A stretch of 47,657 nucleotides of DNA. It comes from Acidimicrobiaceae bacterium. GTDB lineage: Bacteria > Actinomycetota > Acidimicrobiia > Acidimicrobiales > Aldehydirespiratoraceae. The notes under the pieces were generated by a model. It was not told where the DNA came from and did not search any database. It saw nothing but the letters and a program-made list of their open reading frames with translations. This document shows, in pieces, positions 1 through 47,657 of the stretch; positions within the stretch are counted from its first letter, which is position 1; each line of letters starts with the position of its first letter. A program made the position numbers and the translations under genes. The stretch covers positions 8,139-55,795 of the forward strand of contig JAPPJC010000027.1 in the NCBI GenBank assembly GCA_028820455.1. The letters run 5' to 3'.

Positions 1-3000
1 CCCAGGCCACCATTCGGGCTCAAAATTGGTTGGTCGGGGTGCCAAATTTTTCCGGTGGGGGGGGGGGGGGGGTAAAAAACCCCCCCCCCCCCCCCCCCCC
101 GTGATGCCGGGTGTTTTGATCACCGACCACATTTTGGATATTGTTCTAACTTCTCGCAGTATTCGATCATCTTCGTAGAGCCAGAGTTTCGTGAAAGGCC
201 GATACAACACTTCACGAATGCGGGATTCATCAAATACTATTTTTGACTTCTGCTTGAGTGACTGTTTGAGGGATATATGCCATTTTATTGTGCTTAAACT
301 AGTGTTTTTAGTTGCTTCTTCAAGGTTGGTACCATGAGCGACACGTCGTCGTGCATATTCATAGGCGTCAATAAGTTCATTAACTCTTTCCACTAGATCC
401 TCATAGCTGAACGAATACACGTAGGCGTCGCAGCCAGTTGCAACACCTCGTGCATGATCCACTACTAGAGTGTTGTCTCTTTGTTTAGATGAGCCTATCG
501 CACACACCGGCAGTAGGTTCTCGAAAGTGCCATCAGTGAGATTCACCCAGTCATGGTTGTCGTTGACCGGTACGGTTTTCAGCTGGTCACTAGTGACGTC
601 TCCGAGTTGGGCAAGCCATGCGAACTTTTCTTCGCGAGTTGAGTATTCTGGAACTGTTGCGTAGTGAAGCTCAGCGGGAGTGTCGGGGTCTTTGTCGGGG
701 TTGCGGACCAGGACTGTGATTTGGACTCCGTTACGTGAACCCTGTCCAAATACGTTTTGTCCCTCTTTTTGGCGTTCATCGCCGGATTTCATGGCGTCGC
801 CGAGGAGGTTGACGACGTAGATGTCACTGAACTCGTTGCGCAGTGATGCGCGCATACCGATCAATGAGGGGCCGCTAGAGAGTGAATTAGGGTGACTCAT
901 TACAATAATTCCAGGCTTGGACAGGTCATTGTTTGGGTGATCGAGTCTATCAGAGGCCCATCTGATGGCTTGTACGTACAGGTTGGAGGAGCTGGTGCCG
1001 CCGCCGCTACGTTTCTTGATTTCGCGGTGGCGTTTGCCGTAGGTGTCGCGGATGCGCTTCTGAAGTTCTGGATAGGCGAGTTTGGGATTATCATCACCTG
1101 CTGACTTCTGGCCAGCTGACCAGGGCGGATTGGCGATGATTACTTGGATGGGTAGAGCGTCTTGTTGTTTAGCGCGGGCGGTGTTGTAGCTGATGGTGCC
1201 AGTGCCCGGCAATTTGGTTGGGTCATGCTCGAATGTGTCGGTGAGGACTATGCCGCTGAAAGGTTCGTAGCTTCCAGTGCGGTCGCGGTATCCCTCTTCA
1301 ATCTTCAGCGCGGCGAGATAGTAGGCTAGTAGCACAATCTCGTTTGCGTGTATTTCATTGGGGCTGTCGCCTGGGACCAGCGGATTATGCGTATTGATGA
1401 ACTTTCTCTTCAGGTCTTCATCGAAAATGAACGGCTGGCCTTGGCTGTTGTTTTGGGTGAGGAGCCGGTTGATGAATGTGCCTGTACCGGTGAATGGGTC
1501 GAGGATGTGCACTTCTTCGGATGTGAGACCGCGTCCGAACTCTTTGTGTAGCACGGCGTCGACGGATCGGAGGATGAAGTCTACGAGTTCGACGGGTGTG
1601 TAGACGATGCCCAATTTTTTGATTTCTGCGGGCATGGCCTCTTTGAAGAACGATTCATAGACCTCCAACATGATCTTGAGTCGGGCGTCTGAATCAGCAG
1701 CACCTGAGAGGCGGTTGCGGACGCTTTCATAGAATCGATCTAGTTCCACAGTCTCATCACGCAAGTGTATGTCTTGGGATTTGAATTCGTCGAGGAGTTC
1801 GTTGAGGGATTTGGAGATGGGATTGCGATCAGCGAATCCGCTGCCAGCAAACAGTGCTTCGAACACTGGCATCGTCACAACGTGCTGAGCAACCATCACG
1901 GCTAGGTCGCCCGACGGCATGCTAGCACCGATTGTTGCTTCCATTTGCTCGGAGAACTGGTAGAACTGCGCTGCTAGTTCATCGTTGGCTTCTACAGCGG
2001 CGCGGATGTGACCGGTGATGGTGTTTGTGATGCGTGCTACTTCGCGGCCCCAGCGGTCCCAGTATTGACGATCACCGCAGACTTTGACCAGTTGTGACGC
2101 GATGGCATGTTCGAATGGTATACGCTGCTGGATACCGCCTTTGAAGGAACCATCAGATGAGTCATCGCATTCGCATTCGGTGTTAGCCATACCGCAGGTA
2201 TCGCATAGGCCACTCGTCAACACGGTAACCGGTAGCCGTCCTGTGAGGTCAGCAGTGTTGATTTCAACGTCGAGGCGTTCGTCGTGGGAACGCAGTGCTT
2301 TGAGAACTTTCCAGACAGCTTTGAAGCCTGAGCCCGATAGGACCCGGTCATCGCTCAGACTGGCACCCGATGGCACCACCACAGGCAGGATCACGTAGCC
2401 GACCTGCTTGTGCTCGGCTCGGCGCATCACTCGTCCAACGGCTTGGATCACATCCACTTGAGACTGTTTTGGCTCAAGAAAGATCACCGCGTCAAGAGCG
2501 GGAACGTCTATGCCTTCAGTAAGGCAGCGAGCATTGGTAACAATCCGGCAGCCGCCGCTCGGGTCACCTTCTCGAAGCCAAGCGATTGTGTTGGCGCGTT
2601 CAAGAGCATTGTTAGAGCCATCAACATGACGGACCTCGCACTCAAGTAGGTTGACATTACCACCGTCGGTGGTTGTGCGGCCGGACACAGCCGCACTCAC
2701 GGCCTCAACCACCGGGTTCCAGTATCGTTCCACGAGCTGGGATTTACTAATACGGTTAGTGAAAGCAATCGCTCGTTTAGCAGAGTGCTCCGGGTTGACT
2801 CGGCCAGTGATCCGATCTTTGGCTGTGGTGGTAGTCGGATCGGCAAGACCATCCCAACAACCCGCGAAACGCACCGCCTCTTGGATACTGAAAAGACGCT
2901 CGTCATCAATCACAATGTTGTCGTAAGCATCGAGTACCGGATTCTCAGCTACAGCGATGACCAGCACCTTGTAGTCGGTTAGGTGTCCTTCTTCGACAGC

Positions 3001-4275
3001 GTCACCGAAGGACATCCGATACAGTTCTGGGCCGTAGGTTTCTTCGTCGTCCATTGAATACACATCAAAGACCCGATCGGATTGCTTGACCTTGTTCTTA
3101 ACCGTTTCGGTGTAGATGCGTGGTGTAGCAGTCATATACAACCGTTTGTAAGCCCGCACCCGCTCAGGTTTGTGAATGAATGAGAACGGCGTGATGGTGC
3201 GGCTCTTACGCGATGACTTCTTAGATCCAGTGGCCTCGTCGATACCAGTAGTGCGGTGTGCTTCATCACACAGCACAAGATCGAAGGCCTGTGCAGTTCC
3301 GAACAGATTTTTATTGGACTGCGCGTCGGCTATGAGGCTTAGCGATTGGTAGGTGCAAAACACCACCAGCATTGAATCAGGATCTTCGACATTCAACTGT
3401 TGGGATATGCGACTAGGATCGGTTGTTACCGGCATGGCTAGCTCCGACAAAGGGGCATCCTCATCAGTGTTGCCGGCCTTGGTGTCTGAACACACGCCTA
3501 TATAACGGTGTTCGATGTCGGGATTGCGTTGCCTTGCCCATTCACGCATAGTCTGGTTCATCAGCGCGATTGATGGCACTAGGTACAAAACCCTGCCACC
3601 CAGTCCGACCATCTTCTCAGCGATCCACAAAGACACAACAGATTTACCGGTGCCACACGGTAACACAAGACGGCCACGATCATTGTCCGCCAAGCCCTCA
3701 ACGACTTTGCTGACAGCTTCGGTTTGGAATGGTTTAGGAATATGCCGAGGAGTTGGGTCGAACCGCAGCCGCGACGGATCTTCAAGACATTCAGACCAGT
3801 TGACAGGCCATGAATCGAGATCACTACCATATAACACCTCGCAGCGCGGTTCCGCTTTGAGAATCATCGTGCGCGCTTGCAAAGTCACAGGTGCTGTAAC
3901 AGCAAGAAGCCTAGATGAGAAAACCTGGCCGCTAGATGCAGAAATGAACGAGTCAACAGCAGCCTTACTGATTTTTCCACCCGTGTGGGCCTTGGTCTGG
4001 ATCGCGCACAGACCACCACCCCCCGCTTCAGTCTGCTCAGCAACCAAATCAATACCTACGTCACCACCGTAACCGTGGCGTTGACGATCAGGCCACTCCA
4101 TCCACCGCCACACCTTCTTGAAACGCCGAGGACCATACACATCAGGATGCTGCTGGAATGCCCGCTGCATAAGCAGCTCGAACGCCTTACCACGATCCTG
4201 AGGCGAATCATAGCGACGCTCAAGCAGACCAAGAACCCCTGAAAGCTCTGCCTTGTCCTCAGTCGGTACAATCAC
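1..4275 (-). CDS. Type ISP-like single-chain restriction-modification enzyme (Mrr-like nuclease, SF2 helicase, N6-adenine methylase), 3' end outside window
   Basis: Reverse-complement frame from GTG at 4275 reads VIVPTEDKAELSGVLGLLERRYDSPQDRGKAFELLMQ...GGDVGIDLVAEQTEAGGGGLCAIQTKAH (Mrr-like), LVLPCGTGKSVVSLW, LCDEAHRTTG, LYMTATPRIYTE (SF2), HILDPFTGTGTFINRLL and VIIANPPWSAGQ (N6 MTase). No listed ORF covers this frame, consistent with it being open through position 1. Confidence 0.85.
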   Translation of the reverse strand, partial: MIVPTEDKAELSGVLGLLERRYDSPQDRGKAFELLMQRAFQQHPDVYGPRRFKKVWRWMEWPDRQRHGYGGDVGIDLVAEQTEAGGGGLCAIQTKAHTGGKISKAAVDSFISASSGQVFSSRLLAVTAPVTLQARTMILKAEPRCEVLYGSDLDSWPVNWSECLEDPSRLRFDPTPRHIPKPFQTEAVSKVVEGLADNDRGRLVLPCGTGKSVVSLWIAEKMVGLGGRVLYLVPSIALMNQTMREWARQRNPDIEHRYIGVCSDTKAGNTDEDAPLSELAMPVTTDPSRISQQLNVEDPDSMLVVFCTYQSLSLIADAQSNKNLFGTAQAFDLVLCDEAHRTTGIDEATGSKKSSRKSRTITPFSFIHKPERVRAYKRLYMTATPRIYTETVKNKVKQSDRVFDVYSMDDEETYGPELYRMSFGDAVEEGHLTDYKVLVIAVAENPVLDAYDNIVIDDERLFSIQEAVRFAGCWDGLADPTTTTAKDRITGRVNPEHSAKRAIAFTNRISKSQLVERYWNPVVEAVSAAVSGRTTTDGGNVNLLECEVRHVDGSNNALERANTIAWLREGDPSGGCRIVTNARCLTEGIDVPALDAVIFLEPKQSQVDVIQAVGRVMRRAEHKQVGYVILPVVVPSGASLSDDRVLSGSGFKAVWKVLKALRSHDERLDVEINTADLTGRLPVTVLTSGLCDTCGMANTECECDDSSDGSFKGGIQQRIPFEHAIASQLVKVCGDRQYWDRWGREVARITNTITGHIRAAVEANDELAAQFYQFSEQMEATIGASMPSGDLAVMVAQHVVTMPVFEALFAGSGFADRNPISKSLNELLDEFKSQDIHLRDETVELDRFYESVRNRLSGAADSDARLKIMLEVYESFFKEAMPAEIKKLGIVYTPVELVDFILRSVDAVLHKEFGRGLTSEEVHILDPFTGTGTFINRLLTQNNSQGQPFIFDEDLKRKFINTHNPLVPGDSPNEIHANEIVLLAYYLAALKIEEGYRDRTGSYEPFSGIVLTDTFEHDPTKLPGTGTISYNTARAKQQDALPIQVIIANPPWSAGQKSAGDDNPKLAYPELQKRIRDTYGKRHREIKKRSGGGTSSSNLYVQAIRWASDRLDHPNNDLSKPGIIVMSHPNSLSSGPSLIGMRASLRNEFSDIYVVNLLGDAMKSGDERQKEGQNVFGQGSRNGVQITVLVRNPDKDPDTPAELHYATVPEYSTREEKFAWLAQLGDVTSDQLKTVPVNDNHDWVNLTDGTFENLLPVCAIGSSKQRDNTLVVDHARGVATGCDAYVYSFSYEDLVERVNELIDAYEYARRRVAHGTNLEEATKNTSLSTIKWHISLKQSLKQKSKIVFDESRIREVLYRPFTKLWLYEDDRILREVRTISKMWSVIKTPGITGGGGGGGFLPPPPPHRKNLAPRPTNFEPEWWPG
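57..100. repeat. G16 / TAAAAAA / C21 homopolymer pair
   Basis: Direct reading: G at 57-72, TAAAAAA at 73-79, C at 80-100. Confidence 0.95.
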
Positions 4276-4479
4276 TAGATAGTTTCACAGATTATCGGAT
4301 GTGCTGCTAGCCACGGTTCGCATATAACACGCACTATCAGACGTTGTCCGCGCATAGCCTATAAAAACAATACACTTTTTTCGAGCATTGTGCAAATATT
4401 AACACTTTTTATTAACATTTTTTGCAAAGAATTCCTAATGTCTTAGGATGTCCTCGACAGAAAAGCTGCTGTTCGGCTA

Positions 4480-5442
4480 TTCACACATCACTGGCTATCA
4501 AACAGAAGAACTCGTCTTCGTTGATGACGCGAATCGAGTTTCCCTGCTCTTTGAATGAAGGGCCTTTTTATACTTAGAGGTCTGATGACCATTTGCGTAT
4601 CCAACAACTAGATAGTCTGTCTTACCGCTTACCGATTCCACAGGTTTCGCACCGACGTCAACAGCCAACTGGAAGGCTTCACGCCGCGGCATCGACGTCA
4701 ACTTGCCCGTGAACACCACCTTCCTGCCGAATAACGCTCCCTCGGGGTCTGGTGTCCCCATGGGTGTGAAATCTTTGGCAGTGAAACTAGAAGACCATGA
4801 CGACTCCGAGGACGCGCTCGTCTGTGACAAGTCGGCATTAGAGAACGGCTGGTAGCCACTAGAATCATAATAGCCGAGCCGGTATCCATGCTTATCAAGC
4901 AGCTCTTCGTGTAAGAAACTGGACCGGTATGCAAGTTCAACCCATATACGCCCCGCTGCTTCCGCGTCCGACAGAGCATCGTGATGCGTAAGCGGAATAT
5001 TGAACTTCTGCGCTACAGCTGTGAGGCCCCATGATTGCATACCTGGTAGCTCGGACTGTGTCAGATGCCAATGCACGCAAACTGGAAAGGCTCAAGCGGG
5101 TATTCGTGGTGTTCTACACTTTTCCATAAGACCGAGATATCAAAAGCAGCACTATGAGCTATCAACAAACGATCCTCTATCATCGGGCATCGGGACCACT
5201 TGATCCCATACATATGGAAACTCTGGTGCTTCACAGGTGTCTGACGGCTTGATACCGTGGATGCTCATATTCCGAGTATAGTACTTGTTGCCAGGTGGGC
5301 GGATCAACAACTTCCGTTTCGTGATCAGTAAGCCATCCTCAAAAACAACCACCCCAACAGCACACACCGAACTGCGTTTGCTTGTGGCACTCTCGAAGTC
5401 GATCTCAACGAATGAGTCCTCAAGCAGTTTGCCTCCCAGCAT
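4480..5442 (-). pseudogene. DnaQ-like 3'-5' exonuclease with C-terminal BRCT domain, disrupted by about three frameshifts
   Basis: SFVEIDFESATSKRSSVCAVGVVVFEDG (5442 frame), then RLLIAHSAAFDISVLWKSVEHHEYPLEPFQFAC in a second frame, then HLTQSELPGMQSWGLTAVAQKFNIPLTHHDALSDAEAAGRI...ALFGRKVVFTGKLTSMPRREAFQLAVDVGAKPVESVSGKTDYLVVG (BRCT) in a third, then KEQGNSIRVINEDEFFCLI in another frame. Confidence 0.75.
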
Positions 5443-5641
5443 GAAGATATACTATTCTCTTGTCCGTGAGAGTGTCATCGTCCGTAACGGACTCAAGGGT
5501 CTCGGTGATGATTTCAGCGGGGTTGACCGCCACACCGAACAACCGGCTGGCGATGTCCGCGACCGCTACGTTGTGATCCCCGTCAGTTCCCTCCGAAGCC
5601 ATGGTCGCTGAAGTGCCGATACAGAGAAGGTTTGCCAGCAC
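5420..5641 (-). pseudogene. Fragment of DEAD/DEAH helicase (MrfA/DrmA-like, DUF1998-associated style)
   Basis: LLCIGTSATMASEGTDGDHNVAVADIASRLFGVAVNPAEIITETLESVTDDDTL; motif III-like GTSATMAS; truncated at both ends. Confidence 0.5.
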
Positions 5642-5717
5642 TCATAATGAATATTGTGGTTTGTATGTTTTTTGGATTCTGTGACCGGGGTTCTGGTCTG
5701 ACCCATTTACCGGCTGG
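5641..5717 (+). repeat. 77-bp direct repeat, copy A
   Basis: CTCATAATGAATATTGTGGTTTGTATGTTTTTTGGATTCTGTGACCGGGGTTCTGGTCTGACCCATTTACCGGCTGG; 75/77 identical to 9936-10012. Confidence 0.95.
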
Positions 5718-5867
5718 CACTCAGACTAACACAGAGATGGCTTGTTTTAGGTCATCATCCAGGAGTGGTGTTGCAGTCTCTGGTGGGTGGCTCTTGCATC
5801 TTGATCGTTCGATGTCAAAGTGTTTCTCAGAAGAGGTTGTGGGAGGTAGGGTTGGTAGCTTGCAGGG

Positions 5868-6443
5868 TCAGGCTTGGCGTGTGTTGCGGGCGGTTTCGGC
5901 GGCGACTTGTTTTTGTACTCCGGTGGTGTTCCAACGGAATTGTGCCATTTGTGTGGTTACTCCGAACTTTTTGGCTATCTGTTTGATTGTTGCGCCACAG
6001 CGCGCCTCTATGAGCAAAGTAGGCCGGGGGAGTAGCAGAGTGCCTCCGAAAGCTGTTGCTTCTTCTTCTTGGTCGGGTTGACAGGTGCGGAACGGTATGT
6101 CATTTAGGTATTGGATCTCTGTCAGGTCATGATCAAGGATGATGTGTGCTAGTTCGTGGGCTATGTCGCTTCTGCGTCGTGGGCGGGTTCTGAGCGGATT
6201 GTAGACGATGACGTGACGACCGTTGATCTCGAAGGTACAAGCCGAGAAAGCGTATGCCTGGATACATTCGATTTCTTCAAGTCTTTCAATTTCTACTAGG
6301 TCGTCAGCAGAGATGATTCGTACACCGAGGTTGTCGGCTATTGCTTTTAGATCAAGTGATGCAGATCGGGTGATGCCTGCGTTCTCTCGAAGCTTCCGTG
6401 CTTCGCGTTCGGCTTTTGCTTTGAATCCGCGGGGAAGTGTCAC
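5868..6443 (-). CDS. ImmA/IrrE-type zinc metallopeptidase (CapP-like candidate)
   Basis: DIAHELAHIILDH (HExxH) plus the usual ImmA/IrrE layout (EEATAFGGTLLLP); directly downstream of the XRE gene. Confidence 0.85.
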   Translation of the reverse strand: MTLPRGFKAKAEREARKLRENAGITRSASLDLKAIADNLGVRIISADDLVEIERLEEIECIQAYAFSACTFEINGRHVIVYNPLRTRPRRRSDIAHELAHIILDHDLTEIQYLNDIPFRTCQPDQEEEATAFGGTLLLPRPTLLIEARCGATIKQIAKKFGVTTQMAQFRWNTTGVQKQVAAETARNTRQA

Positions 6444-6983
6444 TCACAGGGCCCCTTCAGCGTCAAGTTCTAGAAGATGGTTTTGCATGTCATCTAGAAG
6501 CTGCCCTAAACGCTGTGGAACTCCAGGGCGTAGTGTAGCCGCAGCGCGCAGATGGCATGCCACAGTCACTGGCGCGGATGGTTTGCGTGCAAGGGCGGCA
6601 TACATGTCTCGTACAACTGTTGCAATGCTCGAAGCAGCCTCCGGTGCGAGCAGAGGGTCGGCTTGCAGGTGCGTCGCGACAACTTCTGGAGTTGTTGTCT
6701 GTCGGGGAGCACTGGTCATGAAGAAAGTCTGAGGTGGAACATGCAACCATGAGCACAGACGTAGGAATGTTGTGAGATCCGGTTGGCCTCCAGCTTCGAC
6801 ACGTGACAACGTCATGAAACTGATGTTCGCTGTTTCTGCTGCCCGTCGTATTGACAAGCCTGCGGACGTGCGTCGTTCTTTCACAGCTTCTGCTAGGGCG
6901 TCGACGTTTAGATGAGCAATGTTTGATTTCTCGGATGCCGTTTCATTAGCCTCAGGTTCCGATGGTGGTGAAAACGAAACCAT
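6444..6983 (-). CDS. XRE-family HTH transcriptional regulator (CapH-like candidate)
   Basis: LAEAVKERRTSAGLSIRRAAETANISFMTLSRVEAGGQPDLTTFLRLCSWL; abuts the ImmA gene; divergent from the CD-NTase gene. Confidence 0.85.
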   Translation of the reverse strand: MVSFSPPSEPEANETASEKSNIAHLNVDALAEAVKERRTSAGLSIRRAAETANISFMTLSRVEAGGQPDLTTFLRLCSWLHVPPQTFFMTSAPRQTTTPEVVATHLQADPLLAPEAASSIATVVRDMYAALARKPSAPVTVACHLRAAATLRPGVPQRLGQLLDDMQNHLLELDAEGAL

Positions 6984-7131
6984 GTCACAATTGTATCACC
7001 AACGAACCGATGTTAGTTGCATATGACAGAAATTTTTGACATACTACACTGTTAGTGCAACTTTGCTGATACAATATATTCGAGTTTATCAATACATGAT
7101 GCCCAGTTTGTGAAAGGATTTTCAGAGAACA
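6984..7131. promoter_or_regulatory. Divergent intergenic region with nested inverted repeats
   Basis: TTGTATCA (6991-6998) pairs with TGATACAA (7067-7074); AGTTGCA (7015-7021) pairs with TGCAACT (7056-7062); TTGACA at 7036-7041. Confidence 0.45.
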
Positions 7132-8202
7132 ATGTATGCATACACAATTTTAGACCAGATCCGCAAACAAGTAGCAGCAAGACCTGAATCTTTGCGTGAG
7201 GCACGTGAGAGAAGAGATCGGGTTCTTAGAACGGCATCGAGTTTCAACGGAGTTCTTCGTACCTATAAGGCGGGATCTCTGGCTACCCGTTTCACGAATC
7301 GCCCAGTATCGGACGCAGACGCGGGTGTAGTCATGGACAGGCGTACTCTGCCCGACCTCGGGCCCGACGGCGAGGGTGAATTGCCTGCCGAGCTTGTGAA
7401 CAAGATCCGCCTCCACATACGTCCCCAGCTAGCCGCACAGTACTCCAACGTGCGGGTGGAGCGGATGAAACGCGGATTGCTGATAAGGTTCGGTCAACTG
7501 CTGACAAGTGGGGAGGACCCTAGTGTTGATCTCGTGGTTGCTCTCAACCGAGCTGTTGATGACGCCTTGTGGATCCCCAATCTTGATAAGAACCGATGGG
7601 ATCCCAGCCATCCCGAGAAACACGTGCAACTTTTTACTTCTAGCACAGAAAAACACAGGCGCACGCGACGTCATGTCGTGCGGTTAGCCAAAGCACAGGT
7701 TCAACAGTTCGACAAACCCCACCTCTGCTCGTTTAATATAGCAGCTCTCGCGTGGGAATGTATCCAGTCTGCTGAGCGTATTGACCTAGCACTACTGCGT
7801 TTCTTCGAGTACTCGGCTACTGAACTGGCGAAGCACTTCACCAAGGATCCGGCAGGAGTGAGCGACTCTATCCGAGTTGATGACCGAGAGTTGGCGGTAA
7901 AACGTTTACGGCGCACAGCGGACGGACTGAGACTCGCTATTGATGCTGGCAACAATGAAGACAAGGTGAGAGAAGTGCTTGCAACGCAAGGTGTGTTTTG
8001 GAAGCTTTTACAGCCACAAAATGATAATCGGAACAATGGTGTGCTCCATGGCAGTCACACCAACAACGTGGTAGAAGCTGTACGGACAGGTGGGATAGTT
8101 TCAGTCGCGGCTAGCGGAACACTTGCTACAGGCAAGTCTTCAAGAGGTGCAACACCTCTGAAATTGACGCGAGCATACGGAGGATTCCGTGCCTATGGTT
8201 AG
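7132..8202 (+). CDS. CD-NTase (cGAS/DncV-like nucleotidyltransferase) of a CBASS-like system
   Basis: AGSLATRFTNRPVSDADAGVVMD (GS...DxD), PSVDLVVAL (third acid), IPNLDKNRWDPSHPEKH; protein ends ...GGFRAYG with C-terminal Gly. Confidence 0.8.
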   Translation: MYAYTILDQIRKQVAARPESLREARERRDRVLRTASSFNGVLRTYKAGSLATRFTNRPVSDADAGVVMDRRTLPDLGPDGEGELPAELVNKIRLHIRPQLAAQYSNVRVERMKRGLLIRFGQLLTSGEDPSVDLVVALNRAVDDALWIPNLDKNRWDPSHPEKHVQLFTSSTEKHRRTRRHVVRLAKAQVQQFDKPHLCSFNIAALAWECIQSAERIDLALLRFFEYSATELAKHFTKDPAGVSDSIRVDDRELAVKRLRRTADGLRLAIDAGNNEDKVREVLATQGVFWKLLQPQNDNRNNGVLHGSHTNNVVEAVRTGGIVSVAASGTLATGKSSRGATPLKLTRAYGGFRAYG

Positions 8203-8587
8203 GTGGGAAAACCCTGGACCCTGGTATGGTCGCTTCCGTGACCGGCTACGATTTGAAGTACCGGCACGCACGAAGATCCCTGGATTGCGATCCCGGCGTC
8301 GACCTCAGGGACGCGGCTGGCAATATCTACTTTCGGTAAAACCACCTGGCTGTCCAACCATTAAGGTTCGCATTGATTATCTGCTGCCAAATCCCCATGT
8401 GCCACACGTCATCGTCAATGGGCCCACGGATTCTCCACACCGCTACCATGATGGCACTCTCTGTATGTGGTACCCGCAAGATCCTGTAGACCGTCGCTGG
8501 ACTTTCTCAGACGGACTCCTCCACTTGATCGGCCTCATCCAAGTCCATCTCATCCGAGAGCACCTCTGGCGTGAAACAGGTAAATGA
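8189..8587 (+). CDS. Stand-alone E2-like conjugation protein (short type II CBASS Cap2-like)
   Basis: HRYHDGTLCMWYPQDPVDRRWTFSDGLLHLIGLIQVHLIREHLWRETGK: E2-like H...GTLC-W active-site context; overlaps the CD-NTase end. Confidence 0.7.
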   Translation: MPMVRWENPGPWYGRFRDRLRFEVPARTKIPGLRSRRRPQGRGWQYLLSVKPPGCPTIKVRIDYLLPNPHVPHVIVNGPTDSPHRYHDGTLCMWYPQDPVDRRWTFSDGLLHLIGLIQVHLIREHLWRETGK

Positions 8588-9774
8588 CCCGGAGACGAGG
8601 CACCGCATCACGAGAACAAAAAATCATGAATACGTTCTTCTTGGCGCATGCTATACCCTCCTATGTGACCGCAGCCCTGGTTGCAGCATTGATCTCGGGC
8701 ACAGTCACGATCATTGGGTATTGGCAGACCTCCCGGTTGAAGCGACAGGATAGACAGCGTCAATTACTAGCGCGTGCTCTCAAATCGGTGGCGGAGTATC
8801 GCGAGTTTGCCTACAAGATTCGACGCCGGTCACACGAAAACGACCGGAATGTGATAACTGACGCTTTATCCGAGGTGCAGGCACAATTAAACCTGCACAT
8901 GGCAACCCTCGAAATCGAAGCACCGCGGGTCGCTACCCACTACAAACACCTCGTTGCTGAAACAAAACGAATCGTCGGCCCCCAGATAGCAGCAGGTTGG
9001 GATCAAGCACCACCAACTACCGACGACGATATGCACGTCCGCGATGTTGATCTAACCGAACTTGAGACACCAAACGCAGCGTTCATCAACGCCGCCAGGA
9101 AACACTTGCACGGCAGGTTATGGAGTTTTTGGCAGTACAGGCGTATACCGGTGCGGTGCCACCCTGACAAGCCTGCGTCACAATCTCTTCAACAAGCCAA
9201 CTCACAAAAACTTAACTCTACTGGAAAGGTGATAGAATGCGGCAATGGACTCACTTCCGATCCAATGAAAGATGACAAAACAAATAATAGCTCGAATTGG
9301 GAGTTGATTCGTATATTGTTCGGATGGTCAGGCGTAGCAGTGTTTGTCATCACATCCATACTAGGAATTTGCTTTTCGATGTTGGATCAAGAACGTTTAT
9401 TGAATGCGTTACGGGATCTGATCACGCCTGCTACTGTGTTATTTAGCTCTACTCTTGTTGTCAGTACTTGGGTTGCAGGTTCACCCCGTTCACCTCAGCC
9501 CGGTGAAATCGCAAGAGATACTCGTGATCTATTTGGTACCGTAGTGGTATTCTCATATTTTGCAGTGGCAGGCATAATCATTGTGATTGGTTTACAAGCT
9601 CTACCTTCAACTACACCTATTTGGATGTTGCACCTTTTGGGTGGGTTGGCATTGGGGTTGATGGGACTAGTCATGGTTGGACTCGTGAAACTTCTTGACA
9701 AAACTCATGATTCTGTTTCAATCTGTTTGCGACGAACGGGGAATGATAGCACATCTGGGACTGTCGATAGTTAG
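8584..9774 (+). CDS. Membrane protein, candidate CBASS effector (one N-terminal TM, helical cytoplasmic region, about four C-terminal TMs)
   Basis: ATGA overlap with the E2 gene; ALVAALISGTVTIIGYW then charged LKRQDRQRQLLARALKSVAEYREFAYKIRRR; hydrophobic blocks GVAVFVITSILGICF, VVVFSYFAVAGIIIVIGL, MLHLLGGLALGLMGLVMVGLV. Confidence 0.65.
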   Translation: MTRRRGTASREQKIMNTFFLAHAIPSYVTAALVAALISGTVTIIGYWQTSRLKRQDRQRQLLARALKSVAEYREFAYKIRRRSHENDRNVITDALSEVQAQLNLHMATLEIEAPRVATHYKHLVAETKRIVGPQIAAGWDQAPPTTDDDMHVRDVDLTELETPNAAFINAARKHLHGRLWSFWQYRRIPVRCHPDKPASQSLQQANSQKLNSTGKVIECGNGLTSDPMKDDKTNNSSNWELIRILFGWSGVAVFVITSILGICFSMLDQERLLNALRDLITPATVLFSSTLVVSTWVAGSPRSPQPGEIARDTRDLFGTVVVFSYFAVAGIIIVIGLQALPSTTPIWMLHLLGGLALGLMGLVMVGLVKLLDKTHDSVSICLRRTGNDSTSGTVDS

Positions 9775-9935
9775 ACCTGATCATTTACGATAAATCAAGG
9801 GGGAACGTGTCTGGTGTACAGGTTTGTATAGCAGGTTAAACTGTCTCGTCATAGCCGGATTGGATGTTTCCAGTACACCCGATTTTCTATTGAGCCAAAC
9901 GGTTCTCGCTTTGATTGTTCGCGAGATTTCTGGTG

Positions 9936-10012
9936 CTCATAATGAATATTGTGGTTTGTATGTTTTTTGGATTCTGTGACTGGGGTTCTGGTCTGACCCA
10001 TTTACTGGCTGG
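9936..10012 (+). repeat. 77-bp direct repeat, copy B
   Basis: Same 77 bp as 5641-5717 with two C-to-T differences, same orientation. Confidence 0.95.
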
Positions 10013-10205
10013 TTTTTTATGCCTTGGAAGAGATCTGTCGGCCAGTATCCCGGTCATCAGGAAAGGTTCCCAGCCAGGGCGTCAAATGTGGCCTGATAGA
10101 AGCCTTAGCGCATATTCTGCACCTTGAGTGCCAGATATGTGACCCCTCAACTAAGATGGCTCGGGTTTGGAAGCTATTGGCCAGTCTAAAAAAGAGAGCC
10201 ATTAC

Positions 10206-11816
10206 TTATGGGTTGCGGTCCGGGCCTTCTTGGGCGTGGCGGACTGGTGCCGTGAGTCCTAAACCCAGGAAGCGTCCGTCTCCTATCACCAACGGTCCTT
10301 GGACAGGCTTTTTCAAGCCAATCTCGACGTGCCAGAGCCGCTCTTTGGCGAAACGTGTGCCGTTAGCGAATTCTTCCACACGCTGACCGTTGGTTTCGAA
10401 TGGCTCCCGCTGGACTCGTATGTGGTCGGGGCGGTGTCTCACTTGGACATGCCGGAGCGCGTGAAAGACTGCCGCCGCTGCGCGCGCCTGCTCGGTTCGG
10501 CGTTCGGCCCCGCCCTTCGCCTGTTCAATGGTGTGAGTCGGGGGTATTCGCCTGCGGGCGGCGGATTCGGGCAAGGCGACCGGGGTCACGCTTCGCCAGA
10601 CGCGGTGTTGTTCGTCTACGCCGTAGTGTTTCAACATATCGTGGGCTTTCGTCGGCGTCATGTATATCGACTTGCTGTAAACAGGATGGTTGAGTTCCTG
10701 AACTGCGAACGCCCAGTTGATGTCGTCGGCGCGGAGCGGACATCCGGCAGGGACTTCCACCAGTACACGGCGTATGCCGCGGTCAGCGTGGTGGTGACCA
10801 ATGGACGGCAAGGGCATGATCCTGACTCTGAGGCTTGTCGGCACAGCGTCGTCGCCGTTCGGCTTGCGGCCTACGAGGACTCGCTCCACATCCTGGCTCT
10901 TGCCTGGTAGGGCCTCTTGCAACCGACGTTTGGCTTCGTCTCGCAACGCCTCGACCAGAGCAGTGACCCTATTCAATGGCCACGGGGCGAACACTGCTGC
11001 TATATCGTGTTCGCGGAGCTCGTACAAGTAACGTTCAGGCGGGCTTTCGTAAGCTACTTGTCGAAATCGCGGCTCAGGCTGTCGTGAACGACTCTGCGTG
11101 ACCCTGCGGCCTGCGCTCTCCGTTTGAAATCGTTTCGCACCTGCTTCGTAGCGGCGCATGAGACTGTTGAGCGTCCCAGGGCCTGGACATCGCAGGTTCT
11201 TTCCAGCACCTCCTCCAGATGGTCGGTATACGACCACAGGGAATTCCATTAGTCGGTCTTCTAGTTCGGCTTCGGTCAGCTCCTCACTCCATGCCCATGC
11301 CATGTCCCATCCGCGTCCGAACTGGTACAACTGTTCGGATAGGTCGCTAATCACGGTAGCGTGACACTGCCCGCGCTCGGACGTCTCGAAAGTCCATGCA
11401 TATAGGAAGGGGACTTCCACATCGAACAACATCGGCTGAATATCCTTGCCTACTCGAATCTCACCGATACGCCGACGATCGCCTCTAACAGCATCTAGGT
11501 CGTTGTTAGGCATGTAGTTCTTGAACCGCTGACCGGGTTTCATGACTGCCGAGGCGACTAGGGGAGGTTCCAGCTCTTCAAGCCACTGGAATGCACGCTT
11601 CTCTTGATCGTTCAGGGGTCCGCCAATGCCAGCGGCCGCTACCAGGGCCTGGAACAACCTAGCCGGGGAAGGTACACGGGAGTCGTCTATACCGTGGTAT
11701 CGCCCTTCATGAAGATGAACCGAGATTAGCAGCACTCGCGATGTCGACTGTTCCGCGTCGTCGCCTTGTGTATCGTAGTAGCGTGCTCCACGATGCGGGT
11801 TGAAAGTTCGCGACAT
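10206..11816 (-). CDS. csb2: Type I-G (I-U) CRISPR protein Csb2 (Cas5-Cas6 fusion, GSU0054 family)
   Basis: LLISVHLHEGRYHGIDDSRVPSPARLFQALVAAAG...WLEELEPPLVASA; operon position after csb1. Confidence 0.85.
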   Translation of the reverse strand: MSRTFNPHRGARYYDTQGDDAEQSTSRVLLISVHLHEGRYHGIDDSRVPSPARLFQALVAAAGIGGPLNDQEKRAFQWLEELEPPLVASAVMKPGQRFKNYMPNNDLDAVRGDRRRIGEIRVGKDIQPMLFDVEVPFLYAWTFETSERGQCHATVISDLSEQLYQFGRGWDMAWAWSEELTEAELEDRLMEFPVVVYRPSGGGAGKNLRCPGPGTLNSLMRRYEAGAKRFQTESAGRRVTQSRSRQPEPRFRQVAYESPPERYLYELREHDIAAVFAPWPLNRVTALVEALRDEAKRRLQEALPGKSQDVERVLVGRKPNGDDAVPTSLRVRIMPLPSIGHHHADRGIRRVLVEVPAGCPLRADDINWAFAVQELNHPVYSKSIYMTPTKAHDMLKHYGVDEQHRVWRSVTPVALPESAARRRIPPTHTIEQAKGGAERRTEQARAAAAVFHALRHVQVRHRPDHIRVQREPFETNGQRVEEFANGTRFAKERLWHVEIGLKKPVQGPLVIGDGRFLGLGLTAPVRHAQEGPDRNP

Positions 11817-11819
11817 TCG

Positions 11820-13034
11820 CTATTCCTCGTCGTCGCCTTGCTTCTTTACGAGCAGTTTCTTTGCTTTCGTCAGATCGAATTTGTGTTCAAGGGTTTCGAA
11901 AGTATCGGGAATTAGAGCCTTGAAGTAGTCACAGAAGGACTTATGGGCCTGTCGTGCATACTTCTCAAGCAAGTTCTTCGACTTGGTAGAGGCCAAGTCG
12001 GTGAGTTGAGGCTCCCCGCGGCGTGGAATCTCATACCACTCGTCCTCCCCTGTGTACCGCAGGTTGCAGCCCTCGCGTAGGAACAGATCCATGTCTGTGG
12101 TCGCCGCTAACAGCGAGAGACCCAATAGGTATTTCTGGACGCATTTCGTTTCTTCGTCATTCGCGCCTCGTAGGCCCCGCAGAGCCACGAGATTGACGGT
12201 AACTTCGCGTTCGATTCGATCCTTCACAAGGACGCCTCCGAGAACTCTTTCTTTGCTAGAATTACCGCGGAACACAGCAAGAGCGTCCGCAAGTCCGACG
12301 TTAGATCTTTTACTTCTGCCTTTTTTCTCCTCTTCTTGTTTGAGGTGATTCTGTTGGTCTTCGTCAAGTAGCTTCCAGACAGAGTTGTACTGAGCTGCTG
12401 CGTGAAGCTCTTCTACGTCCCAGGCTCTAATTACGGAACGCACCAAGCGGGGGAGCTTCTCGTTGCTGGCTCCACGAGAGTCCCATACTCCGAACACGAG
12501 CGAGGTCGGGGTCAGGGCGCAAAGGTGACTACAATCGCCGCTCCTCCGCAATCTTATAAACGCCTCCTTCAGTTTTTCTGCTAGGGTCGGCGAGGACATC
12601 ACCACTGCATCTGCGCTCCGATGGGCGATGTCGAGGATGGATACCTTCTCCGAGAATGACTCTGGATTGTTCTTATTTCCATGGTTGAGGACGATCTCTA
12701 TCTGGGGCACCAATTCGGCGAGAGGATTGGACGGCTGTCCGTCAGGCGCAGCCTTGAATATCGGCTCCATGCGGTTGGCCTGAGAGCCTACACTGTCGAT
12801 CAATGCGAGCTTCGTGCCGTCGGAGAACGTGTCGATGTTGTACCCTATGTCGGCGTAGGTGGGAGGGTATATGATGCCGCCCTCTCCACTCAGCGATTCG
12901 ACGGGCAGCAGTTTCTGTTTCAGGTGCAGTGCTACGGGTCCCTTGGGGTCAGTGACCCACTGATCCAGCGTTGCGTCTTTCACCTCCATCACTTCGGGGT
13001 TTATTTCCATTATTTCGGGCTTCGTCGAAACCAT
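11820..13034 (-). CDS. csb1: Type I-G (I-U) CRISPR protein Csb1 (Cas7)
   Basis: Start MVSTKPEIMEINPEV at 13034 preceded by GGAGGAGG (the 13181 start in the track overlaps the upstream gene); GGIIYPPTYADIGYNIDTFSDGTKLALIDSVGSQANRMEPIF. Confidence 0.85.
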   Translation of the reverse strand: MVSTKPEIMEINPEVMEVKDATLDQWVTDPKGPVALHLKQKLLPVESLSGEGGIIYPPTYADIGYNIDTFSDGTKLALIDSVGSQANRMEPIFKAAPDGQPSNPLAELVPQIEIVLNHGNKNNPESFSEKVSILDIAHRSADAVVMSSPTLAEKLKEAFIRLRRSGDCSHLCALTPTSLVFGVWDSRGASNEKLPRLVRSVIRAWDVEELHAAAQYNSVWKLLDEDQQNHLKQEEEKKGRSKRSNVGLADALAVFRGNSSKERVLGGVLVKDRIEREVTVNLVALRGLRGANDEETKCVQKYLLGLSLLAATTDMDLFLREGCNLRYTGEDEWYEIPRRGEPQLTDLASTKSKNLLEKYARQAHKSFCDYFKALIPDTFETLEHKFDLTKAKKLLVKKQGDDEE

Positions 13035-13900
13035 TATGCAACCTCCTCCGTTGCGTATGTAACTACTTTGTTTTTCCCGGACAGGTCGAGGGTGAACTTG
13101 AACTTCCTGGTGGGGATGGTTAAGTCGTTGATGCCAGCAAGCATGGGCCGAGCCAGCGATGGCGGCATCAGGGCACCCCATACGCCGTAGTGAACTTGCC
13201 TTGTCTCGTGCTCATCTGGTCTGGCATGTTGCAGTCCCCACGCTGCGAGAATCTCCACCACAGGTGACAACTCTACTTTCTGCTTATGTTCATTGGGAGA
13301 GTAGCCGACGTCAATAGCCGTCCAAGCTCCCCTGGGATCGAAGTTGAAACTCCCGCCGAATGGTGTACACACATCGAACGGACGTAGAATTAGGTCTTCT
13401 CTACAGTTGCGCAGGATTCCTCTAACCCCCAAGGACTTATTTTTTGTTTTGCCTTGAATCAAGTCGCAGGTTATGGAATATGCTGATCGATTCCCAGCAT
13501 AGAGTTTGAATGGATTGCGGGATGATTCATCAGTCCAATGATCAATATCGATGGCCTCCCCACTGTCGTCCTGCAAACGAATAGGTAGAGCCATCTTTTT
13601 CGCTTTGGGCCCTGGGAAGGTTTCTGTAGGAACAGGAGGATCTGCGTCGCTTACCTTACCATCGTATCCATTGGGCACCAGTTGCTGAATGTCAGCTCTC
13701 TCCAAGAACCCCAACGTCTTTTCGATGGGGCTGATGCTACCGTCAGATCTCAGCTTGAACTGGACGTCCTCTGGCTTGCTCCAATCGAATCCACCCTCGG
13801 CGTTACCGCACAGGACGTCCGCTGCTTCCAGGAATCCCATGCAGGCGAATACCTGGCCTGGGTTGAATATGTCCACGGGTATAGAGGAGTCCGCCATCAA
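13034..13900 (-). CDS. csb3: Csb3-like small Cas8-type subunit of type I-G (I-U)
   Basis: FNPGQVFACMGFLEAADVLCGNAEGGFDW; overlaps the cas3 stop (ATGA) and the csb1 start (TAATG). Confidence 0.7.
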   Translation of the reverse strand: MMADSSIPVDIFNPGQVFACMGFLEAADVLCGNAEGGFDWSKPEDVQFKLRSDGSISPIEKTLGFLERADIQQLVPNGYDGKVSDADPPVPTETFPGPKAKKMALPIRLQDDSGEAIDIDHWTDESSRNPFKLYAGNRSAYSITCDLIQGKTKNKSLGVRGILRNCREDLILRPFDVCTPFGGSFNFDPRGAWTAIDVGYSPNEHKQKVELSPVVEILAAWGLQHARPDEHETRQVHYGVWGALMPPSLARPMLAGINDLTIPTRKFKFTLDLSGKNKVVTYATEEVA

Positions 13901-16710
13901 GTCGTCTTCCGCTCATTGTTCTTGCCGTCGCGATGCTCGTTTTTTCCTGATGCCTGCCAGTCAGCTGAGCGGAGCATGGATTCCCACCAAGCCAGCCCCC
14001 AAGGGCCCCAGTGTTTCTGGAGCCGAGCGAAGCGCATGGCGACTTCCCGTGCTCTTTCCTCCAACACCGAAGGCGGGGCGTCCTCGCAGCCGTCCACCCG
14101 GATTACAGGCCTCGCGAAGCCGTGGTGTGACGCCACCAGATGCAGAGCGAGGTCACGAAGGTCGTCGGGCAGTGCGACGAGAGAAGCGTCGCGCTCTGCG
14201 TGCGCGAGCGAGCCGAACTCGTGACGATAGCCACCGAGTAGCCGGTAGTTGATAGGCCCACGAGTCTTCGCGTAGATGCCGCCATCCTGTGGGGCATTGA
14301 AGGCCCGCTGCCAACGCTGGGAGCGTTTGCCCTCATCGTGTAGCATGGCTGCTATTGCTAGCATCTCTGTGTAGTCGTTCGGGAGACCGATCTTCTGCGC
14401 GATAGCCCGTACGCATTCCTCTGCGTATTGTTGATGCTCTTCAAGCAGCTGGGGCGGTCCCGCGCCTGTGGATCGGTCGTCCTCCATGGAGGCGTCGCCT
14501 CGCCACTTGTAAACGGCCAGCCACTGGCGTTCTTCTCCGTCTTCGGACAACTCAGTGGCGAAGCGGAAGCACTGACGCCACCCGGCAGCTGGGGTAGGAA
14601 TATCAACGTCTCCCTGTTCATCGTCGGTTGCATTCTCCTTGCGCACACTGAAGCGGGTAACGGGCACACCGTCGTTCGAGGTCAGCCATTCGCTTCCGTC
14701 GTCCGCTGTACGAGGAGGTGAATTCTCCGTGTTGTTCAGACGTCCGCCTTCACTCAGACCGGCTATTCGCGCGTCCACAACGAGGGTCGCTCCGGCAAGG
14801 ACGCTCTTTATCTCTTTCTTCTTCTTCCCCCTGGTTTTCGTGTCAAGCCTGCTGACATCGAAATCCTCGAGAGAGAACGTGGTCTTCATCTCTCCGGCGG
14901 CGTTGAGGACGATAGTCACCGTATCATTCGCAGCCTTTGATTGACTATCCTTCTCATCACTCGATGCCTTCAGCAGCGCAGTGGCGCGCTTTTGCATCCA
15001 TGTGAACACTTCGCTCGTATATGTTTCCAGCTTTTCGCTCATATGGGGTGCCGCGGCCTCGAAGTAGTCCTCGATTTCCTTCTTGGATGTGGGACTCTCG
15101 CCTATTCTCATAGGCAGGTGTTTTCGCCATACGACCGTGGTCTGTGGCGGATCTTCGTCCCAACCTCTGAGCCAAGGCTGTACATCGGGACGTCCAGTAT
15201 GCTTTTTGAGCCAGGTCATGGACCATGCGTCGAGCAGTGCTCTGGACAGCGCGGGATGGAGAGGCGGCTTGGTGGACGCGTCGTCCAATACCTGTTTCAG
15301 CACCGCGTCAGTTGTGGCCCGTTCCCTGAGTGAGCGAATGACTTCCGTGCTTGCATCGAATCTCCCGTCCTCTTCAGGCAGAAGCTTGAGTGCTTTCAAT
15401 TGAGTGTTCTCGGAGTTCTGTTCGTTATGCACTACTGTCACACTGGCGCAACCCTCACCCCTTCGATTGACTCTGCCCAGCCGTTGGACCATGCGCTCCC
15501 AGGCTACTAGGTCACAGACCATGTGGTCAGCGTCGAGATCGACACCAACCTCCCCGGCGGACGTTGCGAATACGAAAGCCGGACGTTGGGCTTCCAGCCC
15601 TGCATCGGAGAGCAGACCAGGACGCATCTGCCGTATGCCAGTCTCAGGCTCCTCTTCCCAGTCAGGTATAAAACCGCGCTCCCTCAGCCACTTCGCTGCT
15701 TCTTCTCGTTCGTACACCCGCCGCCCGCCAACGAACAACTCTGTGTCCACCTTACACGATGTGATGCCCCGTTTCCTATTGCCCTTCGCCCATTTATTCA
15801 CGGTAGCTCTAGCTTTCTCAGCGTCCCTCGGCTTGTCGCAGAATACGATGATCCGTTTGGCAGACCTGCCATTCTCCGTAAGTTCCCAGGCATGGTGGGC
15901 AAGGGTCTCAGACAACTTTCTCGGATCCGATAGAGATTCGAGCCTGAGTCGTTTCGTTGCGTGGAGACGCTGCTTCGCTACTTCATGCTCTAAATCCTCT
16001 GGTGTCAGACCGAAGGGTTTGTCACCGTTCGAGTGCGCCGTAGCCGTCAGGGTCATCAGACGGAAAGGCGGAATGAGTTCTGCTAGACCGTTTTGCGGTC
16101 CAAATGTGGATGCGCCTATAGCTATCGCTTTGAGGAGCTTCTCGAACGGCGGTACAAGGTGAGCCTCGTCGAGCACAACGAGGACGTCCGAACCGAGGAG
16201 TCCAGCCTGGTAGGGTCGCATCTTGGGTGTGGTGCCGTAGCCCTCAAACAGGAGCCGTGAGCCGATCATGTCCACGGTGCCTACGATGATGGCAGGCAGG
16301 GTTGGGTCCTTGAGCCACTCCCTGTTGTCGATATGCTGACCGCGAAGGGTGGAGATGGGCAGTGGGCTGGATAATCCAAGTGCTGACTTGAATTCTGGGT
16401 TCTGGTTGACGTAGTGCCTGAGCAGCAACGCAACATCTGTGGATTGATCGACAACAGCCCGACGATCAACCACGTACACCAATCTTCGGGGTAGGTCGGC
16501 ACCGAGTGCCCGCGCTATCAACCATATCGCCATCACGGAGGTCTTGCCTAGGCCCGTCGGAATGTCAAGATGGCCCGGTATCTTCCCCTGAGAGAAGCAC
16601 CGCAACAACTTTCGCTGCCATGGGAAGGGCGTGTCACTGTTAGGTAGGCCGAGTGCCTCACTCAGCCATCGCTCACCATCTGTCCATGTGTAGCTCTGGG
16701 TGATTCTCAT
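13897..16710 (-). CDS. cas3: Cas3 helicase with C-terminal HD nuclease domain (type I-G/I-U)
   Basis: DIPTGLGKTSVMAIWLIARAL, VVLDEAHL, TLTATAH, ...LAIAAMLHDEGKRSQRWQRAFN (HD). Confidence 0.9.
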   Translation of the reverse strand: MRITQSYTWTDGERWLSEALGLPNSDTPFPWQRKLLRCFSQGKIPGHLDIPTGLGKTSVMAIWLIARALGADLPRRLVYVVDRRAVVDQSTDVALLLRHYVNQNPEFKSALGLSSPLPISTLRGQHIDNREWLKDPTLPAIIVGTVDMIGSRLLFEGYGTTPKMRPYQAGLLGSDVLVVLDEAHLVPPFEKLLKAIAIGASTFGPQNGLAELIPPFRLMTLTATAHSNGDKPFGLTPEDLEHEVAKQRLHATKRLRLESLSDPRKLSETLAHHAWELTENGRSAKRIIVFCDKPRDAEKARATVNKWAKGNRKRGITSCKVDTELFVGGRRVYEREEAAKWLRERGFIPDWEEEPETGIRQMRPGLLSDAGLEAQRPAFVFATSAGEVGVDLDADHMVCDLVAWERMVQRLGRVNRRGEGCASVTVVHNEQNSENTQLKALKLLPEEDGRFDASTEVIRSLRERATTDAVLKQVLDDASTKPPLHPALSRALLDAWSMTWLKKHTGRPDVQPWLRGWDEDPPQTTVVWRKHLPMRIGESPTSKKEIEDYFEAAAPHMSEKLETYTSEVFTWMQKRATALLKASSDEKDSQSKAANDTVTIVLNAAGEMKTTFSLEDFDVSRLDTKTRGKKKKEIKSVLAGATLVVDARIAGLSEGGRLNNTENSPPRTADDGSEWLTSNDGVPVTRFSVRKENATDDEQGDVDIPTPAAGWRQCFRFATELSEDGEERQWLAVYKWRGDASMEDDRSTGAGPPQLLEEHQQYAEECVRAIAQKIGLPNDYTEMLAIAAMLHDEGKRSQRWQRAFNAPQDGGIYAKTRGPINYRLLGGYRHEFGSLAHAERDASLVALPDDLRDLALHLVASHHGFARPVIRVDGCEDAPPSVLEERAREVAMRFARLQKHWGPWGLAWWESMLRSADWQASGKNEHRDGKNNERKTT

Positions 16711-16770
16711 AAGATAAGGATTATATCAATGCCTCTACAAATCGGGGTTATGCAGTTATCATAACCCTTT

Positions 16771-17016
16771 TCATTCCTCGTCGTTGGTGAGGTTCGGTGT
16801 CTTGCCACTAGCGACTTGATCGTATGCGCTCAGGACGTAGCGTTGGGTCCAGTATTCGCCGAACTCGGCGAGTTAGTTTCGTTTGAGGGCGGGAAACGAG
16901 GAACTCGAGGGTGCGTTGAGTATCCACTCCACAGGCTGCAATCGCATTATTGAGCGGAGCGCAACAGCACCACCTCTTACGGCTTCGGTCAGACGTTCAA
17001 TGGTCAGTTGACTCAT
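16771..17016 (-). pseudogene. Possible Csb1-like relic with one in-frame TAA
   Basis: MSQLTIERLTEAVRGGAVALRSIMRLQPVEWILNAPSSSSFPALKRN*LAEFGEYWTQRYVLSAYDQVASGKTPNLTNDEE*; N-terminus resembles Csb1/Cas7 starts; lies between cas3 and the array. Confidence 0.3.
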
Positions 17017-17180
17017 AGATTGTTCCTTATCCATAGAGCGTTGCTTAATGGGATCTCAAGCATCTTGCCTAAGATCCAAATTGACTATAAGAGGGGGTGT
17101 GACATTACGAAGTAGTAAACCCAGTTGTACACCCTTACGGATTGCAAAGGTGATCGTAGCAGAGAGGTGTGACACATACC

Positions 17181-17329
17181 GTGTCCTCCCACATAGGCGG
17201 GGAACACCGCAAGACCCAACGGCATGTCTGATAAATGTGGGCTCATCCCCGCATAGGCAGGGAACACGACGTAGATACTACCCCTAGGCTGGTGATGATG
17301 AGCTTACCCCCGCATAAGTGAGGAACACC
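17181..17329 (+). CRISPR. Decayed 3-repeat CRISPR array, I-E-like repeats
   Basis: GTGTCCTCCCACATAGGCGGGGAACACC (end 17208), GGCTCATCCCCGCATAGGCAGGGAACACG (end 17268), AGCTTACCCCCGCATAAGTGAGGAACACC (end 17329); spacing 60 and 61 bp. Confidence 0.75.
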
Positions 17330-17757
17330 AACAGGTAAGCTGGCTAGTCGGTTGGTGATGAGTTGTATCAATGTGCTCATGTTCGCGGGCTGGCCTGAAA
17401 CTGCGACGCTGATAGCGTAGCCGCCGGGGAGCTCGATCCACGCTGTGATGCGGCACCTAGCACCCCACAGGCTTGTGTTGATGGTTATTACTACTCCTCC
17501 CTTGTTCCCCTTCTAATCGTTCGGCATCATCCGTCACCTTCCAGCAGCGAGAGCCAGCTCTGCATATCAAGGATCGCCACTAACAGCAGATCCTGGATGT
17601 TGCCGAAAGTATCTCTGTGTTCCAGAACTTGCACAAGCGTCGTCGGAGAGGGTTGATTTGTCGTCCTCAAGCATCTACCTATGATGACGCTGCCACTGTG
17701 GCTACCACGTTGGGCGGCACCGCCGACCGGCCACAAAGCCAACCTCTACCGCCTGTG

Positions 17758-18000
17758 ATGAGTGCCGTTGCTGTGGCTCCTCCTGCTGCCTTGCTTCAGG
17801 ATCTGCTATCTCTGGTCATGGGTGATCTGGTGTTGGGCGTCTCCCTTTCTAGCGGCCGCAAGACTATCGAAATAATCGTAGAACGCGACACCTCGCTGAC
17901 TTTGAAGGTTCCACCAACTATGACAGTCGAGCGAGCCCAGCAGTTTGTGGAAGTCAAAAGCGAGTGGATCTACCGAAAACTCCTCGACAAGGACGCCTGA
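17758..18000 (+). pseudogene. N-terminal fragment of YgjP/DUF45-type metal-dependent hydrolase
   Basis: LGVSLSSGRKTIEIIVERDTSLTLKVPPTMTVERAQQFVEVKSEWIYRKLLDKDA*; family continues to HExxH, absent here. Confidence 0.5.
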
Positions 18001-18026
18001 ACCGGCCCACTGGCGCGATCGAACAT

Positions 18027-20141
18027 TCACACTCTCACCAACAAGTTCCTGACGACGGCTGACGCTGGCAGAGTGCTCTCGTCGACTAGTCCGGCGAGTT
18101 CGGCAGAGCGGGGTGCCCACAAGTTGGCATGGAGGCGCATGTTCAGGTGTGGGATAGGCGTGGGATCCCACCCAACACGCTGGTGGACAACCTCTCCGTC
18201 TACCAACCAAGTCAATTGACCTGGACGCCAGTCGATGGCGTAGCGGTGGAAATCGGCCGTGGCGTCGAAGCCGAGATCAATGCGGCAGGGGGAGCCACGA
18301 TACCCAAAGCTCATGTTCGTGCCATCGTCGCCGGGATTGAAGTAGACGTTGACGAGCATTCGGCAGGGGTCGGCTCCTGCGAACTCGATGTCGATCTCCT
18401 GTCGCGGTGTGGCTCGGTGCAGGAAGAATCCGGTAATCAACCCCGAGCCTGGTGCTGCCCTAATCTCGGCTTCAAAGCACCCATGCCCAAAGGACCGGAC
18501 GGACGCAAAGGCACCGGATCTGTACGGCCGCACTCCGCTTTCAAGGGTGTCGATCTCGAGCAGCGCGCCCTCTGTGTCGTGCCGGAGACCCTCCGGCACG
18601 AACGACGCTAGGTTTCCTGGGAACGTCTCGGTGATGCCCGGGAACAAGGTCGAGGCCTCCGTCATACTGGCTTGGGCGAGAACCGGGCCAGCCACGTCAG
18701 GGGGGCGGCTCCCGTTCGGTGCTGGCTGCCAACTGCTTGATGGCGGCAGTACCCACGGTGAATCATCCATAGAGCCAGTGTTGCCCCGAATCCGCACCAC
18801 GGGTCCAGGGCGGGTCGTTGGGCGGGCGTCTCGAAAAAGCCCAAAAGCTCTCGGAGCCCCAGCCGGAAAGACATCGGCAGGAGTCGAAAGGCGCAAGACG
18901 CGGCATAGGACTTCCCAAGACGGGTACGCGGAACCGTTGAGGGTCAAGATTGCCGATCGCGATGGCGGCAGCCGTTCGCGCTCGAGACCGAGGGGTGTGG
19001 GCGCATCCGGTTCCATAAGGATTACGTAGTGCTCATTCACTGCAGCAGCGGAGAGCACAGCGGGCACAACGGGGGCATCAACGAGGGCATCGAATGTCTT
19101 CAACACTTCTTGCAGTCTTGTCTCGCGCAGCGGTTCCTCATCGCCGTTAAAGACGCGTACGCGCAGCCCGAGCATCGACAGTGCCATGGCGAGGCCTTCC
19201 CGCTCCCCGCCGGCAGTCCATGCCAGAACTGGGCCGGCGTGGGTTGTAGCTGGGGGCTTGATTCCGTATGCCGCGTCAACAATCCCGGCCCGAGCCAGGT
19301 AGGGTAGGACTGAATAGGCGTTTTCCGATGCTTCGTCATGCCTTTGTTTGATTACGGGCGAATTGAGTGCCAACGCGCCGAGTTCGCCGAACCGATAGTT
19401 CATCCAAAGGTCAACGGGTCCGATGACCGGCATGGCGCGAAGGAGCATCGCCGCACCTTCGCGCGACAGCACGTAACCCGACAGAAACCAGAGGCCGCGC
19501 ACAGGCCGGAAGAGGCTATTGCAAGCATCCTCACGCACCGCAGTTCCGTCCGCGTCGCTGTACGAGAGATAGAGCAAGTTCGGGCCACCTTCGGCTGCGC
19601 AGCGGTCTAAGGCAGCCCTCCACCCGCTGTCGATCGCTGCTGGTGCACCTCGCGAGAACCAGACGTCGTCCTCCAGTACGAGAACGTATTCGCTGGCCCC
19701 ATTCGCAATAGCTTTCCAGGCTTCCACGTGTGACCGCGCCACTGCAACTTCCTGCCACGTCATCCGCACCGGCTCATCCTCGGAGAAGCACTCGGCCAGG
19801 CGGGCGTCGGGTTGCACATACAACTGATCGCCGATTCGGTACGTAGGGTCTACGTCCGCGGTCGCGGCCACAGCCCGACCGTCTCTCGCGTCGACTGCTG
19901 TGAGGCACCGCGTGATTGACGTCAACGGTTTGCCTTCGGACGTTCGGAAGCGGCCCAGTTCATTCGTTACGCGCCGCCACCGCCTCGGCTGCCTTTCCAA
20001 GTTTACGACCAAGACCGCGCCAATCTGGTCTGTGCCTGAGCCAAAGGCCTGAATTCTAGGGCCCGGGACAGCCACGGTCAGCGCGCGCCAGGTACGGAAA
20101 GCGAGTGTTCGCATGGGGCCGACCACCCTTGTGAAGTGCAT
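18027..20141 (-). CDS. Bifunctional protein: GT25-like glycosyltransferase fused to GH16-like glycoside hydrolase
   Basis: N-terminal VLVVNLERQPRRWRRVTNEL ... YVLVLEDDVWF (GT25); C-terminal FGHGCFEAEIRAAPGSGLITGFFLHRATPRQEIDIEFAG ... FHRYAIDWRPGQLTWLVDGEVVH (GH16 EIDIEF). Confidence 0.8.
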   Translation of the reverse strand: MHFTRVVGPMRTLAFRTWRALTVAVPGPRIQAFGSGTDQIGAVLVVNLERQPRRWRRVTNELGRFRTSEGKPLTSITRCLTAVDARDGRAVAATADVDPTYRIGDQLYVQPDARLAECFSEDEPVRMTWQEVAVARSHVEAWKAIANGASEYVLVLEDDVWFSRGAPAAIDSGWRAALDRCAAEGGPNLLYLSYSDADGTAVREDACNSLFRPVRGLWFLSGYVLSREGAAMLLRAMPVIGPVDLWMNYRFGELGALALNSPVIKQRHDEASENAYSVLPYLARAGIVDAAYGIKPPATTHAGPVLAWTAGGEREGLAMALSMLGLRVRVFNGDEEPLRETRLQEVLKTFDALVDAPVVPAVLSAAAVNEHYVILMEPDAPTPLGLERERLPPSRSAILTLNGSAYPSWEVLCRVLRLSTPADVFPAGAPRAFGLFRDARPTTRPGPVVRIRGNTGSMDDSPWVLPPSSSWQPAPNGSRPPDVAGPVLAQASMTEASTLFPGITETFPGNLASFVPEGLRHDTEGALLEIDTLESGVRPYRSGAFASVRSFGHGCFEAEIRAAPGSGLITGFFLHRATPRQEIDIEFAGADPCRMLVNVYFNPGDDGTNMSFGYRGSPCRIDLGFDATADFHRYAIDWRPGQLTWLVDGEVVHQRVGWDPTPIPHLNMRLHANLWAPRSAELAGLVDESTLPASAVVRNLLVRV

Positions 20142-20165
20142 GGCGGGCTAGTCCGATCCGATTCG

Positions 20166-21065
20166 TCAGCGGTCCATATTGCGCCAGTTGCGGGCGTCGT
20201 TTCGATAGCCGAGGTTCCATTGCGGTTCTGCAGTGCGCTCCCAGTCGAGGAGGAGTTCGAAGTCTGAAGGAGCGTCCTCTAATTGCAAGTTGCGCGCGTG
20301 CCCGGCGAGCGCGACAGTGAGGTTTCCAGGGCCGGTTGTCGATTGGATCTCCGGCGCGGCCTCGCGTCCCAGGAGCCTGTCGGTCGCACGAGCCAGAGCT
20401 CGTCGCAGCACCGGGTGGCCAGCTGGTGCCGCTATCGGGTTGTTGTTGACGTAGAAGATGCGGTCGCGTATCGGGAGGTCGGTACGGCGCAGTTCAGATG
20501 GCGACACCATGCCGCCAGCAGACACGTCGTAGGCGAGTGCCTGCACCTTCAGTGTGTGGTTGCGGAAGATGTCCTTCCACCCGTCGCTCAACAGCACATC
20601 GTCGGCGTCGACGTACAGGCCACCTTCCGCGAGCACGAAGCACAGGCGTAAGTAGTCGCACCGCATTGCTGGATGTCTACATCGCTCAAACGCGGCGAGT
20701 TGTCGCGAGCCGTAATGCTCCGCGATGTAGGCACCGGCGGACTCGTCGTCGAACATCTGGAAGGTAAATCCCTCGGCGCGCAAAGAGTCCCAGCTGTCGA
20801 GGCAGCTGCGCACGTCCGCCGGTACGTCATGCGGGTCGTGCCAGAACCGGACCAGCATTCTGGGGATTCGCTCAGTCTGATCAACCGCATCCCAATTCGA
20901 TGTTGCTCGGTTGCGGAGTAACTGGCGCAGCATCAGCTGTCGAATGAAGTCGGACCTCAGGCGGTCGTCCTCTTCAAAGCCGGGCGTGTACGCATCGGTC
21001 GCCGAGAGATGGAATCGAGGGCTGTTTCTCACTGCTGCCGGATCTCTAGCTGTGGTTTCCCGCAT
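20166..21065 (-). CDS. DXD-motif glycosyltransferase (GT32/OCH1-like)
   Basis: IPRMLVRFWHDPHDVPADVRSCLDSWDSLRAEGFTFQMFDD ... RCDYLRLCFVLAEGGLYVDADDVLL. Confidence 0.85.
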   Translation of the reverse strand: MRETTARDPAAVRNSPRFHLSATDAYTPGFEEDDRLRSDFIRQLMLRQLLRNRATSNWDAVDQTERIPRMLVRFWHDPHDVPADVRSCLDSWDSLRAEGFTFQMFDDESAGAYIAEHYGSRQLAAFERCRHPAMRCDYLRLCFVLAEGGLYVDADDVLLSDGWKDIFRNHTLKVQALAYDVSAGGMVSPSELRRTDLPIRDRIFYVNNNPIAAPAGHPVLRRALARATDRLLGREAAPEIQSTTGPGNLTVALAGHARNLQLEDAPSDFELLLDWERTAEPQWNLGYRNDARNWRNMDR

Positions 21066-22695
21066 CTATGTCTTGGCGATCCCACCGAGTGCCACCCCTG
21101 CGATACGCCTTGTAGTATGGCGACTCCCGATGGAGATAAGCGCGCCCCTCGACTACGAACCCGTCCAGGCCGTGATCCACGGTGTACGTATCGAGATCTG
21201 TCAGGTTGTTGATGAAGCCCTTCCCGTTGAAGTTGAGTGACGTATTGCAAAGCACTCCGTAGCCTGTGCGGGCCTTGAAGGCAGCGAGTAGCTCATACAG
21301 GAATGAGTTCGTGTTTGGGTTGACCGTTTGGAGCCTGGCCGTGCCGTTCACGTGCGTTACGGCGGCAAGAACGTCCGTGTTGGCCGCATAAGTGAATAGC
21401 ATGTACGGGCTCTCGTGGTCGCAACCGAACCAGTGCTCAGCGTCAGCTTCCAGACAAGCAGGGGCGATTGGTCGGAACTGTTCGCGCTGCTTGATCTCGT
21501 TCAAACGCACCCGCATCCCTTCATCGAACGGAGCTGCAAGTATCGACCTGTTGCCCAGGGCGCGAGGACCGATCTCGTACCTACCGTTGACCCAGCCGAG
21601 GATTAGGCCGCTGCTCAGCATGCGAGCGACGTCCTCGCAGGTAGCGTCGCTGATGTCGTACCGGTCACGATTCACCGGCGCATCCGTCCTGAAGGACAAT
21701 CCAGAATAGACGCTCCATTCGATCTTGGCATCGCCGGTAAAGTGGAGTTGAGCGTCGATTGCCGTCCCGATCGCTGAGCCTGAGTCGTTAGGAACTGGCG
21801 GCACGAAGACCTCAGAGAAGATGCCGGTCTCTCTCCATCTCGTGTTCCAGTCGCAGTTCAGACCGCAACCCCCGACCACAATCAGTGGCAGCCCCTTGCG
21901 CAAGTTCTTCTGAGCGAACCGGTGGAAGGTATCGAAGATCCGATCGCTGTAGATGCCAGCGAAGTTGCGAAACTCTGGGTCGTCTGTGCCCACGTTGAAG
22001 TAAGCGCACGACTCAAGCTGATCGTAGAGGTCGAGCCGAACATGTCGAGACGACAGGAGGAACTTCATCAACTCCTCTTCCTCGGTGGTCGGTGTACCCC
22101 TCCGCGAGAAGGAGGCGAGTGCCATCAACTTTCCGGCGTCTGTGAAGCGCGAGAACGGCGCATCCTTTGGGAAGGTCGGATCTGCCAATCCGTAGATCGC
22201 CGCGTACCTGTTCCCGGGTTCGTTCATCACATCCGCGATCCATGTGATGTTCATGTCGGGACCGATCTCGTAGAACGCACCGATCGCCCCTTCCCACACC
22301 AACGCATAGCAAGACGAGCCTTGCGGGTAAGGGGACAAGCCAAACCCGCAAAGGAGGTGCGATCTCTCGTGGGAGGACGAGAAGAACGACACTGACTTTC
22401 CGATCAATCTGCCAGCTTCTACTTTAATCCCATCTCTTGAGACACCGCGATACCCAACATGGAAACGTGACCCGGTCGGTTGTGCTTCGCGCGGCCACCA
22501 GCCCCCGGTGCACACCACGTCGGGCACTTCTTCGAGCCAGCCAAAGGCATCGAGGAGGTCGGGGCTTGCGATCGGGGTATAGCGGTAGTTGGAGTCCTTC
22601 TCCGCTTCCACGGAGAAGACGAGATGTCCATCTCTCAGGTGAGCAACCGCTCCGTCGTGGCCAGGGTTGTATGAGACAATGTTCACGCTGGCCAA
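21046..22695 (-). CDS. Carbamoyltransferase (NodU/TobZ-like)
   Basis: NIVSYNPGHDGAVAHLRDGHLVFSVEAEKDSNYRY ... GPRALGNRSILAAP ... REQFRPIAPACLEADAEHWF ... GVLCNTSLNFNGKGFINN. Confidence 0.9.
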   Translation of the reverse strand: MASVNIVSYNPGHDGAVAHLRDGHLVFSVEAEKDSNYRYTPIASPDLLDAFGWLEEVPDVVCTGGWWPREAQPTGSRFHVGYRGVSRDGIKVEAGRLIGKSVSFFSSSHERSHLLCGFGLSPYPQGSSCYALVWEGAIGAFYEIGPDMNITWIADVMNEPGNRYAAIYGLADPTFPKDAPFSRFTDAGKLMALASFSRRGTPTTEEEELMKFLLSSRHVRLDLYDQLESCAYFNVGTDDPEFRNFAGIYSDRIFDTFHRFAQKNLRKGLPLIVVGGCGLNCDWNTRWRETGIFSEVFVPPVPNDSGSAIGTAIDAQLHFTGDAKIEWSVYSGLSFRTDAPVNRDRYDISDATCEDVARMLSSGLILGWVNGRYEIGPRALGNRSILAAPFDEGMRVRLNEIKQREQFRPIAPACLEADAEHWFGCDHESPYMLFTYAANTDVLAAVTHVNGTARLQTVNPNTNSFLYELLAAFKARTGYGVLCNTSLNFNGKGFINNLTDLDTYTVDHGLDGFVVEGRAYLHRESPYYKAYRRGGTRWDRQDIDAGNHS

Positions 22696-22888
22696 ACCCT
22701 GATCGTCCCTTGGCCTGGACGCTGACCCCTCTGACCTTGATCGGCCGCTCGATGAAGGCTTGCAAGCCCCAGTGCGGCCGCTCGTCGACAGTGGGTTCGC
22801 AAGTCTGGGCTGCGGAGACCCCCTCCGCTCGTCACAAGGCAGGAACTGACTTTTAATCTAGGACTTAACATACCTTGATCGGAACAGC

Positions 22889-24799
22889 TTACCGATCTGC
22901 AAGGGTGGAGTTTATCCTGTCAAACAAATCCTCAAATCGTCTCAAAGTCTCGTCTGATAGCTTGCCGAGTACCGTTTCACGGTTATGGAGTAGATAGTTA
23001 GCAGGAGCATTATGATCAAAACCAGGACGGTTGCGTTCAAGTCGCTTTGTTATACGATCTGATCCCTCCAAATCCTTAGCCTTGATTTTAGAAGCAAATG
23101 CACCATTGTATAGATGTAGATAATCATCTTCTGCAAATAGATCTTCAATATCCGCATCGGTGACATCTGATACCAGTGAAGGTGATATTAATCTCTCTAT
23201 ATTGAGTAACTCTTTTTGTATTAGATTATTTATCCTCTGATTTTTGTACATACCTCCATCAACAATAACTGTCACGTCCAGAGATGGTCCGACTAGAGCT
23301 ACGAATGTCGGAATATTTGTAGCACCACCTGCGGGAAGAATCCTCCAACGCCTATCCAATCCGTTACGCTCTATCGACTTCAAATGATCAGACATGACCG
23401 ATAAGTATGTGAAGTCTGAAAGGCCTTCCACAACAAGATTGTCAGGGCCTACGAAAAGATTCTGTGCTATGTCATATCCTAACGCAGCCTGAAGAGGAAA
23501 GAGAGTATCTGGATCTTTGGATGCAGTGTTGGCAGGAGCTACTTTGACTCCTTTATCAGGACCAGTATCCTCTACTACTCGCACACGCTCAAGGTGACTC
23601 GAATCTATCATGAAAGGAGAATGGGTCGTGAATATGACTTGGTGCTTGGATGCTAAGCGTTCGTCTATGAATCGAAGGAAGTCTGCTTGAGCTCTAGCAT
23701 GAAGTCCAAGCCCAGGCTCGTCTAACAAAACGATGACGTTACTATCCTCTTCAAACTCTGAAAAAGCGGCAATGAACGATACAAACCAGCGGAATCCGCT
23801 TGAGCGAGCATCCAGGCTGTTGGTAAAATAATGACGATCATCTTGAACATCCAACTTGAGTTCACGACGAACAATTTGAGTGCCTAGATGATTATTTTCA
23901 ATGACAGGGTGCACATCAATCATCAATCTCAAGTGTTGGTTCTGCTTCCAATACTTTAAGACACTCCGAGTCAGTTCAGCCCCAACTGCCTGCAGTTCTG
24001 CTTTGCGGATGTCATAATTGTCTGCTATTAATTCATCGTCTGCATAACCCATACGTAAAAGAGCTAGTGCAGTTCCTGAATCACTCTCGAGCGTGAAGGT
24101 TTGATTTTGAGCTAAAGCATTACGTAGAGGTTCAATATCGGTTGTGCCAGGCAATTGTGCATATTCATCAAAGTAAAAAAACTTCGGCATTCGATCTAGA
24201 AGAAATTGGCCGATAGATTCCTCAACCGTCATGTTTTGATTGTATATGTTTGACAACTTCTCGAGAATGGTACTATTATTCAAGGTATTTTGTGCTTGTT
24301 CACCATTATCTTCGCTCTCATTTTTCTTCTCTATAAGATGTTGCTGTAGTGATTCAATATCGGTAATAGAGTCTGTATTCGCATCCGGCACAAGATGATG
24401 TATTGCCCGTGTTGCATCACATTCTGGTAATTTATATGCGCAGGATTCACTCTCGTATATACGGTACACACAAAACTCGTCGCTCTGTAAGACATTTTCA
24501 CCATATATAGAAGCTACTTCAATCTTTTCTTCATCGGTAAGGTGGAAAGTGACTTCGATTGGTTGTGCCCTTTGATAGGTACCTGCGCGTTTATGTTTCT
24601 TTTGAAGCCATCGAGGATAATCGAGTCTGTTTATAGACCGGCTTCCATTAGCGGGATTCAAAGCATGCAAAGCGTGTAAGAGATTTGTTTTACCAGACTC
24701 GTTCTTGCCGACCAATACAGTAACTTGTTCATCGATTTGTACGGTATCAGAATCAAGAATGTTACGGTACGGACCTACCTTGATAGATATTAATTTCAT
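22889..24799 (-). CDS. OLD-family AAA ATPase with TOPRIM nuclease domain
   Basis: MKLISIKVGPYRNILDSDTVQIDEQVTVLVGKNESGKTNLLHAL ... VIVLLDEPGLGLHARAQADFLRFI ... IFTTHSPFMID ... NLVVEGLSDFTYLSVMSD; AGAGGAG upstream of ATG at 24799. Confidence 0.8.
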   Translation of the reverse strand: MKLISIKVGPYRNILDSDTVQIDEQVTVLVGKNESGKTNLLHALHALNPANGSRSINRLDYPRWLQKKHKRAGTYQRAQPIEVTFHLTDEEKIEVASIYGENVLQSDEFCVYRIYESESCAYKLPECDATRAIHHLVPDANTDSITDIESLQQHLIEKKNESEDNGEQAQNTLNNSTILEKLSNIYNQNMTVEESIGQFLLDRMPKFFYFDEYAQLPGTTDIEPLRNALAQNQTFTLESDSGTALALLRMGYADDELIADNYDIRKAELQAVGAELTRSVLKYWKQNQHLRLMIDVHPVIENNHLGTQIVRRELKLDVQDDRHYFTNSLDARSSGFRWFVSFIAAFSEFEEDSNVIVLLDEPGLGLHARAQADFLRFIDERLASKHQVIFTTHSPFMIDSSHLERVRVVEDTGPDKGVKVAPANTASKDPDTLFPLQAALGYDIAQNLFVGPDNLVVEGLSDFTYLSVMSDHLKSIERNGLDRRWRILPAGGATNIPTFVALVGPSLDVTVIVDGGMYKNQRINNLIQKELLNIERLISPSLVSDVTDADIEDLFAEDDYLHLYNGAFASKIKAKDLEGSDRITKRLERNRPGFDHNAPANYLLHNRETVLGKLSDETLRRFEDLFDRINSTLADR

Positions 24800-24907
24800 T
24801 GATAAACTCTCCTCTTGTGGCTTTTGATACCGATTATTTGTTATGTAGTTATGTATTTTTACAGTTATTGAATAAGATATATTCAAGTGATGTTCGCAAG
24901 ACTCTTG

Positions 24908-27900
24908 TCATAGCTTTGGAGGTTTGCGTTGGGCGGGGGTGGGGGTTGGGAGATCTTTGGCCGGGATCAAGGGACCTGAGACGATCTTCTCTAAGAGTTC
25001 GGCGGCTTTGGGGGTGACTTCAATTGTGTGTTCGAGGATGGACAGGACGAGTAGGAGTTCTTTGGTTTGGGTCCAGCGGGTGGGACGGATGTAGTCGAGG
25101 GGGCTGGATTTTATGCCTTTGCGCTTTTTCATTCTGTAGCCGAGCCAGGAGCGGAGGACTCTGAGTCCGGAGACCTCGAAGTTCCAGGCTTCCTCACTGA
25201 CTGGAGCGAAGGTTCCGGTGCCTACTGTCAGAGTTCTCGACGTGCGATCATAGGTGCGGTCTTTGGAGTTGTTGGGCATGACTTCTACTGGACGGATCTT
25301 TTTTGCTTGTCCTTCGGGAAGTCGGAGCTGACCCTCGGGGGTGAAACGTTCACCCCAGGTGTGCCACCATAGGAGGTCACGACCCAGCTTGATTGCCTGC
25401 TGGAACAGATCAGGGTTAGCGGTAATTGGAATATGGATTGGGCCTGCGGTTTCGGCTAGCTCTTCGTTGAAGCGGTCAGTAAAAGCAGAGGTTCCGCCTA
25501 AAGCGTAGACGTAGGCAAGTAGATCTTCGGCTGTGATCTCGGTGTTTAGTCGTTCACTAAGGGTAGTCAGCAGGTTTTGAGTGATGTTTGGCTCTCTGCT
25601 GTGTATGTTGCGATAATATGGCATAACATTGGCCCCGCGATTCGAGAAGTGATTGCGATCAGGCACGTAAGGTGTGACGGTAAGGACAGGACCTTGGTTG
25701 AACTTGGATGCTATTAGCGTGGTGAGGAACACCTGGTTTGGTCCGCGAATCTTCCATAAAGCAGGTCGCGGCCTGTCGGCTAGACGGTTGTCTGCGATCA
25801 CCCATTGCCGGTCAAAGCTTCGGTAACCGTATTGTTCAATGCCTTCATGTGGAGCATCACGGTCAAGATCATGAAGAGGTGTTAATCTAGGAGGGCCACC
25901 CAATAGTGGCTTCACCTTGCTATGTGTGTTGCGATCTCCGGTTTCTTTTAGAAGGACTCGACGGTTACGAGGAACTTCTTCTAAGAAGGCTCGCCAGCGT
26001 TTGTCCAGCACAGGTTTAGTCTCAGCTATTGGCCATGTCCTTTGATGCTGGCACCCGGAGTGTCCCCATGGCAATAGTTCAGTGATTTTGGGCCAGTCGT
26101 GGTATTGGTTTGTGCTTCGGGGCACTATGTGGTCCAGATGTTCGCCGGGTATCTGTTCATGCACATCGTTAAGGTCGGTTTGTGCCAGACGAGTGAGTTT
26201 CTCGCTACGTGTGCCAGATACTTTCAGATACCGGACAACGCAGTCTCCAGTATTCTTCTGACTAGTGCGAACTCCTACTCCGATGGTCACGGGGGTTTGG
26301 ATGTCGAAGATGTTGTCCTCTTTGTGGGCTCCTCGGCCTTCGCCCCCCAGATCTACAATCCACAACTCGTCGAAGGCATTTCTCAACAGGTGGCGTACTC
26401 CGCCCATGGAGATGCCTTCAAGGTACGAAGATGCGGTTATGAAGGCCACTATTCCAGGGCCGGGTGGTAGTTCTGTGGTTTGCCAGACAGCCCAGCACCA
26501 GAAGTAGACGTAATCGTTATACACGTTCGTAAGGTGACCGCCGAGACCCGCTTCCTTCATTGGTTCGGTTATGGCGTTGATCAGCGGGTCGATCCCAGCA
26601 GTGCCATGACGAACTACTCCGCCTTTGCGTTTGCTTGTGTCTCCGACCGAGCGGTGTTCACGGTTGTACGGTGGGTTCCCGATCACGACAGTAAACCGCT
26701 CGTGCTCTTTCAGTTTGACCGCTCTTGTGCCTTCTTCGGCTACGGGGTTGCTCATGGTGGCGAGCTGGCCTTGGCGGGCTGTGTGTTCCAGGGTGTCGGT
26801 GAGCAGAATTTGCATAGTACCTTCGTTGGCTCCAGTATGGTATAGCTCTAGAGCGACTTTGAGGTGGGCGATGGCGTAGGGGGCTAGCATCAGCTCGAAG
26901 GCGTGCATGGACGGTAGCAGGTGGTCACGTAGATGTCGGGGCCATTCTTGGAGTGTGCCGGATTCTAGGAACGATTTGCGGGCTTGGCGTAGCCATTCGA
27001 CTAGGAATGTGCCGGTGCCAGTGGCTGGGTCGATCATCGACACGAAGGGTTTGCGGGGGTCAATCCCCTCAGGGATGTCGAAACCGTTGCGTTCGGCTAC
27101 TTCCTGCCACGATTCAGTGTCGGCTATACCCATGCGCAGACCGAAGCGGGATCGTAGTACTTCGTCGACGGCACGTACGATGAATTCAACGGCGGGTTGT
27201 GGGGTGTAGAACGCGCCAGCATCGGTGCGCATCTCGCGGTCATATTTCTTGAGGAATTCCTCGTAGAAGTGAATGATTGGATCACCGCCCTTGGTGGTGG
27301 AACCGATCTGGTCAAGGATGGCTTCGACGTTAGTCTCGCGCAGGTCGGCTACGAGCTGTGGTAGGTCGCTGCCAGGCAGGTCAAGAGAGACTGCTTCGTC
27401 GTGGACTTGCTCAAATAACGCTTCCAGGAACGGATTTGCCAGTGGTACTGTCGAGAAGATCGGTGACGATCCGAAGTCCTGCGGGTTGGTGACTCGGCTG
27501 CTGAGCATCCCGTATACGAGCGTTTGGGCACACATGTCGGCGAAACTCTTGGAAGTCACGTCACTGACCAGTCGGGTACGGATCTCTTGCATCAGATCCA
27601 AGAATGGGCCCGATCCGTTCTCAGACTCAAGTGCCTCATGAATCTGATCCCGCAAGTCCTGAGCGGTTTTCGCCATTCGATCAGCCAGACGAGCCGAGTC
27701 ATTTATCGCCTGACCGACCGGCAATTTAAATGCTTTCCACCATGCCCCACGCCACGACTCGGTATCGCTGGTGTCTTCAGGCCATTCCAAGCATGGCAAC
27801 AACTCTTCACTAAGCCGTTTGAGATGGTGAGTGGAAGTATGAGCAGGCCGCCATGTGAGTGAACGGAATTCCGCTGTTTGTGGGTTCTCGCCTTTGAAAG

Positions 27901-28354
27901 CCAACAGATGCAACTCCACATCTTTGGCCTTTCCGGTGATCACGAAAAACAGTAGATCACTTAGTGCCCACGTCCGCCTACTGACAGGACCGGCGGAAGC
28001 CCGCTTTTTGGTAACAAGGGCCCGTAGTAAGCGTCTTATCGGTGTGTAGCGCAGTCTTGTCCCCTTGAACTCCAAGAAAAACACACCCCAGGGTTGGTTG
28101 ACGGTCAGGGGTCGCATCTGTTGAAACCGCTCGAGATCTTTGAGTCGATCTGTGGGTATACCCAGTTCGGCTGGATCCCAGTCATAAGTAACCACTGTGA
28201 GGTCGTCATCCTCAAGGTAAGGGAGATCAGGCTGATCTAGATCCAAAGGCCAACCCTGGTCGTCAACTAGGTATTGGAACAGTTGCGCGAAAGTGCGTAT
28301 TCGGCGCATCCTTTCGACATTATCAGCCGAATCAGTTAGCGGGTTGCGGGTCAT
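24908..28354 (-). CDS. N6-adenine DNA methyltransferase with ISP-type C-terminal domain
   Basis: DAGAFYTPQPAVEFIVRAVDEVL ... SMIDPATGTGTFLVEWLRQA ... TVVIGNPPYNREHRS. Confidence 0.85.
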   Translation of the reverse strand: MTRNPLTDSADNVERMRRIRTFAQLFQYLVDDQGWPLDLDQPDLPYLEDDDLTVVTYDWDPAELGIPTDRLKDLERFQQMRPLTVNQPWGVFFLEFKGTRLRYTPIRRLLRALVTKKRASAGPVSRRTWALSDLLFFVITGKAKDVELHLLAFKGENPQTAEFRSLTWRPAHTSTHHLKRLSEELLPCLEWPEDTSDTESWRGAWWKAFKLPVGQAINDSARLADRMAKTAQDLRDQIHEALESENGSGPFLDLMQEIRTRLVSDVTSKSFADMCAQTLVYGMLSSRVTNPQDFGSSPIFSTVPLANPFLEALFEQVHDEAVSLDLPGSDLPQLVADLRETNVEAILDQIGSTTKGGDPIIHFYEEFLKKYDREMRTDAGAFYTPQPAVEFIVRAVDEVLRSRFGLRMGIADTESWQEVAERNGFDIPEGIDPRKPFVSMIDPATGTGTFLVEWLRQARKSFLESGTLQEWPRHLRDHLLPSMHAFELMLAPYAIAHLKVALELYHTGANEGTMQILLTDTLEHTARQGQLATMSNPVAEEGTRAVKLKEHERFTVVIGNPPYNREHRSVGDTSKRKGGVVRHGTAGIDPLINAITEPMKEAGLGGHLTNVYNDYVYFWCWAVWQTTELPPGPGIVAFITASSYLEGISMGGVRHLLRNAFDELWIVDLGGEGRGAHKEDNIFDIQTPVTIGVGVRTSQKNTGDCVVRYLKVSGTRSEKLTRLAQTDLNDVHEQIPGEHLDHIVPRSTNQYHDWPKITELLPWGHSGCQHQRTWPIAETKPVLDKRWRAFLEEVPRNRRVLLKETGDRNTHSKVKPLLGGPPRLTPLHDLDRDAPHEGIEQYGYRSFDRQWVIADNRLADRPRPALWKIRGPNQVFLTTLIASKFNQGPVLTVTPYVPDRNHFSNRGANVMPYYRNIHSREPNITQNLLTTLSERLNTEITAEDLLAYVYALGGTSAFTDRFNEELAETAGPIHIPITANPDLFQQAIKLGRDLLWWHTWGERFTPEGQLRLPEGQAKKIRPVEVMPNNSKDRTYDRTSRTLTVGTGTFAPVSEEAWNFEVSGLRVLRSWLGYRMKKRKGIKSSPLDYIRPTRWTQTKELLLVLSILEHTIEVTPKAAELLEKIVSGPLIPAKDLPTPTPAQRKPPKL

Positions 28355-28414
28355 CGGTTCATCTCCATGTTCGTGTTGCTCTTCCGTCTAACCGGTCACC
28401 AAAGTTGTGGGCCA

Positions 28415-31400
28415 TCAGTTCATTTCCATCCAGCAGCGTAGCTTCGGTTTGGGTGCGTCCATGGGGGCGTTGACCCGTTTAAGGTAGGTGTCACGGATGT
28501 GGTAGCGCACCTTGTCGCGCAATTCTTTGAGGGTTTTGCGGCTGGTGTTGCAGCGGCGGGGAGTTTTGGGTCGGCAGCGGATACTGTTGATGATCTCACC
28601 TGGAGATTCCAGGATCGTGTCTTCGCTGAGGTCGTATAGGTACCAGCGGGTAGGGCCAGCTTCTAATGTGAATCTACGGCTGTCAACGTCCAGAGCGGGC
28701 AGTGAGTAGCAGAAGAATACTCCCCGAGTGCCCTTGGCGAGCTTGCGGCGGCCTGAGAACACCGAGCTGGGTAGTCCGTCGAGCTGTTCAGTCAGACCGG
28801 GATGCTGCTTGAGCAACGCCTGGTATTCCAGGTGCATCTCCTCAACCGCGGTGCGGGTGCCTTCGTAGGTGACGTTGAACTCACGCAGAGGGTCGTAAGT
28901 GTCGTCGGGGCGTAGCAGCTTACGACCTTCGATGCCGAGCGTGAGCGAGATCAGTAGTGTTTTGCCAGCGACTTTCTTGTACAACTTCAGGATACGTTCC
29001 AGCCCGTCGGGTGGCAGGAAATTCCAGAAACAGATCGTACCTCGATCCGTAGCCGCCTCAGGGTGATCGGCCACTAGGCGGGTCTCGATCTCGGGGCTCA
29101 TACGTCGGTCCACACGGCCTATGCGTTGCATGAGACGCACCGGGTTCCAATGCAGGTCGTAGTTCACGAGCCTGGTAGCATCCTGAAGGTTCAAACCCTC
29201 AGACAGCACATCGGTGGACACCAGCACCCTGATCTCGTTTAGGCCTTCCGCAGCAAGCTCCGCTGTGCTGGAACCGTTGTAATAAGGCGAGAACCGGCGG
29301 ATCACCTCAGCACGGTCCACATTGGTGCCACCGTCTATACGAACAACACCCTCCACACCGGCGGCTCGCAATCGAGACTCCACGTATCGGGCCGTGTCAG
29401 CGAACTCTGTGAACACCAGCACCTTACGGTCCCTTAATTCCTTGCTTGTCAGCAGCCGGATCAGTTTTCTTGCCTTGTCGTCCTGCTGCGGGGTCAAACA
29501 GCTGACAGCATCGAGGAAAGAAGCGATCTCGTCTAGATCCTCGAACGTCTTGTCGAGGATTGCGGCCACGTCGTATTCGTCACGGGAGAGCTCGGTGACG
29601 GCCTCCAGCAGCTCGGGCGGTATCACATCCTCATCGGCGTCGGTTTCGTTCTCGTCGGTGTTACCGACTGCGTAACCTCTACTACCTGTATCGTCGTCGG
29701 TGTTACCGACTGCGTAACCAGTGCTAGTTGTAACGTTTTCATCGGCTTTTCTGCCAGCTTTCGTGTCCCCGTTGTTGCCACCGGCGGCGTTGTTTTTCTT
29801 GGCTCTTCCCGCGTCGAGTTTGAACTGTCTTCCGGGTCGGAAATTGATCGCGGTGCCGTTACGTCGTTTCCAAGCGTCGTAACGATCCTGTTCTGCGCCG
29901 GGTTCGCTGTGGACTTCCACGAACGCCAGGAGTTTGCGCATCAGCCGGTCGAGCGACGTTTCAAAGGCGTACACCGAGCTTTCGAAACGTTTCAGGAACA
30001 TTGTGCGGATCAGGCCCACCACCTGGCGTTGACGGTTCTCCTCCACAGGGTTGATGTCGTCGGGCCCGACATAGTAGGCCAGCGGGTAGTAGACAGCCAA
30101 CGAGAACAAGGGATTCTCTCGACGGAACGCTCTCTCGAACACATCGAGAACCCCCTGATACGAAGACCGGATCGAATACTCCGCCACCCAGGGTGGTTTC
30201 CGATCAGGGAACGCGGTCGATGCACCCCGCTCTTGGATCTGGCTTTTCTTGGCGTAGGATCGGCTGCGTTGAACCACCAGTGCAGCGAACACCTCATCCT
30301 CAGCGAGTGCCTGTCGGGCTTGAGGGGTCATACCCTCGGCAAAAGCTGAAACACCCCCCTCGGGTTGCGTTCCATCCTCGCTACCCTGGGCGGGTGCGGA
30401 TGATGCCAGGGTGGTCGATTTTCCGCTACCGGTACTACCAAGGGCGGGATCGGGTGCATGGGCGGGTGCGGGTTCGGCATCGTTGTTGTGAGAGCCCCGC
30501 AGGTTGCGTTTCCCTGTCTTTGTATCCGCCTCCTTGGCCTGGTTGTGTCCGTTCTGTTTCGTGTCGGGTTTGGAAGTGCTCCGCAGGTTGCGTTCCATCA
30601 CACTGAAATGGCTTGAAAGGTTGTTCACTCCGAGACTGCGGGCGAAATAGGCGTCATCTCCCCTTGTGAACAGTTCGGCCATGTGACGGAAATCGGCCAG
30701 ACGATTGTTCACGGGGGTGGCTGTTAGCATGAACACCAGCTTGGGCCGAGCCGAACCGTCCAGCATGTCGTAGAGACGCCAATAGCGGGAACGCCGATCC
30801 CGTATACCACCGGTGTCTTCCCCGGTGTTGCGGTCGCCACGGCTGCCACGGTTGCGGAAGTGGTGGGCCTCATCGATGATTACTGCGTCGGCGAGGTCGG
30901 TGATACGCTGGAAGCGTTCGGGGAAATCACTGCCACGACTCAGATCGGTGTGGCTGAATACGCTCAGACTGGAGAAATCCTCCCCGCCACCCACACCACC
31001 GATATGCGGTAGCCACCTACGCAAGTGCGGTTCCCACACGCCCTCACGGGCTGCTTTGGGAGCGAACAGCACAACCCGCTTGTTCTCATGCAGTACCAGC
31101 CGTTCGATCAGCATCAATCCCACAAACGTCTTACCCAGACCCACGCCATCACACAAAAACGCACCACCATAACGGCGGGCGATCTTCATCAACGACCAGT
31201 ACGCCTCCTGCTGATAACGGTCGAGATGAGCGAACATACGAGACCGCGACTCGTCCCACTCGCCTGCCGTGAGTTCACGACCCCGGAAGAACTCGTGCAA
31301 CGCCTTGGCATACACAGTGAACGGCGGGTACTGCTCCGTGTGCCGCACGATCGTGCGTAACACGTCCTCGGTGACGTCTTCGGCTGCGGCCCAATGGGTG

Positions 31401-31951
31401 TCGAACCAACCCTGCAACTGAGCGACCTCCCGACCGCTTTGCACCTGGATGTTCAACTCCACATTACGAGTAAGCCCAGCTCTGGTGAAATTACTGGAAC
31501 CGACCAGTGCCTGGGCACCAACCACATCGAACTTCGCGTGAGTGATATAAGCCTTAGCGTGGAACTTGTCACGCCGGTACACCCGGCACTCTATCCGCCC
31601 CACAGCGATGGCATCCACCAACGCCTCCACCCCCTCCAAAAACGGATTCGCATCCTTTTCGTCCTCCAGGCTACCGTCGAGGCGGTCAACCCTGCGCCGC
31701 AACGCCTGTGTGAACGCGACCCGAGTGCGCAGCGACACCTCATCACCCATCAGCAGGCGGATCCGTTTGAGCTGCTGCCACTTACCGTCAAGAGCCAACA
31801 ACGCCCCGATCTCGAAGAATCCCGTAGCGATGTCAAACGACTCCGCTAGGTCGCTCCACTGGCGTAGGTATTCCAAACCGGTCCAACCCGACACACTGTT
31901 GTCAACGATGAACAGATCACCACCACCTGTCGTACTCACACTAAAAACCAT
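28415..31951 (-). CDS. PLD-nuclease-SNF2 helicase fusion protein
   Basis: RRDKFHAKAYITHAKFDVVGAQALVGSSNFTRAGL (HxK...N PLD motif); GGAFLCDGVGLGKTFVGLMLIERLV; VIIDEAHHFRN; VFMLTATPVNN; LVNYDLHWNPVRLMQRIGRVDRR. Confidence 0.85.
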   Translation of the reverse strand: MVFSVSTTGGGDLFIVDNSVSGWTGLEYLRQWSDLAESFDIATGFFEIGALLALDGKWQQLKRIRLLMGDEVSLRTRVAFTQALRRRVDRLDGSLEDEKDANPFLEGVEALVDAIAVGRIECRVYRRDKFHAKAYITHAKFDVVGAQALVGSSNFTRAGLTRNVELNIQVQSGREVAQLQGWFDTHWAAAEDVTEDVLRTIVRHTEQYPPFTVYAKALHEFFRGRELTAGEWDESRSRMFAHLDRYQQEAYWSLMKIARRYGGAFLCDGVGLGKTFVGLMLIERLVLHENKRVVLFAPKAAREGVWEPHLRRWLPHIGGVGGGEDFSSLSVFSHTDLSRGSDFPERFQRITDLADAVIIDEAHHFRNRGSRGDRNTGEDTGGIRDRRSRYWRLYDMLDGSARPKLVFMLTATPVNNRLADFRHMAELFTRGDDAYFARSLGVNNLSSHFSVMERNLRSTSKPDTKQNGHNQAKEADTKTGKRNLRGSHNNDAEPAPAHAPDPALGSTGSGKSTTLASSAPAQGSEDGTQPEGGVSAFAEGMTPQARQALAEDEVFAALVVQRSRSYAKKSQIQERGASTAFPDRKPPWVAEYSIRSSYQGVLDVFERAFRRENPLFSLAVYYPLAYYVGPDDINPVEENRQRQVVGLIRTMFLKRFESSVYAFETSLDRLMRKLLAFVEVHSEPGAEQDRYDAWKRRNGTAINFRPGRQFKLDAGRAKKNNAAGGNNGDTKAGRKADENVTTSTGYAVGNTDDDTGSRGYAVGNTDENETDADEDVIPPELLEAVTELSRDEYDVAAILDKTFEDLDEIASFLDAVSCLTPQQDDKARKLIRLLTSKELRDRKVLVFTEFADTARYVESRLRAAGVEGVVRIDGGTNVDRAEVIRRFSPYYNGSSTAELAAEGLNEIRVLVSTDVLSEGLNLQDATRLVNYDLHWNPVRLMQRIGRVDRRMSPEIETRLVADHPEAATDRGTICFWNFLPPDGLERILKLYKKVAGKTLLISLTLGIEGRKLLRPDDTYDPLREFNVTYEGTRTAVEEMHLEYQALLKQHPGLTEQLDGLPSSVFSGRRKLAKGTRGVFFCYSLPALDVDSRRFTLEAGPTRWYLYDLSEDTILESPGEIINSIRCRPKTPRRCNTSRKTLKELRDKVRYHIRDTYLKRVNAPMDAPKPKLRCWMEMN
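29652..29719. repeat. In-frame 42-bp period repeat (26-bp identical core) in the helicase linker
   Basis: TCGTCGGTGTTACCGACTGCGTAACC at 29652 and 29694; encodes GYAVGNTD twice. Confidence 0.85.
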
Positions 31952-32007
31952 AGCCCACAGCTATGACACTGCAACCGCCGCCTTCGTTGGAATTGGTAAG
32001 ACAAGTC

Positions 32008-32041
32008 CTCTAAGGATAGAATAACTCTAAGGATAGAATAA
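32008..32041. repeat. Perfect 17-bp tandem duplication
   Basis: CTCTAAGGATAGAATAA x2. Confidence 0.95.
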
Positions 32042-32215
32042 CTCTTGATGCCAGAATCTCCGGCGCATGCGAGTCTTGCAGGTGAACACCCACGGCTGGT
32101 TGAGAGACTCACATTGGGTGAACCACCTCGACTATTTGTATTTCAAATGGCTTGAACGACCTTCGGAGCCTATCCGGAAGCATGTCTGGGTGTATTCTTG
32201 ACCAAGATGCCTGTG

Positions 32216-32491
32216 TGAGCTTCTATGCCAACACGCATAGAAAAAGCCGTCATTGACCGGAAGGCTCTGGTTTTTCTTGTGGGTTGGGTGGTGTGTGGGT
32301 TGGTGATCTTGGGGTTGTGTCGATTTCTCTGTCTACCACGGAGTATGATATCGGTCGGGTTGAGGTTGTCTTCTTTGAGGTGGTCGTGCATTGAGTCGGC
32401 CGATCTGGTATCACTTTATTCGTCAACGTCGTGGGAGACAAGGGAACGTCGATTGTCATCGCTCGTGGCAAGCATGACATGATCGCGCAGG
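32216..32491 (+). repeat. About 260-bp dispersed repeat, copy 1: hairpin end plus ISL3-like transposase fragment
   Basis: TTCTATGC-CAACAC-GCATAGAA at 32221-32242; region nearly identical to 36639-36896; encodes ITLFVNVVGDKGTSIVIARGKHDMIAQ-like segment. Confidence 0.8.
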
Positions 32492-32618
32492 CCTATCAAG
32501 GGGACTTGGAAGAAGCAGCAGCCAGGTTTGAAATAACTCCGTGTGAGCTGGGTTTTCGTGGACACGGGAGCGTGGTATGCTCTCGCTGCCAGCGACGACG
32601 TATCACACTCTAGGACTG

Positions 32619-32708
32619 TGAACGTTCTCAGCGAACACGCGGGACGACTACGCTGTGCCGATCTCTTCTTTGTAGTGACACGTTCTTAGCAAACACGCGG
32701 GAAGACGA
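32619..32708. repeat. Two CRISPR-like units about 58 bp apart
   Basis: CGTTCTCAGCGAACACGCGGGACGACTA (32623) and CGTTCTTAGCAAACACGCGGGAAGACGA (32681). Confidence 0.4.
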
Positions 32709-33704
32709 TTGGCCATTTCTGATCATGTGTTGTGGAGACGTGGGCTGACCCTGAAGTCGCCAGTGGATGATACGCAAGTAGTCTGCATATAATCTAGTTG
32801 GGAAAGGCTAAAAATGTCGGTAGTGAGAGACGGATCACAGTTTGATTTTTCTGGCCCAGACAAAAAATAACGATGCGATAAAGAGCAGCCATGCAACTCC
32901 TAGTAAGCCCTCTTGCCAATAGGTAACACCTGAGAAAGCGGTCAAGCCGGAGATGGTGTATAGTACTGCTTTTAATATTACTCTTGCTCGATTTGGTGTT
33001 TCGGTCTTTACCTGCTGCACGGAAGACAACGGTGGTGTTTGGTCGGCGGTCGAGTCCTGAGCGTCAGACACTGGTGGCACTTGATCGGTGGTTACTTAAG
33101 TGTCGTGTGGTGATGTTTCAGTGTGTTGACTGGTTTTGAGTATCCAGAAATAAGTGTCCGGGTCTTCAAGGTTTCTTGCGGCTGATAGTGGCCACATGCT
33201 GGGGTGACGCCAATCTGATATTTTGAGGCTGTTTCCTTTTGCCCGGTTGCATTAAGCGTGGGCTGCTTGAAGGTTGTCAATGTGGTGTAGCCGCGATTCG
33301 TATCAGATTCCTAGAACTATCCGCTTACCCCGACGGTCAAAATGTCCGAACTTTTTTGGTATGATATGATCGACTTGTCCTTGACCAGTGGGAAGCGACA
33401 TCGCGCGCAGTCCGCACTTTTTTGAGTCGCTCCATGCTATGTAGGTCAAAATGGTTCGCCGGTGAGCAGGATCCCACCGAGCGGTAGACGGGTAGGGCCT
33501 GACCCTTGAGGCGTGGTTGCGCAGGGCAGTCTGATCTGGATTATGACGACGATAGGCAAGGAATGGTTCGTGCTGGTACTTCCTCCGAACGGATGGAGTC
33601 AGGTAGGCTCAGCACTATGAGCAGGTTGGTCCAGCAGGTCGAAAAATAAAAGCGCACAGATTATAGAGCAGCAGAACTGGAAGAATATTGATAGGAGCAT
33701 AGGT

Positions 33705-33746
33705 AATTGTAACCTTACGTTGACAAATCATTGTGGCTAACAAAGC
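33705..33746 (+). mobile_element. Putative element terminus, copy 1
   Basis: AATTGTAACCTTACGTTGACAAATCATTGTGGCTAACAAAGCC; hairpin GGCT-AACAA-AGCC. Confidence 0.5.
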
Positions 33747-33813
33747 CTTCAACTAAAACCACTAAAAACGCGTTTTCATACACGGTTTTTTCGTTCATAG
33801 GGTGGTTTAACAG

Positions 33814-34131
33814 TTGCCACGACAATTGAATCCGCTATTACCCCACGGGGAGTTGCCTCTTGGTTCTTCCGGTGGTAGTAGCGGATACCTCATAGATAGA
33901 GGTTTGTCATGGCTTGACAAACAGCTTTTCTACTGGAGGAACCGCCATGTTGTACAAGCCACACAAGCCCAAAAGACATGTCCTTCACAAATTGACGCCC
34001 TTGTTGCAGATTTATCTATGGAACTCAATGAGCAGCAGCAGCAACATGAATTTTATTATCAAAATAAATTGGTACCGCGTGTACAGCAAATAATTACAGC
34101 GTTGAATGGGGCTGACCCGTTTTTAGTGTAA
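33814..34131 (+). CDS. Hypothetical protein in the repeated element
   Basis: 105-aa ORF next to the AAAACGCGTTTT palindrome; no family recognised. Confidence 0.35.
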   Translation: MPRQLNPLLPHGELPLGSSGGSSGYLIDRGLSWLDKQLFYWRNRHVVQATQAQKTCPSQIDALVADLSMELNEQQQQHEFYYQNKLVPRVQQIITALNGADPFLV

Positions 34132-34574
34132 ATCACAGTATCCAATCTTGATCTTGTACAACAATCACACGATTTCAGCAGACCACTGTGTGCTAGTGGC
34201 TGGGAAATGGAAATTAGTAGCGCGCCTGCTAAAGCTGTTTCAGAAACGTCTGAAAATGCTGTAACGGCGTTCACACAGAAAGTAGACGACATTTTAGCTG
34301 AAGATCAAGAACTATGGGACGATCTGTTCAATGGCCTCAACAGTACTCTGACCCACGGATTACCTGATCTTGGTAAGTATAATTTTGTACTACCTCCGCA
34401 ACAGTGAACAACCAGAATAAGAATGATGTAATAGCGTAAAAATACAGTGACCATATCACATTTATCGTGCTTTTTACACTACAGTAGATATAAGAAACCT
34501 TGATACCAATGTTGTCTTTTTACTTTTAGACCGTTAGTTTCCCCAACACAGTAAATGAATCTGCTGCGTTATCT

Positions 34575-35476
34575 ATGGAGGAAAATATGCTTGAAGATGA
34601 TTATGCTGACATTAAAGTAGAGCACCTCAACGAAACTCAAGTTGAAACTGCTGTAAACGATGCTTTACAACTAGCTGGTTACACATGGCCTCAATTACAA
34701 GCACATGCAGAAAAAGGATGTTTTCCTACTGAAACAGCACGTAGAACCTGGTTTGTTGTCTCATCGCTCATCTAATCAACACAAATCTAATTTGGAACAA
34801 CTGGCACGCGTGTTCGCTGGGCGGCTTTCCGACTTGCTCAATAAGACTATTACAGACGGAATCCGTTTAAGTTCTTACACAGACCCTAAAGGCAATGTTG
34901 TTGTAGGCTATAAAGTGTCTTCAAACAACTTACTCGGCGTGCCCATTCCATTAACCGTTTCACGGTCTCCTGCACGTTTGTATCTCAATGTGCTAAACAC
35001 TCTCAGTGCTAAACACTCTCAATTTAGATGAATCCAGTAGATGGCTGACTACCACTAAAAGCAGTTACACACTGCAACACAATAATACTGAAGATTCAAT
35101 ATTCGCCTATGATTTTGTAAGAACACCGCCTAATAAATTCCCTGCAGCTCATTTCCACATTTACGGTGAATCAAAGAGATTGAAGTGTGTGTTGAATGAT
35201 GCCAACCGCACAAAAGATAAACCTGCTGATTTCCACTTACCTGTTGGAGGCCGGAGATTCCGGCCGTGTTTAGAAGATATTATTGAATTCTGTATTTTAG
35301 AAGGTTTAGTTACTTCTAGAGACAACTGGCAACAAGCATTAGAAGAATCACGTAGCTTGTACTACAAAACACAGCTTAAAGCAGCTGCACAACGAGCTCC
35401 CGAAGTGATTGCCGCGGTCTTAAAAAACAATGGATGGACAGTATTACCACCAAGGGTTTCTGCTAACAGTGCTTAG
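34575..35476 (+). pseudogene. Conserved actinobacterial hypothetical protein, split by a frameshift (about 34770) and a 16-bp duplication
   Basis: MEENMLEDDYADIKVEHLNETQVETAVNDALQLAGYTWPQLQAHAEKGCFPTETARRTWFVVSSLI* / NLEQLARVFAGRLSD...RLYLNVLNTL / NLDESSRWLTTTKSS...FHLPVGGRRFRPCLEDIIEFCILEGLV...NGWTVLPP. Confidence 0.7.
34990..35021. repeat. Perfect 16-bp tandem duplication, frame-breaking
   Basis: GTGCTAAACACTCTCA at 34990-35005 and 35006-35021. Confidence 0.95.
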
Positions 35477-35507
35477 ATATTATGTAATCACCTGTTGTTG
35501 TCAAATT

Positions 35508-35570
35508 GATTTAAGCCACCAATTGCTCATAAGTCAATCTTTTACCCGGCCTGAGTGCAAATAGGGGATT
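35508..35570 (-). pseudogene. C-terminal relic of IS1595-type transposase
   Basis: Reverse strand reads LRPGKRLTYEQLVA*, matching the MTGKRLTYADLVG* end of the 44.4-kb copy. Confidence 0.45.
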
Positions 35571-35838
35571 ATAGCTTAAGTTGCCGCTGGCAGTCAGAAT
35601 AGGCTAGCCCGTGTTAGTTGTTGTCAACCTAAGTGTATAACCCCTCCTTGTTGCTTCTATTTCACATTCCATTCTGTTTTCCAATCTTTGTGTTTATTCA
35701 TTGATTTTCTGAAAGTCGTTTTCTATGATTTCATCTAATGTGGTTTTCATTTGTAGTAACATCAACACTTGTGCATAGCCTTCTGTACACATATTTTCAA
35801 AAGACGGTGAGAAGGCTTGGAGACAATACAATAAGCAA

Positions 35839-35995
35839 CATGCGTAAAACAATCATCAACTTGGTGGGTTTTGTTTGTGGTGCGCTGGTGTTGTTTTTGT
35901 TCTTGTGGTTCTTGTGGTGGTGGTCATTGAGAACGATAAACACCGTGATGACCACTACAACCACCACCACAGCAACTACAACGAACACTGGTTGA
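35839..35995 (+). CDS. Small single-TM protein with Thr-rich tail
   Basis: MRKTIINLVGFVCGALVLFLFLWFLWWWSLRTINTVMTTTTTTTATTTNTG*. Confidence 0.35.
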
Positions 35996-36121
35996 CGTTC
36001 AAACCGTGGTGGTTGTAGTAGAACACAAAACTACGACCTGGCTACTCAACGCTTACATGCAATGACCAACAAAATCATCACACGTTTAGCTATAGTCGTC
36101 ATCATCGTGCTAGTTGAGCTT

Positions 36122-36640
36122 CTATGCCAGTCTTAGCTCTGTTTTTGTGTTTGGGGTCGTTTTGGAGGTGTGTGTAGGTGCGGTTTGAGATGATCGACAA
36201 TCACAAAACCCATACGTATCATTATGAGTGCGCCGTTCGAGGCTGCGTATGGCCTCTCGTTTGCTTTTACCGCGTTCGAGGTATCTTTTGTGGTAGGCGC
36301 GTCCTTTGGTGTCAGGTTTTGAGATTTGTGCGATGGCAGCAGTGTGGATTGCTTTGTTGAGACCGATGGTTCCCACCGCGGTTGAGGCGGTGTCGCATGA
36401 TTCGTCCGCTGCCAGCCTGTATGGGTGCTGTGCCGTTAGCCATGGCGTAGCATGTTTTGGAGGCTTATCGGGTGGGATCGCTGGTGTCAGCTGGTGTCTC
36501 TGCTGCTACCAGCGCGCCCACGCCGTAGATGCGAGTCAAGGTCATGCCAGAGGCAGCCACGACTTTTTGCGATCTCACCGTTGAGAGCGTCGATCTGGTG
36601 GTTCAACTCGCCGTTTGCGGGTGATACACCATCTAGTTGA
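36122..36640 (-). pseudogene. IS110-family transposase relic
   Basis: Reverse frames: LTRIYGVGALVAAETP, YAMANGTAPIQAGSGRIMRHRLNRGGN, GLNKAIHTAAIAQISKPDTKGRAYHKRYLERGKSKREAIRSLERR; in different frames. Confidence 0.7.
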
Positions 36641-36896
36641 GCTTTTATGCCAACACGCATAGAAAAAGCCGTCATTGACTGGAAGGCTCTGGTTTTTCTT
36701 GTGGGTTGGTGGTCTTGGGGTTGTGTCGATTTCTCTGTCTACCCCGGAGTATGATATCGGTCGGGTTGGGGTTGTCTTCTTTGAAGTGGTCGTGCATTGA
36801 GTCGGCGATCTGGTATCACTTTATTTGTTAACGTTGTGGGAGACAAGGGAGCGTCGATTGTCATCGCTCGTGGCAAGCATGACATGATCGCTCAGG
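36639..36896 (+). repeat. About 260-bp dispersed repeat, copy 2 (hairpin plus ISL3-like fragment)
   Basis: TTTTATGCCAACACGCATAGAA at 36643-36664; matches 32216-32491 to the CAGG at about 36896, then diverges. Confidence 0.8.
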
Positions 36897-36897
36897 G

Positions 36898-36944
36898 AAT
36901 TATGACTTTACGTCGACAAATTGGGGAGGGGGCTAGAAAAGCCC
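36898..36944 (+). mobile_element. Putative element terminus, copy 2
   Basis: AATTATGACTTTACGTCGACAAATTGGGGAGGGGGCTAGAAAAGCCC. Confidence 0.55.
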
Positions 36945-36998
36945 TTGTGTTATTCATAACATCCGACAAAATGACAGATGTGTTCAGAAAACAGCTAA

Positions 36999-37430
36999 TT
37001 ATTGTGTGTTTTTGAGTTGTTCGGCAAATGCTTTAGCAGCTTTGTCGACGGTTCTGTCAATGGCTCTGTCGATGGCTTGTTCTATCACAGCGTTGATATT
37101 GATGTTCACGTCTGTTTTGCTTTGGTTTTGAGCTGCTTGTTGTTGCTGCATTTGTTGGTTGACTTGTTCCATTTCATTCACCTTCTTTTGCAACTCGCTT
37201 ATTTGTTTGCCTGTTTCCTGTAGATAAGTATTGATTGTTTTCCCCGACACCGTGACCAAAGCTGACAGATTTCCTTCTAGCCCGTTCTCGACAAGCCAGT
37301 TATGACAAGCCAGTTATTTAGTTGTTGTACTGCTCTATTATCCATTCTACCAAGAATATCTATTACGGATAAACCAGTTTCGCTTTCACACACCAAGAAG
37401 GACATAACCGTAATGGTTCATATTTTTGTG
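36999..37430 (-). pseudogene. Q-rich coiled-coil small protein, copy 1, frame-broken by a 14-bp duplication
   Basis: GKTINTYLQETGKQISELQKKVNEMEQVNQQMQQQQAAQNQSKTDVNININAVIEQAIDRAIDRTVDKAAKAFAEQLKNTQ; GACAAGCCAGTTAT duplicated at 37290-37317. Confidence 0.7.
37290..37317. repeat. Perfect 14-bp tandem duplication
   Basis: GACAAGCCAGTTAT x2; single copy in the 45.27-kb paralogue. Confidence 0.95.
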
Positions 37431-38231
37431 GGCAGCGTATAGATCGCCAAGAAGCTCAGTTACCGCTTTGTTGGTGGTTTTGTGTCGATTGGCAGTGATT
37501 CTGCATTTCTTCGATGAGAGCGTTCACACTGAGTTGACGGTGCTCTGCTTCGGCACGCAACCGGGGCAGAATCTCCTCGGATAGATCAAGCATCACCATC
37601 ATATGGTCAGTCTACACCGACCTTGTCGACCCACCACCCATCGCGACAACCCCGAACATTTACAACCTCCATCCCAGATGCTTATTTTGTCAGAAGGTCG
37701 CAGGGTTTCTTGTACTGGTCAGCGTTGAGACTCCATCGTCGTAAACCAGTGCGATCGTTGCTGCAAACAAGCGCATGGTTCTTGCGTGATGTGAACTCCA
37801 CTGATGCAGTACAGCATGGCGGGCTTCACAGTGGTAGTTTGCCAGTTCATTGGGAGTGAACTGTTTGGGTTGCCTATTGTCGGATCACTTCGGGTGGCTT
37901 GAACATTTCTAAACAGGCTAACAGCTTCTCTTGGGGTGACTGTTCCCCTTGTCGAGCACTATAAGTTGGCATTGCACTCAATCTTATCGGCGTCTATGGC
38001 ATACGGAATCGGGCTATACCCAGGGGAGTAAAGTATGTGGTGAAGGAGTCGTAGTCACACAAAAGACACTACCATGAGAACAACTGTGTTGTCGGATGGT
38101 AAGATCGTAATCGTGGCCTGGGATTTTCAACGAGTGACGGATATCGATGATGAACGAAAGTAAAAGAATGGTCTACGTCGAGACGTCTGTGGTGTCTTAG
38201 ATGCCAAGTGAACTGATGGGAGATAGGGAAG

Positions 38232-38369
38232 ATGTATGACGAAATAATTGAAGAACTGTGGGAAGTCAAAGACAGCATCGCACGGGAACAGGATAATGAT
38301 ATTCGCAAGCTCGCCGCCTATCTCCGGAGCTCTCACCCTAGAGGCCTCTCCGTGTCACCGTCGGGTTGA
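38232..38369 (+). CDS. Small 45-aa ORF resembling short TA-associated proteins
   Basis: MYDEIIEELWEVKDSIAREQDNDIRKLAAYLRSSHPRGLSVSPSG*; below the ORF-track size cutoff. Confidence 0.45.
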   Translation: MYDEIIEELWEVKDSIAREQDNDIRKLAAYLRSSHPRGLSVSPSG

Positions 38370-38441
38370 TGATCATGCCTGTGGCAAGCATCCTCAAACA
38401 AGCAAAACTAGGCACAGGAGGCTCTCAGTGACCTATATACG

Positions 38442-38696
38442 GTGATCATCGAGAAGACAGCTAACGGCTGCTCGGCGTACCTACCGGATCTTCTCGGCTG
38501 TGTAGCAGCAGCCGACACACGCGAGGAAACCGAAGCACTCATCCAGCAGGTTGTTGTGGGACACCTTGACATGCTGCGCGCTAACGGCAAGCCCGTGTCA
38601 GAACCTTACAGAGACCAACTTCCCGGCGGTGAGGGAGTGAACAACAGCGGATCGGCAGACATAGACACTCTCGAGTCTGATGAACTTGCATGCTAG
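38442..38696 (+). CDS. HicB-family antitoxin
   Basis: IIEKTANGCSAYLPDLLGCVAAADTREETEALIQQVVVGHLDMLRANGKPVSEP. Confidence 0.75.
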   Translation: MIIEKTANGCSAYLPDLLGCVAAADTREETEALIQQVVVGHLDMLRANGKPVSEPYRDQLPGGEGVNNSGSADIDTLESDELAC

Positions 38697-38966
38697 CCTG
38701 TGTAACTGTATCGATGGTTAGCCGTTGCTACCGATCTGCTGTCGACAGCGACCGGTAACGTAGCTGGTAGACGATTCCACCAACCCACCGTCCTCAACCC
38801 AGGGACAACGTCTGCGGTTGTCGCAACTAGGTTCAGTCACCACACGGGAGCGATCAAGTTCTAAACAGGTACCGATAGATGCTTCTGTGATCTTCTATGT
38901 TCGCCTGTTCAATCCAAACCTTGGACAGTATGTCTCATAGTCCCACAGAGTGGGTATGCTTGTCAT

Positions 38967-39227
38967 ATGGCTACGGTTTTGGAGCTTCCCGATGATGTTG
39001 CCGCTTTGTTGGAGGAACATGCTGTGCATCGCGGGCTCACGGTTGTGGAGTTCATCTCTGAGGTGGCTCAGCGTACGACTCCGCTGCAAGCGTTGGATGC
39101 GTTCATCGGGTCTGCTGACATACCGGTTGATGGGACATTTGATATTCACCGAGCTCGAGCTGAGATCGCGGATGAGCTCTTGCAGGAACACGATGAGTTC
39201 GGTGAAAGTCATGTACGGGAGCACTAG
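38967..39227 (+). CDS. VapB-type antitoxin candidate
   Basis: MATVLELPDDVAALLEEHAVHRGLTVVEFISEVAQR; directly upstream of a PIN-domain gene. Confidence 0.65.
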   Translation: MATVLELPDDVAALLEEHAVHRGLTVVEFISEVAQRTTPLQALDAFIGSADIPVDGTFDIHRARAEIADELLQEHDEFGESHVREH

Positions 39228-39268
39228 CACTCTTTTTAGGTGTTCACTCAAAGCCGTTTGTCGTCTCA

Positions 39269-39676
39269 ATGCTTGTAGTTGACACTAGTGTTCTGCTCGC
39301 GGCGGGTAATGTGAGTGATTCGTGGCATTGTCAGTGTGCTGAGCTGCTCAGGGACGAGAAGAGACTTATCGTCCCCGCGCCGGTTGTGACTGAGACGAGT
39401 ATCATGATCAACCGCCGACTCGGGGCTGTTCACGAGACGCGTTTTCTTGCAACTGTCGCCACGGGTTGTTTTCAGATAGTTGACCTTGAAGTTGTCGACT
39501 ACCGACGAACCGCTGAACTGCTAGAGATATACAATGATCTGAGGCTGGGATTTGTTGATGCTGCCATCGTTGCTGTCGCAGAGCGTCATGGTGTGACACG
39601 CATCGCTACGCTCAACCACCGCGATTTCACAGTGGTACGTCCAGCGCACGCGGCTAGCTTCATTTTGTTGCCGTGA
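39269..39676 (+). CDS. VapC-type PIN-domain toxin
   Basis: MLVVDTSVLLAAGN ... VVTETSIMI ... LGFVDAAIVAVAERHGVTRIATLNHRDF. Confidence 0.85.
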   Translation: MLVVDTSVLLAAGNVSDSWHCQCAELLRDEKRLIVPAPVVTETSIMINRRLGAVHETRFLATVATGCFQIVDLEVVDYRRTAELLEIYNDLRLGFVDAAIVAVAERHGVTRIATLNHRDFTVVRPAHAASFILLP

Positions 39677-39714
39677 CATTTGACTTCTGATCTCGCCGTT
39701 TGCGATTGAATGGT

Positions 39715-40020
39715 GGATATGGCTCGCGGTAAGCGCAGACGGCTTGAAAAGATATGGCACGACAACAGAGTTCAAGAAAACATTCACCCTGCACTACTCT
39801 GATATCGTCATCGCATCCCAGAACGCACCGAGAACCTCACACAACACTTTCAGAGTGCAGCCCCGCTGGATCGCCGAACGCACGTGGGCACAGCCGGTCA
39901 ACCACAGACGCCTGTGAATCGACTACGAACGAGACCCAACCGTCACAACAGGATTCACATGGGCAACCCACGCACGCACACTCCCACACCGACTCACACA
40001 AACACCCCAACAACCCACCA
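39715..40020 (+). pseudogene. IS5-type transposase C-terminal relic
   Basis: WIAERTWAQPVNHRRL*IDYERDPTVTTGFTWATHARTLPHRL; in-frame stop. Confidence 0.55.
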
Positions 40021-40426
40021 CCAGCACAAAATAACGCGACAGCTTCTAAGATGGCTCGGGTTTGGAAGTTGTTGATATCAGTGAAGAGGTTTTGGGGCCG
40101 TCAACCCAACATCCTACAAATTCGCGCAGAACCCGAAAATGGGTCAGCGGCCAAAGAAGCACACCGTGCTGATGAGTTGGCTGTGATAACCGCAGACGTT
40201 GTATCCGGGTTGAGGGGGGGTAGTGGGGTGATCCCGATGGTTCACTTGATGTGTCTGTAGAACGATGTGAGATGATCGTTCATTCGGCTGCGCTACTTGT
40301 GCATTGTTTTCTATCAGGCGGGGTAAGACGTGCATAAAGCGTTCTGGAACACGAAGGAGGCAATCCGTTACGGTAGGATGCTGTGATCACCACAGCGATG
40401 CCATTGTATGTGCCGACGTCCTGGGA

Positions 40427-40669
40427 TTACTGTATCACCCCATGAGAACGTTGCCGCCCGTCAGATGCCCATGACATCTCATACGCACCCCGTATGCCTC
40501 TCACTCGCTTCACGTTGAGACTGGGTCGGAACCAGTCCCGTTCACCTGCCTCAATATCCTGCAAATCAGCAACGAACTGGGCTAACACCTTGAGAAGATA
40601 GGATTTCTGTGTTGGAGTCAGACGCTTGTAATCACGTCGGAAGGCACTGGACTCATCATGTGTTGGCAC
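40427..40669 (-). CDS. RelE/ParE-fold toxin-like protein
   Basis: AFRRDYKRLTPTQKSYLLKVLAQFVADLQDIEAGERDWFRPSLNVKRVRGIRGAYEMSWASDGR. Confidence 0.7.
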   Translation of the reverse strand: MPTHDESSAFRRDYKRLTPTQKSYLLKVLAQFVADLQDIEAGERDWFRPSLNVKRVRGIRGAYEMSWASDGRQRSHGVIQ

Positions 40670-40883
40670 ACTTATGCAAGAAGTCTAAGTGTTAACCTGA
40701 TCATCCGATTGCGATGCAAGACAAGCAAGAAAATCTTCAGTGCTAGCATGGAAATGGCTTTTGTCTTCAGATGAAGCAGATACAAGGGCCGACTGATGAT
40801 GAAGTTGAACAGGCAGTGCTCAAACAGCCGATGTATGGTCGTGTGGGTGTTGACAGGATCCGGATGATTCTCGTTGCTTTGGA

Positions 40884-41275
40884 ATGTGGATGCGCCTATG
40901 GTTATCGCTTTGAGGAGTTTCTCGAACGGCGATACAAGATGAGTCTCGTCGAGCACGATGAGGACGTCCGAACCGAGGAGTCCAGGCTGGTAGGGTCGCA
41001 TCTTGGGTGTGGTGCCGTAGCCCTCGAACAGGAGCCGTGAGCCGATCATGTCCACGGTGTCTACGATTATGGCGGGCAGGGTTGGGTCTTTGAGCCACTC
41101 CCTGTTGTCTATGTGCTGGCCGCGAAGGGTGGAGGGAGGTCTTGCCTAGGCCCGTCGGAATGTCAAGATGGCCCGGTATCTCCCCCTGCGAGAAGCACCG
41201 CAACAACTTTAGCTGCCATGGGAAGGGTGTGTCACTGTCAGGTAGGCCGAGCACCTCACTCAGCCATCGCTCAGC
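40884..41275 (-). pseudogene. Second, internally deleted cas3 N-terminal fragment
   Basis: AERWLSEVLGLPDSDTPFPWQLKLLRCFSQGEIPGHLDIPTGLGKTS then (frame change) TVDMIGSRLLFEGYGTTPKMRPYQPGLLGSDVLIVLDETHLVSPFEKLLKAITIGAST; close match to 13897-16710. Confidence 0.85.
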
Positions 41276-41287
41276 CATACCTGACAC

Positions 41288-43060
41288 CTACTCGGGTTGC
41301 GGTGGTTTCGAAGCGTGTATCTCGGTGGTTTCGAAGCGTGTGATGTTGCGTGTGTCGGGATCGAATTCCACGCCTATCAGGTAGACCGTCCGAGCGTGAT
41401 GCCGGTATTTGTCGGGATAGCCGCGCTGTCGCATCCGATCAGGGATCGGACCAGGCGATGATCTGCCCGCTATTTTGAACTCGAAGAGGTATACGCGGTC
41501 GTTGTGGTGTACGGTCATGTCGACACGGCCGTGGTTGGTGCTGTCCTCCACGACTATGTCGAGGTCGGATGCCGCGAAGTGAGAGTAGAATACCGCCGCG
41601 TAGAAGCCTTCGAAACGGTCGATGTCATTGCGTGTGTACCACTGATGGGGTATACTGGCATAGAACGCGTGGAACAAACCGTGCAGGCCTTCTATGTCGT
41701 TGGTGTCTAGTAGTCCGATCAGTCTTGTGGTGTTGGTTTGCGCAGCGACGGGATCGTGTACCAACTCTGCGAGTAGTGTGTCGTTGAGACTCATACGGAC
41801 TTCGAGGTTGGGATAGTCCAGTTCGTAGAGTATCCGTCCCCCTGAGATGATCTCGGCTGTGATGGTGAGATATCCGGTTTGGAACAACAACGCCTCTGTA
41901 CCGATACGTCCCACATCGAACACCGACAGCAGCCTCTCACTGGCCGTCATCCGTGTCAACTGAGGTGTGGACACCCCCCGTTCGATCAGCAAATCCACCA
42001 GGAACGTCGGTGTGCCCGTTTCGAACCAGTAAGGCCCGAACCTGCGATTGCGGAACAGCAACAACACGTCGAAGGGGTTGTACACACGTTCGGGTCCGCA
42101 CCAGTTGTAACCGTTGTACCATCTTCGTATACGCTCGCGGTCCAATACTTCGAGCTCCGCGGCGAACACCGTATCGAGATCACCGTCGGTGTAACCACAG
42201 ATCGTCGAATAGTCGGGATCCAACGTGATGTCGATAAGGTTGTTGAGTCCCGAGAACAGGCTCACTTTGGAGAATTTGCTGACACCGGTCAAGAACACGA
42301 ACCGCACGTGGGCGTCCGCGTCTTTTATCGCCGCGTACAAACCACGCAAGAAATCCCTGTTCGCTTTCGCCGTCTCGGGTGTGTCCAACACGTCCAGAAT
42401 CGGTTTGTCGTACTCGTCGACCAACACCACCACACGTCGGCCCGTACTGTGGTGTAGTTGTTCGAGCAGGTGAGCGAAGCGTTCGGGTGCCGTTGAATAT
42501 TCGGAGACCACACCGGTGTTGCGTTGCACCCTGTCGAGTTGGGCGAGCACATTCAGTCGCAGACCGTCACGGTCTCCGTAAATCCCGCCACCGAAACTCA
42601 ACCGTAACACAGGACGGCACACAGACCAGTCCCAGCTGTCGTGGATGACGAGCCCCTCGAACAGTTTGCGGTTGCCTTCGAAGGCTTCTTTCAACGTGTC
42701 CACGAACAGGCTCTTGCCGAAACGTCTCGGCCGAGACAGGAAAAAGCATTTACCACCATCTGCGAGCCGTTCGATGAAAGGCGTCTTATCCACATAATAG
42801 CAGCCGGACTCTCTTATCTCACGAAAAGTCTGCACCCCGATCGGAAGCCTACGACCACCCCCACGACCCTGTCCCCTATCGCCCTGCTGTTGCACGACAC
42901 CCATCCTACACCCGAACCCCGACCACCACACACCACAGCGAACACCCCACAACCACTGCTGATTACAAATAACATGATTCGTTGAACGTTTAGAGGCTGT
43001 GCTTTGATAACCGCGGACGTTGTATCTGGGTTGAGGGGGTGGAGGGGTGGAGGGCTGCAA
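41288..43060 (-). CDS. AAA-ATPase-like / PD-(D/E)XK nuclease-superfamily protein (DUF1703 style)
   Basis: IGVQTFREIRESGCYYVDKTPFIERLADGGKCFFLSRPRRFGKSLFVDTLKEAF ... RRVVVLVDEYDKPILD ... GRVDMTVHHNDRVYLFEFK. True start is probably near 42.9 kb. Confidence 0.85.
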   Translation of the reverse strand: MQPSTPPPPQPRYNVRGYQSTASKRSTNHVICNQQWLWGVRCGVWWSGFGCRMGVVQQQGDRGQGRGGGRRLPIGVQTFREIRESGCYYVDKTPFIERLADGGKCFFLSRPRRFGKSLFVDTLKEAFEGNRKLFEGLVIHDSWDWSVCRPVLRLSFGGGIYGDRDGLRLNVLAQLDRVQRNTGVVSEYSTAPERFAHLLEQLHHSTGRRVVVLVDEYDKPILDVLDTPETAKANRDFLRGLYAAIKDADAHVRFVFLTGVSKFSKVSLFSGLNNLIDITLDPDYSTICGYTDGDLDTVFAAELEVLDRERIRRWYNGYNWCGPERVYNPFDVLLLFRNRRFGPYWFETGTPTFLVDLLIERGVSTPQLTRMTASERLLSVFDVGRIGTEALLFQTGYLTITAEIISGGRILYELDYPNLEVRMSLNDTLLAELVHDPVAAQTNTTRLIGLLDTNDIEGLHGLFHAFYASIPHQWYTRNDIDRFEGFYAAVFYSHFAASDLDIVVEDSTNHGRVDMTVHHNDRVYLFEFKIAGRSSPGPIPDRMRQRGYPDKYRHHARTVYLIGVEFDPDTRNITRFETTEIHASKPPQPE

Positions 43061-43162
43061 CAGGCGAGGGGTGGGATTGATTCAGAGACGGCTGCAACCT
43101 CTGTTCGAATTACCCTGGCTTTGTGGCTGCAACCGGTGAGGGATGGGATTGATTCAGAGACG
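43053..43162 (+). CRISPR. Possible two-repeat CRISPR remnant (38-nt repeats, 34-nt spacer)
   Basis: GGCTGCAACAGGCGAGGGGTGGGATTGATTCAGAGACG (43053-43090) and GGCTGCAACCGGTGAGGGATGGGATTGATTCAGAGACG (43125-43162). Confidence 0.4.
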
Positions 43163-43591
43163 TAGGTAGTGTGCGGATGACAAAAGTGTCGTCTTCAGCG
43201 AGGGGTGGGATGGAGTTACTTGCAGCTTCACCCCACAGTGGGAGATGTTAACAGATTCCCGCGTTCTAGCAGAGTTTCTGGTTGTTATCCGAAGTCAGGA
43301 AAAAACGAGTTATGGCCAACGCTAGATTTTTGAGTATCGTTTCAGCTCTTCTAGTGCTTCCAACCAGGTTTCCAAATGTCCGACTGTTCTTGTGCCGATA
43401 CGGTGCACAAGCCTACTGTTTGATAGTAGATGTTTCAGAGTTACGGTTTGAGTTAAATTCTGGAGGATATGGGGTGTGGTTGGGTATAGTGCTAGCAACT
43501 CTGGGGATTTTCAGTGCACTTGTTGGAACAGTGGCTTTGAATAGGCCGATCAAGAGCACCTTTGAGCCTACCGCGAGGATAATAGTTGAGC

Positions 43592-43613
43592 TTCTATGCC
43601 AACACGCATAGAA
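43592..43613 (+). repeat. Third copy of the TTCTATGC-CAACAC-GCATAGAA hairpin
   Basis: Direct reading; preceded by TAGTTGAGC as at 36111 and 36634. Confidence 0.9.
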
Positions 43614-43622
43614 AAAGGGAAG

Positions 43623-43663
43623 TTATAACGTTACGTTGACAAAATCAGCTGGCTAGAAAAGTC
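43623..43663 (+). mobile_element. Putative element terminus, copy 3
   Basis: TTATAACGTTACGTTGACAAAATCAGCTGGCTAGAAAAGTC. Confidence 0.55.
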
Positions 43664-44021
43664 TAAAACAACATAATCTGTGGTTTTCACGCGTTGTTCA
43701 AACATTCTTAAGTAGAAGATTAGCGACTATCCTAAAACCCCATAATTGACAAGCAGGCCTATAATGGTAATCGTTAGGATCACGCCAATTAGAAAAGCGA
43801 CAAAGGCGATAAGACAACCGCAGCCGAAAACCTTCTCAAAGATGTCATCATCTCATCATTCAGATCAGAAAACAAAGCCGCTAAATGACGCATTACATGG
43901 CTAAGTACGCTGTGTATCCGGCCGCTCATTCTTTATCCTTTCTGTTTGTTGATGTTACCCACAATAGAAATGGCTGATTTTGTAGAAGCCATACATAAAA
44001 TACTTATTACAGTAAACAGGC

Positions 44022-44061
44022 AATTATAATAAATAACATATAATTATAATAAATAACAACA
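44022..44061. repeat. AT-rich tandem repeat, 20-bp period
   Basis: AATTATAATAAATAACA at 44022 and 44042. Confidence 0.85.
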
Positions 44062-44136
44062 AGCGTGGTTGTGTGCAGCGTTCCTACTGATAGGCTCATT
44101 TTGCTATAATTGATAGTGAGTGCTGAAAGGTTTTAG

Positions 44137-44376
44137 ATGACTGAACCTACAGGCATCGGTGTTTTGGAAACCATGCAACAAGATATCAAAGATGTGATTG
44201 AAAGGTTGGATGACATGGAACAAAAGCAACAACAGCAAAAGCAGCCACAACAACAACAAGCAGCCACTACTTTCAACATAAACAATGTTGATGTAGATGC
44301 TTTAATCAATAAAGCAGCACAAACAGCAGCACGTGAAGCGGCGCGTGAAGCAATCAAAGAATACCGCGACAGGTAA
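44137..44376 (+). CDS. Q-rich coiled-coil small protein (divergent family member)
   Basis: VLETMQQDIKDVIERLDDMEQKQQQQKQPQQQQAATTFNINNVDVDALINKAAQTAAREAAREAIKEYRDR; upstream GAAAGG. Confidence 0.6.
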   Translation: MTEPTGIGVLETMQQDIKDVIERLDDMEQKQQQQKQPQQQQAATTFNINNVDVDALINKAAQTAAREAAREAIKEYRDR

Positions 44377-44384
44377 ACACTAAC

Positions 44385-44886
44385 CCACCAAATCCGCGTA
44401 AGTCAGCCGCTTACCGGTCATGTTCCTAGCCACAACACCTAACTGGTCTGTCGTGTCAAGTGGTCGTAGGTTGTGCTTACCCGCGAACTCGGCTACGTAG
44501 CGGTGATAGGTGCTTGTGGCTCATATTATGATACACGCTATAGTAACCACGCTTGAGCATAGCCCAGAAGCTTTCTATTCCATTCGTGTGCGCTAAGCCC
44601 CCTAACGTATTCACCTACGCTGTGATTGACGCTTACACGTCTACGCTTGGATCCGTAAGCGTTGTTACCATCGGTTACCAGGATGCCGTCATCTGTTGTA
44701 GTAGTGTCTAGAAACGCATTCAAAGATTGGCTGGTTGTGTTTATCACGCGGTCGGCTTTTATCTGATTGGTACTACGCTTCTTGACTCCAACTACTAACT
44801 ACTGCGGCCTTACCACCCCAACTGAGTTTCTTGTGTTCATGCCTGTTACGATCCTTACCGCCAATATATGTTTCATCGGGCATTAT
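44385..44886 (-). pseudogene. IS1595 (ISXO2-like) transposase relic
   Basis: DETYIGGKDRNRHEHKKLSWGGKAAVV, GILVTDGNNAYGSKRRRVSVNHSVGEYVR, AHTNGIESFWAMLKRGYYSVYHNMSHKHL, MTGKRLTYADLVG*; several frame changes. Confidence 0.75.
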
Positions 44887-44926
44887 AACGTTACGTTGAC
44901 AAATGGAGGGGGGGCTAGAAAAGCCT
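44883..44926 (+). mobile_element. Putative element terminus, copy 4
   Basis: TTATAACGTTACGTTGACAAATGGAGGGGGGGCTAGAAAAGCC. Confidence 0.55.
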
Positions 44927-44979
44927 TGTGTTATTTATAACATCCGACAAAATGACAGATGTGTTCAGAAAACAGCTGA

Positions 44980-45414
44980 TTATCGTGTGTTTTTGAGTTG
45001 TTCGGCAAATGCTTTAGCAGCTTTGTCAACAGCTTTGTCAACAGCTTTATCAATGGCTTGTTCTATCACAGCGTTGATATTGATGTTCACGTCTGTTTTG
45101 CTTTGGTTTTGAGCTGCTTGTTGTTGCTGCATTTGTTGGTTGCCTTGTTCCATTTCATTCACCTTCTTTTGCAACTCGCTTATTTGTTTGCCTGTCTCCT
45201 GTAGATAAGTATTGATTGTTTTCCCCAACACCGTAACTAAAGCTGACAGATTTCCTTCTAGCCCGTTCTCGACAAGCCAGTTATTTAGTTGTTGTACTGC
45301 TCTATTATTCATTCTACCAAGATTTTCTATTACGGATGAACCAGTTTCGCTTTCACACCCCAAGAAGGACATAACCGTATTGGTTCTGGTGATGAAGTGT
45401 AACAAAGCTTTCAA
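44980..45414 (-). CDS. Q-rich coiled-coil small protein, intact copy
   Basis: 144 aa; ISELQKKVNEMEQGNQQMQQQQAAQNQSKTDVNININAVIEQAIDKAVDKAVDKAAKAFAEQLKNTR; near-identical to the 36.9-37.4 kb copy without the 14-bp duplication. Confidence 0.6.
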   Translation of the reverse strand: MKALLHFITRTNTVMSFLGCESETGSSVIENLGRMNNRAVQQLNNWLVENGLEGNLSALVTVLGKTINTYLQETGKQISELQKKVNEMEQGNQQMQQQQAAQNQSKTDVNININAVIEQAIDKAVDKAVDKAAKAFAEQLKNTR

Positions 45415-45577
45415 TTAAAACCACTGAAAACACGTTATCCTACACAAAACCTGCTGAAACTATAGCACTTACCAAAGCCCTTTCAACTAAAACCACCGAA
45501 AACGCGTTCTCTTTTTAGGCGTAGTAGTGCACACTAGATATTAACACGCCAAGTAAAGCAGAATGTGAGGTAGTAGC

Positions 45578-46010
45578 ATGCTTATTGACAGCTCTACTTT
45601 AACACAGTCAACTGAACAAGAAGATTTATATGATGATATAGAAGTGGACGTACTCACAAAAGACGATGTTAAAATCTTTATAAGAAACGCTTTGGATCAA
45701 GCTGGTCATACTTGGCCAGAATTACAAAAACAAGCTGAACAGGGCTGTTTCACCCAGAAACAGCTCGGCGTGCTTGGTTTGTCGTTTCATCATTTGTCTG
45801 ACCAACGTGAAGACTTAAAACAGCAAGTTCGTAAGTTTGCTTGTCTCATTTACTCAATGGAACTATCACTCACGGCATCCGCTTGTGTGTTTCAATGGAT
45901 ACAGCAGACAATGCTGTCGTAGTAAAGCTGCCGCGCATTGTTATCCTGAAAGTAGTGGTTAAAACTTTGACTGATAAAGGTTGGAATGTGTCAAAAACTA
46001 GAACACATTG
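45578..46010 (+). pseudogene. Second, internally deleted copy of the 34575-35476 gene
   Basis: DIEVDVLTKDDVKIFIRNALDQAGHTWPELQKQAEQGCF, ETARRAWFVVSSFV (alternate frame), DQREDLKQQVRKFACLI, then VVVKTLTDKGWNVSK; centre missing. Confidence 0.7.
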
Positions 46011-46361
46011 ACAGTCAAGCCATCAGCTTGCAACCTAACTGCCGACAACAATACGCGCTAACCGATCTGTCACACTTGTACACTAGAGTTGTAGGATAAA
46101 CACAACGTCGTAGTATACAAGCGACAGCGTTTCCACTAGCCAATGTCGACACCAACAGGCGCACAATTGAAGTCGCATGGCCGCACGATTAATCGGTACG
46201 CACAGTTGACACATGGGAGATTTAAGATGTTTAAGCGAGTTGGACAGCAAGAATCCACACGGCAAAAATCCATTGAGAATGTTTGGCGATCTACCGAGAC
46301 CGTGGAATGCAATGTTAAACAAAGCCTGCGTAGCATTTTTTGGTTTAGACGGCTTCGGGTG

Positions 46362-47249
46362 ATGTCTGCTATGCCGGTCGTTCCAGTTGTGCTGCTTTTT
46401 TTAACTCTATCGCTGGCAGCCTGTTCTGAAACGGAAGACCCAGACGGCACAGAGGATACTGATCAGCCAGCGTCGACAGGCGAGGATACAGACGACACAG
46501 AAGCTGATGTTGGTCAGGACGACACAGAAGTAGATGCTGGTCAGGACGACACGGAATCTGATGATACAGGCCAGGAACCTGGTGAGGCGGGTGATACTGT
46601 TGACGAAGATGTCACCTCTGAAACGGATGATACAGTCGACACTGAGAGTATTGATCAGCCAGTGTTGAAAGATAAGGAACCAGACGACACGGAAGCACCT
46701 GCTGGTCAGGACGACACGGAATTTGATGATACTGTCGAAGAACCCGGTGAGGCGGTTGACACTGTTGACGAAGATGACTCGGCTCAACAGCCTACAGATC
46801 AAGCTGGTGATGGCGATACAGCGGCAGACTTGCTGAGTGATGATGTGCCAAGCATTGAAATGATCGAGCTCTCTTCAGGGGAAAGCGTGAGCCTGCGGTC
46901 TTTGGTGGATGGTGAGCGGCCGGTGCTCTTGTGGTTTTGGGCTCCTCATTGTCCGATCTGTCGGGGTGAAGCCCCTGATATTGAAGAACTAGCCCAGGAA
47001 AACTCTCACAGGTTGAAAGTTGTGGGTGTCGGCGCGTTCGACGATCTTGATTACGCTCATCGTTTTGTTGCGGACACCGGTACTACTTTCACCATGTTGT
47101 GGAGTGAATCAGCTGAAGCTTGGCGTCATTATGGAGTGCGGGTGAATTCACACTTTTGGATTCTAGACGCTAATGGCAACAGGGTAGGTACTAGTTCACA
47201 GGCTTATAATCGGGCAGTGGTAGAAGGCCTGCTAGAAGATATCACCTAA
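46362..47249 (+). CDS. Lipoprotein with acidic T/D/E-rich repeats and TlpA/thioredoxin-like domain
   Basis: MSAMPVVPVVLLFLTLSLAAC (lipobox) + DDTE-rich repeats + PVLLWFWAPHCPICRGEAPDIEELAQ (CPIC); 46362 is in frame with the 46143 ORF. Confidence 0.85.
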   Translation: MSAMPVVPVVLLFLTLSLAACSETEDPDGTEDTDQPASTGEDTDDTEADVGQDDTEVDAGQDDTESDDTGQEPGEAGDTVDEDVTSETDDTVDTESIDQPVLKDKEPDDTEAPAGQDDTEFDDTVEEPGEAVDTVDEDDSAQQPTDQAGDGDTAADLLSDDVPSIEMIELSSGESVSLRSLVDGERPVLLWFWAPHCPICRGEAPDIEELAQENSHRLKVVGVGAFDDLDYAHRFVADTGTTFTMLWSESAEAWRHYGVRVNSHFWILDANGNRVGTSSQAYNRAVVEGLLEDIT

Positions 47250-47362
47250 AATATGAAGGAGTCGCGTAAACTCTCGTTTACCTGATTCCAGATGTAATCA
47301 AAAAACGAATCACATGCTTTTATGCGTGTATTTACATGAAATGCACATAACGGAGGTTTCTA

Positions 47363-47657
47363 ATGCGATATTTGACGTCACTATTGACTGCGATCCTTGT
47401 GAGCCTTGCGCTCGTAATGGCAGCCTGTAACGGTGATTCCGATACTGACGATACCAATGATCAAACAGACCAAGAACCCAGCGAGACGGTTGACACTATT
47501 GACCAAGATGACTCAACTCAACAGCCTACAGATCAAACTGGTGATGGCGATACGACAGTAGACCTGCTGAGTGATGATGTGCCAAGCATTGAAATGGTTG
47601 AACTCTCTTCAGGGGAAAGCGTGAGCCTGCGGTCTTTGGTGGATGGTGAGCGGCCGG
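47363..47657 (+). CDS. Second TlpA-like lipoprotein, truncated by window end
   Basis: GGAGG then MRYLTSLLTAILVSLALVMAACNGDSDTDDTNDQTDQEPSETVDTIDQDDSTQQPTDQTGDGDTTVDLLSDDVPSIEMVELSSGESVSLRSLVDGERP; runs off the edge so absent from the ORF track. Confidence 0.85.
   Translation, partial: MRYLTSLLTAILVSLALVMAACNGDSDTDDTNDQTDQEPSETVDTIDQDDSTQQPTDQTGDGDTTVDLLSDDVPSIEMVELSSGESVSLRSLVDGERP

Follow-up and report, generated by a model that had tools for sequence, protein, structure and literature searches.

The closest described systems include CapH/CapP of Thauera and of the B. cereus type II CBASS, in which an HTH repressor (CapH) and an IrrE-family HExxH peptidase (CapP) lie beside the immune genes. 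In B. cereus the pair is located upstream of a type II CBASS (PMC11153139), and E2-only systems are discussed in the same source. In the cases studied, CapP is activated by single-stranded DNA and cleaves CapH (PMC13373217; PMC13273310); the domains of the solved CapP are peptidase, HTH and GAF (PMC13273310). Local CapH/CapP pairs are already recognised as controllers of diverse systems (PMC13373217). The CD-NTases of operons with Cap2/Cap3 end in Gly or Ala, the residue that is needed for conjugation (PMC10097602). The same combination of an M78 peptidase with an XRE repressor constitutes IrrE/PprI-DdrO of Deinococcus, which serves a global regulon.

The locus described here belongs to a draft genome (2.4 Mb in 84 contigs) of an Acidimicrobiaceae bacterium. 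By the window we mean the whole analysed stretch of 47,657 nucleotides; the module occupies a small part of it, between two direct repeats. Our reading, to which we assign a probability of about 0.8, is that the module is a type II-short CBASS controlled by a switch of the CapH/CapP type, and that the repeats are dispersed copies through which the module could be lost. The features concerned are as follows.

4498-5442, minus strand: frameshifted exonuclease/BRCT gene (BRCT by Pfam, exonuclease judged from the sequence)
5420-5641, minus strand: truncated DEAD/DEAH helicase fragment, which ends at the left repeat and is up to 67% identical to plasmid helicases
5641-5717, plus strand: left direct repeat, a truncated copy that has only the initial 77 bp of a dispersed repeat
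5868-6443, minus strand: CapP-like M78 (IrrE-type) peptidase, 191 aa (Pfam Peptidase_M78, 8e-19; PADLOC capP, 1e-14)
6444-6983, minus strand: CapH-like XRE repressor, 179 aa (Pfam HTH_3, 1.6e-7)
6989-7002, plus strand: inverted counterpart of a motif, close to where capH starts, AATTGTATCACCAA, to be compared with TTGCTGATACAATA at 7063-7076
7054-7073, minus strand: candidate operator/promoter motif TGTATCAGCAAAGTTGCACT, common to the regions upstream of capH at four other loci
7132-8202, plus strand: CD-NTase, 356 aa (PADLOC Cyclase, 4.7e-100; alignment)
8189-8587, plus strand: E2-only conjugating enzyme, Cap2-like without E1 (PADLOC E2, 9.1e-34; alignment)
8584-9774, plus strand: membrane effector, 396 aa (PADLOC “1TM” CBASS effector, 3e-27; alignment; hydropathy)
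8584-9225, plus strand: first part of the effector, one TM helix and a soluble helical part
9226-9774, plus strand: C-terminal orphan four-TM extension of the effector (predicted helices, hydropathy)
9936-10012, plus strand: right direct repeat, 77 bp with which a longer copy begins

A sequence-only reading of this DNA had described XRE and HExxH peptidase genes divergent from CD-NTase, E2-like and membrane-protein genes, and had presented the whole as a CBASS-like module with CapH/CapP-style regulators. The layout is borne out by Pfam and PADLOC, and every gene call was accepted in the HMM check. Judging by its gene content, the operon is an E2-only (type II-short) CBASS, a known kind of anti-phage suicide system, because an E2 is present while E1 and JAB are absent (no ORF for either was found between the repeats). 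The active-site residues of the CD-NTase (GS 48-49, D61/D63 and D133) are invariant in the five aligned sequences, i.e., that of the window and four relatives. Its C-terminus is ...GGFRAYG, and the four aligned relatives also end in Gly or Ala. The E2 has Cys92 in LCMW, and the Cys of LC[MI]W is invariant across the alignment; the terminal glycine of the CD-NTase and this invariant cysteine match the requirements of conjugation. The cdn-E2-1TM core occurs in the same gene order at about ten other actinobacterial loci, including Rhodococcus, Streptomyces and Clavibacter plasmids; no CD-NTase was found in viral contigs. The window thus shares with other type II-short CBASS the three-gene operon, the CD-NTase ending in Gly/Ala, the catalytic cysteine of E2 and a membrane effector. 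It differs from them in the extra orphan four-TM half of the effector and in the CapH/CapP-like regulators.

Where the ends of the effectors of related cdn-E2-1TM loci are clear, these proteins have about 130-250 aa, against 396 aa in the window. The four-TM half has a lower G+C content (44% vs 53%), and searches of PADLOC, of plasmids and of 296 genomes of the class gave no relative of it. It is an unexplained part of the effector and is worth a structure. A fold search for CapH and the effector was given up, the single-sequence structure predictions being too poor (mean pLDDT 41 and 48).

The XRE-M78 pair is CapH/CapP-like in its sequence features: an HTH repressor and an HExxH peptidase adjoin an immune operon. 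The peptidase has HELAH at 96-100, the loop Cys121 and Glu126. Its family profile matches the solved CapP 7t5t (E = 1e-9, a remote similarity) and IrrE structures; that of the repressor reaches DdrO structures and the HTH structure 7t5u. The profiles therefore match both structures of the Deinococcus pair; unlike it, the window pair is local and lies beside one operon. The cysteine switch of CapP is a cysteine in the loop that separates HExxH from the third zinc ligand. A loop cysteine is present in all of the 11 capH-linked peptidases aligned, but the spacing of Cys121 differs from that of C229 in VapB52. The capP profile of PADLOC was matched over 4-155 of its 242 positions only, and the window protein ends at residue 191, after an HTH-like part. 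Since the C-terminal GAF domain is absent, we call the peptidase CapP-like, short form; for the same reason its sensing may differ from that of the solved CapP, and a GAF domain is possibly not required of every CapP. Remote similarity to 7t5t, the length of 191 aa without GAF and the other spacing of the loop cysteine separate it from the described CapP proteins.

The motif TGTATCAGCAAAGTTGCACT of the divergent intergenic region is found on the same strand at all four other loci with a close capH, the genes on the far side being different. Two of these loci (L056 and L057) count as about one, since they are close relatives. Four of the five loci have the motif 64-67 bp from the capH start, and one has it at 102 bp (in 25-mer coordinates). 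In a star alignment of 200-bp regions the best 20-mer scored 45/60, whereas 300 dinucleotide shuffles gave 36.0 +/- 1.2 with a maximum of 39. We consider the motif a likely operator on this conservation; it may also be a promoter element, alone or besides the operator function. Promoter predictions were no better than chance. More distant CapH families do not have the 20-bp motif.

The system would then work as follows. At rest, CapH dimers would sit on the DNA between the divergent genes, probably with 7054-7073 as their operator, and hold cdn-E2-effector expression down. Upon phage attack or DNA damage, single-stranded DNA would activate the M78 peptidase, CapH would be cleaved and transcription released, as with other pairs. 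By analogy with other type II systems, the E2 would bind the last glycine of the CD-NTase as a thioester and conjugate this enzyme, thereby priming cyclic-nucleotide synthesis. The nucleotide would open or assemble the membrane effector, and the cell would die before phage maturation. All these functional steps are carried over from studied relatives; the lack of GAF in the peptidase, the loop cysteine spacing unlike that of VapB52, the unexplained four-TM extension of the effector, the chance-level promoter predictions and the alternative role of the motif as a promoter element are points against the model.

It could be argued that the XRE-M78 pair is an independent element, of the toxin-antitoxin or phage ImmR/ImmA type, which neighbours the CBASS without controlling it. 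The family is indeed found beside unrelated gene sets, and related regulators also serve ICEs (PMC10233336). Close CapH/CapP relatives in the same order, with CapP 57-68% identical, adjoin other systems: a CBASS of CD-NTase, E1-E2, JAB and TIR-SAVED (L059), a small cluster with ThiF and a ubiquitin-like appearance (L055), and a methylase with a PLD-helicase (L056 and L057). The same comparison shows that several of these loci adjoin known or likely defence operons, another CBASS among them, and in the window the pair is divergent from the operon across one shared intergenic region with a conserved motif, both of which speak against independence. We regard it as quite unlikely and retain control of the operon by the pair as the preferred reading.

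The reverse situation is also observed. In none of the other CBASS-core loci read does the close CapH/CapP type of the window occur. Three of them have, downstream of cdn-E2-1TM, a sigma-70-region-4 protein, a protein of about 215 aa and a 330-aa M78 peptidase with a Cys-rich C-terminus (L020 2909-5141, L021 2635-4912, L022 3645-5886); the sigma-70-region-4 assignment is by a Pfam match in L021 and by similarity in L020 and L022. This three-gene set is possibly a different, undescribed CBASS controller. Elsewhere, one core locus has an M78 peptidase of the 330-aa type upstream, one has a distant CapP-like ORF and one another HExxH ORF; no recognised controller was seen in the rest of the CBASS-core loci read. 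One core accompanied by several regulators, and one regulator family beside several systems, imply that cores and controllers recombine. It is tempting to go further and to propose that CapH-CapP with its operator is a portable control cassette, exchanged among E2-only CBASS, TIR-SAVED CBASS, ubiquitin-like clusters and methylase-helicase pairs, with dispersed repeats as crossover points and 1TM+4TM as a new two-part effector; we consider this combined proposal doubtful. What these loci show cleanly is that one immune core, cdn-E2-1TM, occurs with several regulators unrelated to one another, and that members of a single regulator family precede unrelated immune operons with the candidate operator kept. 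A single reporter would thus suffice to test whether “controllers of adjacent pathways” are swappable.

The direct repeats reported at both ends of the module are confirmed. They have the same orientation, 75 of 77 nucleotides are identical, the spacing is 4295 bp, and a BLAST comparison of the two (E = 7e-32 in the 2.4-Mb genome) is far beyond chance. Positions 46 and 71 of the repeat are mismatched, which leaves 45 bp as the longest exact run. Both belong to a repeat family dispersed in the genome. Of the two, the right copy extends further: about 163 bp of it are common to a copy on contig C67, with homology to about 10098. Further copies are on C67 (163 bp at 85%) and C25 (122 bp at 86%), with a weak 67-bp match on C8. 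All strong copies have the same first base and ragged opposite ends. The left and right copies are 97% identical to each other and 86-90% identical to the others; as the most similar pair in the family, they probably arose in one event. The pair probably records a recombination or duplication at the time when the module settled between the broken helicase and the cas operon. Searches of plasmids, viral or phage-type and other genome collections gave no match to the repeat, or one chance 20-mer. An RNA element was considered and dismissed, as there was neither an Rfam match nor a significant or unusual fold. The repeat may possibly encode the C-terminus of a transposase: a 50-aa translation found IS5-family transposases alone, at E = 1, and matched none of the Pfam models.

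The sequence-only reading had further proposed that the unit moves, or is lost, as a 4.3-kb cassette by means of these repeats. In this form the module would be a mobile cassette with the 77-bp repeats as attachment or exchange sites, served by a recombinase in trans or by homologous recombination. Direct repeats at non-coding edges, the 45-bp exact run and the particular closeness of the left and right copies would fit such an explanation. So would the sporadic occurrence of the module, which follows from the lack of the repeat in 99 relatives (by sequence search) and of a detectable CD-NTase relative in 388 of 396 genomes of the order. Integrase-borne defence islands with att repeats likewise have direct repeats at both ends; the module, by contrast, has no integrase, its repeats are dispersed in the genome and they are unequal in length. 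The interval contains five genes and no further separate ORF, hence no recombinase or transposase gene. That reading had itself named copies at many unrelated loci as evidence to the contrary, and such copies exist on a small scale (C67, C25 and, weakly, C8); in the 3-kb loci around the C67 and C25 copies the neighbouring genes, identified by inspection, have no CBASS link. The helicase is not resumed across the module. The suggested search of relatives gave no site with a single repeat: the 99 relatives are without the repeat, and csb2 of the right flank is absent from the one other same-genus genome compared and from the rest of the family set, so these genomes offer no site for comparison. 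We therefore consider a mobile cassette unlikely and the case for repeat-driven mobility of the module weak.

It is fairly probable that the repeats are passive, i.e., that a decayed insertion-sequence end or another dispersed repeat flanks the module by chance, one copy having been truncated by a later deletion. At least two and probably three additional copies, which share their first end and stop at varying points, the decayed genes on the left and the lack of an RNA family or unusual fold agree with this. The closeness of the left and right copies agrees less well, as it favours a recent event shared by the two, and the similarity to IS5-family transposases, the one protein match, falls short of significance. 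A 45-bp exact run is sufficient in principle for homologous recombination. Loss of the module by this route across the repeats is possible, and the preferred reading, a CapH/CapP-controlled type II-short CBASS between dispersed copies, includes it.

As for the flanks, the left repeat does abut a truncated helicase gene, as had been noted. The left flank is decaying, since the exonuclease/BRCT gene is frameshifted and the helicase is cut. No continuation of the helicase was found beyond the right repeat. A clean insertion into the helicase gene was accordingly rejected: a search next to the right repeat did not recover its first 260 residues, and other matches to them in the same genome are weak and lie on contigs without a known repeat copy. 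Two differences between the repeats, and exact runs of at most 45 bp, make a misassembly unlikely. The right neighbour of the module is a type I-G cas operon (PADLOC).

Several minor observations concern the surrounding island. A second CapH/CapP-like pair lies just upstream of the window (L025, contig C75, 2740-3732 within 592-3732), and diverges from a ThiF (E1-like) gene and from another, small gene, maybe an E2; counting the pair of the module, this kind of controller accompanies two modules of the island. Two type IIG restriction-methylation genes belong to the same defence island (1-4275 and, on the minus strand, 24908-28354). The ORF at 40820-41287 on the minus strand resembles the N-terminus of the Cas3 encoded at 13897-16710 and is apparently a truncated duplicate. 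A 29-bp stretch with a AAGATGGCTCGGGTTTGGAAG core occurs nearly identically (93%) beside the right repeat at 10151-10179 and in an intergenic position at 40046-40074. The PLD-helicase of the window (28415-31951) is 52% identical over 1154 aa to one at L024 2499-5748, which is about 1.7 kb from a CD-NTase relative in another family; PLD-helicase and CD-NTase kinds thus share an island twice.
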